NCBI RefSeq assembly: GCF_006265095.1
Contig: NZ_VCNK01000011.1
Coordinates: 1 to 64,000, forward strand
Source of the DNA: Phaeobacter sp. B1627
Lineage (GTDB): Bacteria > Pseudomonadota > Alphaproteobacteria > Rhodobacterales > Rhodobacteraceae
Length of the DNA: 64,000 nt
Direction: 5' to 3'
Part shown: in pieces, positions 1-64,000 of the stretch
Layout of the letters: the number at the start of each line of letters is the position of its first letter
Numbering within the stretch: the stretch's first letter is position 1
The notes under the pieces: generated by a model
The model's database searches: none
What the model was told of the DNA's origin: nothing
The model's input: the letters and a program-made list of their open reading frames with translations, nothing else
Program-made: the position numbers and the translations under genes

Positions 1-12
1 TCGTGTTGGCGG

Positions 13-41
13 CATATAAGCGGAGTCGTGCAGAGCGTCAA
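13..41 (-). promoter_or_regulatory. Candidate sigma-70 promoter reading off the left edge
   Basis: On the minus strand there is a TTGACG -35 hexamer (36-41) and a TATATG -10 hexamer (13-18), separated by exactly 17 bp. It would drive a gene lying to the left of the window, divergent from the NDUFA9-type gene. The match to consensus is good, but the transcribed gene is not visible, so the call rests on the hexamers alone. Confidence 0.4.
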
Positions 42-186
42 ACAGATAATTCACATTCTTCGCAGAATCCTGTGGCGCGGCCGCCCGTAACGCGGCCCTG
101 AGGGCCTTCGGCGGCGTTTTGCGCCTTGTTTGACAGGGCATGGGGCGGTAGATCGGACGAAGAGCTAGCGCGAGAGGAGCCAAGTC

Positions 187-1176
187 ATGTCCAAACTGGT
201 CACCATTTATGGCGGGTCGGGGTTTGTCGGTCGGTATATTGCCCGCCGCATGGCAAAAGCTGGCTGGCGCGTCCGTGTCGCGGTGCGTCGCCCGAATGAG
301 GCCATGCATGTAAAACCATATGGCGTTCCGGGTCAGGTAGAGCCGGTGTTCTGCAATATCCGTGACGACGCCTCAGTCTCTGCCGTGATGGTCGGTGCGG
401 ATGCGGTTGTGAACTGCGTCGGTGTCCTGAATGAGACCGGAAAGAACACCTTTTCCGCCGTGCAGGCCGAAGGCGCCGGACGCATCGCCCGTATCGCCGC
501 CGAACAGGGGGTGGAGAAGCTGGTTCATCTGTCTGCTATCGGCGCCGATGCGGAGGGCGAGAGTGAATATGCCCGGACCAAAGCCGAAGGTGAGGCCGCA
601 GTGCGGGAGGCTTTCCCCGATGCGATCATCCTGCGCCCCTCGGTGATTTTTGGCGCCGAGGACCAATTCTTCAACCGGTTTGCTGCGATGACGCGGCTCG
701 GCCCGGTTCTGCCCATCGCAGGTGGCGCCACCAGATTTCAGCCGGTCTATGTGGACGACGTGGCAAAGGCTGCGGTGTCCGGGCTTCTGGGTGATGCGCA
801 GCCGGGTGTCTACGAACTCGGCGGGCCGGAGGTGAAGAGCTTTACCGCTCTGATGGAGGACATGCTTCAGGTGATCAGCCGGCGTCGTCTGGTGGTGTCA
901 CTGCCGAATTTCGTGGCGCGGATGATGGCTGCGGGTTTTGATCTCGCGCAAACTGCATCCTTCGGCCTGTTTCAGAATACGCTGCTGACCCGCGACCAGC
1001 TGAAATCCCTGCAGGCGGACAATGTCGTTTCTGACGGGGCCAAGGGGCTGGCCGATCTGGGCGTCGAGCCGGTGACCATGGGGTCTGTCCTGCCGGATTA
1101 CCTGTGGAAATTCCGCCCCTCGGGCCAATATGACGAGCTGATGAAATCTGCCCGAAATCTGCAGGGCGACATCTGA
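187..1176 (+). CDS. NDUFA9-type NAD(P)-binding SDR protein (complex I-associated)
   Basis: Atypical short-chain dehydrogenase/epimerase family member of 329 residues. The N-terminal Rossmann motif is GGSGFVG (residues 9-15) and a YxxxK pair is present at Y128/K132. The family resembles the mitochondrial complex I accessory subunit NDUFA9, which binds NADPH and has a structural rather than a clear enzymatic role; in alphaproteobacteria these are usually annotated as complex I NDUFA9 subunit family proteins. The start ATG follows a good AGGAG ribosome site (gagaggagccaagtc). A strong terminator lies 45 bp downstream, so the gene looks monocistronic. The true substrate, if any, cannot be read from the sequence. 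Confidence 0.85.
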   Translation: MSKLVTIYGGSGFVGRYIARRMAKAGWRVRVAVRRPNEAMHVKPYGVPGQVEPVFCNIRDDASVSAVMVGADAVVNCVGVLNETGKNTFSAVQAEGAGRIARIAAEQGVEKLVHLSAIGADAEGESEYARTKAEGEAAVREAFPDAIILRPSVIFGAEDQFFNRFAAMTRLGPVLPIAGGATRFQPVYVDDVAKAAVSGLLGDAQPGVYELGGPEVKSFTALMEDMLQVISRRRLVVSLPNFVARMMAAGFDLAQTASFGLFQNTLLTRDQLKSLQADNVVSDGAKGLADLGVEPVTMGSVLPDYLWKFRPSGQYDELMKSARNLQGDI

Positions 1177-1220
1177 CGCGCGGCACTGAAACCCCGGAGC
1201 CAGCTTTCCCAGAATTCACA

Positions 1221-1247
1221 AGGCGCGGTTTGCTTCCGCGCCTTTTT
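1221..1247 (+). terminator. Rho-independent terminator after the NDUFA9-type gene
   Basis: Perfect 8-bp stem AGGCGCGG/CCGCGCCT with a 7-nt loop followed by a five-T run. It ends the rightward transcript just before the convergent uppP gene. Confidence 0.8.
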
Positions 1248-1269
1248 CATTGGGGGCAATGGGGGGGTG

Positions 1270-2076
1270 TCACTGTGTGTAGGCGATGGCCAGCAGCAGA
1301 AGGCCGAGCAGCACGCGGTAGATCACATAGGGCGTGAAGCTGACCGATTTCAGCAGCCGCATCATCAGGGCCAGAGCGGCGAGCGCCGAGATCATGGACA
1401 GAAGCGCCGCGAGCGCCATGTCCCGCATCAAGCTCACATCCGCGTCCAGAGCCACTTCGGTCCCGAGGAGCACGCCCGATGCGATAATCGTGGGGATCGA
1501 CATCAGCATGGCCACGCGCGCGCCTTCCTCCCGGCTGTAGCCCAGCTGGCGCGCTCCAGTGATGGTGATGCCGGAGCGTGAGGTGCCGGGGATCAGGGCG
1601 ATCATCTGCCACATCCCCATGATCAAAGCGTCGCGCGGGCCCCAGTCTGCCATGCTCTTGTGGGTGTCTCCCCATTGGTCGGCCACATAGAGGACAAGGC
1701 CGAAGCCAAGCATTGTCCAGCCGATCACGGCGATTGATCGCAATGCGTCGCTGAGGCCGGTGAAATGAAGAAAGGCACCGAAAAGAACGGTAGGTATGGT
1801 GGCGAGGATCAACCCGGTTGCCAACCGGGCGCCCGGCGTGTCGCGTCGGCCCGTCAGGGCCCGTGGCAGCCCTGCCAGCCCCTCCCGAACGTCGCCCCAG
1901 AAATAGAACACCACCGCTGCAAGCGTTCCAACGTGTACGGCCACGTCGATGGCCTGGCCCTGATCGGACATGCCGGTCAGCTCTGGCAGCAGAATCAGGT
2001 GGCCGGACGAGGAGACGGGCAGGAATTCGGTAATGCCTTGAATCAAGGCAACGAGCAATAATTGGAATAATGGCAT
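1270..2076 (-). CDS. uppP: Undecaprenyl-diphosphatase UppP (BacA)
   Basis: Integral membrane phosphatase that converts undecaprenyl pyrophosphate to undecaprenyl phosphate, recycling the lipid carrier for peptidoglycan and surface polysaccharide synthesis. The 268-residue length is typical. The two signature regions are visible: GITEFLPVSSSGH (residues 14-26), and the central PGTSRSG loop that supplies the catalytic Arg/Ser. Several hydrophobic membrane segments span the protein. The ATG at 2076 is chosen over the adjacent in-frame TTG at 2079. No strong Shine-Dalgarno is visible. It is divergent from gltD across a 235-bp spacer. Confidence 0.95.
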   Translation of the reverse strand: MPLFQLLLVALIQGITEFLPVSSSGHLILLPELTGMSDQGQAIDVAVHVGTLAAVVFYFWGDVREGLAGLPRALTGRRDTPGARLATGLILATIPTVLFGAFLHFTGLSDALRSIAVIGWTMLGFGLVLYVADQWGDTHKSMADWGPRDALIMGMWQMIALIPGTSRSGITITGARQLGYSREEGARVAMLMSIPTIIASGVLLGTEVALDADVSLMRDMALAALLSMISALAALALMMRLLKSVSFTPYVIYRVLLGLLLLAIAYTQ

Positions 2077-2159
2077 CAAGACGGAGTCCGGGGAGAGGGG
2101 AGAAAGCGCATATGCTATGCAAATATGTATAACCCCTTTGATTTTAATAGGAAGTCTGA

Positions 2160-2184
2160 TTTTAGATCCGCATCGGACCTAAAA
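2160..2184. promoter_or_regulatory. Inverted repeat in the uppP-gltD divergent spacer
   Basis: Near-perfect 11-bp inverted repeat TTTTAGATCCG / CGGACCTAAAA (one mismatch) around a CAT loop. It lies between the divergent uppP and gltD starts, so it could be an operator or an RNA hairpin in one of the leaders. No specific regulator can be assigned. Confidence 0.4.
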
Positions 2185-2311
2185 ATACTGTACAATACCA
2201 ACGAAAGCGGTATTCAAGGCGGAGAAGTCCGAAAATAGGTCAGTATAGCTGACATTAATTCGGAACCGGAGGTTTTCTACCGTCGCCGCCAGCCAGAAGG
2301 AGAGTTTCGCC

Positions 2312-3754
2312 GTGGCCAAGCAACCGATGCTGAAGTTCGTGAAAATTGATCGCGATATGCCCGAGAAGCGCAATGCTGAAACGCGCAGGGAAGACTTCGA
2401 CGAAATCTATGCGGAATTCGCTGCTGCAAAAGCGGCGGAACAATCCAGCCGTTGCAGCCAATGTGGCGTGCCGTATTGCCAGACTCACTGTCCGCTGCAC
2501 AACAATATTCCCGATTGGCTCCGGTTGACCGCAACCGGCCGCCTGGAAGAGGCCTATGCCACCAGTCAGGCGACCAATACCTTTCCTGAGATCTGTGGCC
2601 GCATCTGTCCGCAGGACCGCCTGTGCGAAGGCAACTGTGTGATCGAGCAATCCGGCCACGGAACCGTCACCATCGGCGCGGTCGAGAAGTACATTACTGA
2701 TACGGCGTGGGAAAAAGGCTGGGTGAAGCCGAATGCACCCCGCCAGGAACGCAGCGAATCCGTCGGGATCATCGGCGCGGGTCCAGGCGGGCTTGCGGCG
2801 GCTGACATGCTGCGCAAAGCGGGCGTACAGGTCACGGTCTATGACCGCTATGATCGCGCCGGCGGGCTGATGACCTACGGTATTCCCGGCTTCAAGCTGG
2901 AAAAAGACGTGGTGATGCGCCGCAACCAATTGCTTGCGGATGGCGGCGTCAAATTCGTGATGAACTGCAACATCGGCGAGGATGTCTCGTTTGAGGATAT
3001 CCGGGCCAAGCATGACGCCATCATCATTGCGACGGGGGTCTATAAATCGCGTGATCTGGCCATGCCCGGCTCCGGTGCGACAGGGATCGTCAAGGCGATT
3101 GATTTCCTCACCGCCTCCAACCGGGTCGCCAATTTCGGCGATCGCGTTCCGGAATATGAAGACGGCACATACAACGCCGAAGGCAAGAACGTCGTTGTCA
3201 TCGGTGGGGGTGATACCGCTATGGATTGCGTCCGGACCTCGATCCGTCAGGGCGCCAAATCGGTCAAATGTCTCTATCGCCGCGACCGCGCGAATATGCC
3301 GGGATCCCAGCGCGAAGTTCAGAACGCCGAGGAAGAAGGCGTCGTCTTTGAATGGCTCTCCGCGCCCAAGGGGTTCACCGATGCCGATGGCAAGGTTGCG
3401 GGCGTCATGGTGCAGAAAATGCGTCTGGGCCAGCCCGATGCATCCGGTCGTCAGGCCCCGGAGGTGATCGAAGGCGCTGACTATGTCGAAGATGCCGATC
3501 TGGTCATCAAGGCGCTCGGGTTCGAGCCTGAAGATCTCCCGACGCTGTGGGATCAGCCGAATTTGCCGGTGACCCGCTGGGGCACCATCAAGGCAGAATT
3601 CCGCACCGGTGCGACCAACCTTGATGGGGTCTATGCCGTGGGTGACATCGTGCGCGGCGCGTCTCTGGTGGTCTGGGCGATCAAGGATGGCCGCGATTGT
3701 GCGGAAGCAATCCTTGACCGGTTCAACGTGAAGGCTGCGATCGCGGCAGAGTGA
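2312..3754 (+). CDS. gltD: Glutamate synthase (NADPH) small subunit GltD
   Basis: Beta subunit of GOGAT. It oxidises NADPH on FAD and passes electrons through iron-sulfur clusters to GltB for glutamate formation from glutamine and 2-oxoglutarate. The N-terminal domain has two cysteine groups (C48, C51, C56, C60 and C95, C99, C105, C109), followed by an FAD-binding GAGPGG (residues 155-160) and a second nucleotide-binding VIGGGDTAMD stretch near residue 297. The length of 480 is typical. The start is GTG, well supported by AGAAGGAGAG eight bases upstream. It sits upstream of gltB with a small GFA gene between them. Confidence 0.96.
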   Translation: MAKQPMLKFVKIDRDMPEKRNAETRREDFDEIYAEFAAAKAAEQSSRCSQCGVPYCQTHCPLHNNIPDWLRLTATGRLEEAYATSQATNTFPEICGRICPQDRLCEGNCVIEQSGHGTVTIGAVEKYITDTAWEKGWVKPNAPRQERSESVGIIGAGPGGLAAADMLRKAGVQVTVYDRYDRAGGLMTYGIPGFKLEKDVVMRRNQLLADGGVKFVMNCNIGEDVSFEDIRAKHDAIIIATGVYKSRDLAMPGSGATGIVKAIDFLTASNRVANFGDRVPEYEDGTYNAEGKNVVVIGGGDTAMDCVRTSIRQGAKSVKCLYRRDRANMPGSQREVQNAEEEGVVFEWLSAPKGFTDADGKVAGVMVQKMRLGQPDASGRQAPEVIEGADYVEDADLVIKALGFEPEDLPTLWDQPNLPVTRWGTIKAEFRTGATNLDGVYAVGDIVRGASLVVWAIKDGRDCAEAILDRFNVKAAIAAE

Positions 3755-3872
3755 GTTGTCGCGGAGAAGGTGCCGGGTGAACCGGTCAGGGGATTTCACC
3801 GTTCCGCCGTGCAGCTCAGCACATCTATCGAACAGGTCAGCAGAGATGACCGATTAATCAGGAGGACCCATA

Positions 3873-4301
3873 ATGAGAGACGTGAAAGGACAGTGCCTGT
3901 GTGGCGCGGTCACGCTGACCGCCTCTGTGGACAATCCGATCCTGCGCGCTTGTCATTGTGACATGTGCCGACGCCATACCAGTTCCATGTTCCTGTCCCT
4001 CGCCATCACAGAGGGCAGCCTGACGGTGGATGGGCCTGCGAAATCATACCGGTCCTCCGACTGGGCCGAGCGGGGCTTCTGCGAGATCTGCGGATCCACG
4101 CTCTGGTATGGCACCGTTCATGACGGCGCCCGGCACCCTGCCGCCGGCTTGTTTGAAAATGCCGCCGGCGCACCGCTCAAGCTGGAGTTTTTCGAGGATA
4201 TGACACCGGACGGCTACGATCTGTCCGGCAACCATCGGAAAATGACCACAGAAGAAACCATAGCAATGTTTGCCCCTTCCGAAGAAGGAAACAGCCAATG
4301 A
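3873..4301 (+). CDS. GFA family (Gfa-like, Mss4-fold) zinc-binding protein
   Basis: Member of the glutathione-dependent formaldehyde-activating enzyme family (PF04828 type), 142 residues. The cysteine pattern is CLCGAV near the N-terminus, then CHCDMCRR, then CEICGSTLW, which would build the zinc site of the Mss4-like fold. Most family members have no proven formaldehyde activity. The ATG is preceded by an ideal AGGAGG. Its stop overlaps the gltB start by 4 bp (ATGA), so it is probably translationally coupled to gltB inside the GOGAT operon. That placement is noteworthy, but no function in glutamate synthesis can be inferred. Confidence 0.85.
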   Translation: MRDVKGQCLCGAVTLTASVDNPILRACHCDMCRRHTSSMFLSLAITEGSLTVDGPAKSYRSSDWAERGFCEICGSTLWYGTVHDGARHPAAGLFENAAGAPLKLEFFEDMTPDGYDLSGNHRKMTTEETIAMFAPSEEGNSQ

Positions 4302-7300
4302 CCAAATATGATGACAACTGGGTTCGGGCCGAAGAAGCCAAGCGCAAGTGGATGGCCGAGAACGGCCTCTACTCCGAAGAAGAGGAGCATTCCTCCTGTG
4401 GGGTCGGACTTGTCGTCTCCGTTGATGGCTCCAAGAGCCGCAAAGTCGTTGATGCCGGAATTGCCGCCCTGCGCGCGATCTGGCACCGGGGCGCTGTGGA
4501 TGCGGACGGGAAAACCGGTGACGGCGCCGGTATCCACGTGCAGATCCCGGTCCCGTTCTTTCATGATCAGGTAAAACGCACCGGCCACCTTCCGCGCGAA
4601 GATGAGCTGATGGCGGTTGGACAGGTGTTCCTGCCACGCACGGATTTCGGTGCGCAGGAGACCTGCCGGACCATCGTCGAAGCAGAAGTCCTGCGCATGG
4701 GCTACTATATCTACGGCTGGCGCCACGTGCCGGTCGATGTGACGTGCCTCGGCGAAAAGGCCAATGCCACCCGTCCCGAGATCGAGCAGATCCTGATCTC
4801 GAACTCCAAAGGCGTCGACGAGGAGACCTTTGAGCGGGAGCTCTATGTCATTCGGCGCCGGATCGAAAAAGCCGCCGCTGCCGCGCAGGTCGGTGCGCTC
4901 TATATTGCGTCGCTGTCCTGCCGTTCGATCATCTACAAGGGCATGATGCTGGCGGAGCAGGTTGCCGTTTTCTACCCGGATCTGATGGACGAGCGGTTCG
5001 AATCTGCTTTCGCGATCTATCACCAGCGCTATTCGACCAACACGTTCCCACAGTGGTGGCTGGCCCAGCCCTTCCGCATGCTGGCCCACAACGGTGAGAT
5101 CAACACCCTGAAGGGCAACCTGAACTGGATGAAAAGCCATGAGATCCGCATGGCCAGTTCCACCTTTGGCGACCATGCCGAAGACATCAAACCGATCGTC
5201 GCCAATGGCTCGTCCGACTCGGCCGCGCTCGACTCGGTGTTTGAGGTGCTGGTCCGCGCCGGGCGGTCGGCGCCGATGGCGAAAACCATGCTGGTGCCCG
5301 AGAGCTGGTCCAAGCAGGCCGAAGAGCTGCCGCAGGCCTGGCGGGACATGTATTCCTATTGCAACGCGGTGATGGAACCCTGGGACGGCCCCGCCGCGCT
5401 GGCGATGACCGATGGCCGCTGGGTCTGCGCCGGTCTGGACCGCAATGGCCTGCGCCCGATGCGCTACGTGGTGACCGGTGACGGTCTCGTCATCGCGGGC
5501 TCCGAGGCGGGCATGGTGCCGATTGACGAGGCTTCCGTGGTTGAAAAGGGCGCCCTTGGTCCCGGCCAGATGCTGGCCGTCGACATGCAGAAGGGTCAGC
5601 TGTACCACGATGTTGAAATCAAGGACAAACTTGCCCGGGCGCTGCCCTTCGGCGACTGGGTCGAAAAGGTCAACGATCTGGACGTGGTTCTGGGCGGCGT
5701 GACCGAAACGCCGCTGTTCACCGGCGAGGAGCTGCGGCGTCGTCAGATCGCTGCCGGCTACACGGTCGAGGAGCTGGAGCAAATCCTGTCGCCCATGGCC
5801 GAAGATGGCAAGGAAACCCTTGCTTCGATGGGGGATGATACGCCCTCGGCGGTTCTGTCCAAGAAATACCGCCCCTTGAGCCATTTCTTCCGCCAGAACT
5901 TCTCTCAGGTGACCAACCCGCCGATCGACTCCTTGCGCGAATTCCGCGTGATGAGCCTGAAAACACGGTTCGGCAACCTCAAGAACGTTTTGGACGAAGA
6001 CAGTTCCCAGACCGAAATCGTGGTGCTGGAGAGCCCCTTTGTCGGCAATGCGCAATGGGACAGCCTGATCGAGAATTTGGGCTCCAAGCTGGCAGAAATC
6101 GACTGTACCTTCGAACCGGGCGAACGGTCCCTGCACAGTGCATTGGCGCGCATCCGGGCCGAGGTCGAAGAGGCCGTGCGCTCTGGCGCCGGGCATATCG
6201 TTCTGACCGATCAATTCTCCGGCCCCGGCCGGATTGCAATGCCCATGATCCTTGCCACCTCTGCCGTGCACTCGCATCTGATCCGGCAGGGTCTGCGGAC
6301 CTTCTGTTCGTTGAACGTCCGGGCCGCGGAATGCATCGATCCGCATTACTTCGCGGTTCTGATCGGCTGTGGCGCGACGGTTGTGAACGCCTATCTGGCC
6401 GAGGATTCTCTGGCAGACCGGATCGAACGTGGCCTTCTGGACGGCACCCTGACAGAGAATGTCGCCCGCTACCGCGAAGCCATCGATCAGGGGCTTTTGA
6501 AAATCATGGCCAAGATGGGCATCTCGGTGATTTCCTCCTATCGCGGCGGTCTGAATTTTGAGGCCGTTGGTCTCAGCCGCGCCATGGTGGCGGAGTATTT
6601 CCCCGGCATGACCTCCCGGATTTCCGGGATCGGTGTGTCCGGTATCCAGGTGAAATCCGAGGAAATCCACGACCGGGGCTGGAATATGCCCGAGGGCGTG
6701 CTGCCCATCGGAGGCTTCTACAAGGCGCGTAAAACGGGTGAAACCCACGCCTGGGAAGCGACCTCGATGCATATGTTGCAGATGGCATGCAACCGCGCTT
6801 CGTTCGAGATGTGGAAGCAGTATTCCGCCAAGATGCAGTCGAACCCGCCGATCCACCTGCGCGACCTTCTGGATATCAAACCTCTGGGCAAGGCGATCCC
6901 GATCGAGGAAGTGGAATCGATTACCTCGATCCGCAAACGCTTTGTCACCCCGGGCATGTCGCTCGGCGCGCTGTCGCCCGAAGCGCACAAGACCCTGAAC
7001 GTGGCCATGAACCGGATCGGCGCCAAATCCGACTCTGGCGAAGGCGGCGAGGATCCGGCGCATTTCGTGCCGGAAGCCAATGGCGACAACCCCTCCGCAA
7101 AGATCAAACAGGTGGCGTCGGGCCGTTTCGGTGTCACTGCCGAATACCTCAACCAGTGTGAGGAGCTTGAGATCAAGGTCGCGCAGGGGGCCAAACCTGG
7201 CGAGGGTGGCCAGTTGCCGGGGATGAAGGTCACCGATCTGATCGCGCGGCTGCGTCATTCCACCAAGGGCGTGACGCTGATCTCGCCGCCGCCGCACCAC

Positions 7301-8830
7301 GACATCTACTCGATCGAGGATCTGGCACAGCTGATCTACGACCTGAAGCAGATCAACCCGCGATGCAAAGTGACGGTGAAGCTCGTCTCCTCTTCCGGTG
7401 TCGGTACGATTGCTGCGGGCGTGGCCAAGGCCAAAGCCGACATCATCCTGATTTCGGGTCACAACGGTGGCACCGGGGCCTCTCCGGCGACCTCGATCAA
7501 ATACGCGGGCCTGCCGTGGGAGATGGGCCTCACTGAGGCGCATCAGGTGCTGGCGATGAACAATCTTCGGGGGCGTGTCACGCTGCGGACGGATGGCGGT
7601 CTGCGCACCGGTCGTGACATTGTCATGGCGGCGATGATGGGAGCCGAGGAATACGGTATCGGCACCGCCGCGCTCATTGCCATGGGCTGCATCATGGTCC
7701 GTCAGTGTCAGTCCAACACCTGCCCCGTGGGTGTCTGTACCCAGGATGAGGCCCTGCGCGGCAAGTTCACCGGCAATGCCGACAAGGTCGTGAACCTGAT
7801 CACCTTCTACGCGCAGGAAGTGCGCGAGATCCTGGCCTCCATCGGCGCACGGAGCCTGGATGAGGTGATCGGCCGCGCCGACCTTCTGGCACAGGTCTCG
7901 CGGGGGTCTGCGCATCTCGATGATCTCGACCTGAACCCGCTGCTGATCACCGTCGATGGCTCTGCCAGCATTGTGTATAACCGCGACAAGCCCCGCAATG
8001 AGGTGCCTGATACGCTGGATGCGGAAATCGTGCGCGACGCCGCCCGGTTCCTGAAGGACGGCGAAAAGATGCAACTGTCCTACGCGGTGCAGAACACGCA
8101 CCGGACGGTCGGAACCCGCACCTCCAGCCATATCGTGCGCAACTTCGGCATGCGCAACACGCTGCAGCCCGACCACCTGACGGTGAAGCTGCAGGGCTCT
8201 GCCGGTCAATCGCTGGGCGCTTTTGCGGCTCCGGGTCTGAAGCTGGAGGTTTCAGGCGATGCCAATGACTATGTTGGCAAGGGCCTGTCCGGCGGAATTA
8301 TTGTGGTGCGTCCGCCGCAGGTCAGCCCGCTGACTGCCGCGGAAAACACCATCGTGGGCAATACTGTCCTTTATGGTGCGACCGATGGCTATCTCTTTGC
8401 GGCGGGCCGCGCGGGCGAGCGATTCGCGGTCAGGAACTCCGGTGCCAAGGTGGTCATTGAGGGCTGCGGCACCAATGGGTGTGAGTATATGACCGGCGGT
8501 GTGGCCGTGATTCTCGGCAGTATCGGTGCAAACTTCGGCGCCGGGATGACCGGGGGCATGGCCTATCTCTATGATCCCGACGGCATGGCGCAGGATCTGC
8601 TGAACATGGAGAGCATCGTCACCTGCCCGGTCACCGTCGATCATTGGGAAGCGGAGCTGAAGTCTCTCATCGAAAGTCACCTGAAGGAAACCGGCAGCCG
8701 CAAGGCCGTTGAAATCCTGCAGCATTGGGAAGCGGAAAAGTCGCACTTCCTGCAGATCTGCCCGAAGGAGATGCTCAATAAAATATCGCATCCGATCACT
8801 CTGGAGCAACCGGCAGTTCCGGCAGAGTAG
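4298..8830 (+). CDS. gltB: Glutamate synthase (NADPH) large subunit GltB
   Basis: Alpha subunit of GOGAT, 1510 residues. An N-terminal type-II glutamine amidotransferase releases ammonia, which tunnels to the FMN/3Fe-4S synthase domain. The expected catalytic cysteine of the mature enzyme is C34 (HSSCGVGL), implying a 33-residue propeptide. The 3Fe-4S loop is visible as CIMVRQCQSNTCPVGVC in the C-terminal half, after the HNGGTGASP FMN-region motif. The C-terminal GXGXG beta-helix domain is present (for example GCGTNGCEYMTGG). Translation starts on the ATGA overlap with the GFA gene. It is followed by a strong terminator. Confidence 0.97.
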   Translation: MTKYDDNWVRAEEAKRKWMAENGLYSEEEEHSSCGVGLVVSVDGSKSRKVVDAGIAALRAIWHRGAVDADGKTGDGAGIHVQIPVPFFHDQVKRTGHLPREDELMAVGQVFLPRTDFGAQETCRTIVEAEVLRMGYYIYGWRHVPVDVTCLGEKANATRPEIEQILISNSKGVDEETFERELYVIRRRIEKAAAAAQVGALYIASLSCRSIIYKGMMLAEQVAVFYPDLMDERFESAFAIYHQRYSTNTFPQWWLAQPFRMLAHNGEINTLKGNLNWMKSHEIRMASSTFGDHAEDIKPIVANGSSDSAALDSVFEVLVRAGRSAPMAKTMLVPESWSKQAEELPQAWRDMYSYCNAVMEPWDGPAALAMTDGRWVCAGLDRNGLRPMRYVVTGDGLVIAGSEAGMVPIDEASVVEKGALGPGQMLAVDMQKGQLYHDVEIKDKLARALPFGDWVEKVNDLDVVLGGVTETPLFTGEELRRRQIAAGYTVEELEQILSPMAEDGKETLASMGDDTPSAVLSKKYRPLSHFFRQNFSQVTNPPIDSLREFRVMSLKTRFGNLKNVLDEDSSQTEIVVLESPFVGNAQWDSLIENLGSKLAEIDCTFEPGERSLHSALARIRAEVEEAVRSGAGHIVLTDQFSGPGRIAMPMILATSAVHSHLIRQGLRTFCSLNVRAAECIDPHYFAVLIGCGATVVNAYLAEDSLADRIERGLLDGTLTENVARYREAIDQGLLKIMAKMGISVISSYRGGLNFEAVGLSRAMVAEYFPGMTSRISGIGVSGIQVKSEEIHDRGWNMPEGVLPIGGFYKARKTGETHAWEATSMHMLQMACNRASFEMWKQYSAKMQSNPPIHLRDLLDIKPLGKAIPIEEVESITSIRKRFVTPGMSLGALSPEAHKTLNVAMNRIGAKSDSGEGGEDPAHFVPEANGDNPSAKIKQVASGRFGVTAEYLNQCEELEIKVAQGAKPGEGGQLPGMKVTDLIARLRHSTKGVTLISPPPHHDIYSIEDLAQLIYDLKQINPRCKVTVKLVSSSGVGTIAAGVAKAKADIILISGHNGGTGASPATSIKYAGLPWEMGLTEAHQVLAMNNLRGRVTLRTDGGLRTGRDIVMAAMMGAEEYGIGTAALIAMGCIMVRQCQSNTCPVGVCTQDEALRGKFTGNADKVVNLITFYAQEVREILASIGARSLDEVIGRADLLAQVSRGSAHLDDLDLNPLLITVDGSASIVYNRDKPRNEVPDTLDAEIVRDAARFLKDGEKMQLSYAVQNTHRTVGTRTSSHIVRNFGMRNTLQPDHLTVKLQGSAGQSLGAFAAPGLKLEVSGDANDYVGKGLSGGIIVVRPPQVSPLTAAENTIVGNTVLYGATDGYLFAAGRAGERFAVRNSGAKVVIEGCGTNGCEYMTGGVAVILGSIGANFGAGMTGGMAYLYDPDGMAQDLLNMESIVTCPVTVDHWEAELKSLIESHLKETGSRKAVEILQHWEAEKSHFLQICPKEMLNKISHPITLEQPAVPAE

Positions 8831-8845
8831 TCCTGAAATCCCCGA

Positions 8846-8866
8846 GAATAAGAGATCCTCTTATTC
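8846..8866 (+). repeat. Perfect 9-bp hairpin downstream of gltB
   Basis: GAATAAGAG / CTCTTATTC with a 3-nt loop, directly after the gltB stop and before the terminator. It probably contributes to the 3' end structure of the gltB mRNA; no other role is visible. Confidence 0.5.
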
Positions 8867-8877
8867 CTGAAACTAAA

Positions 8878-8911
8878 CCCCGCGGTGCTTCGGCCTGCGG
8901 GGTCTTTTTTA
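8878..8911 (+). terminator. Rho-independent terminator of the gltD-gltB operon
   Basis: GC-rich stem (CCCCGC...GCGGGG) around a TTCG-containing loop, followed by TCTTTTTT. It is positioned about 50 bp after the gltB stop and upstream of mtgA. Confidence 0.85.
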
Positions 8912-8994
8912 TCGTGCTGCGCGATTTGGCGGAAGTTGCCCGACCAGGGATTTTCCCGGTTGGAGAGGGCCCAGCCTCTGCCCTATAGAGGGGT

Positions 8995-9735
8995 ATGGCA
9001 AAGGCAGCACGCAAGACGACATCCCGGACATCCAAATCAAAAGCCGCGCGGTTCAGTCCCCGTGCGCTTTGGGGTCGTTTGCGCCGCCGCCTGTTTCGGG
9101 CCGCGCTTGCGGTGCTTGCGTTCCTGTTCGCTCTGATCCTGCTGTTTTCGGTGGTGAATCCGCCAACCACCCACACGATCTGGTCCGAAAAACGCCGTCT
9201 GGGCGAGGTGGATCGGGAGTGGGTTCCGATCGAACATATCGCACCGGTCCTCGCCCGCTCCGTAGTGGCCGCAGAGGACGCCCGGTTTTGTGCCCATTGG
9301 GGGTTCGATGTGGACGCGATCCGCACCGCGCTGGAGGCCGGGGCCAGTCGTGGCGCATCGACGATCACTCAGCAGGTGGTCAAGAATGTCTTTCTCTGGC
9401 AGGGGCGAAGCTGGGTCCGAAAGGCGCTTGAAACCTTCATCACCCCGGTTGTCGAGGCGACCTGGAGCAAGCGGCGTATCGTCGAGGTCTATCTGAACGT
9501 CGCCGAAATGGGCGAGGGGATCTTTGGGGCTGACGCTGCCGCGCGGCATTATTTCGGGACCGGCCCTGACCGGCTCAGCCCGCAGCAGGCAGCGTTGATC
9601 GCAGCCCTCTTGCCCAATCCCAAAGATCGCTCCGCGGCTCAGCCCGGCAATTTTATGCGCAAAAGGGCCCGTCAGATCGTCGACGGGGCCGCAACCATCG
9701 AGCGTGACGGCCGCGCCGCGTGTTTCGAGCATTGA
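8995..9735 (+). CDS. mtgA: Monofunctional peptidoglycan glycosyltransferase MtgA
   Basis: GT51 transglycosylase that polymerises lipid II into glycan strands at the inner-membrane periplasmic face. The 246-residue protein has a basic N-terminus, one transmembrane segment (about residues 34-56), then the GT51 motifs: VVAAEDARFCAHWG with the catalytic Glu, GASTITQQVVKN, KRRIVEVYLN and the NVAEMGEGIFG motif. No transpeptidase domain follows, so it is monofunctional. A short spacer separates it from the GST gene downstream. Confidence 0.93.
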   Translation: MAKAARKTTSRTSKSKAARFSPRALWGRLRRRLFRAALAVLAFLFALILLFSVVNPPTTHTIWSEKRRLGEVDREWVPIEHIAPVLARSVVAAEDARFCAHWGFDVDAIRTALEAGASRGASTITQQVVKNVFLWQGRSWVRKALETFITPVVEATWSKRRIVEVYLNVAEMGEGIFGADAAARHYFGTGPDRLSPQQAALIAALLPNPKDRSAAQPGNFMRKRARQIVDGAATIERDGRAACFEH

Positions 9736-9803
9736 AGTTTTCGCCCGGGCAAGGCATTGCTTGAGGAAAACGTCCCCCCAATTTCGGAGAGCGCAGGACC
9801 CCA

Positions 9804-10469
9804 ATGGCTCGTCTCTATCATGTCCCCCTGTCCCCATTCTGTCGAAAAGTGCGCCTGTCGCTTGCGGAAAAGAAGATCGAGGTGGAGCTTGTCGAGGAAC
9901 GATATTGGGACAAGGATGCCGATTTCCTGCGCCGAAACCCCGCCGCCAAGGTTCCCGTTCTGCGTCTTGACGGCATGCTGATGGCCGAAAGCGCCGCCAT
10001 CTGCGAATATATCGAAGAAACCCGCCCGGACCCTTCGCTGATGCCAAAGAAACCGGCCGAGCGTTTGGAAGTCCGCAGGTTGGTGAGCTGGTTTGACGAC
10101 AAGTTTCACCGCGAGGTGACGTCAAAGCTGCTCTACGAGCGGGTGAACAAGAAAATGACCGGCGAAGGCTATCCTGACAGCACGAATGTCAAATCCGGAG
10201 CCAAGGCGATCAAATATCACATCGACTACCTGTCCTGGCTGCTGGACCACCGACGTTGGCTGGCGGGGGATCACATGACGCTGGCGGATTTCGCCGCCGC
10301 CGCGCATCTTTCGTCGCTAGACTATATTTCGGATGTGGACTGGAACCGCTCGGCAGTGGTGAAAGACTGGTACGCCAAGATCAAGTCGCGCCCGGCATTC
10401 CGCTCCATTCTCGCTGATCAGGTGCCGGGGTTCAGGCCGCCGTCACACTATGCCGATCTGGATTTCTGA
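9804..10469 (+). CDS. Glutathione S-transferase family protein
   Basis: Two-domain GST of 221 residues. The N-terminal thioredoxin fold begins RLYHVPLSPFCRKVRL, with a Ser/Cys at the glutathione-activating position, and contains the KVPVL cis-Pro loop and the AESAAI loop that binds the gamma-glutamyl group. An all-helical C-terminal domain carries DHMTLADFAAAAHL, the N-capping box region. The substrate is unknown. It ends 28 bp before queG and may be co-transcribed with it. Confidence 0.88.
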   Translation: MARLYHVPLSPFCRKVRLSLAEKKIEVELVEERYWDKDADFLRRNPAAKVPVLRLDGMLMAESAAICEYIEETRPDPSLMPKKPAERLEVRRLVSWFDDKFHREVTSKLLYERVNKKMTGEGYPDSTNVKSGAKAIKYHIDYLSWLLDHRRWLAGDHMTLADFAAAAHLSSLDYISDVDWNRSAVVKDWYAKIKSRPAFRSILADQVPGFRPPSHYADLDF

Positions 10470-10497
10470 GCTGGCGTTGCGCCGAAAGTAGGGCCAA

Positions 10498-11547
10498 ATG
10501 CCCCAATTAGAGCAGGAAGATCTGAAAAATCGTCTGGTTGCACAGGCCCTGAAAGAGGGCTTTGTTGCTGCCCGCATTTGCCGTCCGTGGGATGTCCCGG
10601 ATGTCCCGGCTCGATTGCGGTCCTTTCTGGATGCCGGCTATCACGGCCAGATGTCCTGGATGGAGGAGCGCGCAAACTGGCGCGGGGATCCGGCCGCGCT
10701 TTGGCCAGAGGCAAGGTCGGTGATCATGCTGGCAGAGAGCTACACGCCTGATGAAAACCCGATGGAGGTTGTTGGGCTGCAGGATCGCGCGGCGATCTCG
10801 GTCTATGCCCGGGGCAAGGACTATCACGATCTGGTCAAAAAGCGCTTGAAACGGCTTGCCCGCTGGTTGATCTCCGAGGCTGGCGAGGCGACCCAGGTCA
10901 AGGTTTTTGTGGACACCGCGCCGGTGCCCGAAAAGGCACTGGGGCAGGCGGCCGGTCTGGGTTGGCAGGGCAAGCACACCAATCTTGTGAGCCGGGATTG
11001 GGGGAATTGGGCCTTTTTAGGGTCTATTTTCACCACTCTTGATCTGCCGGACGACCGGGCAGAGCCGGACCGCTGCGGGTCCTGCCGGGCCTGTCTGACG
11101 GCCTGCCCGACGGAGGCGTTTCCCGCCCCCTATCAGCTCGACGGTCGGCGCTGCATTTCCTATCTCACCATCGAGCATAAGGGCCCCATCCCGCTGGAGC
11201 TGCGCAGCAAGCTGGGAAACCGCATCTACGGCTGCGACGATTGTCTCGCAGCCTGTCCCTGGAACAAATTTGCGGTGGAGGCCTCCGATCTGCGATATGC
11301 CGCGCGGGCTGGCACTGTCGCGCCCCCGCTGGCCGAGTTGGCGCAGCTGGACGATGCGACATTTCGGGAAACCTACTCCGGGTCCCCGATCAAGCGCATT
11401 GGCCGGGATCGTTTCGTGCGCAATGTCCTCTATGCCATCGGAAATTCCCGCACCCCCGCCCTCAGGTCGGTGGCTCAGGGGCTGTGTTCCGATCCGGATC
11501 CGGCGGTCGCTGATGCTGCCCGCTGGGCGGTTCAGCGGCTGACATGA
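10498..11547 (+). CDS. queG: Epoxyqueuosine reductase QueG
   Basis: Cobalamin- and 4Fe-4S-dependent enzyme that reduces epoxyqueuosine to queuosine in the wobble position of GUN tRNAs, the last step of queuosine synthesis. The 349-residue protein contains two bacterial ferredoxin-type clusters, [12 protein letters not shown] and [10 protein letters not shown], and the conserved [20 protein letters not shown] stretch. The C-terminal region is HEAT-like. Family length and motif order match. The GST gene lies directly upstream. Confidence 0.95.
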
Positions 11548-11618
11548 CGCAAATAGGCTGGACGTGACGCCGGAGGTGGCTAAACCCGACAGTCAGGGAC
11601 AGATTAAAAGAGGTTGCA

Positions 11619-13625
11619 ATGGCGCTGTTGCTTGGGGTCGATACAGGTGGCACCTACACCGATGCCGTTCTCATCCGGGACGAGACCGAGGTCGTGGCCA
11701 CGGCTAAATCGCTCACCACCAGACAGGATCTGGCCATCGGCATCGGCGGCGCTGTCCGGGCGGTGCTGGACCAATCCGGCGTGTCGCCGTCAGAGGTGTC
11801 GCTGGCGGCGCTGTCGACAACCCTGGCCACCAATGCGCTGGTGGAGGGGCAGGGCGGCCGGGTGGCGCTGATCTATATCGGATTTGCCGCGTCGGATCTG
11901 GAGCGGCACGGTCTGCGCGAGGCGCTGAAGGGCGATCCGGCATTGATCCTGAGCGGAGGTCACACCCATGCCGGGAGCGAAGCCAACCCTCTCGACACCG
12001 AGGCGCTCCTGTCGTTCCTCGACACTGAAGCCGCCGGCGTGAGCGGTTTTGCCGTTGCGGGTCTGTTTGCCACGCGCAACCCCGCGCATGAAATCGAAGC
12101 CGCCCGGATCATCCAGGCGCGAACGGGCGTGCCGGTTACCAGCTCCCATCAATTGAGCGCAAAGCTCAATGGCCCCAAGCGGGCGCTGACCGCGGTATTG
12201 AACGCGCGTCTGGTCGGCATGATCGATGGCCTGATCGGTCGGGCCGCCGAGACCCTCGACGCGCTCGGCATCCGGGCGCCGATGATGGTTGTGCGCGGGG
12301 ATGGCGCTCTTATGTCGGCAGAGCAGGCGCGTGTCCGTCCCATCGAGACGATCCTGAGCGGACCGGCGGCCTCCATCGTCGGTGCGCGTTGGATGACCGG
12401 CGCGGAGAACGCCATTGTCGCCGATATCGGTGGCACAACGACCGACGTCGCCCTGATTGAACGGGGGCTGCCGAAAATTGATCCCGCCGGTGCGGAGGTT
12501 GGTGGGTTCCGCACCATGGTCGAGGCGGTGGCGATGCGCACGACCGGCCTTGGCGGCGATAGCCAGGTTCATCTCAAGACAGAGGGGCTCGGTGGAGGGG
12601 TGACGCTTGGCCCGCGGCGGGTTCTGCCGGTGTCTTTGATTGCGACCGACGCGCCTGAGGTGGTTCACGCCGCGCTCGATGCACAGCTTCGGGCCACGGT
12701 GGTGGGGGAATACGACGGACGGTTCGTGCGCGCTGTCATCGGTCAGTCGACCGTCGGCCTGACCGAGCGCGAGGCCGCCGTCCTGGCGCGTATCGGGACC
12801 GAGGTTCACCCGCTGGCGGCTGTCCTGCGCAGCCGGATGGAGCAGGGCGCGCTCAGCCGATTGATAGATCGCGGCCTGGTTCAAATGGCCGGCCTCACCC
12901 CCTCGGATGCCAGCCATGCTCTGGGCACTGCGTCAGCCTGGGACCAGGACGCGGCGCAAAAAGCGCTGGACCTCTTTGCGCGTCGCAGGGTTGGCAGCGG
13001 CGACGCGGTGGCAAAAGATGCCGAAACACTGGCGCGGATGATCGTGGATCAATTGACTGAACAGACCGTTCTGACCTTGTTAGAGACTGTTTTTGCAGAA
13101 GAGCAGGCACAGTTTCCCGGTGACCCGCAAGTGCTGGCCGGTCATGTCCTGCTGCAGAGAGGCCTCGCTGGCCACAAGGGGCTCATTGCCATGGATGCCC
13201 GCGTGAATGTGGATGTGATTGGCCTTGGGGCCTCTGCATCCACCTACTACCCTGCGGTGGGTGCGCGTTTGCGGTGCGGGATGATCCTGCCGGAGCACGC
13301 AGGCGTGGCCAATGCCATTGGCGCGGTTGTGGGGCGGATCACGCAGCGACGCAGGGGGACGGTGACATCTCCGTCCGAGGGGCGATTCAGGGTGCATTTT
13401 GACACCGGGCCGCAGGATTTCAATGACAGTGCAGATGCGATGGACGCATTGGAGCAGGACCTCCGGCAGCTTGCCAGCGCAGAGGCCAGGGCCGCAGGCG
13501 CGGGGGACATCCACGTCCATGTCGACCGGGATATCAGAACGGCAGAGGTCGAAGCCCGCAATGTCTTTGTCGAAGCAACGATCACTGTCGAAGCAAGCGG
13601 CCGGCCGCGCGTCGCCCGGGGATAG
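11619..13625 (+). CDS. Hydantoinase/oxoprolinase family protein (HyuA-like subunit)
   Basis: ASKHA-fold ATP-dependent amidohydrolase of 668 residues. The first phosphate-binding loop is GVDTGGTYTDAVL (residues 6-18) and the second is ADIGGTTTDVALIERG (near residue 270), as expected for the HyuA subunit of N-methylhydantoinase, 5-oxoprolinase or acetone carboxylase-type enzymes. The HyuB partner normally found next door is absent here, so the substrate is unclear and the protein may act alone or with a distant partner. The ATG follows a weak AAGAGG site. A hairpin separates it from the convergent msrBA genes. Confidence 0.88.
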   Translation: MALLLGVDTGGTYTDAVLIRDETEVVATAKSLTTRQDLAIGIGGAVRAVLDQSGVSPSEVSLAALSTTLATNALVEGQGGRVALIYIGFAASDLERHGLREALKGDPALILSGGHTHAGSEANPLDTEALLSFLDTEAAGVSGFAVAGLFATRNPAHEIEAARIIQARTGVPVTSSHQLSAKLNGPKRALTAVLNARLVGMIDGLIGRAAETLDALGIRAPMMVVRGDGALMSAEQARVRPIETILSGPAASIVGARWMTGAENAIVADIGGTTTDVALIERGLPKIDPAGAEVGGFRTMVEAVAMRTTGLGGDSQVHLKTEGLGGGVTLGPRRVLPVSLIATDAPEVVHAALDAQLRATVVGEYDGRFVRAVIGQSTVGLTEREAAVLARIGTEVHPLAAVLRSRMEQGALSRLIDRGLVQMAGLTPSDASHALGTASAWDQDAAQKALDLFARRRVGSGDAVAKDAETLARMIVDQLTEQTVLTLLETVFAEEQAQFPGDPQVLAGHVLLQRGLAGHKGLIAMDARVNVDVIGLGASASTYYPAVGARLRCGMILPEHAGVANAIGAVVGRITQRRRGTVTSPSEGRFRVHFDTGPQDFNDSADAMDALEQDLRQLASAEARAAGAGDIHVHVDRDIRTAEVEARNVFVEATITVEASGRPRVARG

Positions 13626-13626
13626 T

Positions 13627-13682
13627 AAAAAGGCACCGGCCCTTTCCCTCGGGATACCCCAATTGGAAAGGGCCGCGGCGCC
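13627..13682 (-). terminator. Terminator of the msrB-msrA operon
   Basis: On the minus strand a long GC-rich stem (core GGAAAGGGCC/GGCCCTTTCC, extended by GGCGCC/GGTGCC pairing) is followed at once by TTTTT. It lies between the convergent msrA and hydantoinase genes and would terminate the leftward msrBA transcript. Confidence 0.75.
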
Positions 13683-13710
13683 TGATCCGAAATTCAGGCT
13701 CTGATCACGG

Positions 13711-14226
13711 CTATTCGGCGGCCTCGGAGCGTTTCGGCAGCACCCAATCCGGCCGGGCAAAATGACAGGTGTAGCCATTCGGGAGACGCTGCAAATAGTC
13801 CTGATGCTCCGGTTCGGCTTCCCAGAATTCACCGGCAGGCTCCAGCTCGGTGACGACTTTGCCGGGCCACAGACCAGAGGCATCGACGTCGGCGATGGTG
13901 TCTTCGGCAACACGCCTCTGATGGTCGTCGACATAGTAGATCGCGGATCGGTAGCTCATCCCCAGATCGTTCCCCTGGCGGTTTTCCGTCGAGGGGTCAT
14001 GGATCTGAAAAAAGAACTCCAGCATCTCGCGGTATGAGGTCAGCGCAGGATCGTAGATGATCTCAATCGCTTCCGCATGGGTTCCGTGATCGCGGTAGGT
14101 CGCGTTGGGAGCATCGCCGCCGGTGTAGCCGACACGCGTGGCCAGCACCCCTTTGCGGTTGCGGATCAGCTCCTGCATGCCCCAGAAACACCCCCCCGCG
14201 AGAACAGCACGTTCGGGTTTGCTCAT
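13711..14226 (-). CDS. msrA: Peptide-methionine (S)-S-oxide reductase MsrA
   Basis: Repairs the S-epimer of oxidised methionine in proteins. The catalytic GCFWG motif sits at residues 12-16 of the 171-residue protein, followed by the typical YTGG and HAEAIEI-type segments. The chosen start (ATG 14224-14226) overlaps the msrB stop in an ATGA and has GGAGG upstream; a longer in-frame extension to 14319 would run through msrB and is rejected. It pairs with msrB, which handles the R-epimer. Confidence 0.95.
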
Positions 14227-14672
14227 CGGTGATCCTCCACTTGGTGAATATAGGCGCCATAGCCCTCCGCCTCCATGTCGTCGAGATGGATAAAGCGCAG
14301 GGACGCCGAGTTGATACAATAGCGCAAACCGCCCCGGTCGGCCGGCCCGTCAGGAAAGACATGCCCCAAATGGCTGTCCCCATGGGTGGACCTGACCTCT
14401 GTGCGGATCATGCCGAGGCTGCGGTCTTCGATCTCCTGCACATGGGCGGTCTCGATCGGCTTGGTGAAACTCGGCCAGCCACAGCCGCTTTCGAATTTAT
14501 CCGCAGAGGCAAACAACGGCTCGCCCGACACGATATCTACATAGATGCCCGGTTCCGTGTTGTTGAGTAGCTTTCCGGTTCCCGGGCGTTCGGTGCCTGC
14601 GTTCTGGGTGACGTAGAATTCTTCCTCCGACAGTGCAGCGATGGCGTCGGGGTTCTTGAAAAATGTGGTCAT
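14223..14672 (-). CDS. msrB: Peptide-methionine (R)-S-oxide reductase MsrB
   Basis: Reduces methionine-R-sulfoxide. The 149-residue protein has [19 protein letters not shown] and the active-site [10 protein letters not shown] with the catalytic Cys. The zinc-binding CxxC pairs seen in many MsrBs are absent, so this is the zinc-free form. The start at 14672 follows a GGGAGGG ribosome site; ten further in-frame upstream codons are possible but have no such site. First gene of the msrB-msrA pair. Confidence 0.94.
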
Positions 14673-14806
14673 CGGGCCCTCCCACTTGATCTTCTGAGCC
14701 AATAGATGGGGTTGGACACTGCGCTTTCAAACTGTGAACCGCAAGAGGGCGGCGACATGAGAGTACCGGCCACCCCGAAAAGTGATCGTCAGCTCCGTCG
14801 GTGATG

Positions 14807-15706
14807 TCATCTTGCGCCTGTGGCCGCCGGCACAACAGATGCCGCAGGTTGCCGCGACAGCTGCACGGCGAGGATGCCGAATGTCACCACACAGACGCCC
14901 ACGACGTCCAGTCTGCCGAGGTTTTCGCCAAGCAGCAGGCTGGCGACGGCGACCCCGAACACCGGATTGAGGAAATGGAACGTGGCCGCGCGGATTGCTC
15001 CGATCCGATTGAGCAACAGCACCCAGATCAGGGTCGCGGCCAATCCCGGTACCAAGGTTGTGTAGGCGAAGGCGAAGACAAGTGGCCATGTCAGCGTGAC
15101 GTGGATGGTCTCAAAGGCGATCGCGGCGGGAAACAGAACGGCCGAGCCAATCAACATCTGCAACCCGACCACCATCATGAAGTTTCCCCCCGATGTGGCA
15201 CCACGCAGGGCAAGGGTGGCGGCCGTCAGCGCAACAACGCCCAATCCACACAGGCCGATCCCCATGAGGTCGACCCCGGCGCTGATCCGGGGAGTCATGA
15301 TCAGCGCAACACCGGCCACCCCGGCCAGCAAGCCCAACGCGCCAAGCGGCCGGATCCTTTCGCGAAACAGCACAACAGACGCAAGGGCCACCAGCAATGG
15401 CATGGTCGAGGCAATGATCGCCGCCAGCGAGGCCTCGATCCACTGCATCGCGACGAAATTCAAGCCGAGATAGAGCGCGTTCTGGCAGATGCCGAACAGG
15501 ATTGTCGCTTTCCACTGGCTCGGGGACAGGCGCCAGGACTGGCCCATCGCGCGCGCGATCATCACACCGATCACGCCAGAGACCAGAAATCGCAGCGCCA
15601 GCGAAAACAATGGCGAGGCGTCCGCCACAATGATCCGCGCGGATGTGAAGGCAGAGGACCACATGAGGGCAAAGGTCAGCCCCATCAGTATTGCTCTCAG
15701 GTCCAT
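14807..15706 (-). CDS. EamA-family (DMT) transporter
   Basis: Drug/metabolite-transporter-superfamily permease of about 299 residues, with the duplicated EamA domain and roughly ten hydrophobic helices. The substrate cannot be inferred; relatives export amino acids or other metabolites. The start MDLRAILMG at 15706 has a strong AGGAAGGG site. The longer in-frame extension to 15811 lacks one and reads through the HU terminator region. Confidence 0.88.
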   Translation of the reverse strand: MDLRAILMGLTFALMWSSAFTSARIIVADASPLFSLALRFLVSGVIGVMIARAMGQSWRLSPSQWKATILFGICQNALYLGLNFVAMQWIEASLAAIIASTMPLLVALASVVLFRERIRPLGALGLLAGVAGVALIMTPRISAGVDLMGIGLCGLGVVALTAATLALRGATSGGNFMMVVGLQMLIGSAVLFPAAIAFETIHVTLTWPLVFAFAYTTLVPGLAATLIWVLLLNRIGAIRAATFHFLNPVFGVAVASLLLGENLGRLDVVGVCVVTFGILAVQLSRQPAASVVPAATGAR

Positions 15707-15813
15707 CCGCCGCCCTTCCTGTGATCTTGGTGGCAGGCTAATCAGGTATCTCTGTGCTGAACAAGGGGGCGTTCCCCCTGAGGGGGGCTGCGGCGCAGGA
15801 AAAGTGATCAACG

Positions 15814-15841
15814 AAAAAGGGCCGCCCCAAAGGGCAGCCCC
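15814..15841 (-). terminator. Terminator downstream of the HU gene
   Basis: On the minus strand the stem GGGCTGCC/GGCGGCCC (one G-U) with a short loop is followed by TTTTTC, 26 bp after the HU stop. Confidence 0.8.
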
Positions 15842-15867
15842 GAAACAAGCACTCGATCACAAAGGGA

Positions 15868-16161
15868 TCAAGCGTCGCCGTTTACGCTGTCTTTCAGCGC
15901 TTTGGCGATGGTCATTTTCACGACCTTATCTGCTTCTTTCATGAACTTCTCACCGGTGGCCGGATTGCGAACTTCACGCTCGGGACGCTCGCGGCAGTAG
16001 ATTTTGCCGACACCGGGCAATGTCACGGCACCACCGCCGGACACTTCACGGGTGATCAGGTTGCAGACGGCATCCAGCGCGGCGCCAGCGGTTTTCTTGT
16101 CGCTGTCCATTTCCTCAGCCAATGCGGCCACAAGCTGAGTTTTGGTCATCGGTTTGGACAT
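15868..16161 (-). CDS. HU family DNA-binding protein
   Basis: Small basic nucleoid protein of 97 residues belonging to the HU/IHF family. The helical N-terminus (TKTQLVAALAEEM) is followed by the beta-arm region, here VGKIYCRERPEREVRNPATGE, which keeps the NPATG turn and places a Pro at the arm that intercalates into DNA. It would dimerise and bend DNA non-specifically. It stands alone between a terminator and a 140-bp upstream spacer. The C-terminal VVKMTIAKALKDSV segment is characteristic of the fold. Confidence 0.93.
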   Translation of the reverse strand: MSKPMTKTQLVAALAEEMDSDKKTAGAALDAVCNLITREVSGGGAVTLPGVGKIYCRERPEREVRNPATGEKFMKEADKVVKMTIAKALKDSVNGDA

Positions 16162-16304
16162 TACTTATTCTCCTAGATACTGCCCAACGTGTTGGGGCCT
16201 CATCGCGTAACTTTAGCGTTATGTTGTAGGACAACACAACGCGTAGCGAAGAAGATCAAGCGTCAATCAACCGATTTTCAGGGGAAAACACCATATTTTC
16301 GCGC

Positions 16305-17771
16305 TTATAGGAAGGCGGTTTCGTCAAAAGAGCGTAGTTTTCGGCTGTGCAGACGTTCAAGCGGCATTGTCCGCAACTGCTCCATTGCTTTTATTCCGAT
16401 CAACAGATGGCGTGAAACCTGGGTCCGGTAGAAGTCCGAGGCCATGCCCGGCAGCTTCAGTTCGCCGTGCAGGGGCTTGTCGGAAATGCACAGAAGCGTC
16501 CCGTAGGGCACCCGGAACCGGTAGCCATTGGCCGCGATTGTGGCGCTTTCCATATCCAGGGCGATGGCGCGCGACTGGCTCAGACGCTGGACCGGGCCGG
16601 ATTGGTCGCGCAATTCCCAATTTCGGTTGTCGTGGCTGGCAACGGTGCCGGTGCGCATGATCCGCTTGAGGTCATAACCTTCAAGACCGGTTTCCTGCTC
16701 CACGGCTTCTTCCAGGGCGACCTGTATTTCCGCCAGCGCCGGGATCGGCACCCAGACCGGCAGGTCATCGTCCAGCACATGGTCTTCGCGCAGGTAAGCA
16801 TGGGCAAGCACGAAATCCCCAAGCGCCTGACTGTTGCGCAGGCCCGCGCAATGCCCCACCATCACCCAGGCATGCGGGCGGAGCACCGCGATATGGTCGG
16901 TCGCGGTTTTTGCGTTCGAGGGGCCGACTCCGATGTTCACCAGGGTGATGCCGCTGCCGTCCGCCCGTTTCAGATGGTAGGTCGGCATCTGCGGCATTTT
17001 TGGCGTCGGAGGCAATTCGGTCGTCGAATCGGTGATTTCGGCATTTCCGGTCGACACAAAACTGGTATAGCCGCTGTCCGGATTGGCCAGTTGTTCACGG
17101 GCATAGGCCTCGAATTCCGTGACGTAGAACTGGTAGTTGGTGAACAACACATGGTTCTGGAAATGATCCGGGTCGGTGGCCGTATAATGAGCCAGCCGCG
17201 CCAGCGAATAGTCCACGCGCTGGGCGGTGAACAGTGACAGCGGACCAACACCATTCTCGGGGATATGGGTTCCGTTGACGATATCGTCATTGGTTGTGGC
17301 CAGATCCGGTACGTCGAACACGTCCCGCAGGGGGAACCGGGCGGCGCCTTCCTGGGGAACGGTCAGGCCCGGGCGCGACGCAACCGCGAAATGGACCGGC
17401 ATCGGGGTCTTTGACACGCCGACCACCACCGGTTGGTCGTGGTTCTTGATCAGCAAACCGATCTGTTGTTCCAGATAGTGCCGGAACAGCTCCGGCCGGG
17501 TGACTGTGGTGGCATAGGTGCCGGGATCCGCCACATGGCCAAAGCTCAACCGGCTGTCCACCTTGGCGTAGGTCGTGGTCGTGAACCGGACTTCGGGATA
17601 GAAGGCCCGCAGACGGCCGCCGGGCGACGCGCCTGCGCTCATCGCGGCGATAAACCCGTCACAGAGAAAATTGGTCGCCGCATCATATAGTTCGATCAGC
17701 CGGGCCACTGCGGCCTTGGGGTCGTTATAGGTCTCATCTGCGGGCAGAAGGGGGGTCTTGATATCACTCAT
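16305..17771 (-). CDS. amn: AMP nucleosidase
   Basis: Hydrolyses AMP to adenine and ribose 5-phosphate, cytoplasmic purine salvage or turnover. The 488-residue length matches the E. coli-type Amn family. The N-terminal half is the Amn-specific domain and the C-terminal half has the nucleoside phosphorylase-like fold, for example VNIGVGPSNAKT and ALDMESATIAANGYRFRVPYGT, with the Glu/Ser nucleoside-binding strip. It overlaps the end of the upstream adenine deaminase gene by 8 bp, so the two are co-transcribed and consecutive in pathway order. Confidence 0.94.
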   Translation of the reverse strand: MSDIKTPLLPADETYNDPKAAVARLIELYDAATNFLCDGFIAAMSAGASPGGRLRAFYPEVRFTTTTYAKVDSRLSFGHVADPGTYATTVTRPELFRHYLEQQIGLLIKNHDQPVVVGVSKTPMPVHFAVASRPGLTVPQEGAARFPLRDVFDVPDLATTNDDIVNGTHIPENGVGPLSLFTAQRVDYSLARLAHYTATDPDHFQNHVLFTNYQFYVTEFEAYAREQLANPDSGYTSFVSTGNAEITDSTTELPPTPKMPQMPTYHLKRADGSGITLVNIGVGPSNAKTATDHIAVLRPHAWVMVGHCAGLRNSQALGDFVLAHAYLREDHVLDDDLPVWVPIPALAEIQVALEEAVEQETGLEGYDLKRIMRTGTVASHDNRNWELRDQSGPVQRLSQSRAIALDMESATIAANGYRFRVPYGTLLCISDKPLHGELKLPGMASDFYRTQVSRHLLIGIKAMEQLRTMPLERLHSRKLRSFDETAFL

Positions 17772-19569
17772 TGAACGGCTCGATTACTGGAATTTTCGTG
17801 AATGTGCGGACGTCGACAAGGCCAAGATCGCTGATCCGCAGTTCCGGGATCACCACCAGGGCCAGCAGTGAATGCTGCATATAGGCGTTGTTCAGCCGGC
17901 ATCCACAGTCCTGCATGGCCTCGACCAGCTTTTGTGCCTTTGCCGCGACTTCGGCAGCGGGCCTGTCGGACATCAACCCGGCGATGGGCAATTCCACCAG
18001 CGCCTGTTCCGCACCATCGCGAAACAGGGTAATGCCGCCGCCGACCTCCGCAAGGCGATTGGCCGCCAACGCCATCTGCGCCCGGTCGGTGCCCACGACG
18101 ATCATGTGGTGACTGTCGTGCGCCACGGTCGAGGCCATCGCCATATCGCCCTGATAGCCAAACCCCGAGACGAAGGCATTGGTCACGCCGCCCGTGGCCC
18201 TGTGCCGTTCCACCAGCGCAATCTGGCACACCTGATCGTCGCCCTCGACCAGCCCGTCCCTGACCGCCAGCTCGGCCTTCAACGCTTTGGTCGGGGCCTG
18301 ATTTTCGACGACGCCGATGACATTGGCCGTGACCGAATTCGCCCCCTCGGGCGCCGCCAGTTCAAAGTCCCTCGCGGTCAGCTCATGCCCCAGATGCACA
18401 GTGCCACGCGCGGTCTGGGGCCAGTCCAGATGCGGGCATTCGACCTTGATAGAGCCTGATTCCGCGACGATCTGCCCGCGGGCAACCACCAGCTCAATGG
18501 GCAGCGACCGCAGGTCCGAGGTCAGGATGACATCCGCCCGGCGCCCTGGGGTGATTGATCCGATTTCACGCTCCAGCCCAAAGTGCGTCGCGGTATTGAT
18601 CGTCGCCATCTGGATCGCCACCACCGGATCACAGCCGCAGTCTATTGCATGGCGCACCACCCGGTTCATATGGCCGTCATTGACCAATGTGCCGGAATGG
18701 CAGTCATCCGTGCACAGGATGAAATTGCGCGGATCCAGACCCTTTTCGGTGATCGCCGTGATCTGCGCCTCCACGTCGTACCAGGCAGAGCCGAGACGGA
18801 CCATCGCGCGCATTCCCTGACGCATCCGCGCGATGGCATCCGCTTCGCAGGTGCCCTCATGATCGTCCGCAGGCCCACCGGCCACATAGGCCGCAAAGGC
18901 GGCTCCGAGATCGGGAGAGGCATAATGCCCGCCAACGGTCTTGCCCGCCCTTTGGGTGGCGGCGATCTCAGCCAGCATTTTCGGGTCGGCATTCGACACA
19001 CCGGGGAAATTCATCATCTCGCCCAGGCCGATGATGCCGGGCCAGGTCATCGCCTCGGCCACATCCTCGGCAGAAATCTCATAGCCGGTGGTCTCCAATC
19101 CCGGGGCCGAGGGCGCGCAGGATGGCATCTGGGTGTAGATGTTCACCGGTTGCAACAGGGCCTCGTCATGCATCAGCCGCACGCCTTCCAGCCCCAGCAC
19201 ATTGGCGATTTCATGCGGGTCGGTGAACATGGAAGTGGTGCCATGCGGGATCACGGCACGCGCGAATTCTGCAGGAGTCAGCATGCCGGATTCGATATGC
19301 ATATGCGCGTCGCACAGACCGGGCACCATGAAACGCCCCTCGGCCTCGATGATCTGTGTGTCCGGTCCTATGCAATAGGACGCATCCGGCCCCACATAGG
19401 CCACCCGGCCTGCCTTGATTGCAATGTCATGGCTGTCCAGCACCTCTCGGGTGTGAACATTCACCCATTTGCCGTTGCGGATGATCATGTCCGCAGGAGC
19501 ACGGCCGGAGGCGGTTTCGATCAAAAGGGGGGCGACGTCGGGCCAGCTTGGAAAAGTCGTGTGTGTCAT
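17764..19569 (-). CDS. ade: Adenine deaminase
   Basis: Amidohydrolase-superfamily enzyme converting adenine to hypoxanthine and ammonia. The 601-residue length fits the bacterial Ade family. Metal ligands are visible in DAHMHIESGMLTPAEFAR and later in CTDDCHSGTLVNDGHM, with HGTTSMFTDPHE between. It lies directly upstream of, and overlaps, amn: AMP nucleosidase makes the adenine that this enzyme deaminates. This gives a route from AMP to hypoxanthine that bypasses AMP deaminase. Confidence 0.94.
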   Translation of the reverse strand: MTHTTFPSWPDVAPLLIETASGRAPADMIIRNGKWVNVHTREVLDSHDIAIKAGRVAYVGPDASYCIGPDTQIIEAEGRFMVPGLCDAHMHIESGMLTPAEFARAVIPHGTTSMFTDPHEIANVLGLEGVRLMHDEALLQPVNIYTQMPSCAPSAPGLETTGYEISAEDVAEAMTWPGIIGLGEMMNFPGVSNADPKMLAEIAATQRAGKTVGGHYASPDLGAAFAAYVAGGPADDHEGTCEADAIARMRQGMRAMVRLGSAWYDVEAQITAITEKGLDPRNFILCTDDCHSGTLVNDGHMNRVVRHAIDCGCDPVVAIQMATINTATHFGLEREIGSITPGRRADVILTSDLRSLPIELVVARGQIVAESGSIKVECPHLDWPQTARGTVHLGHELTARDFELAAPEGANSVTANVIGVVENQAPTKALKAELAVRDGLVEGDDQVCQIALVERHRATGGVTNAFVSGFGYQGDMAMASTVAHDSHHMIVVGTDRAQMALAANRLAEVGGGITLFRDGAEQALVELPIAGLMSDRPAAEVAAKAQKLVEAMQDCGCRLNNAYMQHSLLALVVIPELRISDLGLVDVRTFTKIPVIEPFNE

Positions 19570-19728
19570 GACCTACTGTTGATGATTGCGATCTGGGGTG
19601 CAAGTCCTCTATTCCGCGATCATAACAGCCGCATGACCCACAGACCGGACAAGATCGGGGCCCCGGCCCATGTGCTGCCTGCTCACCGTGAAATTACCGT
19701 GAAGGAGTTCGGGCCAGAGGGGCATCTG

Positions 19729-20682
19729 TCAGGCCTGCATATGTTGGCGGCGCAGGTCGCGGGGTGTGGTTTTGAACTCGGCCCGGAAGGCCCGGGTCAG
19801 GGCGCTCGGATCCTCATATCCGGTGCGAAGAGCGACCTCTGAAACGCTGATATCAGTCTCTAACAGGAGTTTTCGGGCCAGTATCAGCCTGAACCTGCGG
19901 TACACGGTGGCGGGCGTCGCGCCAAGATCGGCTTTCATGCGGGCCTCCAGATCCTTGCGGGGGCGTCCGATCCGGCGGGCGATTTCGGGGATCGGCAGGG
20001 GCGCTTCCAGATGCGCCTGCATCAAGTCCACGGCGCGGGCCACAACCCGGGTACGGGCCAGCGCGGTCTCCGGGCCGGATCCGCTGCTGTCTGCGCTCAT
20101 GAACAGGGCCGCCACCTCCAGACGCAGCGCTTGCCCGTGGGTTCTGCCGATCCGCTCCAGCATCAGGTCAAACGCCGCCAGTGCACCGGTGCATGTGATG
20201 CGGTTGCCGTCCTGTACATAGCGCGACCGGACCATGCGCACCTCGGGAAAGGCCTCGGCCATCCGGTCAAACTCGTCCCAATGGATCGTCGCCTGCCGCC
20301 CGTCCAGCAAACCGGCAGCGGCCAAAAGCCACGGCCCGGTGTCAAATCCGGAAATCTCGCCATAGCGCGTTGCCGCCGCCCGCAGGGACCGGCGTGTCTC
20401 TGCGTGATCGTGGCGTAGAAAATGATAGCTTGGCATCACCACCAGCATATCCCCCCGGCACTCCCCCAGCCGGGCATGGGCGGTGACCTCCATGCCCGAG
20501 GACGACACCGCAGTTCCGCCCTCAAGAGACAGGAACCGCCAGCGATAGATCTCTCGCCGTGCCAAAGTATTCGCCGCCCGCAGAGGTTCCACCGTATTGG
20601 CGAGGCAATGGGCCGAAAAATCGCCAAACAGCAAAACATCCACCTGCTGCGTCGACGCGAGATCATTTGTCCATTTCTGCAC
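19729..20682 (-). CDS. GlxA-family transcriptional regulator (DJ-1/PfpI + AraC HTH)
   Basis: 317 residues: an N-terminal GATase1/DJ-1-like sensor domain (VDVLLFGDFSAHCLANTVEP...) and a C-terminal AraC-type double helix-turn-helix (EIARRIGRPRKDLEARM and SEVALRTGYEDPSALTRAF). The family includes regulators of carnitine, glycine-betaine and other quaternary amine catabolism. It is divergent by only 84 bp from the acyl-CoA operon containing a CaiD-like gene, so control of that operon is a reasonable inference. The start codon is GTG with no strong ribosome site visible. Confidence 0.88.
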   Translation of the reverse strand: MQKWTNDLASTQQVDVLLFGDFSAHCLANTVEPLRAANTLARREIYRWRFLSLEGGTAVSSSGMEVTAHARLGECRGDMLVVMPSYHFLRHDHAETRRSLRAAATRYGEISGFDTGPWLLAAAGLLDGRQATIHWDEFDRMAEAFPEVRMVRSRYVQDGNRITCTGALAAFDLMLERIGRTHGQALRLEVAALFMSADSSGSGPETALARTRVVARAVDLMQAHLEAPLPIPEIARRIGRPRKDLEARMKADLGATPATVYRRFRLILARKLLLETDISVSEVALRTGYEDPSALTRAFRAEFKTTPRDLRRQHMQA

Positions 20683-20766
20683 GATTTCGGCCCTTCCTGC
20701 ATGAAGTGGACTCTAGGCCAGCGATACCCTCTGCCGCAAGCGAGCAGTCCAGCAAGGAGACGCACC

Positions 20767-21930
20767 GTGCATTTTGGCATGACAGAAGAACAGTCGATGA
20801 TCGTCGACACCACCCGCGCCTTTGTGGAGAATGAGATCTACCCTCACGAACTGGAGACCGAACGCAGCGGACGTCTTGATCTGGATCTGGTGAAAGAGAT
20901 CCAGACCAAGGCGATCGAGGCTGGCCTCTATGCGGCCAACATGCCGGAAGAGGTCGGCGGTGCCGGATTGGATACTCTGTCCTGGCTGCTGTATGAAAAG
21001 GAGCTGGGGCGCGCCAATTACGCGCTGCATTGGACCGGCGTTGCCCGCCCTTCGAACATCTTGCTCGCCGGGACCGATGCGCAGAAAGAACAATACCTCT
21101 ACCCCTGTATCCGGGGCGAGAAATGGGATTGCCTGGCGATGACGGAGCCGGGCGCCGGTTCGGATCTGCGCGGCATGACGGCCTCGGCCCGCAAGGATGG
21201 CGAGGACTGGGTTCTGAACGGAACCAAACATTTCATCTCGCATGCGGATATCGCGGATTTTGCCATCGTGTTCATGGCAACAGGCGAAGAGGACACGCCG
21301 CGCGGCAAGAAGAAAAAGATCACCGCCTTCTTCGTCGACAAGGGCACGCCCGGCTTTTCTGTGCGGGAGGGATACCGGAATGTCTCGCACCGGGGCTACA
21401 GCAATGCGGTTCTGGAATTTGATGACTGCCGCCTGCCTGCCTCTGCGATTCTGGGCGAGGTCGACAAGGGATTCGACGTGGCGAACACCTGGCTCGGTGC
21501 CACGCGGTTGCAGGTCGCGGCCACCTGTCTCGGCCGGGCGGACCGGGCCTTGACGCATGCGGTCGAATACGCCGCCGAACGCAGGCAGTTCGGTCAGCAA
21601 ATCGGCAAGTTCCAGGGCATCTCTTTCAAGCTGGCCGATATGGCGACGGAACTGAAGGCCGCCAATCTGCTGACGTGGGAGGCCGGATGGAAGTTTGATC
21701 AGGGCACCGTCACCGAAAGTGATATGTCCATGGCAAAGCTCAAGGCGACGGAAATGCTCGCCATGGTTGCGGACGAAGCGATCCAGATTCACGGCGGCAT
21801 GGGATTGATGGACGAACTCCCGCTCGAACGCATCTGGCGCGACGCGCGGGTGGAGCGTATCTGGGAGGGCACCAGTGAAATCCAGCGGCATATCATCAGC
21901 CGCGAGATGCTGAGACCGCTTGGAGGCTGA
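20767..21930 (+). CDS. Acyl-CoA dehydrogenase family protein
   Basis: FAD-dependent acyl-CoA dehydrogenase of 387 residues. It carries the flavin/substrate signature LAMTEPGAGSDLRGM and the C-terminal IHGGMGLMDELPLERIWRD; a Glu in RIWEGTSEIQ is the usual catalytic-base position. The GTG start at 20767 has AAGGAG seven bases upstream. An in-frame extension to 20422 would cross into the regulator gene and is rejected. It is the first gene of a four-gene CoA operon; electrons would go to ETF. The context with a CaiD-like hydratase suggests a betainyl-CoA substrate, which is unproven. Confidence 0.92.
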   Translation: MHFGMTEEQSMIVDTTRAFVENEIYPHELETERSGRLDLDLVKEIQTKAIEAGLYAANMPEEVGGAGLDTLSWLLYEKELGRANYALHWTGVARPSNILLAGTDAQKEQYLYPCIRGEKWDCLAMTEPGAGSDLRGMTASARKDGEDWVLNGTKHFISHADIADFAIVFMATGEEDTPRGKKKKITAFFVDKGTPGFSVREGYRNVSHRGYSNAVLEFDDCRLPASAILGEVDKGFDVANTWLGATRLQVAATCLGRADRALTHAVEYAAERRQFGQQIGKFQGISFKLADMATELKAANLLTWEAGWKFDQGTVTESDMSMAKLKATEMLAMVADEAIQIHGGMGLMDELPLERIWRDARVERIWEGTSEIQRHIISREMLRPLGG

Positions 21931-21932
21931 CC

Positions 21933-22247
21933 ATGTCCGACACCACCGACCCGATCCACAAACCCCACGTGACCATCACCTATTGCATCGGCTGCAACTG
22001 GCTGTTGCGGGCCGCCTGGATGGGGCAGGAGCTGCTGTCGACATTTCAGGAACAGCTCGCAGGTGTGACCCTGGTGCCGGGGGAGATCGGCGGCACGTTT
22101 GAGATCACCGTCGATGACGCGGTGATCTGGGAACGCAAGCGAGACGGTGGCTTTCCGGATGTGAAAGAGCTGAAGACCCGCGTGCGGGATCGTATCAATC
22201 CGGACCAGAGCCTCGGGCACCTGGATCGCGAACATTCAGGTGAATAG
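21933..22247 (+). CDS. Rdx family (SelT/SelW/SelH-like) protein
   Basis: Small thioredoxin-like protein of 104 residues. The redox motif is ITYCIGCNWLLRA, a CxxC in which the second Cys replaces the selenocysteine of animal SelW; the Rdx fold usually ends with a conserved GxFEI(T/V) strand, here GGTFEITVDD. The gene starts 2 bp after the acyl-CoA dehydrogenase stop and ends 6 bp before the CoA ligase, so it is firmly inside the operon. Its redox role there is unknown. Confidence 0.88.
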   Translation: MSDTTDPIHKPHVTITYCIGCNWLLRAAWMGQELLSTFQEQLAGVTLVPGEIGGTFEITVDDAVIWERKRDGGFPDVKELKTRVRDRINPDQSLGHLDREHSGE

Positions 22248-22253
22248 AGCCAA

Positions 22254-24296
22254 ATGCAGTCTCTAACAAGGCTATTCAGACCCAAAACCATTGCCGTGAT
22301 CGGCGGCGGCGCCTGGTGTTCTGCGGTGATCGAGCAATGTCGAAAGATGGGGTTTCCAGGTGAAATCTGGCCAGTGCATCCCAAGGCGGCGGAGGTCGCG
22401 GGCCTGCCCGCCTTCGCTGACGTGGGGGCGTTGCCCGAGGCCCCTGATGCGAGCTTCATAGGGGTCAATCGTTTTGCCACCGTCGAGATTGTCGCGGCAC
22501 TCGCGGCGCGCGGCGGGGGCGGCGCCGTGTGTTTCGCCTCCGGTTTTCTGGAAGCCGAAGCCGAAGACGCAGAGGGCGCGGATCTGCAGGAAAACCTTCT
22601 GCAGGCGGCGGGTGACATGCCGATCTTGGGTCCGAACTGCTACGGTTTCATCAATTATCTGGACGGCGCGCTTTTGTGGCCCGATCAACATGGTGGCCGG
22701 CAGGTGGACAAAGGCGTGGCGATTGTCACCCAAAGCTCCAATATCGCGGTCAATCTGACGATGCAGACCCGGGCGCTGCCGCTGGCCTATGTGGTGACCT
22801 GCGGCAATCAGGCGCAAACCGGATTGGCAGCCATCGGCGCGGCCCTGCTGGACGATGACCGGGTCACCGCGCTGGGCCTGCATATCGAAGGCTTTGGTGA
22901 TCTGCGCGCGTTTGAGGCCCTGGCGGCAAAGGCCCGGCAGCTGGGCAAGCCGATCATCGCGCTCAAGGTCGGCAAGTCGGCGCAGGCGCGCGTTGCAACC
23001 GTCTCCCACACGGCCTCGCTGGCGGGCGGGGATGCAGGGGCCGGGGCTCTGCTCTCCCGTCTGGGCATTCCGCGGCTCCATGATTTGTCGGCTTTCCTCG
23101 AAACCCTGAAGCTGTTGCATGTGGTGGGGCATCTGCCCTCCACCCGGATCGCGACGATCAGCTGTTCCGGGGGCGAAGCGAGCCTTTCTGCGGATATGGC
23201 ACATGGGCGCGGGGTGAGCTTTCCGCCGCTGAATGATCGTCAGCGCAGGGACCTGCGCGCGGCGCTGGGGCCGATGGTGGCGCTGGCGAACCCGCTCGAC
23301 TATCACACCTATATCTGGCGCGACACAGACGCGATGACGCGGGCCTTTTCTGCCATGGTCGATCCGCAGCTGGCCTTGACGATCCTCATCGTTGATTTTC
23401 CGCGCGCCGACCGCTGCGATGCGTCGGATTGGGACTGCACGATCCAATCGGCCATTGCGGTGCGGGCGCATACTGGACAGCCGATTGCGATGCTCGCCAC
23501 CCTGCCGGAATTGCTGCCTGAACCAGTGGCCGAACGCCTGCTGGCGGCGGGCGTGATCCCGATGATGGGTCTGGCCGAAGCCCTTTCCGCGGTCGAGGCC
23601 GCAGGCGCCCACCGGGGAGACGCCCCCCCGCCCCCCCTGTTGATGCCGACAAAATCGCAAAAGGATCCTGAGCTGGTGCCGGAGGGAGAGGCCAAGGCCC
23701 GGCTCGCCCGGTTCGGCCTCCGGGTGCCGCGTGCCGAGACCGCGCACTCTGTCGTCGCCGCCCGCGCTGTTGCGGCTGACATCGGCTATCCGGTGGTTCT
23801 GAAGGGCGACGGTATCGCACATAAAACCGAAGAGGGCGCGGTGCGGCTGAACCTCAGCTCGGGGCAGGAGGTCAGTGACGCGGCTGTGGCCATGCCCACG
23901 GATCGATTTCTCGTGGAGGAAATGGTCGCAGGCGCAGTGGCCGAACTGTTGATCGGGGTGGTGAAAGATCCCGCGCATGGCTTCGTGCTGACGCTCGCGG
24001 CAGGGGGGACATTGACCGAGATCATGAAAGACGCCACCTCGGTTCTGTTGCCCGCCACCGATGCCATGCTGGATGATGCGCTGAATTCCCTGCGGATCGC
24101 GCCGCTCCTGGCGGGGTATCGCGGCGCGCCGCCCGCAGACCGTGCGGCCATTCTGCGCGCCATTCGCGCCGTGGAGTCCTATGTCCTGGCGGAAGCCGAG
24201 GGGCTGGAGGAAATCGAGATCAATCCGTTGCTGTGCACGCCGACCGATGCGGTCGCGGCGGATGCATTGATGCGAAGAAAGGACATATCGCTATGA
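22254..24296 (+). CDS. Acetate--CoA ligase (ADP-forming) family acyl-CoA synthetase
   Basis: Single-chain NDP-forming acyl-CoA synthetase of 680 residues. The order is a CoA-binding Rossmann domain (IAVIGGGAWCSAVIEQ), a succinyl-CoA ligase-like domain with the phospho-His region VATVSHTASLAGGDAG, and a C-terminal ATP-grasp domain (GYPVVLKGDGIAHKTE and EIEINPLLC). It would activate a carboxylic acid to its CoA thioester. Its last bases overlap the hydratase start by 4 bp (ATGA). Within this operon it is the likely activating enzyme for the substrate that the dehydrogenase and hydratase then process. Confidence 0.9.
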   Translation: MQSLTRLFRPKTIAVIGGGAWCSAVIEQCRKMGFPGEIWPVHPKAAEVAGLPAFADVGALPEAPDASFIGVNRFATVEIVAALAARGGGGAVCFASGFLEAEAEDAEGADLQENLLQAAGDMPILGPNCYGFINYLDGALLWPDQHGGRQVDKGVAIVTQSSNIAVNLTMQTRALPLAYVVTCGNQAQTGLAAIGAALLDDDRVTALGLHIEGFGDLRAFEALAAKARQLGKPIIALKVGKSAQARVATVSHTASLAGGDAGAGALLSRLGIPRLHDLSAFLETLKLLHVVGHLPSTRIATISCSGGEASLSADMAHGRGVSFPPLNDRQRRDLRAALGPMVALANPLDYHTYIWRDTDAMTRAFSAMVDPQLALTILIVDFPRADRCDASDWDCTIQSAIAVRAHTGQPIAMLATLPELLPEPVAERLLAAGVIPMMGLAEALSAVEAAGAHRGDAPPPPLLMPTKSQKDPELVPEGEAKARLARFGLRVPRAETAHSVVAARAVAADIGYPVVLKGDGIAHKTEEGAVRLNLSSGQEVSDAAVAMPTDRFLVEEMVAGAVAELLIGVVKDPAHGFVLTLAAGGTLTEIMKDATSVLLPATDAMLDDALNSLRIAPLLAGYRGAPPADRAAILRAIRAVESYVLAEAEGLEEIEINPLLCTPTDAVAADALMRRKDISL

Positions 24297-25081
24297 CTGA
24301 CAGCTCTCCGGTGAAGACCCGGCGCGAAGGTGCCGTTTTCGAGGTGACTTTGGACCGACCCAAAGCCAATGCCATCGATTTGAAGACCTCGCGGCTGATG
24401 GGGGAGGCGTTCCAGGGTTTCCGGGATGATCCGGAGCTGCGGGTGGCGATTGTCACGGGCGGGGGCGCAAAGTTCTTTTGCCCCGGTTGGGACCTGAAGG
24501 CCGCCGCCGGGGGGGATGCCGTCGATGGGGACTATGGCGTCGGCGGTTTCGGCGGCCTGCAGGAACTGCGTGATTTGAACAAGCCGGTGATCGCGGCAGT
24601 GAACGGTATTGCCTGTGGCGGAGGTCTCGAGTTGGCGTTGTCGGCAGATATCATCCTCGCCGCTGATCATGCGACATTCGCCCTGCCGGAAATTCGCTCG
24701 GGCACGGTTGCGGATGCAGCCTCTGTCAAGTTGCCGAAGCGTATCCCCTATCACATTGCGATGGAGCTTTTGCTCACCGGGCGCTGGTTCGATGCCGAGG
24801 AAGCGCACCGCTGGGGGCTGGTGAACGAGGTTGTCGCCGCAGATCAGCTGATGGAGCGGGCCTGGGATCTCGCGCGGTTGCTCGCATCCGGGCCGCCGCT
24901 GGTCTATGCCGCGATCAAGGAGATCGTGCGCGACGCGGAAGACGCCAAATTTCAGGACGCCATGAACCGGATTACCGGACGGCAATTGCGCAGCGTCGAT
25001 ATCCTCTATGGCTCTGAGGACAATCTGGAAGGGGCGCGGGCATTTGCCGAGAAACGCGACCCGATCTGGAAGGGCCGCTGA
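24293..25081 (+). CDS. caiD: Carnitinyl-CoA dehydratase / crotonobetainyl-CoA hydratase-like (CaiD-type crotonase)
   Basis: Crotonase-superfamily hydratase of 262 residues. Several blocks recall E. coli CaiD from memory: TLDRPKANAID, FRDDPELRVAI, GWDLKAAA, KPVIAAVNG, and the C-terminal FAEKRDPIWKGR. The oxyanion-hole GGGLELALSADI and the FALPE Glu region are present. Start taken as ATG 24293 on the ATGA overlap with the ligase gene; an upstream in-frame start at 24233 would lie inside that gene. The CaiD match is the best clue that the operon handles carnitine-type CoA esters. Other enoyl-CoA substrates remain possible. Confidence 0.82.
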   Translation: MTDSSPVKTRREGAVFEVTLDRPKANAIDLKTSRLMGEAFQGFRDDPELRVAIVTGGGAKFFCPGWDLKAAAGGDAVDGDYGVGGFGGLQELRDLNKPVIAAVNGIACGGGLELALSADIILAADHATFALPEIRSGTVADAASVKLPKRIPYHIAMELLLTGRWFDAEEAHRWGLVNEVVAADQLMERAWDLARLLASGPPLVYAAIKEIVRDAEDAKFQDAMNRITGRQLRSVDILYGSEDNLEGARAFAEKRDPIWKGR

Positions 25082-25307
25082 GGGCGCGCGCGGGCGAGGG
25101 GGAGCTCCCGCCCGTATCCGGTGCCCTGCCGGGCCCGCAGATTCGGTTGGGCATGGCGCCGCGCTGCCGCGCGGCGCGGCGCTCCCGTGCGGCGCTGTGC
25201 TGTCAGGTGAGGCCGTGGGCAGTTTGCAGGCGAAATAGCATCGTCCGGTCGTGAAACACCCTGGCCCGGACTTGCATCCGCAGACCGCTGATCGCATGGT
25301 CCGCACC

Positions 25308-26198
25308 ATGACCCAACAGACGCCCCCTACTCTTTTGTGCCTTGGTTTTGGCTATACCGCCCGTGCATTGGCCGGATCTCTTGCCGGTGCGGGATGGCGC
25401 ATCATCGGAACCACCCGTGATGTTGCGGAGACGCCGCCGGTGGAGGGGGTTGAGTTGCTGAGCTGGCCGGGAGAAGAGATGTCTTTCGACGGCGTCACCC
25501 ACATCCTCGTGTCGATTGCACCATCCGAGCAGGGCGACCCGGTGCTGAATGCAATGGCCGCGCGGCTTGCCAATCTGTCGACCCTGGCCTGGGTCGGCTA
25601 CCTGTCGACCACGGCGGTCTACGGCGATCATGGCGGCGGCTGGGTGGATGAGACCACCCCGTTGACGCCCTCCAGCCCCAGAGGCGATTGGCGGGCCCGG
25701 GCGGAGGCTGCGTGGCAGGCCATCCCCGGCTTGCCTCTGCATATCTTTCGGCTGGCCGGGATCTACGGCCCCGGACGCGGTCCCTTTGCCAAGTTGATGT
25801 CGGGCAAGGCACGCCGCATCGTGAAGCCGGGGCAGGTGTTCTCCCGTATCCATGTGGAGGACATCGCGCAGGTGCTTCTGGCGTCTTTTGACCGGCCCAA
25901 CCAGGGCGCGGTCTACAATGTTTGTGACGATGAACCCGCCCCGCCGCAGGATGTTCTGGGCTATGCGGCCGAGCTTCTGGGCCTGCCGGTGCCCGCCGAG
26001 GTCCCCTTTGACGAGGCCGGTATGAGCCCGATGGCGCGGAGCTTTTATGGTGAAAACAAGAGGGTGCGGAATGACCGCATCAAGGCGGAGCTGGGGGTCA
26101 GACTGCTCTACCCGGAATATCGCAGCGGACTGAAGGCGGTGCTGGCGGCGGAGGATATGGACCGATTCGTACCGCCCGAGGCGCCGCCCGGCGTCTGA
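25308..26198 (+). CDS. SDR family NAD(P)-dependent epimerase-like protein (YeeZ-type)
   Basis: 296-residue Rossmann-fold protein. The nucleotide loop is LLCLGFGYTARALA at the N-terminus and the central region has SYxxK-like architecture shifted as in atypical SDRs (STTAVYGDHGG). The C-terminal part resembles nucleoside-diphosphate-sugar epimerases (IFRLAGIYGPGRGPF, FSRIHVEDIAQVL). The substrate is unknown. The start is uncertain: ATG 25308 and ATG 25296 are both possible and neither has a clear ribosome site. The 225-bp spacer upstream is extremely GC-rich with many small palindromes but no gene. Confidence 0.8.
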   Translation: MTQQTPPTLLCLGFGYTARALAGSLAGAGWRIIGTTRDVAETPPVEGVELLSWPGEEMSFDGVTHILVSIAPSEQGDPVLNAMAARLANLSTLAWVGYLSTTAVYGDHGGGWVDETTPLTPSSPRGDWRARAEAAWQAIPGLPLHIFRLAGIYGPGRGPFAKLMSGKARRIVKPGQVFSRIHVEDIAQVLLASFDRPNQGAVYNVCDDEPAPPQDVLGYAAELLGLPVPAEVPFDEAGMSPMARSFYGENKRVRNDRIKAELGVRLLYPEYRSGLKAVLAAEDMDRFVPPEAPPGV

Positions 26199-26321
26199 AA
26201 GGGGGCTGACAGGGGGCGGAAAGACAGGAGACCGAGCGGATCATGGGCCGGTTATCCGCGCCGCCGACCCTCATCCCGCCGCTGACCGCCGCCGTGCCGT
26301 TGCAGCAGGCGCTCCGCCGCC

Positions 26322-28250
26322 TCAGGCGCGACGTTCGCCGATCTGGCTGACGCCCAGAACATCCAGAACTCTGGCCTCGATATGCTCGGCATTCATGGCG
26401 GCAGTGGCATACATGTCGCTGGGGCTGGCCTGATCGATGAATGTATCGGGCAGGACCATGGAGCGGAACTTCAGGCCTGCATCAAAGACGCCCTCGTCGC
26501 TCAGCAGCTGCGCCACATGCGAGCCGAAGCCGCCTACCGCACCCTCTTCGATGCAGATCAGCGCCTCATGGTCAGCGGCGAGCTGCAGGATGAGGTCACG
26601 GTCCAGAGGTTTGGCAAACCGCGCATCCGCAATCGTCGGGGTGATCCCGCGCGCTGAAAGCGCCTCGGCGGCTTTCTTTACCTCGCCGAGGCGGGTGCCG
26701 AAGGACAGGATCGCCACCCGCGCGCCCTGCTGGATCATGCGGCCCTTGCCGATCTCGAGCACGCTGGCCTCTTCCGGCATCTCGACGCCTTCGCCTTCAC
26801 CGCGCGGGTAGCGGAACGCGATGGGGCCTGTGTCATGGGCGGCGGCCGTGGCCACCATATGCTTCAGCTCGGCCTCGTCGGCGGCGGCCATCACCACCAT
26901 GCCGGGTAGGTTCGCCATGAAGGCAATGTCGAAGGATCCGGCATGGGTGGCGCCATCGGCACCGACGAGACCGGCACGGTCAATGGCGAACCGCACCGGC
27001 AGGCGCTGAATGGCCACATCATGCACGACCTGATCATAGCCCCGCTGGAGGAAGGTGGAATACATCGCGCAAAACGGCTTCATCCCGCCAGCGGCCAGCG
27101 CTGCGGCAAAGGTGACACCGTGCTGTTCGGCAATGCCGACGTCGAAACAGCGCGAGGGGTAGCGCTCTGCCATCAGGTTCAGACCGGTGCCATCGGGCAT
27201 GGCGGCCGTGACGGCGCAGATTTTCGAATCCTTCGCGGCCAGCGCCACCAGCGTGTCGCCGAAGACCGACGTATAGGAAGGCGCGTTGGAGGGCGCCTTC
27301 TTCTGCTCGCCGGTGACCATGTTGAATTTTGCGGTGGCATGACCCTTGTCGCGCGCGACCTCGGCCGGGTGGTAGCCCTTGCCCTTTTTGGTCAGGGCGT
27401 GGATCAGGATCGGTCCGGTGGCGCGGGCCTTGACCGTGCGCAGAACCGGCAGCAGCTGGTCCATGTCGTGGCCATCGATGGGGCCGATGTAGGAAAACCC
27501 GAGCGATTCAAACAGGGTGCCGCCCATGGCCATGCCCTTCAGCATATCCTTGGCGCGTTTGGCCCCCTCGCGAAAGGGCGCAGGCAACATCGACACGGCG
27601 CCTTTGGCCGCGGCCTTCAGGTCATGAAAGGGCGCTTCTGTATAAAGATGGCTGAGATAGGACGACAAGGCGCCCACCGGCGGCGCGATCGACATCTCAT
27701 TGTCGTTCAGGATCACGATCAGCCGCTTGCCGAGGTGGCCTGCGTTGTTCATCGCCTCAAACGCCATGCCGGCACTCATTGCGCCGTCGCCGATGACCGC
27801 AATGGCATCTCCGAGCCCTTCGTCCGTCACACCGCCCAGATCGCGGGCAACGGAAAACCCCAATGCGGCCGAGATCGACGTGGAACTATGGGCGGCGCCG
27901 AAAGGATCATAGGGGCTCTCGGACCGTTTGGTGAAACCGCTGAGGCCCCCCTTCATCCGCAGGGTGCGGATCCGGTCACGGCGCCCGGTCAGGATCTTGT
28001 GCGGATAGCATTGGTGCGACACGTCCCAGATCAGCTTGTCCTTCGGCGTGTCGAACACGGCATGCAGCGCCACGGTCAGCTCCACCACGCCGAGCCCGGC
28101 GCCAAGGTGCCCGCCGGTAGTCGAGACCGCAGAAATGGTTTCCTGCCGCAGTTCATGTGCGATCTGTTCCAGCTGCGCATCACTCATCCGCTTCAGGTCG
28201 GCAGGGGTGGCGATCTGGTCGAGGAGCGGCGTCTGAGGCTGGTCCGTCAT
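26322..28250 (-). CDS. dxs: 1-deoxy-D-xylulose-5-phosphate synthase Dxs
   Basis: Thiamine-diphosphate enzyme joining pyruvate and glyceraldehyde 3-phosphate, the first step of the MEP isoprenoid pathway. The 642-residue length is typical. The ThDP-binding motif [16 protein letters not shown] and the transketolase-like [19 protein letters not shown] are visible. It is the last gene of a leftward train xseB-ispA-dxs, an arrangement common in Rhodobacterales, and so is coupled to the downstream prenyltransferase of the same pathway. Confidence 0.97.
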
Positions 28251-28278
28251 GATAATCCTGGCTCCTTGCGGCGGCGTG

Positions 28279-29142
28279 TCAGCTGTCGCGCGAGATAACG
28301 AAGCGGGCAGCGTCCTTCAAGGTATCGCTTGCCGCGCCGTAGGGTGCAAGGGCCGCGCAGGCCGCATCTGCAAGCTCCCCGGCCCGCAGGCGCGCCTGAT
28401 CAAGTCCGAGCAACGAGACAAAGGTGGCCTTGCCCGCCTCCGCGTCCTTGCGCACGGCCTTGCCGACGGTCGCGGCATCGCCCTCGATATCGAGGATGTC
28501 ATCCGCGATCTGAAACGCCAGACCCAATGCCTGCGCATATTGCCGCAGCGCCGTGGCATCCGCCCCCGCCAGCCGCGCGCCCGCACAGGCTGACCATTCT
28601 ATCAGACAGCCGGTTTTGCGCGCCTGCAGGGTTGAAATCTCGGTCAGGGTCAGCGGGGCGACCGCACTCTCGGCCGCAATATCGAGCATCTGACCCGACA
28701 CCATACCGTCCTTGCCCGCCGCCTCGGCGAGGGTCCGGATCAGCGTCACCGCATGGGGGCCGACATCGGGCTGTGCCAAAAGCTCAAAGGCCAATGTCTG
28801 CAGACTGTCGCCCGCCAGAACCGCCGTCGCCTCGTCCCATTTGCGGTGCAGGGTCGGTTGACCCCGGCGCAGGTCGTCGTCATCCATGCAGGGCAGATCG
28901 TCGTGCACCAGCGAATAGGCGTGGATGCATTCGATCGCCAGCGCGGCCTCCAGCGCGGCGGCCTCCGGCACGTCATGTAGCCGGGCGCTCTCCAGCACCA
29001 GAAATCCGCGCAGCATCTTGCCGCCGCGCAAGGCATAGGCCATCGCCTGACAGAGACCGTCGGTTTCCGGCAGGCGCTTGTCCATATGCGCGGAAATCTT
29101 CGCCTGCGCCTCTTTCAGCGCGGCAGCAAATCCTGCCGACAT
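28279..29142 (-). CDS. ispA: Polyprenyl (farnesyl/geranyl) diphosphate synthase IspA
   Basis: All-helical trans-prenyltransferase of 287 residues that condenses IPP with DMAPP or GPP. The first aspartate-rich motif is [16 protein letters not shown] and the second is [13 protein letters not shown]; both bind Mg-diphosphate. Product length cannot be read with certainty, but size and context favour farnesyl diphosphate. The start is 5 bp downstream of the xseB stop on the minus strand, and dxs follows 28 bp later. Confidence 0.94.
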
Positions 29143-29147
29143 CTGCC

Positions 29148-29393
29148 TCAGCCCGCGTCGAGCGGCTGGGTGCCGGTGGGCTGGCCACCGGAGTCGAGGG
29201 TGATCGCAGCGACCTTCTCCTCGGCCCGCTTTAACTCATCCTCGCAGCGTTTTTTCAGCGCCGCCCCGCGTTCATAGAGCGCAATGGAGGCATCCAGTGC
29301 CACATCGCCGCGCTCCAATTGGTCAACGACGCGCTCCAGTTCATGCATCGCCTGCTCAAAGCTCATTTCGGTGACGGGGGTATCGGTACTCAT
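29148..29393 (-). CDS. xseB: Exodeoxyribonuclease VII small subunit XseB
   Basis: 81-residue helical protein with the family core SFEQAMHELERVVDQLERGD and ALYERGAALKKRCEDEL. XseB subunits bind the large XseA subunit to form the single-strand exonuclease. XseA is not in this window. It overlaps the amidohydrolase gene upstream by 4 bp and is followed 5 bp later by ispA, a conserved neighbourhood. Confidence 0.94.
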   Translation of the reverse strand: MSTDTPVTEMSFEQAMHELERVVDQLERGDVALDASIALYERGAALKKRCEDELKRAEEKVAAITLDSGGQPTGTQPLDAG

Positions 29394-30316
29394 GTCGCAG
29401 CCTTTATCAATTCTTCCACATGCGCCTGTGCGGCCTCTGCTAGCGCGTTCAGATCATATCCGCCTTCCAAAGTCGAGACGATACGACCCTGACACAGCTC
29501 CTCTGCGAGGGTGCAAAGCTCCGCCGTCAGCCAGCGGAAATCCTCGGTTTCCCACCGCAACTGCGCCAGCGGATCGTCCCGATGGGCGTCGAACCCAGCC
29601 GACAGGATGATCAGTTCCGGTTTGAATGCCCGCAGGCGCGGAAAGGCCTGCTCGGTATAGATCTCGCGCATTTTCGCGCTGCCGCTTTCGGGGGGCAGGG
29701 ACAGGTTCATGACGTTCCCGTGGGCGCCATCCTCCTCGGGATGTCCGGTACCCGGCCAGAGCGGCACCTGCTGTGATGTCACCAGAAGCGCCCGTTTTTC
29801 ATCCCACAGCAGATCCTGCGTACCATTTCCGTGATGCACGTCGAAATCCACCACCGCGACACGGTTCAGCCCATGATGGTCGAGCGCATGTTTGGCCGCC
29901 AGCGCCGCATTGCCGAACAGGCAAAACCCCATCGGCGTTTCGGTTTCCGCATGGTGGCCGGGGGGGCGTGTGGCACAGAAGGCATTGCCCACCTCGCCGC
30001 TCAGCACCAGATCAACGGCCCGCACTGCGGCGCCTGCGGCCCGAAACGCCGCATCCAGCGATCCCGGCGACATCCAGGTATCCGCATCCAGCTGTATCCG
30101 ACCCTCCGACGGACGTCGGCGGCGCAGCTCTGCCAGATAGCCGGGCGGATGGACACGCAGCACATCATCCTCGGCGGCCATGGGGGCGGTCACCCGTTTG
30201 AGGTCCAGCCCCGCCAATGCGTGCAGTACATGTTCGAGCCGGGCAACCTGTTCCGGATGCCCGGGCGGCGTCTCATGGGTCAGGCAGTCGGCGTGGGTCA
30301 AAAGCGCGGTTGTCAT
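29390..30316 (-). CDS. Histone deacetylase family (acetoin utilisation/acetylpolyamine-type) protein
   Basis: Arginase/deacetylase-fold metalloamidohydrolase of 308 residues. The tandem His motif is TRPPGHHAE, the metal-binding Asp/His are in VVDFDVHHGNGTQD, and a later AGFDAHRDDPL supplies the other Asp. The catalytic Tyr is in TLEGGYDL. The substrate may be an acetylated amine or protein; this cannot be told here. The start ATG 30316 has a GAGAGGG site; an extension to 30619 would overlap petR and is rejected. It ends on an ATGA overlap with xseB. Confidence 0.9.
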   Translation of the reverse strand: MTTALLTHADCLTHETPPGHPEQVARLEHVLHALAGLDLKRVTAPMAAEDDVLRVHPPGYLAELRRRRPSEGRIQLDADTWMSPGSLDAAFRAAGAAVRAVDLVLSGEVGNAFCATRPPGHHAETETPMGFCLFGNAALAAKHALDHHGLNRVAVVDFDVHHGNGTQDLLWDEKRALLVTSQQVPLWPGTGHPEEDGAHGNVMNLSLPPESGSAKMREIYTEQAFPRLRAFKPELIILSAGFDAHRDDPLAQLRWETEDFRWLTAELCTLAEELCQGRIVSTLEGGYDLNALAEAAQAHVEELIKAAT

Positions 30317-30366
30317 GGTGGCCCTCTCTCGGTCCTTGGTCGCAGTCCCTGTTCGCGGGAGAGCCG

Positions 30367-31068
30367 TCAATCCGGGGCCAGCATATATCCCTCGCCCCGG
30401 ACGGTCTGCAGATATTGCGGTTGCTTCGGGTTTGATTCGATCTTGCGCCGCAGCCGGGTGATCTGAACATCGACGGCCCGCTCCTGCGCCTGCCCCCTGT
30501 CGCGGCCGAGATCCTCGACCAGCTTGGCGCGGCTCACAGGCTCCCCGGGCTGAGCGGAAAAGATCTTCATCAGTTGCACTTCGGTCGAGGTCAGCCGAAC
30601 CAGATCTTCGCCCTGCCACATCTCGCTGCGTTCGATGTCATAGCGGATCGCACCAAGCTGCAGAAACTTCGGGGTCACCTCCTCGGGGCGGCTCTCCGGC
30701 ATGCGGCGCAGGATTGCATTGATCCTGAGCAACAGTTCCTTTGGTTCGAAGGGTTTCGACAGATAGTCGTCAGCACCGGCCTCCAGCCCCTTGATCCGGT
30801 CGTCGGTCTCACCGCGGGCGGTGAGCAGCAGGATCGGCGTGGTCATGGTCTCGCGCAAGGCGGCAGTCAGCGACAACCCGTCCTCGCCGGGCATCATGAC
30901 ATCCAGCACGATGAGATCGAAATCCAGACCGGACAAGACCCGCCGCGCATGGGCGGCATCGCGGGCGGCCGTGACCAGAAACCCCGCGCGCATCAGAAAC
31001 TTCTTCAACAGATCCCGGATGCGCTCATCATCATCGACAATCAACAGATGGGCGTCGTTGTGGCTCAT
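30367..31068 (-). CDS. petR: OmpR-family response regulator PetR
   Basis: Response regulator of 233 residues. The receiver domain has the acidic pocket IVDDDER and the phospho-acceptor region IVLDVMMPGEDG; KPFEPKELLLRI follows. The C-terminal winged helix (VQLMKIFSAQPGEPVSRAKL...QITRLRRKIE) is OmpR-type. It overlaps the MarR-type gene upstream by 4 bp. In Rhodobacter capsulatus the equivalent petP-petR pair precedes petABC; here petABC lies 10 kb away on the opposite strand. No histidine kinase is adjacent, so its phosphodonor is unknown. Confidence 0.88.
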   Translation of the reverse strand: MSHNDAHLLIVDDDERIRDLLKKFLMRAGFLVTAARDAAHARRVLSGLDFDLIVLDVMMPGEDGLSLTAALRETMTTPILLLTARGETDDRIKGLEAGADDYLSKPFEPKELLLRINAILRRMPESRPEEVTPKFLQLGAIRYDIERSEMWQGEDLVRLTSTEVQLMKIFSAQPGEPVSRAKLVEDLGRDRGQAQERAVDVQITRLRRKIESNPKQPQYLQTVRGEGYMLAPD

Positions 31069-31577
31069 TGCGGAGCCTCGCGCAGGTCAGCATAGGCCCG
31101 GCGCATATCCGCATCCATCATGGCCTCAAGGACCTTCTTGAACCCCTGGACCGCTTCGGGGCCTGCTTGCTTGTAGGCAGCGCGCATGCGGATGCGCTGG
31201 GCATCCGACAGCCGTTGTTCCAGGTCCCGACCGCGATCGGTGAGATAGAGATTGCGCTCTCGCTTGTCGAGCGTGCCAACCCGACTGTCCACCAGCCCGT
31301 CTTCGACCAGCGCCCGCAGCACCCGGTTCAGCGATTGCTTGGTCACGCCCAGAATGCTCAGCAGATTGTTGACCGTGGTCCCCGGTGCCCGGTTGATGAA
31401 ATGCATCGCCCGGTGATGGGCCCTGCCATAGGCCATTTCGCCGAGTATCCTGTCAGGATCGGCAGTAAAGCCCTGATAGGCAAAGAACATTGCCTCGATC
31501 CCCTGGCGCAGCTGTTCGTCGGTCAGAAACAGCAGACTTTCGCCGCCATATCCTGATCCGGACCGCCCGTCAGACAT
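31065..31577 (-). CDS. petP: MarR-family winged-helix regulator PetP
   Basis: MarR-type DNA-binding protein of 170 residues. The winged helix-turn-helix is NNLLSILGVTKQSLNRVLRALVEDGLVD, followed by the wing RVGTLDKRERNLYLTDRG. The start ATG at 31577 is preceded by AAGGAGAGG; the longer frame to 31667 has no such site. It is translationally coupled to petR. An ATGTCA-N7-TGACAT inverted repeat lies 32 bp upstream and could be its own operator. Assignment as PetP rests on the pairing with PetR. Confidence 0.85.
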   Translation of the reverse strand: MSDGRSGSGYGGESLLFLTDEQLRQGIEAMFFAYQGFTADPDRILGEMAYGRAHHRAMHFINRAPGTTVNNLLSILGVTKQSLNRVLRALVEDGLVDSRVGTLDKRERNLYLTDRGRDLEQRLSDAQRIRMRAAYKQAGPEAVQGFKKVLEAMMDADMRRAYADLREAPQ

Positions 31578-31608
31578 GTCGCCTCTCCTTCGTTTTGCAG
31601 GGCAGTTT

Positions 31609-31627
31609 ATGTCAGCATTGTTGACAT
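31609..31627. promoter_or_regulatory. Inverted-repeat operator candidate between petP and ilvE
   Basis: Perfect 6-bp inverted repeat ATGTCA / TGACAT with a 7-nt spacer, 32 bp upstream of the petP start. Its right half overlaps a consensus TTGACA -35 element for the divergent ilvE direction. MarR proteins bind palindromes of this size, so autoregulation by PetP is plausible. No binding data can be inferred from the sequence. Confidence 0.5.
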
Positions 31628-31736
31628 TCCAAGACCCGAGATGTATCGAGTCGCGGGTTTGGCGCAATTATGTGACTGAAGTTGCTGGGTATTGCGCAAT
31701 TACTGAAAATGACACGGCGCTGAAAAGGAACGCGGA

Positions 31737-32603
31737 ATGGCTGGATATGATGACCGCGACGGTCTGATCTGGATGGACGGGGAATTGGTCAACTGGCGCG
31801 ATGCCAAGGTCCACATCCTGACGCATGCAATGCACTACGCCTCCTCCGTGTTTGAGGGCGAGCGTGCGTACAACGGCAAGATTTTCAAAAGCCGGGCCCA
31901 TTCCGAGCGGCTGATTGCCTCGGCACAGGCCCTGGATATGCCGATGCCCTATTCGGTGGAGGACATCGAAAAGGCCAAGGAAGACACCCTGAAGGCCTCC
32001 GGATTGCAGGATGCCTACGTGCGTGCAGTGGTCTGGCGCGGCTCGGGCGAGGACATGGGGGTGGCCTCGGCCAAAAACCCGGTGCGCATGGCTGTCGCGG
32101 TCTGGGGTTGGGGCGCATATTACGGCGATGCCAAGATGCAGGGGGCGAAGCTTGACATTGCAGAGTTCAAACGCCCTTCGCCGGAAACCATCCCGGTCCA
32201 CGCCAAGGCCGCCGGTCTCTACATGATCTGCACGATTTCAAAGCACAAGGCCGAATCCAAAGGCTGTTCTGACGCTCTTTTCATGGACTACCGCGGCTAC
32301 GTGGCAGAGGCGACCGGGGCCAATATCTTCTTTGTGAAGGACGGAGAGGTGCACACGCCGAAGCCCGACTGCTTCCTCAATGGCATTACCCGCCAGACCG
32401 TGATCCAGATGCTGAAAGATCGTGATATCACAGTCCACGAACGTCACATCATGCCGGAAGAAATGGGTGGCTTCGAACAGTGCTGGCTGACGGGGACCGC
32501 AGCAGAAGTGACCCCGGTCGGCGAGATCGGACCCTACAGGTTTGAAGTCGGCACATTGACGCGCGAAATTGCCGAAGCCTATGAGGCTTTGGTGCGCAGC
32601 TGA
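31737..32603 (+). CDS. ilvE: Branched-chain amino acid aminotransferase IlvE
   Basis: PLP fold-type IV transaminase of 288 residues catalysing the last step of valine, leucine and isoleucine synthesis. Family segments include HAMHYASSVFEGERAY near the N-terminus, AKAAGLYMICTISKHKA spanning the PLP-lysine region, and YVAEATGANIFFVKDGE. The ATG follows AAAGGAAC. It is divergent from petP and ends in a strong terminator. Confidence 0.94.
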   Translation: MAGYDDRDGLIWMDGELVNWRDAKVHILTHAMHYASSVFEGERAYNGKIFKSRAHSERLIASAQALDMPMPYSVEDIEKAKEDTLKASGLQDAYVRAVVWRGSGEDMGVASAKNPVRMAVAVWGWGAYYGDAKMQGAKLDIAEFKRPSPETIPVHAKAAGLYMICTISKHKAESKGCSDALFMDYRGYVAEATGANIFFVKDGEVHTPKPDCFLNGITRQTVIQMLKDRDITVHERHIMPEEMGGFEQCWLTGTAAEVTPVGEIGPYRFEVGTLTREIAEAYEALVRS

Positions 32604-32625
32604 TCCACCCTCTTTGTTAAATTGC

Positions 32626-32656
32626 AAAAGCGCGAAGCCCAGGCTTCGCGCTTTTT
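32626..32656 (+). terminator. Rho-independent terminator of ilvE
   Basis: Perfect 10-bp stem GCGCGAAGCC/GGCTTCGCGC with a 2-nt loop and flanking AAAA/TTTTT, 23 bp after the ilvE stop. The A and T flanks make it usable in both directions. Confidence 0.88.
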
Positions 32657-32759
32657 CTCTATATGCACCTGCGGTGCAGTTGGGAGGTGCGGCAGTTTCA
32701 TCTTTTCCAAAATACCTCGGAGCGCGAGGCAGAGCCTCGCATCGGACCTGCATGACCCG

Positions 32760-33701
32760 CTAGCCGCCTTTCGGATCGGTGAGCGGCTTCGCCTTTCCCC
32801 GCACCAGCCCCAGCCGACTTTCGCGCCAAACGACGATCCCGTTTGCCGCAATCACCAGCGCCGCACCCGCGAGCATGACCAGCGACGGCCATTCGGCAAA
32901 CCAGACATAGCCGATCACCAAAGCAAACAGCATCGAGACATAGTCATAGGGCGCCAGCAACGAGGCCGGAGCAAAGCGGTAGGAGGAGGTCACCAGGATC
33001 TGGGCGATCGCTCCGATAAAGCCGGTGCTGATCAACAGCAGCAGCATTGGCCCGTTCGGGACCACCCATCCAAACGGCAGGGTCAGCAGGGACAGAAAAG
33101 ATGCGGTGACGGAAAAATAGAAAACGATGGCCGCAGTTTCCTCGCTCTGTACCATTTTACGGATGTGGATCTGCACAAACCCGCGCAACGCCGCAGCCGC
33201 GAGGACCAGCATTGCCCCTAAGAAGGCGGTGTCCTGCAGAGCTTCGGACTGTGCAAGTCGCGGCGACAGCATGATCAGGACGCCGATCAGGCCAATGGCC
33301 ACGGCGCTGATCCGAATGATGCGGATGCGCTCTCCCAACAAGAGCGCGGCCAGAACAAGTGTGAAGATGGGCGTGGCATAGCCCAGTGCAGTGACCTCGG
33401 GCAGCGGCAACATCGACAACGCGGCAAAGTTCAGCCCCATGGCCGACGTGCCCACCAGACCGCGCCAGAAATGCAGCATCGGGCTTTTGGTGCGCAGGGC
33501 AGTGGCCAGATCACCCCGGAGTGCCAACCAGGCAAAGATCACCGGCAGCACGAAGAAGGACCGGAAGAAAACCGCCTGTCCTGTCGGCACGGTCTGGGTG
33601 ATTTCCTTGATCAGGCCGGACATGATGGTGAACAACCCGATGGCGATCACCTTGAGCAGAATTGCCAGTGCGGGTCGATGCGATGTTAAGCTGTTTGGCA
33701 T
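32760..33701 (-). CDS. EamA-family (DMT) transporter
   Basis: Ten-helix drug/metabolite transporter of 313 residues with the duplicated EamA domain: hydrophobic blocks run from LAILLKVIAIGLFTIMSGL to the C-terminal SLVMLAGAALVIAANGIVV. The basic C-terminal tail (WRESRLGLVRGK) is typical of the RhaT/S-adenosylmethionine-transporter-like subgroup, but the substrate is unknown. It runs leftward into the ilvE terminator. A 9-bp inverted repeat (33706-33714 and 33741-33749) lies just upstream of its start. Confidence 0.87.
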   Translation of the reverse strand: MPNSLTSHRPALAILLKVIAIGLFTIMSGLIKEITQTVPTGQAVFFRSFFVLPVIFAWLALRGDLATALRTKSPMLHFWRGLVGTSAMGLNFAALSMLPLPEVTALGYATPIFTLVLAALLLGERIRIIRISAVAIGLIGVLIMLSPRLAQSEALQDTAFLGAMLVLAAAALRGFVQIHIRKMVQSEETAAIVFYFSVTASFLSLLTLPFGWVVPNGPMLLLLISTGFIGAIAQILVTSSYRFAPASLLAPYDYVSMLFALVIGYVWFAEWPSLVMLAGAALVIAANGIVVWRESRLGLVRGKAKPLTDPKGG

Positions 33702-33762
33702 GTGCGGACCCTGCGCCGAAGCCTTTGAATTGGCAAGCGGGCAGGGTCCTTTTGGTACATTA

Positions 33763-34437
33763 TTATTCCGCCGCCGGGGCAGCTTTCTGCGCGGGGCTCT
33801 GCGGGACTTCGGTGGCGCTGTGACGTTCGCCTGCGCGCCATTCGCTCAGGGCCTGCCTCAGGATCTGCAGCGCCGAATTGAGGAATAAACCGGCCATCAG
33901 CCCCGCAACGATCAGATCGGGCCAGCCGGTGGAGGTGCCCCAGACGCCGATGGCGGCAATCATCACGGCCACGTTGCCAATGGCGTCATTGCGCGAGCAG
34001 AGCCAGACAGAGCGCACATTGGCATCGCCGTCCTTGTAGGCGGCCAGCAGCATCACCGACAGGAGGTTCGCGGCCAGGGCCAGAAACCCGATGCCCCCCA
34101 TGACCTGGGCTTCGGGCACCCCGAGAACAAAGAGCTGCCAAACCGTCGAGCCAAAGACCCAGCCCCCCATGAGAAGCAGGCTGACACCCTTGCCGATTGC
34201 CGCCATTGATCGGGTTCTCAGGCTGGCGCCGATCACCGCAAGCGAAATCCCATAGGTCAGCGCATCGCCGAGGAAATCCAATGCGTCAGCTTTCAACGCC
34301 TGGCTGTCGGCGACTTCACCGGCGGTCATCTCTACAATGAACATCACGGCATTGATCGCGATAACCGCCCAGAGGCGACGCTTGTAGTCCTTTGAAACGC
34401 CGTCAAATTGCGCATCCTGTCCGCAGCATCCTGCCAT
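33763..34437 (-). CDS. Cation diffusion facilitator family metal transporter
   Basis: Six-helix cation efflux protein of 224 residues. The metal-site helix contains DSQALKADALDFLGDALTYG, with Asp residues in place of the usual HxxxD pattern, and the helix-5 partner is CSRNDAIGNVAVMIAA. An N-terminal AGCCGQD has a Cys pair that might bind metal. The C-terminal cytoplasmic domain is very short, ending in an Ala/Pro/Glu-rich tail. The divergent MerR-type gene and shared MerR-style promoter suggest heavy-metal (zinc, cadmium, cobalt or lead) induction. The start ATG 34437 has GGAGCAGGG upstream. Confidence 0.87.
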   Translation of the reverse strand: MAGCCGQDAQFDGVSKDYKRRLWAVIAINAVMFIVEMTAGEVADSQALKADALDFLGDALTYGISLAVIGASLRTRSMAAIGKGVSLLLMGGWVFGSTVWQLFVLGVPEAQVMGGIGFLALAANLLSVMLLAAYKDGDANVRSVWLCSRNDAIGNVAVMIAAIGVWGTSTGWPDLIVAGLMAGLFLNSALQILRQALSEWRAGERHSATEVPQSPAQKAAPAAE

Positions 34438-34480
34438 CGGCCCTGCTCCTTTTCGCTTGTGTGCATTCCGATTCGGGATC

Positions 34481-34511
34481 ACCCTAATTGCTCTAGCCAC
34501 TAGAGGTTCAA
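34481..34511 (-). promoter_or_regulatory. MerR-type promoter/operator for the CDF exporter
   Basis: On the minus strand a TTGAAC -35 element (34506-34511) and a TAGGGT -10 element (34481-34486) are separated by 19 bp, longer than the normal 17. The spacer contains a perfect dyad CTCTAG-TGG-CTAGAG (34491-34505). Over-long spacers filled with a dyad are the hallmark of MerR-activated promoters, which the regulator untwists when metal is bound. Confidence 0.75.
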
Positions 34512-34523
34512 GGGATATTCCGC

Positions 34524-34940
34524 ATGTTCTCCATCGGCGCATTGTCACGAGCCACCGGGGTCAAGGTGCCCACCATCCGCTACTATGAGGACATAGGCCT
34601 GATCACGCCGGCCACTCGCAACGCGGGCAATCAGCGCCGCTATGACCAGTCGGGTCTTGAAAGGCTCGGCTTCATCAAACACGCACGCGACCTCGGGTTC
34701 GGCCTGGAAGAGATCGGCGAACTCATGGGGCTCAATGGGGATCTGGGCGAGGATTGCCATGCAGCGGATCAGATCGCCCGGGCGCAGCTGGACCGGGTCC
34801 GCGCCCGGATCATGCGTCTGCAGCGGCTGGAGGCCGAGCTGGAGCGGATCACCCATCTGTGTGAAGGCGGGGCGGGCGGCACCTGTCAGGTTCTGACCGC
34901 GCTGGGCGATCACAGCCGCTGTTTGGGCGATCACGACTGA
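34524..34940 (+). CDS. MerR-family metal-responsive regulator (CadR/PbrR/ZntR-like)
   Basis: 138-residue MerR protein. The N-terminal winged helix is FSIGALSRATGVKVPTIRYYED, followed by the coiled-coil dimer helix (DRVRARIMRLQRLEAELERI). The C-terminal cysteines match metal-binding positions: one in EDCHAAD near residue 77 and two in CEGGAGGTC, plus a further HSRC. This pattern fits soft divalent or zinc-group metals. It is divergent from a CDF exporter and the shared spacer holds a classic MerR dyad, so it most likely activates that exporter. Confidence 0.9.
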   Translation: MFSIGALSRATGVKVPTIRYYEDIGLITPATRNAGNQRRYDQSGLERLGFIKHARDLGFGLEEIGELMGLNGDLGEDCHAADQIARAQLDRVRARIMRLQRLEAELERITHLCEGGAGGTCQVLTALGDHSRCLGDHD

Positions 34941-34967
34941 CAGCGCCTCCGTCAGTTCAGCACCCCA

Positions 34968-35912
34968 TCAGCTCAGGATCCAGAGCAGACTGTTCAGGGT
35001 GAAATAGGCCAGGACTGTCGCCGCCATGGAGGCCAGGCTGGCAGCGCCTTCATGGCCGCGGGCCTGGGCAAAAATAGTGTAGGTCGTGAACATCGGCATC
35101 GCCGCCGACAGGATCAGCGCAGCGCGGAGCTCCGGCGAGATATCAAGCAGCCCGGCGAAGACGGCAGCAGCCGCCACCAGCGCCACCAGCGCGGGGTGGA
35201 TCACCAGCTTGCCGAGGGTGGCCTGAAGGGCGAGGCTCTTGTTGCCGCGCAGGGGCAGCCCGGCGAGGGATCCGCCAATCACGATCAGCGACACCGCCCC
35301 GGCCGCCGCCGCGAGCATGTCGGTGAAGCGAAAGAATGGCTCCGGCAGCGGAATATGCAGCACCGCCACTCCCAGCCCGGCGATGAGCGCAATCATCGTT
35401 GGCATCTTCACCACGTTGAAGAGGATTTTCCTCAAACGGGGGCCGAGGGGTTGCGCGGTATCGCTTGCGGCGGCCTCCATCAGCATCAGGCAGATCGGAA
35501 TGAGGATCAGCGTCTCGACCACCAGGTTCAGCGTCAGCACGACGCCTGCGATGTCGGGAAAGGCCAGCAGCATCACCGGATAGCCGACAAAGCCATTGTT
35601 GGGGCAGGTCGATCCCATCACACCCACCGCCCGCCGCATGGGGTCGAAGCCGCGCAGGGTGAACAGGAAGAAAGCGACCGCGATATTCAACAGGCCGCCA
35701 ACCAGATAGGGCAGCACATAGGCGGCCTGGAACACCTCGACCGGGTCGCGCTGGGCGATCGTGGTGAAGATCAGCCCCGGCAATGCGAGGTTGAATACGA
35801 AGGACCCGAGGCTTTTGATGTCGCCGGACCTGAAGATCCCGCGCCAGACGAAAACATACCCCAACCCGAGGATCGCATAGATCGGAAAGGTGATCGCGAG
35901 GATTGCCGTCAT
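34968..35912 (-). CDS. AEC-family (auxin efflux carrier-like) transporter
   Basis: Ten-helix permease of 314 residues from the auxin efflux carrier family. N-terminal helix TAILAITFPIYAILGLGYVFV and the conserved PNNGFVGYPVML crossover segment identify the fold. Substrates of bacterial AEC proteins are often organic acids (malate, malonate) but cannot be assigned here. The start at ATG 35912 was preferred to an upstream in-frame ATG at 35981, which would overlap aroC. Neither has a strong ribosome site. Only 10 bp separate it from aroC upstream. Confidence 0.88.
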   Translation of the reverse strand: MTAILAITFPIYAILGLGYVFVWRGIFRSGDIKSLGSFVFNLALPGLIFTTIAQRDPVEVFQAAYVLPYLVGGLLNIAVAFFLFTLRGFDPMRRAVGVMGSTCPNNGFVGYPVMLLAFPDIAGVVLTLNLVVETLILIPICLMLMEAAASDTAQPLGPRLRKILFNVVKMPTMIALIAGLGVAVLHIPLPEPFFRFTDMLAAAAGAVSLIVIGGSLAGLPLRGNKSLALQATLGKLVIHPALVALVAAAAVFAGLLDISPELRAALILSAAMPMFTTYTIFAQARGHEGAASLASMAATVLAYFTLNSLLWILS

Positions 35913-35922
35913 GAGGTGGGCC

Positions 35923-37026
35923 TCAGCCGATCCGCCCTTGGTTTTCGCCGATCTGACCGCGATGCAGCAGCAGGTGGTCAAGGATCACACAGGCCATCAT
36001 GGCCTCGGCGACGGGCACCGCGCGGATGCCGACACATGGATCGTGGCGCCCCTTGGTGATGACCTCGGCGGCAGTGCCATCCTTGCGGATCGATTGCCGT
36101 GGCGTGAGAATTGAGGATGTGGGCTTGACCGCGAACCGGACCACCACGTCCTGACCGGTCGAGATCCCGCCCAGGATGCCGCCTGAATGGTTCGAGGAAT
36201 AGACCGGCTGGCCGTCGTTGCCCATGAAGATCTCATCCGCGTTCTCGGACCCTTTCAGCAGCGCCGCGTTCATGCCTTCGCCGATCTCCACGCCTTTGAC
36301 GGCGTTGATCGACATCATCGCGGCGGCCAGGTCAGTGTCGAGTTTGCCATAGACCGGGGCACCGATCCCCGCGGGCACGCCGCGCGCCACAACTTCGACC
36401 ACGGCGCCGACGGAGTCATGCGCCTTGCGCAGCGCTTGCAGGTAGTCTTCCCACTCCTGAACCGCAGCGGCATCGGGGATCCAGAAATCATTCTGGTCGA
36501 TCGCGTCCCAATCGAACCGGGACCGGTCGATTTCCATCTCGCCCATGCGGGTCATATAGCCCTTGATCTGCAGGTCGGGGACCAGCGATTTGATCGCCGC
36601 CCGTGCAACCCCGCCTGCAGCCACGCGCGCGGCGGTTTCCCGGGCCGAAGACCGGCCGCCACCGCGATAGTCGCGATTGCCGTATTTCTGGAAATAGGTG
36701 ATATCCGCATGCCCCGGACGAAAGGTCTGCGCGATCTCGCCATAGTCCTTCGAGCGCTGATCGGTGTTCTCGATCATCAGCTGAATGGGCGTGCCGGTGG
36801 TTTTGCCCTCGAAGACGCCGGACAGGATTTTCACCGCATCGGGTTCGTTGCGCTGGGTGGTGTTCTTGTTCTGACCGGGGCGGCGCTTGTCCAGCCATTC
36901 CTGCAGCATCGTCGGGTCCACTGCGACATTCGGCGGGCAGCCATCCACGGTGGCGCCCAGCGCAGGCCCGTGGCTCTCGCCCCAGGTGGTGACACGGAAG
37001 AGGTGGCCGAAAGAGTTCATGGACAT
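35923..37026 (-). CDS. aroC: Chorismate synthase AroC
   Basis: Converts EPSP to chorismate with reduced FMN, the last shared step of aromatic amino acid synthesis. The 367-residue protein carries [18 protein letters not shown], the [14 protein letters not shown] block and [18 protein letters not shown], all family signatures. The start at 37026 follows GGAG; a 75-residue upstream extension to 37251 lacks similarity to the family. It is followed by the AEC transporter in the same direction. Confidence 0.96.
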
Positions 37027-37282
37027 GCGCGCGGGTCTCCTTTGTTCTGACCCTTTAACGGCAAAGGGCAGGGGGGAAAAGGGCCGGGAGAAAAGGGCCG
37101 GGAGAAAAGGGCAGGCGGGAAAAGAGATCGGCGCATTAACCTCGCAGAAAGGACAGCGAGACTCCCCTTTTGTTTCGCACGCGAAACAATGGGTCAGACG
37201 TGCTGACCTAGTGCAGGCGGCAGAGGACCCGCGCATTCCCCATCTTGCCAAGCCCGCCGCCCGGCCCTAGTGTCCAGCCTAC

Positions 37283-37367
37283 CTCGGGGTGCGTAGTGAA
37301 ATACGCTGAGATGCCAGACCGGCGAACCCGCTGAACCTGAACCGGATCATACCGGCGGAGGGAAGGT
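37283..37367 (+). ncRNA. TPP (thiamine pyrophosphate) riboswitch
   Basis: The THI-element consensus is visible: CTCGGGGTGC at the 5' side, CTGAGATG in the J3-2 region, then CTGAACCTGAACCGGATCA and GCGGAGGGAA at the 3' side. It lies in the leader of thiB, ending about 65 nt before its start codon. It should switch off thiBPQ when TPP is abundant. The 250 bp between aroC and the element hold no gene; they include a 14-bp tandem repeat (about 37077-37104). Confidence 0.93.
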
Positions 37368-37432
37368 TTCGGATCGTGAGGCATGACCGCGCCCTGATCT
37401 CCTCCTTGCCCGACGCCGCATTGGAGGACGAG

Positions 37433-38410
37433 ATGAAACCTCTCTTTGTTGCAGGCGCGCTTTTGGCCGCCACTGTCGCCACCGCCGAGACGCCCGAACT
37501 GGTGGTCTACACATATGACAGCTTCGTCTCCGAATGGGGGCCGGGTCCGGCCGTCAAGGAGGCGTTCGAGGCGACCTGCGGCTGCGAGCTGAAGTTCGTC
37601 GGCGCCGGAGATGGCGCCGCCTTGCTGGCGCGGATCAAGCTTGAGGGCGCGCGCTCAGAGGCTGACATCGTCCTCGGTCTCGATACCAATCTGACGGCGG
37701 CGGCCCGGGACACGGGCCTGTTCGCGCCTGTCGCGGTCGAGGCGGACTACGCGCTGCCGATGGCATGGCAGGACGATACCTTTGCCCCCTATGACTGGGG
37801 GTATTTCGCCTTTGTCCACAACGCCGACGCGGATGCGCCTGCGAATTTCCGGGCGCTGGGCGAAAGCGACGCCAAAATCGTCATTCAGGACCCGCGCTCC
37901 TCTACGCCGGGTCTTGGCCTGCTGATGTGGGTCAAAGCCGCCTATGGCGACGAGGCACCGGCGATATGGGACGGCCTGTCGGACAATATCGTCACCGTGA
38001 CCAAAGGGTGGTCCGAAGCCTACGGTCTGTTCCTCGAAGGCGAAGCGGACATGGTGCTGTCCTATACCACCTCTCCGGCCTATCACCTGATCGCCGAAGA
38101 AGATGACTCCAAGGCGGCGGCCGTTTTCGACGAAGGGCACTACATGCAGGTCGAAGTGGCAGGCAAGCTCGCCGCGAGCGATCAGACCGAGCTGGCGGAT
38201 CAGTTCCTGCAGTTCATGGTCTCGGACGCGTTTCAGTCGATCATACCGACCACCAACTGGATGTATCCTGCGGTGATGCCCGCAGGTGGTCTGCCGGAGG
38301 GTTTCGCAGAGACGCTCAGCGCCGACAAATCGCTGCTGTTGCCCGAGGGCGATGCAGCGGCCCTGCGTGACGAAGCGTTGGACGAATGGCTGCGCGCGCT
38401 CAGCCAGTAG
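37433..38410 (+). CDS. thiB: Thiamine ABC transporter substrate-binding protein ThiB
   Basis: Periplasmic binding protein of 325 residues for thiamine and its phosphates. A short signal peptide (MKPLFVAGALLAATVATA) precedes ETPELVVYTYDSFVSEWGPG, the family's opening strand. It is first in thiB-thiP-thiQ under a TPP riboswitch. The ATG at 37433 has GGAGG seven bases upstream; a 19-residue in-frame extension is not signal-like. Its last 25 bp overlap thiP. Confidence 0.94.
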   Translation: MKPLFVAGALLAATVATAETPELVVYTYDSFVSEWGPGPAVKEAFEATCGCELKFVGAGDGAALLARIKLEGARSEADIVLGLDTNLTAAARDTGLFAPVAVEADYALPMAWQDDTFAPYDWGYFAFVHNADADAPANFRALGESDAKIVIQDPRSSTPGLGLLMWVKAAYGDEAPAIWDGLSDNIVTVTKGWSEAYGLFLEGEADMVLSYTTSPAYHLIAEEDDSKAAAVFDEGHYMQVEVAGKLAASDQTELADQFLQFMVSDAFQSIIPTTNWMYPAVMPAGGLPEGFAETLSADKSLLLPEGDAAALRDEALDEWLRALSQ

Positions 38411-40005
38411 GCGGCACAGGCCGGGCAGCCCATCGCGCGGCTGCGCCGCGCCCTGATGCTCCCCGGCCGGTCGCAATCTGGCCCGGAACCTGCGCCGCCC
38501 TCGGGGTGGCGCTTCTGGTTCTGGGCACTTTGGCGGCGGTGGCGATGCGGGCGGAGGGAGGCTCCGGGTTCGGCCCGAGCGAAGCATCGGCGCTGCGCTT
38601 CACCCTGATCCAGGCCAGCCTGTCGGCCGTGTTCAGCGTCGGGCTGGCGATCCCGGTGGCCCGGGCGTTGGCCCGGCGGCGCTTTGCCGGGCGGCGGGTG
38701 CTGATCACGCTGCTTGGCGCCCCCTTCATCCTGCCGGTGATCGTCGCGATCCTCGGGTTGCTGGCGGTCTTCGGCCGCTCCGGCTGGATCAGCGGTGCCC
38801 TTGGCGCGTTTGGCCTCGACCCTCTGCGGATATACGGTCTGCATGGGGTCGTCATCGCGCATGTCTTCTTCAATCTGCCGCTGGCGACGCGCCTGATCCT
38901 GCAGGGATGGCAGGAGATCCCCGCCGAGCGCTTCCGGCTGGCCGCGCAGTTGAATGCCGGGCCGGGCGCCATGTGGCACCTGCTCGAGGCACCGATGTTG
39001 CGCCGCATTCTGCCCGGCGCCATGGCGGTGATCTTTGCCATTTGCCTGTCGAGCTTTGCGGTGGCGCTGACATTGGGGGGCGGGCCGAAGGCGACCACGC
39101 TGGAACTGGCGATCTATCAGGCGTTTCATTTCGATTTCGACCTCGGCCGGGCGGCGGTGCTGTCGACGGTACAGCTCGGCCTGACCGTTGTCGCGGCCGT
39201 GCTGGCTTTGCGGGTGCCCGTCGGCGAGGGGGTCGGCGCGGGGCTGGACCGGGCGGTGGTGCGCTGGGACGCAACAGGCCGCAGCGCGACCCTGCTGGAT
39301 GTGGTCTGGATCGGGTTCGCGACCCTCTTTTTGATGTTGCCGCTGCTGGCGGTTCTGGTGGCGGGCGCGCCGGGGCTGCTGTCGCTTCCGGCGCCGGTCT
39401 GGAGCGCGGCCTGGGTCTCGGTGCAGGTCGCCGCGCTGAGCACGGGCCTTCTGTTGCTCGTCGCCTTGCCGCTCTCCGCGAGTATCGCCCTCGGGCGCAG
39501 GCAGCTGGGCGAGATCGCGGGCATTCTGGGGCTGGCGGCCTCGCCGCTGGTGATCGGAACCGGCCTGTTCGTGCTGATCTATCCGGTTGCCAGCCCGGCC
39601 CATGTGGCGCTGCCGGTGACGGCGCTGGTCAATATGGTGATGGCGCTGCCCTTTGCGCTGCGGATACTGGTGCCGCGGATGCAGCAGGTGATGCAGCAGA
39701 ACGCCCGCCTGGCACTGGCACTGAACATGCGGGGACCGGCCTTCTGGCGCCGTGTGATCTGGCCGAGATGCAGGGCCCAGATCGGCTTTGCGGCCGGGCT
39801 CACCGCCGCGCTGTCATTGGGCGATCTTGGCGTTGTTGCCTTGTTTGCGGATCCGGAAACCGCCACGCTGCCGCTGCAAGTGTACCGGTTGATGGGAGCC
39901 TATCGGATGGAGGCGGCCCAGGCTGCGGCCCTGTTGCTGTTCATCCTGTCAATGGGGGCCTTCTGGCTGCTGGATCGCGGAGGGAAATTCCATGCTGAAG
40001 CTTGA
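38386..40005 (+). CDS. thiP: Thiamine ABC transporter permease ThiP
   Basis: Fused two-domain inner-membrane permease of 539 residues with about twelve helices and two binding-protein-dependent transport (EAA-type) loops, typical of ThiP and other iron/thiamine-type permeases. The start at 38386 overlaps thiB by 25 bp and begins with an unusual Ala/Arg/Pro-rich tail before the first helix (AALGVALLVLGTLAAVAM); no better start with a ribosome site is visible in frame. It is followed by thiQ with a 14-bp overlap. Confidence 0.92.
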   Translation: MAARAQPVGGTGRAAHRAAAPRPDAPRPVAIWPGTCAALGVALLVLGTLAAVAMRAEGGSGFGPSEASALRFTLIQASLSAVFSVGLAIPVARALARRRFAGRRVLITLLGAPFILPVIVAILGLLAVFGRSGWISGALGAFGLDPLRIYGLHGVVIAHVFFNLPLATRLILQGWQEIPAERFRLAAQLNAGPGAMWHLLEAPMLRRILPGAMAVIFAICLSSFAVALTLGGGPKATTLELAIYQAFHFDFDLGRAAVLSTVQLGLTVVAAVLALRVPVGEGVGAGLDRAVVRWDATGRSATLLDVVWIGFATLFLMLPLLAVLVAGAPGLLSLPAPVWSAAWVSVQVAALSTGLLLLVALPLSASIALGRRQLGEIAGILGLAASPLVIGTGLFVLIYPVASPAHVALPVTALVNMVMALPFALRILVPRMQQVMQQNARLALALNMRGPAFWRRVIWPRCRAQIGFAAGLTAALSLGDLGVVALFADPETATLPLQVYRLMGAYRMEAAQAAALLLFILSMGAFWLLDRGGKFHAEA

Positions 40006-40699
40006 CGCGGTGACGTTGCAAAAAGGCGATTTTCGCCTGCAAGCCGATCTGCAGATCGCAGCCGGAGCACAGGTGGCGGTGATCGGTCCCTCCGGCGCGG
40101 GGAAATCCACGCTTCTGGAGGCCATCGCCGGGTTTTTGCCCGCGCGGGACGGGCGGATCCTGTGGCGCGGGCAGGACATCACGGCGCTGCCGCCGGGTCA
40201 GCGCCCGGTGGCGATGCTCTTTCAGGACGGCAATCTGTTTCCGCATCTGACCCTGCGCCAGAATGTGGGCCTCGGGATTGATGCCAACCGGCGGCTGTCG
40301 GCGGCTCAGGCGGAGGCGGTCACTGCCGCTCTGGCCCGGGTCGGTCTGGCCGGCATGGAAGAGCGCAGACCCGCAGACCTGTCCGGTGGTCAGCAAAGCC
40401 GCGCCGCCCTGGCCCGGGTGTTGGTTCAGGGGCGCGATCTTTTGCTTCTGGATGAACCCTTTGCCGCCCTGGGGCCGGCGCTGAAGGCTGAAATGCTCGA
40501 TCTGGTTGCCGAAATCGTGACGGAAAAGGGCGCCACGCTGCTGATGGTCAGTCACGATCCCCAGGACGCGCGCCGCATCGCCACGGAGGTGGTGCTGGTG
40601 GCAGACGGGCACGTGTACCCGCCAAGCCCGACGGCAGAGATCCTCGATAATCCTCCCCCGGCCTTGCGGGCCTATCTGGGCGCCCCCACGGGCAGCTGA
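39992..40699 (+). CDS. thiQ: Thiamine ABC transporter ATP-binding protein ThiQ
   Basis: ABC ATPase of 235 residues energising ThiBP. Walker A GPSGAGKST, signature LSGGQQSRAALARVL, Walker B LLLLDEPFAALGP and the switch His in MVSHDPQDARR are all present. It overlaps thiP slightly and ends the operon. Confidence 0.94.
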   Translation: MLKLDAVTLQKGDFRLQADLQIAAGAQVAVIGPSGAGKSTLLEAIAGFLPARDGRILWRGQDITALPPGQRPVAMLFQDGNLFPHLTLRQNVGLGIDANRRLSAAQAEAVTAALARVGLAGMEERRPADLSGGQQSRAALARVLVQGRDLLLLDEPFAALGPALKAEMLDLVAEIVTEKGATLLMVSHDPQDARRIATEVVLVADGHVYPPSPTAEILDNPPPALRAYLGAPTGS

Positions 40700-40808
40700 T
40701 CCCGCCATCCGGTGGGGACGATGGGGGCCGTTGCATTTTTTGCGATAGCCCATTCCCAAAGCGCCAGATGGCCCGCTAAGCTTGCAGGACCCAGGGAGAT
40801 TTTTCGCG

Positions 40809-41411
40809 ATGAAACTGTTTTATTCCTCTTCTTCACCCTTCGTGCGCAAGGTGATGCTTGTGCTGCATGAAACGGATCAGCTCGGTGCTGTGGAGCTGGT
40901 GCAGGTGGCCACCACCGTGACCTCCCCCGATGCGGCGCTCACCGCCAGCAATCCGCTGGGCAAGATTCCGGCCCTGGCCCGGGACGACGGGGTGACGCTC
41001 TATGACAGCCGGGTGATCTGCGCCGTCCTCGATGATCGTGCGGGGGGCGGGCTATATGCGGGCGGTTGGGACATGAAGGTGCTTGAGGCCACCGCCGACG
41101 GGATCATGGATGCAGGCGTTTCAATGTCTTACGAAAAACGCCTGCGCCCTCAGGAAAAGCAGTGGGATGACTGGCTGGAAGGTCAGCGCCGCAAGATCCT
41201 CGGGGCTTGTGCCGCGGTCGAGGCGCGCTGGATGCCGGTGTTGAGCGGATCGGTGAATATCGGTCAGCTGGCGATGGCGGCGGCCCTGGCCTATGTGGAC
41301 TTTCGGCACCCGGATGCCGGCTGGCGGGAGGGCAATCCTCAATTGGCCGCCTGGTTTGTGGATTTCGAATCGCGCCCCTCGATGGAGGCGACCCGCCCGG
41401 GCGCGGCCTGA
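40809..41411 (+). CDS. Glutathione S-transferase family protein
   Basis: Second GST of the window, 200 residues. N-terminal thioredoxin-fold start KLFYSSSSPFVRKVMLVLHE; a KIPAL cis-Pro loop and a DSRVICAVLD glutathione-binding loop follow. The C-terminal helical domain is shorter than usual. It resembles the YibF-like GST group. Start at ATG 40809 preceded by CAGGGAG. It stands alone between thiQ and petA. Confidence 0.87.
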   Translation: MKLFYSSSSPFVRKVMLVLHETDQLGAVELVQVATTVTSPDAALTASNPLGKIPALARDDGVTLYDSRVICAVLDDRAGGGLYAGGWDMKVLEATADGIMDAGVSMSYEKRLRPQEKQWDDWLEGQRRKILGACAAVEARWMPVLSGSVNIGQLAMAAALAYVDFRHPDAGWREGNPQLAAWFVDFESRPSMEATRPGAA

Positions 41412-41649
41412 GGGGCAGCTTCACCCGGTGTTAAACAGGAGATGGCACATAGGGCGGGTAATGGGTCGGGAACCGGCGCAGCAATGCAACGGTTCCGTGA
41501 AAGAATACCCCTTTCAGGGTGGCCTGCGCTGCTTTGACCGCTAGACGAACGCAGTTTGCAACGCTAGACACGCGGCTGAGTCACCGTGTTCACGATGCGG
41601 TGTAAGCGCATGTTTGCCCTAAACGGGCGCTGGAATTGGAGAAAACCTC

Positions 41650-42210
41650 GTGTCCCACGCAGAAGACCACGAAGGAACCCGGAGAGATTTCCTCTACTAC
41701 GCCACTGCCGGCGCAGGGGCTGTCACCGCGGGTGCCGCCGTATGGCCTTTGGTCAACCAGATGAATCCATCAGCCGATGTGCAGGCTTTGTCCTCCATCG
41801 TTGTGGATGTATCTGGCGTCGACGTCGGTACGCAGATCTCTGTCATGTTCCTTGGCAAGCCGGTGTTCATTCGCCGTCGGACCCAAGCGGAAATTGACGA
41901 GGGACGCGCAGTAGAGATGAAAGATCTGATCGACACCTCGTCGGAAAACCCCAACAAACCGGGGTCCGACGCGTCTGATGAGAACCGCACCCTGGATGAA
42001 GCCGGCGAATGGCTGGTGATGATGGGTGTCTGTACGCACCTCGGGTGTGTGCCGCTTGGCGATGGTGCCGGCGATTTTGACGGATGGTTCTGCCCCTGTC
42101 ACGGGTCGCACTACGATACCGCCGGTCGGATCCGCAAAGGTCCTGCGCCGCAGAACCTTCATATCCCGGTGGCCGAGTTCACCGACGCAACCACACTCAA
42201 GCTGGGATAA
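41650..42210 (+). CDS. petA: Ubiquinol-cytochrome c reductase Rieske iron-sulfur subunit PetA
   Basis: Rieske protein of the cytochrome bc1 complex, 186 residues. A twin-arginine-type N-terminus (RRDF, residues 11-14) and a membrane anchor are followed by the soluble domain. The 2Fe-2S ligands are expected at C128/H130 in CTHLGC and C148/H151 in CPCHGS, with a C133-C150 disulfide. The usual Tat-dependent export is expected. The 238-bp spacer upstream should contain the petABC promoter, though no clear consensus was found there. First gene of petABC. Confidence 0.97.
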
Positions 42211-42222
42211 GGAGGCGCACGT

Positions 42223-43551
42223 ATGTCTGGTATTCCGCACGACCATTACGAGCCGAAAACGGGCGCAGAAAAATGGCTTCACAGCCGTCTGCCCATCGTT
42301 GGCTTGCTCTATGACACCATCATGATCCCTACGCCGAAGAACCTGAACTGGTGGTGGATCTGGGGTATCGTTCTGGCGTTTTGTCTGGCGCTGCAGATCG
42401 TCACGGGGATCGTTCTCGTGATGCACTACACGCCTCACGTCGATCTGGCGTTTGCCTCTGTTGAGCATATCATGCGCAACGTGAACGGCGGCTTCATGAT
42501 CCGCTATCTGCACGCAAACGGCGCCTCGTTGTTCTTTGTGGCGGTCTATATCCACATCTTCCGCGGCCTGTTCTACGGCTCCTACAAGGCCCCGCGCGAG
42601 ATCACCTGGATCGTTGGCATGCTGATCTATCTGATGATGATGGGCACCGCCTTCATGGGCTATGTTCTTCCCTGGGGGCAGATGTCCTTCTGGGGGGCGA
42701 CCGTGATCACCGGCCTGTTCGGGGCCATCCCGCTGATTGGCGAACCGATCCAGACCTGGCTGCTGGGCGGACCGGCCGTGGACAATGCGACGCTGAACCG
42801 GTTCTTCTCGCTGCATTACCTGCTGCCCTTCGTGATTGCGGCCCTCGTGATTGTCCACATCTGGGCCTTCCACACCACCGGCAACAACAACCCCACCGGT
42901 GTCGAAGTCCGTCGCGGCTCCAAGGAAGAAGCCAAGAAAGACACGCTGCCGTTCTGGCCCTACTTCGTGATCAAGGATTTCCTTGGCCTCGCCGTTGTGC
43001 TGCTGGTGTTCTGGGCGGTCGTCGGGTTCATGCCAAACTATCTTGGCCACCCCGATAACTACATCGAAGCCAACCCGCTGCAGACCCCGGCGCATATCGT
43101 GCCCGAATGGTATTTCCTGCCGTTCTACGCGATCCTGCGGGCCTTCACCTCCGAGGTCTGGATCGTTCAGATCGCCTCGTTTGTGACCGGCGGTATCGTC
43201 GATGCGAAATTCTTCGGTGTTCTGGCGATGTTTGGTGCCATCGCCGTGATGGCGCTGGCGCCCTGGCTCGATACCTCCCGGGTGCGCTCCGGCAAGTACC
43301 GCCCGCAGTTCAAGTGGTGGTTCCTGCTGCTGGTGATCGACTTCTTTGCCCTGATGTGGCTTGGGGCGATGCCTGCAGAAGAGCCCTATGCCTCGTTCTC
43401 GCTGATCGCATCGGCCTATTGGTTCGGCTATTTCCTCGTGATCCTGCCGCTTTTGGGTGTGATCGAGAAACCGGACGCGATCCCCGCCACCATCGAAGAA
43501 GATTTCGACAGCCACTATGGCAAGAAATCCGAAGCTACTCCTGCTGAGTAA
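42223..43551 (+). CDS. petB: Ubiquinol-cytochrome c reductase cytochrome b subunit PetB
   Basis: Eight-helix cytochrome b of 442 residues forming the quinol oxidation (Qo) and reduction (Qi) sites. The [12 protein letters not shown] motif at the Qo site and the helix pairs carrying the bis-His heme ligands ([22 protein letters not shown] and FHTTGNNNP region) are visible. It starts 12 bp after petA with an AAGGAGG site. Confidence 0.97.
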
Positions 43552-43569
43552 GAAGAAGGACAGCTACCC

Positions 43570-44361
43570 ATGTTCAAGACCCTTGTAACCGGTGCTGCCT
43601 TTGCTCTGGCACTCGTTCCGGCCGCCGCCTTTGCGGCCGGGGGCGAGGCGCACGTGGAGGATTTTGCCTTCTCGTTCGAAGGCCCCTTTGGCACCTATGA
43701 CCAAAATCAGCTCCAGCGCGGTCTGCAGATCTATACTGAGGTCTGTTCCGCATGCCACGGGCTGAAGCAGGTTCCGATCCGCACGTTGTCTGACGAAGGC
43801 GGCCCCGGCCTGCCGGCCGATCAGGTACGGGCCTATGCGGCGGATAACTTCGAAGTATTCGACGCCGAGGATGACGATTTCCGCCCGGCGGAACCCACTG
43901 ATCACTTCCCGGAGAATGATGGCGTCGGCGCTCCTGACCTGAGCCTGATGGCGAAGTCGCGTGCGGGCTTTCACGGACCCTATGGCCTTGGCATCAACCA
44001 GATGATCAAGGGTATGGGCGGCGCGGAATACATCGCCTCCCTGCTCACCGGCTATACCGGCGAGACAAAGGACGAAGCGGGCACCACCTTCTACGAGAAC
44101 CACGCCTTCCCCGGGGGCTGGATTTCGATGGCGCCGCCTTTGTCCGACGAGCAGGTGGAATTCGTCGACGGCCATTCCAACGATCTGCATCACCTGGCGC
44201 AGGATGTGTCTGCCTTCCTGATGTGGACTGCTGAGCCGAAGATGATGGCGCGCAAACAGGCCGGTTTTGTCGGCGTTCTGTTCCTCGCCGTGCTGTCGGT
44301 TCTGCTGTATCTGACCAACAAACGGCTCTGGGCGCCTCATAAGGGCAAGAAGACCTCCTGA
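43570..44361 (+). CDS. petC: Cytochrome c1 subunit PetC
   Basis: Heme c-bearing subunit of the bc1 complex, 263 residues. A signal peptide ends near [10 protein letters not shown]; the heme-binding motif is C59-SAC-H63 (EVCSACHG) and the distal Met ligand is in SMAPPL. A C-terminal transmembrane anchor ([16 protein letters not shown]) is followed by basic residues. Last gene of petABC, closed by a terminator. Confidence 0.97.
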
Positions 44362-44389
44362 CCGGTCTTTTCCCAGCCTGAAAACCTGA

Positions 44390-44432
44390 AAAACCTCCGT
44401 GCCGGATCCACCAGATCGCACGGGGGTTTTTT
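44390..44432 (+). terminator. Terminator of petABC
   Basis: Stem CCTCCGTGC/GCACGGGGG (one G-U) with A-rich 5' and TTTTTTG 3' flanks, 30 bp after the petC stop. Confidence 0.85.
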
Positions 44433-44529
44433 GTTGCGCGATCCGTTGTGCAGCGGCCGTCCTCCCGGGCACCACAGGACCCCCGAGGCACCGGGACAGA
44501 TCCTCCCCGATCCTCTCAGGCCGCGTAAA

Positions 44530-45054
44530 TTACCCAAAAAAGCGCGACTGCGTCCCGGGCTGTGGCAAGGCGGCGAGGATGGTGGCCGCATTGCTCCGGG
44601 CGGGGGCTGTGCCGTCGACAATGAGATCATAGGACAGGCCCCTATGGGCGCGCTCAAAGTCCGCTGCGGCGCTTCCTGCCGGGCGATCTCCCCGTTCTTT
44701 CTCGCGCGCAACCAGCGTTGCAAGCGGCGTATGCAGGCCGACAAAGAGCAGCTGTTGCCCGGCAAGCAGCGTCCGGAGTTCGGACAGCCATCCCGGCGTA
44801 TCAAGGATGTGTTCGAGGATCAGGTCATTGCCGGCAGTGGCAAACCCCGCGATGGCGCGATGAAACCCCGAGAAAAAGGCCGGTCGGGCCGTCTTCCAGT
44901 CCGCATAGGCCGAGGGGGTCCAGACGCCGCTGTCGCGCAGGTGATCGATCGAGAGATGCAGCAAGGCGCGGTCCGTCGCCTGTTTGCGAATTTCCGTGGC
45001 GAGCGTGGATTTACCGCTGCTGGAGGGGCCATGCAGAAAGAGAATGAGGGCCAT
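44530..45054 (-). CDS. Chloramphenicol phosphotransferase-like (CPT) family kinase
   Basis: P-loop kinase-like protein of 174 residues. Walker A GPSSSGKST at residues 9-17 and the LILEHILD Walker B-like strand fit the CPT family (PF07931 type), whose founder phosphorylates chloramphenicol. Most homologues are not drug-modifying, so the substrate is unknown. It lies 22 bp downstream of mtaB on the same strand. Confidence 0.82.
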   Translation of the reverse strand: MALILFLHGPSSSGKSTLATEIRKQATDRALLHLSIDHLRDSGVWTPSAYADWKTARPAFFSGFHRAIAGFATAGNDLILEHILDTPGWLSELRTLLAGQQLLFVGLHTPLATLVAREKERGDRPAGSAAADFERAHRGLSYDLIVDGTAPARSNAATILAALPQPGTQSRFFG

Positions 45055-45076
45055 CGCTTTCGTCTCCCTCCTGCGG

Positions 45077-46342
45077 TCAGGCGGTCAATTGGCTGCCGCT
45101 GATGCCTGTGATCTTTGTCGTCACCAGCGCCCCTTCGGTTTGCGGCACGGCAAAACGGACCTCGGTGAACTGTTCGGTGCGCCCCATGGTTGGGTTCTCC
45201 ATCAGCACGGAATGGGTGCGTCCCAACTGCTGCGCCAGATGTTTTTCCACCTGCGCATCGCCGGCAGCCCGCAGGCGGGCGGCACGGTCCTTGATCACGT
45301 TGCCGTTGACCTGCGTCGGAATTTTGGCGGCAGGGGTGCCCTCGCGTTTGGAATAGGGAAAGACATGAAGCCATGTCAGGTCGCAATCGCTGACCAGTTT
45401 CAGCGCGTTCTCGAAATGTGTTTCGGTCTCGGTGGGGAATCCTGCGATAATGTCGGCCCCGAAGGTCATGTCGGGGCGCAGCCTGCGCGCCTCCTCGACA
45501 AAGCGGATGGCATCGTCGCGCAGGTGGCGGCGTTTCATCCGTTTCAGAATCATGTCATCGCCATGCTGCAGGGACAGGTGCAGATGCGGCATCAGGCGGG
45601 GTTCGGTCGCAATGGCCTGCATCAGGTTCTCGTCCACCTCGATCGAATCGATTGAGGAAATCCGCAGACGGGGCAGGCCCGGCACCAGTTTGAGAATCCG
45701 CATCACCAGATCACCGAGCCTCGGCGTGGCGGGCAGGTCAGCCCCCCAGCTGGTGAGGTCGACGCCGGTCAGCACCACTTCGTTATAGCCCTTGTCCACC
45801 AGCCGCTTGATCTGATCGACCACGACACCTGCGGGCACCGACCGGGAATTGCCGCGGCCGTAGGGAATGATGCAGAACGTGCAGCGATGATCACAGCCAT
45901 TCTGGACCTGCACATAGGCGCGGCTGCGGGTGCCGAAACCGTCGATCAGATGGCTGGCGGTCTCGGTCACAGACATGATGTCGTCTACCAGCACCTTTTC
46001 CGTGGTGCCGATGAAATCCGGCCCTTTGGCCATGCGCTGCCAGGTTTCGGGCTGCATCTTTTCGGTATTGCCGATGACCTGGGTGACCTCTCCCATGGCG
46101 GCAAAGGTCTCCGGTTCGGTCTGGGCCGCGCAGCCGGTGACGATGATCGGCGCATCGGGGTTCTCGCGGCGCAGCTTGCGGATTTCCTGACGGGCCTTGC
46201 GCACGGCCTCTGCGGTGACGGCGCAGGTGTTCACCACCACGGCATTCTCCAGCCCGGCCTGGCGGCTCAGCTCTTTCATCGCCTCGGTTTCATAGGCGTT
46301 GAGGCGACATCCGAGGGTGGTGAATTTTGGCGCGCCGGTCAT
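45077..46342 (-). CDS. mtaB: tRNA t6A37 methylthiotransferase MtaB
   Basis: Radical-SAM methylthiotransferase converting t6A to ms2t6A at position 37 of ANN-decoding tRNAs. The 421-residue protein has the N-terminal UPF0004 cluster region (LGCRLNAYETEAM and NTCAVTAEAV), the radical-SAM motif C-DHRCTFC, and a C-terminal TRAM domain. Start at ATG 46342 on an ATGA overlap with dapF. Confidence 0.93.
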   Translation of the reverse strand: MTGAPKFTTLGCRLNAYETEAMKELSRQAGLENAVVVNTCAVTAEAVRKARQEIRKLRRENPDAPIIVTGCAAQTEPETFAAMGEVTQVIGNTEKMQPETWQRMAKGPDFIGTTEKVLVDDIMSVTETASHLIDGFGTRSRAYVQVQNGCDHRCTFCIIPYGRGNSRSVPAGVVVDQIKRLVDKGYNEVVLTGVDLTSWGADLPATPRLGDLVMRILKLVPGLPRLRISSIDSIEVDENLMQAIATEPRLMPHLHLSLQHGDDMILKRMKRRHLRDDAIRFVEEARRLRPDMTFGADIIAGFPTETETHFENALKLVSDCDLTWLHVFPYSKREGTPAAKIPTQVNGNVIKDRAARLRAAGDAQVEKHLAQQLGRTHSVLMENPTMGRTEQFTEVRFAVPQTEGALVTTKITGISGSQLTA

Positions 46343-47154
46343 TGGCTGATGCTTTCCAGAAACTGCTGCGTGAAGGTGCCGGACGCCACATGCATGGTCG
46401 GACCGGTCATCCAGACGCCGTCGTCGCGCCAGTCGATCCAAAGTGTGCCACCGTCAAGATCAATGCGGACCTTGCGTCCGGTGAGGCCCTTGCGGGCTGC
46501 GGCGACCGCCGTGGCGCAGGAGGATGACCCCGAGGCGAGCGTGACGCCGACGCCGCGCTCCCAGACGCGCATGCGAATGTGATCGGGACCGACCAGATGC
46601 GCGACCTGCACGTTTGTGCGCTGCGGATAGAGGGGATGATGTTCGTAGCGGGGGCCGAATTCGGCCAGCGGGATCAATTCGGCATCCTCGACGAAAAACG
46701 TGCAATGTGGATTGCCCATGCCGGTCGCCGTCGGCGCGCCCTCGATCGGCAATTCCAGCGTGTCCATGGCCTCGGCCAGCGGGATTTCGTCCCATTCGAG
46801 CTGCGGGTGCCCCATGTTGACAGAGGTCAGCCCGTCCCCTGCCTCCACTGCGACCAGATCGCCTCGGTCGGTGGTCAGGTGCAGACGGTCCTTGCCGGTT
46901 TCCTCCATCAGGTGGCGCGCGATGCAACGGGTGGCGTTGCCGCAGGCGGCCGAGGTCGAGCCATCGGCGTTGTAGAAGGTCAGATGCGCGTCGCCGCTGC
47001 CGCTCGTAATCACGGCAAGCTGATCAAACCCGATGCCAAATCGCCGGTGGGCGATTCCCTTGGCCATCGCGGCGGTGATCTGGATGTCGGTGGCACGGGC
47101 GTCCACGACCACAAAGTCGTTTCCCAGCCCATGCATTTTCATGAACGGCAGCAT
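46339..47154 (-). CDS. dapF: Diaminopimelate epimerase DapF
   Basis: Interconverts LL- and meso-diaminopimelate for lysine and peptidoglycan. The two catalytic cysteines lie in SAACGNATRC and GSSSCATAV. KMHGLGNDFVVVD is the N-terminal signature. The start at ATG 47154 (LPFMKMHG) is chosen because it gives the usual short N-terminus; ATG 47178 and 47187 are alternatives. mtaB overlaps its stop by 4 bp. Confidence 0.93.
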   Translation of the reverse strand: MLPFMKMHGLGNDFVVVDARATDIQITAAMAKGIAHRRFGIGFDQLAVITSGSGDAHLTFYNADGSTSAACGNATRCIARHLMEETGKDRLHLTTDRGDLVAVEAGDGLTSVNMGHPQLEWDEIPLAEAMDTLELPIEGAPTATGMGNPHCTFFVEDAELIPLAEFGPRYEHHPLYPQRTNVQVAHLVGPDHIRMRVWERGVGVTLASGSSSCATAVAAARKGLTGRKVRIDLDGGTLWIDWRDDGVWMTGPTMHVASGTFTQQFLESISQ

Positions 47155-47401
47155 TTGAGTGTCTCTTGGGGAGGTCATGAGCCGCATATAGACCCGCTGC
47201 GGAAATGAATCCAGAGATTGCGGAGAAAACTTTGCAAAAGGGGGTTGACCACATTCCGCCTTGGCCGTAGAAGCCCCCCCTATCGGAACGTAATGACCGT
47301 CATGGTCAAAGGGCTCCGGCCTGAAATAAGCGCTTGATCTTCCGGGGTTATTCAGCTTTAAGGGCGATCCGTGAAGGCCGGTTATGCCTTCAAAATAGAG
47401 T

Positions 47402-47477
47402 GGGCCGTTAGCTCAGTTGGTAGAGCAACTGACTTTTAATCAGTAGGTCGATGGTTCGAACCCATCACGGCTCACCA
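47402..47477 (+). tRNA. tRNA-Lys (anticodon TTT)
   Basis: Cloverleaf of 76 nt. Acceptor stem GGGCCGT/ACGGCTC (one G-U), D-arm GCTCAGTTGGTAGAGC, anticodon stem ACTGA/TCAGT with loop CTTTTAA, T-arm ending GGTTCGAACCC, and encoded CCA. The anticodon TTT reads AAA/AAG lysine codons. The accessory island starts 135 bp downstream. No repeat of the tRNA 3' end was found further on in the window. Confidence 0.97.
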
Positions 47478-47612
47478 CTTTCTTCAAAGACTTAGAGGAT
47501 TGCGATCACAGTGCTACCCTTGGCGGGTAAGCGCAAGGTAAGCTTTTGCCTCCGGTTTCTCTTTGATTTCCCCGATGGATTGCGTCAGCGTTAGCGCGAT
47601 AGGGAGACGATT

Positions 47613-48242
47613 ATGGGCCATATTAGGCTCGGCACTTTGCCACAGTCAAACAAGTGGCGCGATGTCGTTGGTTTAATTGATTCTGGTGCGTCAGTTGACG
47701 TGATAGCCGAGGCGGCGGCGAAGGCCTCGGAACGGGACCTTTCCAATGCGAGCAAGGACCCACGCTTTCAGTTCGCAGCATCGCTTCTTGTGCGACTTCC
47801 GCTTTTGGCCCGTGCGCCGGGGTTCGAGGACGCATTGGCTGACTTGGGATGTGGCGATAGTGCCTTGGTGTCGGTGGCCAATCTCTTAGCCGGTCTTGAC
47901 GCTGCCATTGAACGGCAGAGTTTCGGAACGGGGCACGCATCGGATGCCGGTCTTTTGGCCAAATCCGCTTTGCTCGAATCCTTGTCGGTGAATCTACGAG
48001 ATCGGTTGCCAACGTTGTTTGAACCGACTTCGCAGGAAGTTCGGATCGCGTTGGGGGAATTTGCCTCGGGCGACAAGTTTGCCCACTCAGCGCGAGATTT
48101 CTTTGCAAGACTGACCTATCGCTCTCTCGACTATTACCTAAGCCGAGAACTGGCCAACCAAATCGGGCAAGACCGTCGGTTTGCGAGTGACGCCCAGCGC
48201 GCCGCTTTCCAGCAAGCCTTGGCCGAACGTGGTTCGTGTTGA
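47613..48242 (+). CDS. Hypothetical protein, C-terminally fused to a restriction-gene remnant
   Basis: 209 residues, no recognised domain. It opens MGHIRLGTLPQSNKW and is helical and Leu/Ala-rich, for example LAGLDAAIERQ and FQQALAERG. The ribosome site upstream is AGGGAGACG. Past about residue 199 the DNA also reads in another frame as the interior of a DEAD-helicase/restriction endonuclease remnant (48208-48278), so the authentic C-terminus has probably been replaced by a deletion junction. It is the first gene after tRNA-Lys and the most intact part of the flanking island. I do not recognise the family. Confidence 0.7.
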   Translation: MGHIRLGTLPQSNKWRDVVGLIDSGASVDVIAEAAAKASERDLSNASKDPRFQFAASLLVRLPLLARAPGFEDALADLGCGDSALVSVANLLAGLDAAIERQSFGTGHASDAGLLAKSALLESLSVNLRDRLPTLFEPTSQEVRIALGEFASGDKFAHSARDFFARLTYRSLDYYLSRELANQIGQDRRFASDAQRAAFQQALAERGSC

Positions 48243-48278
48243 GTCGGTCGTTCGTCGCGAGCTGTCTGTCGATTGGTC
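48208..48278 (+). pseudogene. Left fragment of a DEAD-helicase/type III-like restriction endonuclease gene
   Basis: In the frame GTT GAG TCG GTC (from 48238) the bases encode a short stretch (VESVVRRELSV) that continues without a break into the right fragment after the IS66-like element if one copy of the 8-bp target duplication is removed. It has no start and overlaps the end of the hypothetical gene in a different frame. The 5' part of the gene has been deleted. Confidence 0.6.
48271..48278. repeat. Left target-site duplication of the IS66-like element
   Basis: GATTGGTC, identical to 52087-52094, directly abutting the left inverted repeat. An 8-bp duplication is the expected length for IS66-family insertion. 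Confidence 0.9.
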
Positions 48279-48291
48279 GTAAGCGTTGCAT
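48279..48291 (+). repeat. Terminal inverted repeat of the IS66-like element (one end)
   Basis: GTAAGCGTTGCAT, the exact inverse of 52074-52086. The GTAA terminus is typical of IS66-family ends. Confidence 0.9.
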
Positions 48292-48662
48292 GTGAACCCT
48301 GCCATAGGGGCTTTCGGGACTGGCAATAGGGTCCTATCTTGGCGCTACGCGCCAAGACGAAACGCCAAAAGATTCAAGATTTTCGGCCGATTCTGTGTAG
48401 AAACACAGATTTCCTGAAATCGCGAAGGACGATTCCCCCACTAGGCCGCTAGCGGCGACGGCATCGGAAAAAACCTCCCAAGATCACTCTGGCGAACACT
48501 ATTTCGAAGCATGCCATGTCCATGCGAGTTTTTATACAGCCTCGGCCCCGAGCTGACGGTCGAAGCGTGCCCACGCCGCCCCGCGGCTTTCCCGAAGCAG
48601 TCGCTCGTGGCTTTCATGCCGTCGATCAGACGCCATTGTTACAAATTGCGCCACTTTTTCAC
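48292..48662. other. Non-coding left arm of the IS66-like element
   Basis: About 370 bp between the terminal repeat and the helicase remnant without a credible gene. It contains a 7-bp hairpin TTGGCGC-TAC-GCGCCAA (48340-48356) and TCTGTGT-AGAA-ACACAGA (48392-48409). Composition is AT-richer than the neighbourhood. This is where the 3' part of a normal tnpC would be expected; no residue of it was recognised. Confidence 0.5.
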
Positions 48663-49470
48663 CTAGTCGCCTTCGGCTTCACGCATTCGCACCTCGAGCT
48701 CGTTCAGGAACGGAGAGCGCCCCCAATACTGTCGCCCGAAGCGGGTATCGACGAAACCAGAATATAGCATGTGGATTTCGTCGCGGGCCCGCGTTATCCC
48801 CACATAGAACAGACGTCGACTCTCACGCTGGGCCGCAGGTGCTTCGTTACGCCATGGCAGGCTACCAAGATCGAGTCCCACCATGATGACCACATCGTAC
48901 TCGCACCCCTTTGCAGAGTGCAGTGTCAACAAATTGAGGTGACGCGGTGACCCATCACGTCCACCAAGACTTGCGAGGTCAAGGTCCGCAAGCGGCCCAC
49001 CCTCTGCGACTGCCGCTGACATCCGCTCGACCTGTTCGCGCTGATCGCCAAGGCTCGGCTCAACCGCCATCAGCGCGTCGAGCATTCCTGCCCGCAGCTG
49101 CCGTTACGAAGTCGCGGGCTAGCCCCTCCTCATCAACTCGGAGCGACCAGAGAAGCCGAGTGAGGCTTTGCAATTCCGCGCTGGCCTCCGCATCTGAAAT
49201 CCGAGCGCGATGAAAACCGATCCAGCGGTCCAACAAGCCACGCAATTGCGGCTGCGCTTCACGCCAGCCCCCCCGCGCACCAGGCGGCGCAGTCCTCGAT
49301 CCAGCTCGTGAGTGCAACCTTGCGATAAGGCGCGGCCGTGGGGGCCGTCGCGCGCACAGCGAAAATCGGTTTCCCGCCCATGCCGACGGGGCTCTGACTG
49401 GAAGTGGGCCGGCGCTGCCGTAACTTGGTGCGGCCATTCTGGCTCAGGTCGGCTTCTCGCCCAAATACCG
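48663..49470 (-). pseudogene. Frameshifted C-terminal fragment of a UvrD/Rep-like helicase
   Basis: Reading the minus strand gives pieces in changing frames that join into the C-terminal part of a superfamily 1 helicase. Recognisable segments are a stretch ending RRPTSSQ, a GGKPIFAVRA block, WREAQPQLRGLLDRW, then LHSAKGCEYDVVIMVG (motif V region) and RRLFYVGITRARDEIHML (motif VI with Arg finger). One frame change falls at a 7-C run (49268-49274) and another near 49085-49095. A stop and sequence change near 49470 mark the lost 5' part, so motif I/Walker A is absent. It cannot encode an active helicase. Confidence 0.72.
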
Positions 49471-49566
49471 CTCAGCTGGGCAATGCCACGGGAGCAACCT
49501 GTGGTACTCTGCCAGCGGCAATTTCATTGCGATCCTCTCTAACACCCAGCTAAGGTAAGGGAGCAC

Positions 49567-49887
49567 GTGGCTCCACGGCTCGAGCATTGGTCATCGCACT
49601 TAGGCGTTGCCACCGAAACCTGGGGCATCCGGCCAATGAAAACGAAATGGGGCAGCTGCAATCCGGACAAGAAAATCGTCTGGCTTAATCTCGAGCTCGC
49701 CAAGAAACCCGTTCGGGCGATTGAGTACGTATTGCTGCATGAGCTCGCCCACCTGATATCGCCGCGCCATGATGAGCGTTTCATCAAGGTCCTTGACGAC
49801 AATATGCCGAAGTGGCGCAGCATACGCGACGAGCTCAATCAGTATCCGCTTGCCGCGTGGGAAGATCTGCAGGCTTTGGCTCGGTGA
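49567..49887 (+). pseudogene. 5'-truncated YgjP-like (DUF45/M48-type) metallopeptidase fragment
   Basis: The 106-residue frame encodes the C-terminal half of the YgjP/SprT-like family: KTKWGSCN, then the zinc motif LLHELAHLI (HExxH) with the third ligand His in SPRHDERF, and DNMPKWRSIR. The usual N-terminal 120 or so residues are missing; an in-frame stop lies at 49540. The homologous 5' side meets the helicase fragment head-to-head near 49500, as though a deletion removed the starts of both. Zinc site retained, but likely non-functional. Confidence 0.72.
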
Positions 49888-50091
49888 CGTTGTCGCTCGG
49901 ATTGTCGGTTGCGCGCGATTTTTCAGGGCTTGCCGCCGCAGCTCCATTCCCCGTTCCACAAATCGCCGAACACGTTCCGGATCTGGTTCGACATCTCGTA
50001 TCGAACAGCGGTAGGCGATGGTGACATGGATGGCGCCAACGATGCATGCACCGATACCAAACACGACGAAGATGATCTCGAATTCAGTCAC
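49600..50091 (-). CDS. Hypothetical small membrane protein with an antisense-fused tail
   Basis: GTG start at 50091 with GGGAGG upstream and 39 bp after the AAA gene stop. Residues 3-26 (EFEIIFVVFGIGACIVGAIHVT) form one membrane helix, followed by a basic, charged stretch (PERVRRFVERGMELRRQAL). The last ~95 codons lie exactly opposite the YgjP-like fragment and are probably not native coding; the genuine protein may end near residue 65. Function unknown. The spacing suggests it is the next gene after the AAA ATPase in the element's operon. Confidence 0.5.
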   Translation of the reverse strand: MTEFEIIFVVFGIGACIVGAIHVTIAYRCSIRDVEPDPERVRRFVERGMELRRQALKNRAQPTIRATTSPSQSLQIFPRGKRILIELVAYAAPLRHIVVKDLDETLIMARRYQVGELMQQYVLNRPNGFLGELEIKPDDFLVRIAAAPFRFHWPDAPGFGGNA

Positions 50092-50130
50092 GAAGCCGCC
50101 TCCCTTGTGTGATGAGCTCGTGAAATCGGT

Positions 50131-51219
50131 TCAATGCAGCGTGGGGTGACATTCGAGATCGGCTGCCCTCTGCAGCACCCGTGCCGCAGTTCTCAGACTC
50201 GGTTGGCTTGCCTGGCCCGCACGCTTGAAAGCTTCGACCGCCGCATCCAGAGCCACATCGCTGGTGCCCTGCTTGCGCCCTTCGCGCCAGATGAACATCA
50301 CCAGTTCGTCAGTCGTTAACGCTCGTAGGGCTATCGGTGGGCATCTGCTCAGGAGCGGCTCTGGCAACGCGTGGTAGTTGTTGGATGTCAGGACCCAGAT
50401 CACCCAGCTCATGTCGAACTTAACCTGATAGAATGGGCAACTCCAGCTTCTTGCGGTCATGGGCTCCAGCAGGGGTAGCAGCGCCTCCGACAGCCCGAAC
50501 GCGCGGCCTGACATGGACGTTGCAGTCCCCGACTTCTCGACCTCATCAACGACCATGACCGGATTGCCGACATGTTCCCTAAGGATCGTGGAAATGAGAC
50601 GCCCCGGTCCGGCGCTTCCCCATCCACGCTGAGACCCGACGACACCGAAAGACGCATTCTCATTGGTTGCCTCGATAACGGTTGGGGGGACGGTCAAGAG
50701 GCGGCCAAGGCGCCGCGCCCAAAAGCTCTTGCCAATCCCGGGAGGGCCATCGAGCAGGATGGGCGGCAGGCGAAGACCTATGGAGCCTTCTCTCACAGAC
50801 CTGCGCATGGCCTTCCAGATCTGTTCGGTCGCGGGTCCCATCCAGGGCATTTCGTCGTGAAGGGCCGCCGCGATTTCATCCGCTTGGTGTTCGGTCTTCA
50901 CCGTCGCAAGCCGAACGCCGCCTGCCAAGGCGGTCAATCGCTCGCGCTCATCCCTCTGCAAATGGCCCATCCCTGACGCTTCCTGGCGGCGTGTGATAAG
51001 TTTCTTGACGCGTTTTTGGATCCTGCTCTTCTCGTGATGGGTTATCCTCACCTCATGCAGTTCCTGATTGTCGACTCCAAGCAGTTCGACTTCATGCGCC
51101 GGCTGGCCGACCAGGCCACTCCGCAGTAGCCGTAGGTGCTTGATGAAGCGCTTTTCGAGGTAGTCCGCGGTCTGCTCGACGGGAAAAATCTTGCACTGAA
51201 TGAATGGGATCGTCGCCAT
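50131..51219 (-). CDS. AAA+ ATPase encoded in an IS66-like element (in the tnpC position)
   Basis: 362-residue AAA-family ATPase. Residues 1-150 form an N-terminal domain rich in Lys/Arg and Glu. Walker A is GPPGIGKS (158-165), Walker B VMVVDE (221-226), followed by a sensor-1 type WVLTSNNYH and an Arg-finger-like LLSRCPP. The C-terminal lid is helical. The overall plan resembles Lon/Clp-like or chaperone AAA modules; no protease site is seen. Its ATG lies 1 bp after the tnpB stop (TGAGATG) with GGAGG inside the end of tnpB, so translation is coupled. Its place in the operon is that of tnpC. It could assist transposition or be cargo; the sequence alone cannot decide. Confidence 0.78.
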   Translation of the reverse strand: MATIPFIQCKIFPVEQTADYLEKRFIKHLRLLRSGLVGQPAHEVELLGVDNQELHEVRITHHEKSRIQKRVKKLITRRQEASGMGHLQRDERERLTALAGGVRLATVKTEHQADEIAAALHDEMPWMGPATEQIWKAMRRSVREGSIGLRLPPILLDGPPGIGKSFWARRLGRLLTVPPTVIEATNENASFGVVGSQRGWGSAGPGRLISTILREHVGNPVMVVDEVEKSGTATSMSGRAFGLSEALLPLLEPMTARSWSCPFYQVKFDMSWVIWVLTSNNYHALPEPLLSRCPPIALRALTTDELVMFIWREGRKQGTSDVALDAAVEAFKRAGQASQPSLRTAARVLQRAADLECHPTLH

Positions 51220-51220
51220 C

Positions 51221-51601
51221 TCACTCGACCTCCGCGGTTGTTTTGTTGAAAATGGAGGGGTGGTGATAGGCGGCCGAAACGACGCGGCGCCAATCGATCC
51301 CTTCAAAGAGCGCCTCAAATTGTGCCTTCGTCAGGGTCATCGTCCCGTCGGAAAGTTTGGGCCAGACGAAGCCTGCGCCTTCGATACGCTTGTAGATCAG
51401 CACGAGGCCGGTACCGTCCCACATCAGAACCTTGATCTTGTCACGCCCCTTCGAGCGGAAGACGAAGAATGCACCGGAGAAGGGATCGAGTTCGAAATTG
51501 GTCATGACGTAATTGGCCAAGCCGTCCATGCCTTTCCGAAAGTCGACAGGCTGCGTGGCAAGATAGATGCGGTAGCTGCTGGATGGTGCGATCACTGACA
51601 C
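51221..51601 (-). CDS. tnpB: IS66 family accessory protein TnpB
   Basis: 126-residue TnpB (IS66 OrfB type). Diagnostic segments: YLATQPVDFRKGMDGLAN, GAFFVFRSKGRDKIKVLMWD, and FVWPKLSDGT with the QFEALFEGIDWRRV ending. Its last 19 or so residues (AAYHHPSIFNKTTAEVE end) are unlike the usual basic tail and lie directly upstream of the AAA start. It overlaps tnpA by 10 bp, the normal IS66 arrangement. Confidence 0.9.
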   Translation of the reverse strand: MSVIAPSSSYRIYLATQPVDFRKGMDGLANYVMTNFELDPFSGAFFVFRSKGRDKIKVLMWDGTGLVLIYKRIEGAGFVWPKLSDGTMTLTKAQFEALFEGIDWRRVVSAAYHHPSIFNKTTAEVE

Positions 51602-51996
51602 TGCCTCGCGACTCGGATCAGTTTGAGCAGATCAGGCTCAGCAACGTGCAATGGAAACTTAATGCAAATCGCTCCCACATACAGATGTGCCGAGCTGTCC
51701 CCTGTGTTGGATGATGGGACCGTTGGTTGTTCAGAAGGATCCGCTGGTGCGGAAATTGCCACCTGAGCGAAGGCTGGGCCTTCGACCGCGATTTTTTCAC
51801 CACGACTGCGACGGTCGGCAACCCACCACTTCCGTACAAGGCACTCATGAGCACCTATTTCAGCAGCAACCTCACCTGGAGAGGTGTCCGCTTCCCGCAG
51901 TCGCCTCGTTGCCTCGCGTTTGAGTTCATTCGGCCAAATCTTTTTGCCCGACGGAGATCTCTGGATTTTGAAACCCCAGACTTCCTGGTCCGCCAT
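51592..51996 (-). CDS. tnpA: IS66 family accessory protein TnpA (HTH)
   Basis: 134-residue IS66 OrfA-type protein with a Myb/HTH-like N-terminal DNA-binding region (KIWPNELKREATRRLREAD and VAAEIGAHECLVRKWW). It is first in the tnpA-tnpB order and lies nearest the IS66-type end at 52086. It ends on a short overlap with tnpB. Confidence 0.88.
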   Translation of the reverse strand: MADQEVWGFKIQRSPSGKKIWPNELKREATRRLREADTSPGEVAAEIGAHECLVRKWWVADRRSRGEKIAVEGPAFAQVAISAPADPSEQPTVPSSNTGDSSAHLYVGAICIKFPLHVAEPDLLKLIRVARQCQ

Positions 51997-52073
51997 TTTT
52001 GCCTCCGGTAGTGATTTGGAAGCATAGTAGTCGATATCCCGAGCACGGGTTTAGAGGGCAAATAGGGGGCCAG

Positions 52074-52086
52074 ATGCAACGCTTAC
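52074..52086 (-). repeat. Terminal inverted repeat of the IS66-like element (tnpA-proximal end)
   Basis: ATGCAACGCTTAC, the inverse of 48279-48291. The following bases repeat GATTGGTC. Confidence 0.9.
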
Positions 52087-52094
52087 GATTGGTC
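52087..52094. repeat. Right target-site duplication of the IS66-like element
   Basis: GATTGGTC, identical to 48271-48278. It is also the codon run for Asp-Trp in the restriction-gene remnant that follows. Confidence 0.9.
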
Positions 52095-52512
52095 GAACGT
52101 TGAGACTCTTACGCTTGATCCTGCCTCTACGCCTATCAGCGCGGATTTAGCGCCCGCTCTAGGCGGCGCAACGGACCTAGGCAAAGTCTCCTCGATTGAC
52201 TTGGAAGAGCTCCCAAATGGCTTCAGGCTTCAACGCCTCGTGTTTCAAGCCGCCCGAAAGGGGTTCGCAGACTTGAACCATAGCTTCAGAGGCTCGGAGG
52301 ACCTGCTTGCAGCGCAGCTTGTCCGAATGGTCGAAGAATTCATCAGCTCTGAGGCTCTGCATATTCCCTCGGTGTTTCATTCTGACCCCTTAGGGCGTCG
52401 CATTCTAATCGCTCTGAACATCGATCTAGTTGTTCAACACCTGATGAAATCCGAAAGTTCGGCGGTGGTGGTGACGCTGTGTCAAAACCGTTTTAGCTCC
52501 TTCAGGGGCTGA
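52087..52512 (+). pseudogene. Right fragment of a DEAD-helicase/type III-like restriction endonuclease gene
   Basis: Open frame without a start, from the target duplication into DWSNVETLTLD..., then GKVSSIDLEELPNGFRLQRL, ...AQLVRMVEEFISSEAL and RRILIALNIDLVVQHL. This recalls the C-terminal-middle part of the large helicase-linked restriction subunits annotated as BPTD_3080-family restriction endonucleases. Homology ends near 52447; the last ~20 codons are foreign. The left end is interrupted by the IS66-like element and the right by rearranged DNA and an IS3 remnant. Confidence 0.62.
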
Positions 52513-52741
52513 CCACGTTTCTTGCCGGGGAATACAAACGGATGGCTAGGGTTCCTGTCTTTCGGTTGCCACGTTCAAACACACCGGACGCGCCCTCAAG
52601 CAAAGCCCGTTTCCATTGGTGGATCATCGTCGGGTGGACTCCAAACCGACTGGCCAACTCGCTGACCGTTTCCTCGCCTTTCAGCGCCTCCAGCGTAACT
52701 TTGGCCTTAAACTCTGGGTGATGTTGCTTCCGTTTCGACAT
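52502..52741 (-). pseudogene. Truncated IS3-family OrfA (transposase helix-turn-helix)
   Basis: Begins MSKRKQHHPEFKAKV with an AAGGAG site, followed by an HTH (TVSELASRFGVHPTMIHQWK) and ALLEGASGVFERG. After about residue 61 the reading leaves the family and stops 18 codons later, so orfA lacks its C-terminal leucine-zipper part and orfB is absent. Confidence 0.82.
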
Positions 52742-52820
52742 CTCTGATCTCCTTCTCGTTGAAGATCAGCAGACAACAAATCGCAGCTTACGTCAGTGTC
52801 CGAATTGCGGGGGGGTAACG
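52559..52820 (-). mobile_element. Remnant of an IS3-family element (one end)
   Basis: Contains the start of orfA and, at 52790-52820, a terminal-like end with GTTACCCCCCCGCAATTCGG on the minus strand. The other end and orfB are missing. It marks the right border of the decayed island. Confidence 0.65.
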
Positions 52821-52859
52821 GGCCACAATCGCCAACAGATTGTTAATACCCCTATGCGA

Positions 52860-52873
52860 AACTCATATGAGTT
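52860..52873. promoter_or_regulatory. 14-bp perfect palindrome upstream of the histidine kinase gene
   Basis: AACTCATATGAGTT, a perfect palindrome 45 bp before the chosen kinase start and immediately before an alternative GTG start. Size and position suggest an operator. Confidence 0.4.
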
Positions 52874-52918
52874 GTGCGTTTCAGTGTGGTTAAGTCGGTT
52901 TCAGAGAGTAATGGCATC

Positions 52919-54697
52919 ATGGTTAGAGAACCCGAAGAAAAGAGGGAGCTCACATCTTTTCATATCATGGTGGTGGTTCTCTCTCTTTCCATGACAATAG
53001 GCGCTTGGCTCTATTCCAGACATCAGGTCGAACTCCAGATAGAGGGCCGGTTTGAAGCGGCCAAGGCGAGGGCCGTTGGCCTTATCGAAGACCGCATGTC
53101 CCGGTACGAGGACGCGCTTTGGTCGGGGGTTGCGTTTATTGATGCCAACGGAGGACAGGTTGAGTTGGAAGAATGGCGCACCTTCGCACAGTCTCTTAAT
53201 CTTGAGGACAGATATCCGGGCGTGAACGGAATCGGTGTGATCGATTATGTGCGCCGCGAAAATCTCGAATCCTATATGACCCACAGAAAATTGGAGGCGC
53301 GGGAGTTTTCAGTGTTTCCGCAACATGATCACGACATCCTGCTGCCGATAACCTTCATAGAACCTGCAAGCGTCAACTGGGCCGCGGTCGGGCTGGATGT
53401 GGCGCATGAAATAAACAGGCGCACGGGTCTCCTCGCGGCACGTGACACAGGCACTGCGCGCATCACCGGTCCCATTGTTCTTGTACAGGACAGCGGTCAC
53501 ACGCCCGGCTTTTTGTTTTACACCCCCATCTATCGCGGCGAACGCCCCACCACTGCAGAAGAGCGGCGCGAGCGATTCCTTGGCGTTGTCTACGCGCCAT
53601 TTGTGGTAAAAAAACTCGTCGCGGGTCTCCTGTCCAAAGACCTGCGAGAAGTTCGGTTCAGTCTGCGGGATGGCGATGAGCTGATATATGACGAGCATGA
53701 TGAAGATGAACCGCTCCATGACGACGATCCGATGTTCACGGACAGGGTAGAGATCGAAATGTATGGTCGGATCTGGACCGTAGAGGTCAAAACGAACCTC
53801 GCCTTCCGCTCGAACAATGGCTCGGATCTGCCAACTTTCATCCTTGTTGGCGGTCTTATTATTGAGATTCTTGTGATCACGATGCTGGCCTTGCTGTCCC
53901 GTTCGAACCGCAAGGCACGCCTTTATGCGAATAAACTGACAAAAGAGCTGCGGGCGAAGTCGGACACCCTCGAAAAGGCCAATGCAGAAATCGAACAATT
54001 CGTCTACGTCGCGTCGCATGATCTCAAAACGCCCGTCCGGGGCATCGGGTTTCTGACGGACGTCATAGAAGAGGACCTCACGGAAATCCTCGGTCCTCTC
54101 GACAAACACCCCGAGATCACGACACAGCTCGGCATGATCCGCGACCGTGTGAACCGGATGAACGATCTCACGCGGGGGATCATGGATTTTTCGCGCGTCA
54201 GCCATGGCGCAGAGGCGTCCGCGCCGGAACTGTCGGTCAGAAACCTCATCGACGATTGTATCGCGGACTTCAAGGTCACCCCCGCTCAGGTTCGTGTGGA
54301 GTCTGAGGTCGCCACAATCGGCTACGACAGCCTCCATTTCCGCCGTGTGCTGGAGAACCTCATCGGCAATGCGGTCAAGTACCACCCGAACCCCCAAAAG
54401 GCACTTGTAGATGTTGTCATTGAGGATCAGCAGGACAAGTTGCGTGTCCTGGTCAAGGACAACGGCAAGGGCATTGCCCCGAAATTCCATGACCGGATCT
54501 TTGATGTTTTCCAGACACTCAGATCAGGAGACCAGAAGGAAAGTACCGGTATTGGCCTGGCAATCGTCAAAAAAGCCGTGGAGCGTCACGGATACCACAT
54601 CTTCCTCAAATCATCTGAAGGACATGGAGCGGAATTTACTTTTTTTTGGCCAACGGGGCGTGAGCTCGATGCAATGAATGTGGATAAAGTTGCCTGA
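52919..54697 (+). CDS. CHASE-like sensor histidine kinase
   Basis: 592 residues. A first membrane helix (about 13-33), an extracytoplasmic domain of roughly 260 residues with CHASE-like features (PGVNGIGVIDYV, DILLPITFIEPA, GFLFYTPIYRG), a second helix (LVGGLIIEILVITMLALLS), then a short coiled coil and a HisKA domain with YVASHDLKTPVRG. The HATPase has ENLIGNAVKYHP and STGIGLAIVKKAVERHG. The ligand is unknown; CHASE domains sense small molecules. The start is uncertain: GTG 52874 is in frame. It is followed at once by its likely partner response regulator. Confidence 0.88.
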   Translation: MVREPEEKRELTSFHIMVVVLSLSMTIGAWLYSRHQVELQIEGRFEAAKARAVGLIEDRMSRYEDALWSGVAFIDANGGQVELEEWRTFAQSLNLEDRYPGVNGIGVIDYVRRENLESYMTHRKLEAREFSVFPQHDHDILLPITFIEPASVNWAAVGLDVAHEINRRTGLLAARDTGTARITGPIVLVQDSGHTPGFLFYTPIYRGERPTTAEERRERFLGVVYAPFVVKKLVAGLLSKDLREVRFSLRDGDELIYDEHDEDEPLHDDDPMFTDRVEIEMYGRIWTVEVKTNLAFRSNNGSDLPTFILVGGLIIEILVITMLALLSRSNRKARLYANKLTKELRAKSDTLEKANAEIEQFVYVASHDLKTPVRGIGFLTDVIEEDLTEILGPLDKHPEITTQLGMIRDRVNRMNDLTRGIMDFSRVSHGAEASAPELSVRNLIDDCIADFKVTPAQVRVESEVATIGYDSLHFRRVLENLIGNAVKYHPNPQKALVDVVIEDQQDKLRVLVKDNGKGIAPKFHDRIFDVFQTLRSGDQKESTGIGLAIVKKAVERHGYHIFLKSSEGHGAEFTFFWPTGRELDAMNVDKVA

Positions 54698-54698
54698 T

Positions 54699-55121
54699 AT
54701 GAAACGACAAATGAATATTCTTTTGGTTGAGGACGACAATCTCGACGCCATGATGATCGAGCGCGCCCTGAACAGGGTGGCTCCCGATGCAACCGTGAAG
54801 CGCGCTGTCGATGGGCTGGAAGGGCTTGAACTCATAGAGGCAGATGTCATGCCGAAGCCCTATTTCGTTCTGCTTGACATCAATATGCCCCGGATGAACG
54901 GTCATGAGTTTCTCAGGGCGCTCAGGGCAAGCCAAACGGCCTCAGACAGTATTGTCTTCATGTTTACCACTTCTGATAGCGCGCAAGACATTGCCGAGGC
55001 TTACCGCGAGCGGGTGTCCGGCTATATTGTCAAGCCGCAGGGGACGGCAGGTATGAATACAATTCTTCATACCTTGCAGGGATTTTGGACGGCCTGCGAA
55101 CCTCCTTTCACTCCGGCCTAG
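54699..55121 (+). CDS. Single-domain response regulator (Rcp1/CheY-like)
   Basis: Receiver-only regulator of 140 residues. Acidic pocket E11-D12-D13 (LLVEDDNLDAM), phospho-Asp D60 (LLDINMPRMNG), switch Thr T90/T91 and Lys 112 (YIVKPQG). No output domain, so it acts by protein contact or as a phosphate shuttle. The ATG lies 1 bp after the kinase stop (TGATATG), so the two are translationally linked. The pairing resembles Cph1-Rcp1-type modules. Confidence 0.9.
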   Translation: MKRQMNILLVEDDNLDAMMIERALNRVAPDATVKRAVDGLEGLELIEADVMPKPYFVLLDINMPRMNGHEFLRALRASQTASDSIVFMFTTSDSAQDIAEAYRERVSGYIVKPQGTAGMNTILHTLQGFWTACEPPFTPA

Positions 55122-55501
55122 CCAGGGGGCTCTGCCTGCTCTGCGACCTGAAAACAGGATTGCGAGGTGCCCTTGGCGATGCGGGGGAGGCTGCTGGTTT
55201 CGGGCCGGAGGCAAGGCAGCTATGAGCCAGCGACAGCGGCTTGCGGGGGAGTTTGACCGGGGCCCAATGGCGTGGATGGTGAGCGTGGCTGTGTGGGTGC
55301 GCAACGTGACTGGACGGACGATGACCTGCCCCCTCTGGTCCCTCGTTCACAACGAGAGTCTGGAGGTTTGTGCCGTGCTACCAGATGGAGCCCCGATTGC
55401 CCCGAGTGAATGGGAGCTAGGTGCGCTGCGGTTGGTGCCAGCGATCCATGCGACGGGCAGAGAAGTCGGAGGCTGCTCTGGTGGGTGGCAGCCCCTCCAG
55501 A
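55122..55501. other. Intergenic region between the response regulator and chemoreceptor genes
   Basis: 380 bp between two convergent operons. Open frames exist but have no family resemblance or clear ribosome sites. No terminator with a T-run was found. I see nothing else in it. Confidence 0.5.
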
Positions 55502-57076
55502 TCATGCAACTTTGCGAGGGGACTGCGACGGGGCACTGTCGCCCAGTTCAAAACGCGCGACGATGTCGCTCAGGTCGTCGGCCTCGTTGCTGAGCATTTG
55601 TCCCACAGCCGTCGCTTCCTCGACCATCGCAGCATTTTGCTGCGTAACCTGATCCAGTTGACTGACCGATACATTGATCTCGCTGATACCGGTTGACTGT
55701 TCAGCAGCTCCTTTGGCAATTCCACTGATTGAACCAGAGATTTCGTTCACACGCTCGGAAATACGGGCGATCGAGACGCCCGCTTCGTCAACCAATTGGA
55801 CGCCCTTCTGAACGTGGTCCGAACTTTGGGTAATCAGAACTTTGATCTCTGTGGCGGCACTTGCAGAGCGCTGCGCAAGACCTCTCACTTCGGAGGCAAC
55901 AACTGCAAAACCGCGTCCGGCTTCACCCGCGCGGGCGGCTTCTACGCCAGCATTCAAGGCCAGAAGGTTGGTCTGGAACGCGATGTCGTCGATAACCGAA
56001 ATGATCTGTCCGATCTGGTTTGAGGACGTTTCGATGCTTTGCATGGCTGACACTGCCGTTTTCACCGTCGCACTGCAGCCTTCGGCTTCGCCCCGGGCCT
56101 CCAGCATGGTTTCTTCTACCCCCCGGGCGCCGGCGGCTGCGGCTTTTACCGAGGTTGTCAGCTCTTCAAGGGCGGCCGCGGTCTGTTCTAACGTCGCGGC
56201 CTGGCTTTCTGTCCGTTGCGACAGATCGTCCGAAGCGCGGCTGATCTCGATCGCTCCTCCTGTGATGGTGCGGGTTTTTTCCTTTACCTCTGCAATCGTT
56301 TGAGAGATCTTCTCAACCGCCACATTAAAGTTCCTGAGCAGTATCACGTATTCATCCGGAAAACGGTCGGAGATACGGCAATCCAGGCGGCCATGTGCCA
56401 ATTCTGCCAGGTGCCGGCTGAGGGTATCGACCACCCGGCGGGCATCTTCCTGCTTCTGCTGAGCCAGTTTCGTCGCAGTCTGGGCGGCATGAGACTGCTC
56501 CGTCGCGGAGGCTGTCTGCTCTTGCAATGCCGCATCTGCAGCGATCTTCTTGCGCATGCTTAAAAGCAGGACACCGGTTTCCAGAACCACGATCAGCGCA
56601 TGTATCACAGTGCGTTGCACGTTGGCCTGAATGCCACTGCTCGGGTAGACCAGCGAGGGCAGCAGAACACTGAACGAAACGTGATGGAGTGCGACCAGAA
56701 CAGTGGCAAGGATCAATGCCTTGGGGCTGGCCAGAGTGGAAACGATCGCCAGAACTGCGAAGAACATCATGTGCGTGTCGAGTTGCCATGCATGACCGCT
56801 CATTGAGGCCGTGATCAAAATACAGTGACCGACAAGACAGGAACTGAGCAGGTAGTCATGCGCCAACTGATCAAGCCGCGTCGCCAGGGATCCAAGGAGG
56901 CTTAGCATGATCCCCAGAATCGCAAAAACCCACCAAAGCTCGCTTTGCCCGGCTGCGAAGGCGGCAAACGCCGGGATGGGGGCCAACAGCCAACTGGTCG
57001 ATTGTTGAAGCACCTTTTCAAAGGCAAAAATTCCGGATCGGAAACGGCCGTCGGCTTTAGATTTCAGAGGGCGCAT
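55502..57076 (-). CDS. Methyl-accepting chemotaxis protein (membrane chemoreceptor)
   Basis: 524-residue chemoreceptor. About five closely spaced membrane helices (residues 25-175) replace a periplasmic ligand domain, so sensing is probably within the membrane. A helical linker and HAMP-like region lead to the coiled-coil signalling domain; its hairpin tip is DDIAFQTNLLALNAGVEAAR with GRGFAVVASEVRGLA nearby. The tip would engage CheA/CheW, which are not in the window. It overlaps the upstream exported-protein gene by 13 bp. Confidence 0.92.
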   Translation of the reverse strand: MRPLKSKADGRFRSGIFAFEKVLQQSTSWLLAPIPAFAAFAAGQSELWWVFAILGIMLSLLGSLATRLDQLAHDYLLSSCLVGHCILITASMSGHAWQLDTHMMFFAVLAIVSTLASPKALILATVLVALHHVSFSVLLPSLVYPSSGIQANVQRTVIHALIVVLETGVLLLSMRKKIAADAALQEQTASATEQSHAAQTATKLAQQKQEDARRVVDTLSRHLAELAHGRLDCRISDRFPDEYVILLRNFNVAVEKISQTIAEVKEKTRTITGGAIEISRASDDLSQRTESQAATLEQTAAALEELTTSVKAAAAGARGVEETMLEARGEAEGCSATVKTAVSAMQSIETSSNQIGQIISVIDDIAFQTNLLALNAGVEAARAGEAGRGFAVVASEVRGLAQRSASAATEIKVLITQSSDHVQKGVQLVDEAGVSIARISERVNEISGSISGIAKGAAEQSTGISEINVSVSQLDQVTQQNAAMVEEATAVGQMLSNEADDLSDIVARFELGDSAPSQSPRKVA

Positions 57077-57360
57077 AGTTGGGCAATCCTTTTTCCATCG
57101 ACAACAAACCAGGCGCCATTTTCAAAAAGACGACCTATGGCGCGGGCATCTGGTATGACCACCAAAGCTCCCAGGGGTGACGAAGCTGTTGCAAGCTCCG
57201 GGACATCGGACGACACGACAATATCAATGGCGCGCTTCCAGGGTGGCGAGACGACCAAGGCCGGTTCGCCGGGCACGGCGGCAGGCGCACTCAGCAAGGC
57301 CAACAGCGGCGCCAGGAGCAGTGTCGCAAAGCAGGACGTCAATATGATAAAGTTTGGCAT
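57064..57360 (-). CDS. Hypothetical exported protein upstream of the chemoreceptor
   Basis: 98 residues. A strong signal peptide (MPNFIILTSCFATLLLAPLLALLSAPAAV) should direct it to the periplasm; the mature part is about 70 residues, rich in Ala, Val and Pro, with VVIPDARAIGRLFENGAWF near the end. No domain recognised. The ATG at 57360 is preferred to an adjacent in-frame GTG. It overlaps the chemoreceptor gene by 13 bp, so the two are translated together; a role in signal delivery is only a guess. Confidence 0.65.
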   Translation of the reverse strand: MPNFIILTSCFATLLLAPLLALLSAPAAVPGEPALVVSPPWKRAIDIVVSSDVPELATASSPLGALVVIPDARAIGRLFENGAWFVVDGKRIAQLCAL

Positions 57361-57868
57361 CACCAGTCCATTTGATTTCGTCCGACATACGACGCGGCAA
57401 TTACTATTTCGTTGAGGTCGCCGCCGTTCTCACGACAATTTTATTTTAGATCGAGGGAAGGCTCTTGCATCGGTGTCCGGGGTGAAATCCTGCCCGAGGG
57501 GCGCTCCGAGGGCGGCAGAGCGATGCACCGACCTAGGCCCGATTCCGAGCGTCCGTTGCGCGACAGAATAGCCGATCGCGTCATTCTTCCGGGCACGCGG
57601 TTGATCAATGGGCGAAATTCAACTTTAGGGAGTTTATTAACGCCAATATAGCACGCTTAACGAAATTTTAACTATCTTTCATATGGTTAAGTGCCGTCAG
57701 GTGAATTCGCTTCTGGCGTCACGGTGTATCCCTATTGCACGGATGCCTAAAAATGCGCTCTGCGGCCAAAATTCTTTTGTGACCTCGACGTGGACCCTGT
57801 AGGGAGAGATGCTATAAACAAATTGCTGTGAATACATCACGGTGGAAATAGTACAGGCGCATATATCT
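57361..57868. other. Divergent regulatory spacer between the chemoreceptor and cellulose operons
   Basis: About 505 bp without a convincing gene; one open frame (57412-57651) lacks support. It is AT-rich around 57600-57700 and holds a perfect CtrA-type box. Promoters for both operons are likely in this stretch. Confidence 0.6.
57657..57672 (+). promoter_or_regulatory. CtrA-type binding site (TTAA-N7-TTAAC)
   Basis: TTAA-CGAAATT-TTAAC matches the full CtrA consensus exactly, in an AT-rich spacer between divergent chemoreceptor and cellulose operons, 197 bp before the bcsN start. CtrA controls motility, chemotaxis and surface traits in Rhodobacterales. Direction of control cannot be told. Confidence 0.6.
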
Positions 57869-58534
57869 ATGTCTTCCCGGCTGCTTTCTGAGCGCATTCG
57901 AGCTGCGTTCCGTTGTATGATTTTGGGCGTATTGGGGGCGCTCTTTCTGTCGGGCTGTGACGTCTTTCCCATTCCGTTTGAACTCGAAGAATCCGAGGAT
58001 CTAACGACTTTTAATGTTGTCCCGAATGGTCAAGCGTGGATCTCTACTCCTGACACGTTGATCACTCTTCAGCGCAACCTTCGCGATAGTGTGGACCAAC
58101 GTATCGGGTTGAAGAACCACACGCTCATGGGCGGTGAGAACTATATTCACATCCGGGCGCGCACTGTCGAAGGCCGTTTCATGTTCGACGAATTTATCGA
58201 ACGCGCAGGCGGGCTGCCGACGCCGTTTACAGCACTTGATGCAGGACAGATGATCGCGACAGAGGACGGTCTCGGGACCTATATTTGGACAAGCAAGGCC
58301 ATCAGCGGCAATTCAACATGCGTTTTGGCCATGCGTCGGGTGACACAGGTCCAGCGGCAAATTCCGGGCAACCACGCAGTTATGGACATATTGTTGCGCA
58401 ACTGCGTCAGGGGGAGTGCGGAGGTCGCGCTGGAGCCGATCAAAGCCGCCCATGTCGGGTATTATCCACTCAATGGGAGGGGGGCCTCTGACAGTCTGAT
58501 GTTGTCACCTTTGGCCGGCCCTTCGCCTTTTTAG
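57869..58534 (+). CDS. bcsN: Cellulose biosynthesis protein BcsN (lipoprotein)
   Basis: 221 residues. A signal sequence ends in the lipobox LFLSGC, so it is a lipoprotein anchored by the Cys. The rest is a soluble, periplasmic domain. It sits 70 bp upstream of bcsA, which fits the alphaproteobacterial bcsN-A-B order and the BcsN family (PF17038 type). The exact role in cellulose production is poorly known. The ATG at 57869 has no strong ribosome site; a GTG 27 bp upstream is in frame. Confidence 0.78.
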   Translation: MSSRLLSERIRAAFRCMILGVLGALFLSGCDVFPIPFELEESEDLTTFNVVPNGQAWISTPDTLITLQRNLRDSVDQRIGLKNHTLMGGENYIHIRARTVEGRFMFDEFIERAGGLPTPFTALDAGQMIATEDGLGTYIWTSKAISGNSTCVLAMRRVTQVQRQIPGNHAVMDILLRNCVRGSAEVALEPIKAAHVGYYPLNGRGASDSLMLSPLAGPSPF

Positions 58535-58604
58535 CGTGCCAGCATGGGCACGATCAAACACGAAGCCGAAACTGGGGTAATTCCATGAGGCAGAGGTCAG
58601 AAAT

Positions 58605-60938
58605 TTGAAGAAACGTTATTTCCGTAGCCTCTTGATGCTTGTCTTCTGGATGTCGTTGGCGATGCCCGCTTTGCTGTTGGCGTCCTTGCCTGCCTCTGCA
58701 GCGGCGCAGGGGCTGTTGAGCATTGTCGCGGTCCTTCTGGTGTCCGCACTCAAACCTTTCGCGACCAACACTATCGCACGGTTTTCGCTGATGGCGATCG
58801 GGAGCATGATTGTGTTCCGCTACTGGATCTGGCGTCTGACGGTGACCCTGCCTGATCCTGGGGTTGACCTGTCCTTCACGCTGGCCGTGATATTGTTCGC
58901 AACGGAAACCTACTCCATTTTGGTGTTTTTCCTCAACGCGTTCATCACTGCGGACCCGACATCCAGAGCGCAGCCACCGCAAGTCGATGTGCAGGATCTG
59001 CCGACCGTTGACATTCTGGTGCCCTCCTACAATGAGCCCATCGAAATGTTGAGCGTCACGCTGTCGGCCGCCAAAAACATGATCTATCCGCACGACAAGC
59101 GCACGGTGGTTCTCTGTGACGACGGCGGGACCGACCAGCGTTGCGACTCCGATGACCCGGACATGGCGCAAAACGCGCGCAAACGCCGCAAAGAGCTGCA
59201 AGAGCTTTGCGAGCAGCTGGGCGTGAAGTATTCCACACGCGCGCGCAACATTCACGCGAAAGCCGGAAACATGAGCGCGGCACTGGAAAACCTGAATGGC
59301 GATCTTGTTGTCGTCTTTGATGCCGACCACGTTCCGTCCCGGGATTTCCTCGCCCGGACAGTGGGTTACTTCGTGAAGGACCCGCAGCTGTTTCTGGTGC
59401 AGACACCGCACTTCTTCATAAATGAAGATCCGATCCAGCGTAACCTTGGTCTGATTTGTCCGCCCGAGAACGAAATGTTCTACAGCATGATCCACAAGGG
59501 ACTGGACCGTTGGGGAGGTGCATTCTTCTGTGGATCCGCTGCGGTGATCCGTCGAGCAGCACTCGACAGCGTCGGGGGATTTGCCGGAGAGACGATCACT
59601 GAAGACGCAGAAACCGCGCTGGAAATTCATTCCAACGGCTGGCGCAGCTTGTATCTTGATCGGGCCATGATCGGAGGGCTGCAGCCGGAAAGCTTCAGCT
59701 CATTCATTCAGCAGCGCGGCCGTTGGGCCTCTGGCATGATGCAAATGCTGGTGCTGAAAAACCCCTTGTTCCGCAGTGGGCTGTCCCTGATGCAGCGGCT
59801 TTGCTACATCAATTCGATGGCCTTCTGGCTGTTTCCGATGGTCCGTCTGGTCTACCTCATCGCGCCGCTCGCATATTTGTTCTTTGGCGTCGAAATGTTC
59901 GTCGCGACCTTCAATGACGCGATGGTCTACGTGCTCAGCTACATGGCAATCAGCTTCCTCGTTCAGAACGCTTTGTTCGCCAAATATCGCTGGCCTCTGA
60001 TCTCGGAGATCTACGAGGTCGCACAGGCGCCCTATCTCGCAAAAGCCATCATACAGACGCTGATCAAACCCCGCGGTGCAAAGTTCAATGTGACGGCGAA
60101 GGATGAGACCCTCGTCGACGACCATATTTCCAACATGTATAAACCGCTGTTGGGCTTGTTCGTCTTGATGGCTGCCGGCGTTGTCGCTCTGGTGATCCGC
60201 TGGCAGATCTTTCCGGGCGATCACAGCGTTCTGGCCGTCGTCGGTGCCTGGGCCGTGTTCAATTTCCTGCTCGTCTCGCTGTCCTTGGCGGCCGTTGCGG
60301 AAACCAAGCAACGCCGGACCGCCATTCGGGTCGATACCAAAGCCAGTGCAGGTCTGCGCTGGGAGGGCTCTGGGGACGAAGACGTGCCGGGCCTGATCGT
60401 TGATTGCTCCACGGGTGGCGCGCGCATCCAATTGACCCGTTCCGTGGGCGGAAGCACCGGCAACCGCTTGCCTGCCGAGGGCGACATGGTGGACCTGACA
60501 CCCCATTTTCCGGAGGCCCGCCACCTTCAGCGATCGATCAAGGCGGTCGTGAAAAACGTCAAGCAGGACAATAACGGCCAGGAGCTTGGTGTGTTCTACC
60601 TGCCAGAGCAGCCCATCGAAGTCCGGGAGGCGGTTGCCTATTTGATCTTCGGGTCCAGCGAAAACTGGCTGGATATCCGCCGGGCCAGCCAGGCAAAAAA
60701 GGGGCTGATAGCGGGGTTGTTCTACGTTTTCTGGCTGAGCCTGAAACTGCTGCCGCATACCTGCTTGCGGTTCCTGCGGGAACCTGCGCGCCGGATCAGA
60801 GCCGCTGAAAACCCGGAACCCGAAATGCCGCCGGCGCATCTTGTCGCTTTTGGTGCCGATTTCAAGGAAGACGAATGGCTCCGCCAACACCAGTCCGAAG
60901 CCAGGCCCCCTCAAGGCGAACCGAGGGGGGCAGTTTGA
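58605..60938 (+). CDS. bcsA: Cellulose synthase catalytic subunit BcsA (UDP-forming)
   Basis: 777-residue GT2 synthase. The catalytic D,D,D,QxxRW set is visible: VVLCDDGGTD, VVFDADHVPSRD, ITEDAETALE and QQRGRW. Multiple membrane helices flank it. The C-terminal PilZ domain carries RRTAIR and DCSTGG, the RxxxR and DxSxxG motifs that bind cyclic di-GMP, so activity should depend on c-di-GMP. The start is TTG, supported by CAGAGG upstream; ATG at codon 11 is an alternative. Its stop shares one base with the bcsB start. Confidence 0.96.
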   Translation: MKKRYFRSLLMLVFWMSLAMPALLLASLPASAAAQGLLSIVAVLLVSALKPFATNTIARFSLMAIGSMIVFRYWIWRLTVTLPDPGVDLSFTLAVILFATETYSILVFFLNAFITADPTSRAQPPQVDVQDLPTVDILVPSYNEPIEMLSVTLSAAKNMIYPHDKRTVVLCDDGGTDQRCDSDDPDMAQNARKRRKELQELCEQLGVKYSTRARNIHAKAGNMSAALENLNGDLVVVFDADHVPSRDFLARTVGYFVKDPQLFLVQTPHFFINEDPIQRNLGLICPPENEMFYSMIHKGLDRWGGAFFCGSAAVIRRAALDSVGGFAGETITEDAETALEIHSNGWRSLYLDRAMIGGLQPESFSSFIQQRGRWASGMMQMLVLKNPLFRSGLSLMQRLCYINSMAFWLFPMVRLVYLIAPLAYLFFGVEMFVATFNDAMVYVLSYMAISFLVQNALFAKYRWPLISEIYEVAQAPYLAKAIIQTLIKPRGAKFNVTAKDETLVDDHISNMYKPLLGLFVLMAAGVVALVIRWQIFPGDHSVLAVVGAWAVFNFLLVSLSLAAVAETKQRRTAIRVDTKASAGLRWEGSGDEDVPGLIVDCSTGGARIQLTRSVGGSTGNRLPAEGDMVDLTPHFPEARHLQRSIKAVVKNVKQDNNGQELGVFYLPEQPIEVREAVAYLIFGSSENWLDIRRASQAKKGLIAGLFYVFWLSLKLLPHTCLRFLREPARRIRAAENPEPEMPPAHLVAFGADFKEDEWLRQHQSEARPPQGEPRGAV

Positions 60939-63280
60939 TGCGGCTTCTCCGTGCTTTTGCGCCTGTTCTGTTTGTCCTGACGGCGCTGCCAGCTGTGGCA
61001 CAGGAACTGGAAGAGATCGTTCCGACAGTTCGTCTGACCGCTCCTGAAAGACTCAATCAATCCGATGAACCCGAGGCTGCAGCCCCTTTGGACACGACCT
61101 CACCGACGGTTGATCTGAGCCCCCTCTCTGCGAACCCGGTTGTGGATCCTGTTGCGGACCCCATCGGTGTTTCTGTCGATGGAGAGCTGGAAAATATCCC
61201 TCCGGCGCCCGTCCTTATTCCGCTGCGTGCCACCCGGTCGCCTTTGAACGACACGGTCAAAATCGGCGGTAGCCTACAGACGTCCGGCATATTCCGGTTC
61301 ACCGGAGAAACAGTCACAAGTGATTTCACAATCACCGTCCCTGATGTCGCCAGGATACCGACCGATCTCATTCTGTCCTTGCGCTCAAGCATTGATCTGT
61401 TGCCCGATCGGTCCCGTTTGCGGGTGTCGATCAATGGGGCCGATGCAGGTGATATCACGCTCGACAGCTTCAGCGGATTTTCCCGGTTTGTGGTGCCCGC
61501 AACGGGGTTGAAAACCGGTACGAACAAGATTCGGCTGACTGTCGAGCAGACCCATCGACTGTTTTGCGGGCCTGAGGCCTCTTTCGCCCTGTGGAGCGAA
61601 ATTGACCTGTCTCAAAGCGGCATCGAGCTCGCGGGGCGCGATGATCTGCAGGAAAATACCGCCGGATTTCTGGCCGCGATTGAGGCGCAGGTTGCCAGAA
61701 CCGGTGTGATCGAGGTCCTGACGGACTCGACACCCGATCCGAAATTGACGCGCCGGGTCCTGGAGCCGCTGCTTGCCCGTCTCTCGCGTGTGCCGCAGGT
61801 GAATGTGTCCTCCTTTTATGAGAGCCGGAGCACGCCCCCGCCTTTGGCCCGGATTGCATTTGTCAACGCGGCAACGCCTCAGGCCGGGTTCCGGCGGGGG
61901 GCCGATGGCGCGATCGTTCTTCAGGTGATCTACGGCGAGGGTCAACTGCCGGACCTGAGTGATATTCTTCCCGCAGCAGAACCCGATCCGTATCTCCCAA
62001 CCGTGGTTCCGGGCCACCCCAATACCCTGGCCTCGCTCGGAGAGCCCAATATCGTGGGCAATACCCGGTTCTTCATCAAGGATGTCGCGTTTTTTCTGCC
62101 ACAGGACTGGCTGCTCCTGGCCTCTCAAAAGGCGACATTGAACCTGAATTACGGGTTTTCTGCCGATCTGCCTGCCGGTGCGCTGCTGAATGTCAAGGCG
62201 AACGGAACATCCATCCAGTTGCTGCCGCTGGACCGCAATGGCGGCGGTATCCGACCGCCTCTGCAAATTCGATTCCTGGCCAATCTTCTGCATCCCGGTG
62301 TCAACAGCATTACCTTTGAGATGATAGCACCCGGGGATCCACCCGGATTGCCCTGCGCGCCCCGGGATACGGATCTGCTGGTTATCCTTGCCAGTAGTTC
62401 GCTGGATGTGCCGCCCTCCCCCAAGATGCGCAAGTTTGATATGTCTTCCGCGCTCTACCAGCTCGGTCCCGACAGTCTGGTGCTGCCGCCACAGTTGTTC
62501 TCCGAAGACCAAAATCAGGAAGCGACACTTGCCTTCAACGCGACGATCCGTCCGCTCAAATCCGGAAACCTGCGGCCCCGTCTGCATTTGACAAGCCTCG
62601 ACAAGATCGCGATGACGCCGTTCCGAAGCGCCGGGCTGACGCGCCAGATGATCCTGCGCACCTTGTCCCCTCCGCTGGATGCATCGCTGCTGCAGGCGAC
62701 GCGGGACAGTGCTCAGGACAATGGGCAAAGCACCGAAGCCTACAGGCTTGCACAGTCGGACAGCAGCAGAAGCGGGACCGCGAACAGCCCGGCTCCGGCC
62801 GCACGCAGCCTCGGCAGTCTCGGCGCGAGCGCGGTTCAGCAGGCCCGGAGCAAGATCACGGAGTTTATCTTCCCCGGCCAGATCAGCCTCGCGGAATGGA
62901 TGCAGCACCACGCGGGTGTCGCCATGCTGCTGCAACCCGATCCGATCCGGCCCAAAGACCTGTGGCTGATCGCAACTCCGGCAATTTCGCCCACGGATCT
63001 GGCCCGGAGCGTCAGTCTGCTGCGGCTGCAGGCGCAGGGCAACACCTTGGGTCAGGTCGCGGTTCTGAGCGCGGACGGTCGCTGGGACAGCTGGTCCGCC
63101 AATATCCGGCCCCGCCTTCTGGAGCCGCTGAGGCCGGGTAATTTTCGCACGGTGATGGGCAATTACGCATCATGGTCGCCCCTGACGTTCACCGGGTTGA
63201 TCCTGCTGGCCGCCTTGCTTTCGGTCTTTCCCGCGATCTGGTTCACTCTGATGACCAGAAGAGCAGGGAGCAAGGAATGA
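60938..63280 (+). CDS. bcsB: Cellulose synthase periplasmic subunit BcsB
   Basis: 780 residues: an N-terminal signal (MRLLRAFAPVLFVLTALPAVAQ), a long periplasmic region of carbohydrate-binding and flavodoxin-like domains (RLRVSINGADAGDITLDSFSG and VKDVAFFLPQDWLLLASQK), and a C-terminal membrane anchor (LTFTGLILLAALLSVFPAIWF) that docks on BcsA. Guides the nascent glucan across the periplasm. The start overlaps the bcsA stop (TGATG). A 21-codon upstream extension would overlap bcsA. Confidence 0.94.
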   Translation: MRLLRAFAPVLFVLTALPAVAQELEEIVPTVRLTAPERLNQSDEPEAAAPLDTTSPTVDLSPLSANPVVDPVADPIGVSVDGELENIPPAPVLIPLRATRSPLNDTVKIGGSLQTSGIFRFTGETVTSDFTITVPDVARIPTDLILSLRSSIDLLPDRSRLRVSINGADAGDITLDSFSGFSRFVVPATGLKTGTNKIRLTVEQTHRLFCGPEASFALWSEIDLSQSGIELAGRDDLQENTAGFLAAIEAQVARTGVIEVLTDSTPDPKLTRRVLEPLLARLSRVPQVNVSSFYESRSTPPPLARIAFVNAATPQAGFRRGADGAIVLQVIYGEGQLPDLSDILPAAEPDPYLPTVVPGHPNTLASLGEPNIVGNTRFFIKDVAFFLPQDWLLLASQKATLNLNYGFSADLPAGALLNVKANGTSIQLLPLDRNGGGIRPPLQIRFLANLLHPGVNSITFEMIAPGDPPGLPCAPRDTDLLVILASSSLDVPPSPKMRKFDMSSALYQLGPDSLVLPPQLFSEDQNQEATLAFNATIRPLKSGNLRPRLHLTSLDKIAMTPFRSAGLTRQMILRTLSPPLDASLLQATRDSAQDNGQSTEAYRLAQSDSSRSGTANSPAPAARSLGSLGASAVQQARSKITEFIFPGQISLAEWMQHHAGVAMLLQPDPIRPKDLWLIATPAISPTDLARSVSLLRLQAQGNTLGQVAVLSADGRWDSWSANIRPRLLEPLRPGNFRTVMGNYASWSPLTFTGLILLAALLSVFPAIWFTLMTRRAGSKE

Positions 63281-64000
63281 ACCGCAGAGACGTTCTGGCC
63301 TTGCTGAGTACGGTCCTGACCGGAGCACAGGCTCCGGCTTTTGCACAACCATTGTCAGTCCAGTCGATTGCCGGGGTGGTGTCGCCGGATCATCCGCTGC
63401 AGGCATCCTGGGAAGTCTGGAAATCGCAATATCTACAGCCGGACGGGCGGGTTGTTGACGGATATCAGGACAACGCGAGCCATTCCGAGGGGCAGGGATA
63501 CGGGCTGGCGCTGGCCGCCGCTTTTGGCGATCTTCCGGCTTTTGAGACCATCTTTCGCTGGAGCGAGGACCACCTTGCCATCCGTCCGGATGCTTTGCTG
63601 GCCTGGCGCTGGTTTCCGGACCAGACGCCCTCTGTCCCCGATACCAACAACGCCAGCGACGGCGACCTTTTCTATGCCTGGGCACTGGCGGCAATGGCCG
63701 CGCGCCACGACCGTCCGGACTTTGCCGAACGTGCGTTGCAGATTGCTCTGGATCTGGTCCGGCTTTGCGTTGTGCCGGATCCGGGCGCCGAGGGGCGCTT
63801 TCTGTTCCTGCCGGGCGCAGAGGGGTTCAAGCGCGACGGCAGCTATATCATCAACCCATCCTACTACATGCCGCGCGCCATGCGCGAACTTGCCGTCATG
63901 ACCGGCGTAGACGCCCTGGCCCAGGCCGCAGATGATTCCGATTTGCTCTTTATGGCGATTGCCGAGGCCGGGATGGTGCCAGACTGGATCGAGGTTGGCC
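63277..64000 (+). CDS. bcsZ: Endo-beta-1,4-glucanase BcsZ (GH8), partial at right edge
   Basis: Glycoside hydrolase family 8 cellulase of the cellulose operon, cut by the window end after 241 codons. A Tat-like or Sec-type signal (MNRRDVLALLSTVLTGAQAPAFA) precedes the catalytic region SHSEGQGYGLALAAAF, whose Glu is the proton donor, and NNASDGDLFYAWALA with the Asp base region. It starts on an ATGA overlap with bcsB. It trims glucan during secretion in homologous systems. Confidence 0.92.
   Translation, partial: MNRRDVLALLSTVLTGAQAPAFAQPLSVQSIAGVVSPDHPLQASWEVWKSQYLQPDGRVVDGYQDNASHSEGQGYGLALAAAFGDLPAFETIFRWSEDHLAIRPDALLAWRWFPDQTPSVPDTNNASDGDLFYAWALAAMAARHDRPDFAERALQIALDLVRLCVVPDPGAEGRFLFLPGAEGFKRDGSYIINPSYYMPRAMRELAVMTGVDALAQAADDSDLLFMAIAEAGMVPDWIEVG

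Follow-up and report, generated by a model that had tools for sequence, protein, structure and literature searches.

A 3.8-kb IS66-type element in Phaeobacter sp. B1627 is very probably an internally deleted copy of a larger transposon

How did a transposed unit with intact IS66-type ends come to lack a working copy of the transposase gene tnpC? The question was raised by an element at positions 48279-52086 of the window, that is, of the whole 64-kb stretch of Phaeobacter sp. B1627 DNA that was analysed. The element is 3,808 bp long and lies between two exact copies of an IS66-type 8-bp target duplication, GATTGGTC, at 48271..48278 and 52087..52094. Terminal inverted repeats of the IS66 family start with GTAA, and both ends of the window element were found to begin as GTAAGCGTTGCAT (48279..48291 on the plus strand, and its reverse complement at 52074..52086 on the minus strand). 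These repeats, identified from the sequence and with a repeat tool, were perfect over 13 bp, and the tool extended them to 23 nt at 87%. Only one pair of 13-bp perfect inverted repeats in the 64-kb window, at a spacing of 0.5-20 kb, was flanked by an exact 8-bp duplication, and the same criteria returned no pair in 10 mononucleotide shuffles of it; the repeats and the duplication are beyond chance. The left 1,062 bp matched the left end of an element in Oceanicella at 94.8% and shared the same left terminus, and the right end at 52086 coincided with the point where similarity ended in the eight close loci used for comparison, seven of which are independent. The exact ends and duplication thus bore out the original prediction of one transposed 3.8-kb IS66-type unit with perfect 13-bp GTAA-type repeats.

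Three genes with open reading frames were found on the minus strand of the element: tnpA (51592..51996, 134 aa), tnpB (IS66 Orf2; 51221..51601, 126 aa) and a gene for an AAA+ ATPase (50131..51219, 362 aa). Of the predicted tnpA-tnpB pair, tnpB was clear (PF05717, 2.4e-37; NF033819, 2.6e-33), and the signal for the divergent tnpA was weaker: it matched NF047595 at 8.9e-8 with 32.7 bits against a curated cut-off of 74 and overlapped the start of tnpB, as expected for that gene pair. The ATG of the ATPase gene lies one base past the tnpB stop. Its product has a Lon-like AAA domain (PF00004, 4.3e-9) with no protease domain, and its predicted structure (mean pLDDT 80) matched Lon in the PDB; it either assists transposition or is carried along as a passenger. 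Compared with five delimited relatives, amino acid identity was 66-69% for tnpA, 96.8-99.2% for tnpB and 94.5-97.5% for the ATPase, with dN/dS values of 0.09-0.15, 0.01-0.04 and 0.06-0.14, respectively.

The rest of the element consisted of gene remnants. On the minus strand, 48663..49340 holds the frameshifted 3' part of gajB, the UvrD-like helicase gene of the Gabija system; it was collinear with the Oceanicella gajB, and none of its frames was open throughout, while positions 48666-49085 matched the PADLOC GajB profile PDLC00108 at 2.5e-72. The plus strand carries, at 49556..49887, the 3' part of a gene for a YgjP-like metallopeptidase (PF01863, 2.3e-31, profile positions 118-206 of 207); full-length ygjP encodes 246 aa in the relatives, and the gene is complete in one of them, L063.

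The Oceanicella sp. SM1341 element spans 16,569 bp with an exact target duplication and reads left end-gajB-gajA (Gabija)-tnpC-hsdM-hsdS-hsdR-ygjP-AAA+ ATPase-tnpB-tnpA-right end. Upon alignment, the window element matched it in three blocks (94.8%, 89.2% and 89.5%) separated by two junctions. At 49336..49340, where the alignments overlap by 5 nt, 3,200 bp are missing relative to the Oceanicella-type parent; at 49556..49557, where the overlap is 2 nt, 9,556 bp are missing, comprising most of tnpC, hsdM, hsdS, hsdR and the 5' half of ygjP. Together, the two deletions took out the type I restriction-modification system, half of ygjP and most of both tnpC and the Gabija system. The sizes balance, since 16,569 minus 12,756 gives 3,813 bp compared with the 3,808 bp observed. 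In an Oceanicella-type parent (L106), GajA (1.4e-236) adjoins GajB (3.9e-238), whereas the window holds the GajB fragment only.

Comparison with the Oceanicella element also revealed a tnpC stub at 49444..49557 on the minus strand, identified by alignment to the Oceanicella TnpC C-terminus: the last 37 codons and the stop of the IS66 DDE transposase gene. The stub matched PF13817 at 4.6e-5 with 24 bits, under the 30-bit cut-off. A functional tnpC with the DDE_Tnp_IS66 domain is absent from the window copy, whereas the parent type has one (PF03050, 9e-73 for L063); a PF03050 search of the host genome gave four matches, none of them inside the window element. The claim that the element holds nothing like tnpC was therefore right for a functional gene and its DDE domain, and wrong for the C-terminal stub. 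The suggestion that cargo had taken the place of tnpC did not hold, as the parent type already bore cargo and two internal deletions removed tnpC. The original prediction had also stated that a tnpC remnant inside the element would turn it into ordinary decay; with such a remnant left behind by the deletions, the 3.8-kb window copy itself is ordinary decay.

Both ends are kept, the interior is collinear with a tnpC-bearing relative and the transposase is lost. This three-block alignment with two internal deletions identifies the window element, very probably, as a non-autonomous deletion derivative of an IS66-family transposon of about 16.5 kb. Elements of the Oceanicella type insert through their GTAAGCG... 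inverted repeats and produce the 8-bp duplication, as the sequences show. The alignment shows that deletions of 3,200 and 9,556 bp, at junctions where the matches overlap by no more than 2-5 nt, took the defence cargo and nearly all of tnpC; they may precede or follow insertion at the 48279-52086 site. The DDE transposase TnpC presumably cuts at the GTAAGCG ends, assisted by TnpA and TnpB. As the window copy kept the ends, tnpA and tnpB and has no functional tnpC, only TnpC acting in trans could be expected to move it.

The window copy is not a simple truncation of the Oceanicella element. Its tnpA region showed 53-78% identity per 100-bp block to three relatives (85-90% in the last block), whereas the remainder of the right part was 89-100% identical; the window copy is therefore also recombinant, and the Oceanicella element is not its literal ancestor. 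Scrambled pieces derived from this parent also occurred in two congeneric genomes: at L249 a fragment of hsdM abuts the ygjP-AAA spacer, and at L250 a fragment of hsdR abuts a piece of window-type tnpA at 96%; only joined fragments without ends, and no complete copies, were found in these two congeners. The Gabija locus of R. capsulatus pRCB133 was rejected as a further copy: it was 91% identical in DNA to the left part of the window element, but no exact GTAAGCG was found in 12.8 kb.

The relatives of the window element were found to be IS66-family transposons of 14-17 kb in which tnpA-tnpB-AAA occupies one end and tnpC lies several genes away, at a distance of kilobases. They were located via the AAA gene, which is therefore present in all of them by construction. 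An end scan for GTAA repeats and target duplications at 25 AAA loci yielded seven delimited elements, all carrying tnpC, and 18 loci without ends. Six window-type elements were extended and five of these delimited (15,656-16,840 bp), the sixth running to its contig edge with no left end. The target duplication was exact in four of the five and agreed at 7/8 bases in the fifth. All five enclosed tnpA, tnpB, tnpC and a passenger within one pair of ends, the composition that defines a tIS66 and that the window copy lacks; tnpC was open over its full length in two (Chachezhania and Sagittula). Restriction genes were common to five large elements, in a block with approximately 94-95% DNA identity across genera, and the slot beside tnpC held four kinds of defence-type module, the predicted module varying between elements. 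No TniA, TniB or TniQ was found in the five delimited window-type elements (tblastn, 1e-5). The host genome has a second tnpAB-AAA locus, for which 58 kb of sequence yielded no left end; L231 had ends and no detected duplication, and searches for both ends at L227, L228 and L234 were without success. Taken together, the relatives suggest a class of transposons, little noticed so far, that carry predicted anti-phage defence systems between bacteria, and no published name for this IS66 lineage was found in the open-licence PubMed Central literature.

A TnpB survey, sampled by closeness to the window TnpB with one locus per genome, was independent of the AAA gene; neighbouring genes were identified by tblastn searches using in-house queries. 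In the resulting tree, one branch (96/96) parted 17 sampled rows with tnpC next to tnpB, plus one row without a neighbour call, from the other 23, among which the window TnpB falls. At the 14 closest tnpB loci, tnpC never followed tnpB directly, and five of these loci had an AAA gene. It is plausible, if somewhat short of an even chance, that the window copy belongs to a distinct Rhodobacterales IS66 lineage whose tnpA-tnpB pair has become evolutionarily uncoupled from tnpC. In such a lineage, an AAA+ ATPase or metallophosphoesterase-like gene would often occupy the place of tnpC, tnpC would lie kilobases off or be missing, the space between would shuttle interchangeable anti-phage systems (Gabija, Septu/PDC-M01-like, PDC-S19, Hachiman-like, short pAgo-SIR2 and type I R-M), and tnpC-less members would persist and move on borrowed TnpC.

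The window copy was possibly mobilised in trans after its deletion. That it is a bona fide mobile tnpC-less derivative, whose 3.8-kb form itself transposed with the TnpC of another IS66 element, which would make it a living parasite rather than a dead deletion, appears rather unlikely. Its ends and duplication are exact, and the host genome encodes an open 560-aa TnpC (G000:C45); however, this protein shares just 42-43% identity with the Oceanicella TnpC over the latter's C-terminal part, and the end-like motif at its locus differs (GTAAGCGGTGTATCGG). The stop-free tnpA, tnpB and AAA frames with low dN/dS against five relatives would also fit a living element, but these ratios mostly reflect pre-deletion time. 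An independent tnpC-less tnpA-tnpB element, L233 (G075; 3,097 bp, exact 8-bp target duplication), in which no tnpC remnant was detectable, speaks in favour of the broader idea of tnpC-less IS66 elements that the original prediction put forward, but it is likewise a single copy. At full length, the window element occurs once in its genome. Searches of 393 further genomes from the host family, with no more than two candidates scored in each, and of 17 further genomes from the host genus did not turn up its deletion junctions, so that the deleted form has no second witness.

It is very improbable that the AAA+ ATPase took over the role of tnpC, so that the unit transposes without a DDE transposase. 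The gene does sit in the tnpC position, one base after the tnpB stop, in keeping with the 0/14 and 5/14 counts at the closest tnpB loci, but we rejected the protein as a replacement transposase on its Lon-like fold, in which a search found no nuclease domain, and on the presence of tnpC in all seven delimited large elements. Moreover, among 60 order-wide AAA loci (60 of 84 matches), tnpB lay upstream in just two, which rules out an IS66-only gene; 38 had none of the marker partners, and six had TniA or TniB within 10 kb. Outside those 60 loci, tnpB was also upstream in the window, in Chachezhania and in G184:C59 (L236). The patchwork of gene fragments in the interior might suggest repeats brought together by chance, or unrelated fragments fused by an assembly artefact. 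Either is hardly credible given that these fragments are collinear with one known element, the right end is where similarity ends in close loci, and the window has just this one repeat-duplication pair, with none in the 10 shuffles.

An internally deleted copy of a large transposon remains our preferred reading, and the interest lies in its relatives. IS66 is usually regarded as an insertion-sequence family with small passengers at most, and here IS66-type ends bound 14-17 kb units, five of them with a common restriction-modification block and a varying predicted defence module. These large relatives offer a testable case for the spread of defence genes, and the split between tnpAB and tnpC lets one ask what roles TnpA and TnpB play and whether TnpC is shareable in trans.

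We compared these elements with known systems. In the main text of PMC3281130, ISPpa5a and ISPpa7 are conventional Paracoccus IS66 elements with 8-bp duplications; they share family, bacterial order and duplication length with the window type, but are only 2.7-2.8 kb long, and the word "passenger" is absent from that main text. The same source names MITEs and MICs as non-autonomous IS-derived elements; like these, the window copy retains both ends without a transposase, whereas its 3.8 kb still include tnpA and tnpB. Tn7-like transposons carry diverse defence systems as cargo according to passages of PMC8649781, and the likeness extends to AAA+ relatives near TniA or TniB in 6 of 60 loci; in contrast, the window-type elements have IS66 TnpA/B/C, an 8-bp duplication and no TniA/B/Q in the five delimited. 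As described in parts of PMC12888890, passengers occur in 7 of 25 Pseudomonas IS66 members of ISfinder, and the tIS66 ISPa75 (2,996 bp) carries fosZ downstream of its transposase gene, with a GTAAGCG-type left end. The parent elements resemble ISPa75 as IS66-family members with tnpA, tnpB, a DDE transposase, a passenger and GTAAGCG-type ends. They differ from it, as does the window copy by its loss of functional tnpC, in that they reach 14-17 kb, have their cargo between tnpAB and tnpC and, in most cases, carry predicted defence systems.

The window element spans 48279-52086 (3,808 bp), and both of its ends carry the perfect 13-bp inverted repeat GTAAGCGTTGCAT, which the repeat search extended to 23 nt at 87% identity. 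The 8-bp duplication GATTGGTC flanks the element on each side. The perfect ends and exact duplication reported in the original prediction were thus confirmed; this was the only combination of a perfect 13-bp inverted repeat and an exact 8-bp duplication at a spacing of 0.5-20 kb in the 64-kb window, and 10 mononucleotide shuffles of the window yielded none. Additionally, two remnants were observed in the right flank (52201-52512 and 52502-52741), one from the C-terminus of a BPTD_3080-family restriction endonuclease (1e-9) and the other resembling IS TnpA/OrfA, so the element adjoins other decayed genes. The flank common to all congeners lies only to the left of about 47,500.

The minus strand carries a probable tnpA (51592-51996), tnpB (51221-51601; PF05717, 2.4e-37), and a gene for a 362-residue AAA+ ATPase (50131-51219), the ATG of which lies one base past the tnpB stop. 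The left side of the element contained a YgjP metallopeptidase fragment, covering positions 118-206 of the 207-position PF01863 profile, and a frameshifted UvrD-like helicase fragment, which corresponds to the C-terminal region of GajB (PDLC00108, 2.5e-72). The element had been described as lacking tnpC, and this was only partly borne out: a PF03050 profile search of the host genome gave four matches, none inside the element, but the last 37 codons of a tnpC were present at 49444-49557 (minus strand), where they aligned with the C-terminus of TnpC from the related Oceanicella element and matched PF13817 (DDE_Tnp_IS66_C) at 4.6e-5, with a score of 24 bits that falls short of the 30-bit cut-off. 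The original prediction had itself named such a remnant as the sign of ordinary decay.

With the AAA protein, we found close loci at 94-98% amino acid identity, namely seven of the 21 loci of one search (Pseudodonghicola, Sagittula, a Methylocystaceae MAG, Chachezhania, Mesobaculum, Oceanicella, and Alloyangia) and one in genome G139 of the order-wide AAA search. The latter duplicates the Chachezhania sequence (4,079 bp identical between L015 and L034), so the eight close loci represent seven independent ones. At all eight, the similarity to the window extended to ...ATGCAACGCTTAC and the bases beyond differed; the Citreicella and Celeribacter loci matched the right-hand part of the element only. 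Six of the seven independent loci were extended and five were delimited at both ends: the Mesobaculum (15,656 bp), Sagittula (15,741 bp), Oceanicella (16,569 bp), and Alloyangia (16,840 bp) elements, each with an exact 8-bp duplication, and the Chachezhania element (16,767 bp), with a duplication matching at 7 of 8 bases. Extension of the Pseudodonghicola locus placed tnpC at the contig edge and did not reveal a left end.

All five delimited elements had the same order from the right end, namely tnpA-tnpB-AAA, ygjP, hsdR, hsdS, hsdM, tnpC, and a second cargo slot reaching to the left end, and in Chachezhania the hsd genes were matched along their length by PADLOC type I models. In the ten pairwise comparisons, the identity of the right part, which starts at about hsdR, was 93.6-95.1%, whereas the TnpC pieces were 30-62% identical, except for the Alloyangia-Chachezhania pair (78%). 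The TnpC frame was open in Chachezhania (567 aa) and Sagittula (560 aa), interrupted by one stop each in Oceanicella and Mesobaculum, and divided into two pieces in Alloyangia. In the left cargo slot we found predicted defence modules: a Gabija in Chachezhania, another Gabija in Oceanicella (GajA, 1.4e-236; GajB, 3.9e-238), a PDC-M01AB/Septu-like pair in Sagittula, a PDC-S19 protein with one unmatched and one further protein in Mesobaculum, and a Hachiman-type helicase (best match HamB, 3.3e-30) with one unmatched protein in Alloyangia. The Mesobaculum stretch resembled plasmid genes annotated as hypothetical and as TauD/TfdA dioxygenase. A related stretch with hsd genes, ygjP, tnpB, and tnpA-like DNA was also observed across the record origin of a Rhodobacteraceae SC52 plasmid (L007 347-1583; CP049030.1 1-6755), where the AAA stretch is seemingly absent, as only 141 bp separate the two matching pieces, rather than about 1,350.

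Alignment with the Oceanicella element indicates that the window copy is a deletion derivative of an element of this type. Positions 1-1062, 1058-1279, and 1278-3808 of the window copy corresponded to Oceanicella positions 1-1061 (94.8%), 4262-4481 (89.2%), and 14038-16569 (89.5%), respectively, and the tnpC remnant sits in the middle block. The absent stretches of 3,200 and 9,556 bp amount to 12,756 bp, compared with a length difference (16,569 - 3,808) of 12,761, and the blocks overlap by only 5 and 2 nt at the two deletion junctions. The window element is single-copy in its host, and the joined junction region was found in none of 393 other family genomes, with up to two candidates scored per genome. 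The window copy is also a recombinant, because its tnpA is far more divergent than its AAA and tnpB genes: TnpA was 66-69% identical to the five relatives, compared with 94.5-97.5% for AAA and 96.8-99.2% for TnpB. In comparisons with three relatives by 100-bp block, DNA identity fell to 53-78% starting at element position 3,277 and was 85-90% in the final block.

When window positions 46000-53900 were searched against 18 genomes of the genus, including its own, the first 1.5 kb matched in all 18, and a match across the element was found in its own genome only. Two congeners contained joined fragments: in G592 (L249 9640-10123), an hsdM piece (Oceanicella 6842-7078, 89%) adjoins the ygjP-AAA spacer (14337-14593, 95%), and in G586 (L250 9520-9895), an hsdR piece (12050-12325, 87%) adjoins 102 bp of window-type tnpA (96%). 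Element ends were absent from both. These fragments are further products of deletion in this kind of element, so a larger hsd-bearing form was once present in the genus and has also decayed through joins different from those of the window copy. The host has one open TnpC frame (560 aa, contig C45), which might mobilise the window copy in trans, but this is unsupported; the protein shares 42-43% identity with the C-terminal portion of TnpC from Oceanicella, and its locus carries an end-like motif of another type.

The best solved-structure relatives of the AAA protein were the AAA domains of Lon proteases (6.9e-14), and no protease domain was reported in profile searches. The best of five predicted models, built from a 13-row alignment, had a mean pLDDT of 80 (56-73 for the other four) and a pTM of 0.72, and matched the Lon structure at an E-value of 1.4e-11, a TM of 0.52, and an rmsd of 11.4. 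Among the 60 of 84 order-wide AAA matches whose surroundings were examined, two had tnpB upstream, six had TniA or TniB no more than 10 kb away, 17 had a metallophosphoesterase or DUF6634 no more than 4 kb away, and 38 lacked all of these. The most fitting description is that of an AAA+ protein that accompanies mobile elements; it may be a transposition accessory, though this is less likely than not, and would otherwise be a passenger. We also observed this family near TniABQ-type transposition genes at L189 (Ketogulonicigenium vulgare pYP12), L098, L097, and L094, the first two additionally with metallophosphoesterase, DUF6634-like, and restriction genes, which suggests a module common to IS66-like and Tn7-like transposons. 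The host genome has a second tnpA-tnpB-AAA module (L144, G000:C44:130145-132191; AAA 49% identical) with the right end GTAAGCGGTGTAAACACCCC 74 bp before tnpA; neither a left end nor tnpC was found within the 58 kb examined.

Two more distant elements, one in genome G020 (14,278 bp, exact TSD AAGCAAAC, ends matching at 19/20) and one on a Martelella plasmid (15,414 bp, exact TSD AATATACT, 16/20), also have tnpA-tnpB-AAA at one end and a distant tnpC; the best end match in 30 mononucleotide shuffles of two loci was 11/20. The G020 cargo is a short pAgo (pAgo_I, 1.3e-211) with a SIR2 partner (3.9e-219), and the Martelella cargo comprises genes annotated for secretion, one large hypothetical protein, and an acyltransferase; we recognised no defence system in it. 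The same scan found no pair of ends at 18 of 25 AAA loci, and AAA is present in all seven delimited large elements by construction, because it was the search query. A Martelella plasmid record (NZ_CP066788.1, 246,197 bp) and that of a plasmid filed under Dysgonomonadaceae zrk40 (CP070278.1, 246,192 bp), both from cold-seep samples, were alike in their query matches, and one may be mislabelled.

An AAA-independent survey with the window TnpB gave matches at 1e-20 in 58 of 244 genomes of the order, and the best match per genome was examined for 30 of the 58. In the closest 14 loci, tnpC never directly followed tnpB; five had AAA (window and Chachezhania included; one only a 38% partial match), three had a gene sharing 52-54% identity with an annotated metallophosphoesterase, and six had neither. 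In the next 16 loci, tnpC directly followed tnpB in 15. In a 41-row TnpB tree, one branch (support 96/96) set all 17 tnpC-next rows and one undetermined row apart from the other 23, of which two were repeat reads of included loci and among which the deepest forks were weak. The 23-row group includes a single-copy 3,097-bp element of G075 (L233) with ends matching at 19/20 and the exact duplication GGTGCGCA, which carries tnpA, tnpB, a metallophosphoesterase-like gene without any Pfam match at 0.01, and two additional open frames. It lacks tnpC (in tblastn, no TnpC query scored better than E 0.16), which indicates that tnpC-less units with exact ends exist beyond the window. Additionally, L231 2160-3686 is a 1,527-bp unit with GTAAGCGTTGCA-type ends and only tnpA, tnpB, and a metallophosphoesterase-like gene, for which a search revealed no duplication, and near 2471-2503 of L225, upstream of tnpA, there are two tandem GTAAGCGTTGCAT ends with a spacing of 20 bp, which may stem from nested or repeated insertion at an element end.

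IS66 elements with passengers are designated tIS66, as in ISPa75 with fosZ, and passengers occur in seven of the 25 Pseudomonas IS66 members of ISfinder, according to PMC12888890; the Paracoccus IS66 elements listed in PMC3281130 are 2.7-2.8 kb. Among the matches listed in the open-licence literature, we found no description of IS66 transposons with defence cargo or with tnpAB split from tnpC. We conclude that the window copy, new only as a specimen, is an IS66-family transposon that has decayed and is non-autonomous. The class from which it comes is a novel form of passenger-bearing IS66 that has defence cargo and in which the accessory genes are set apart from the transposase gene.
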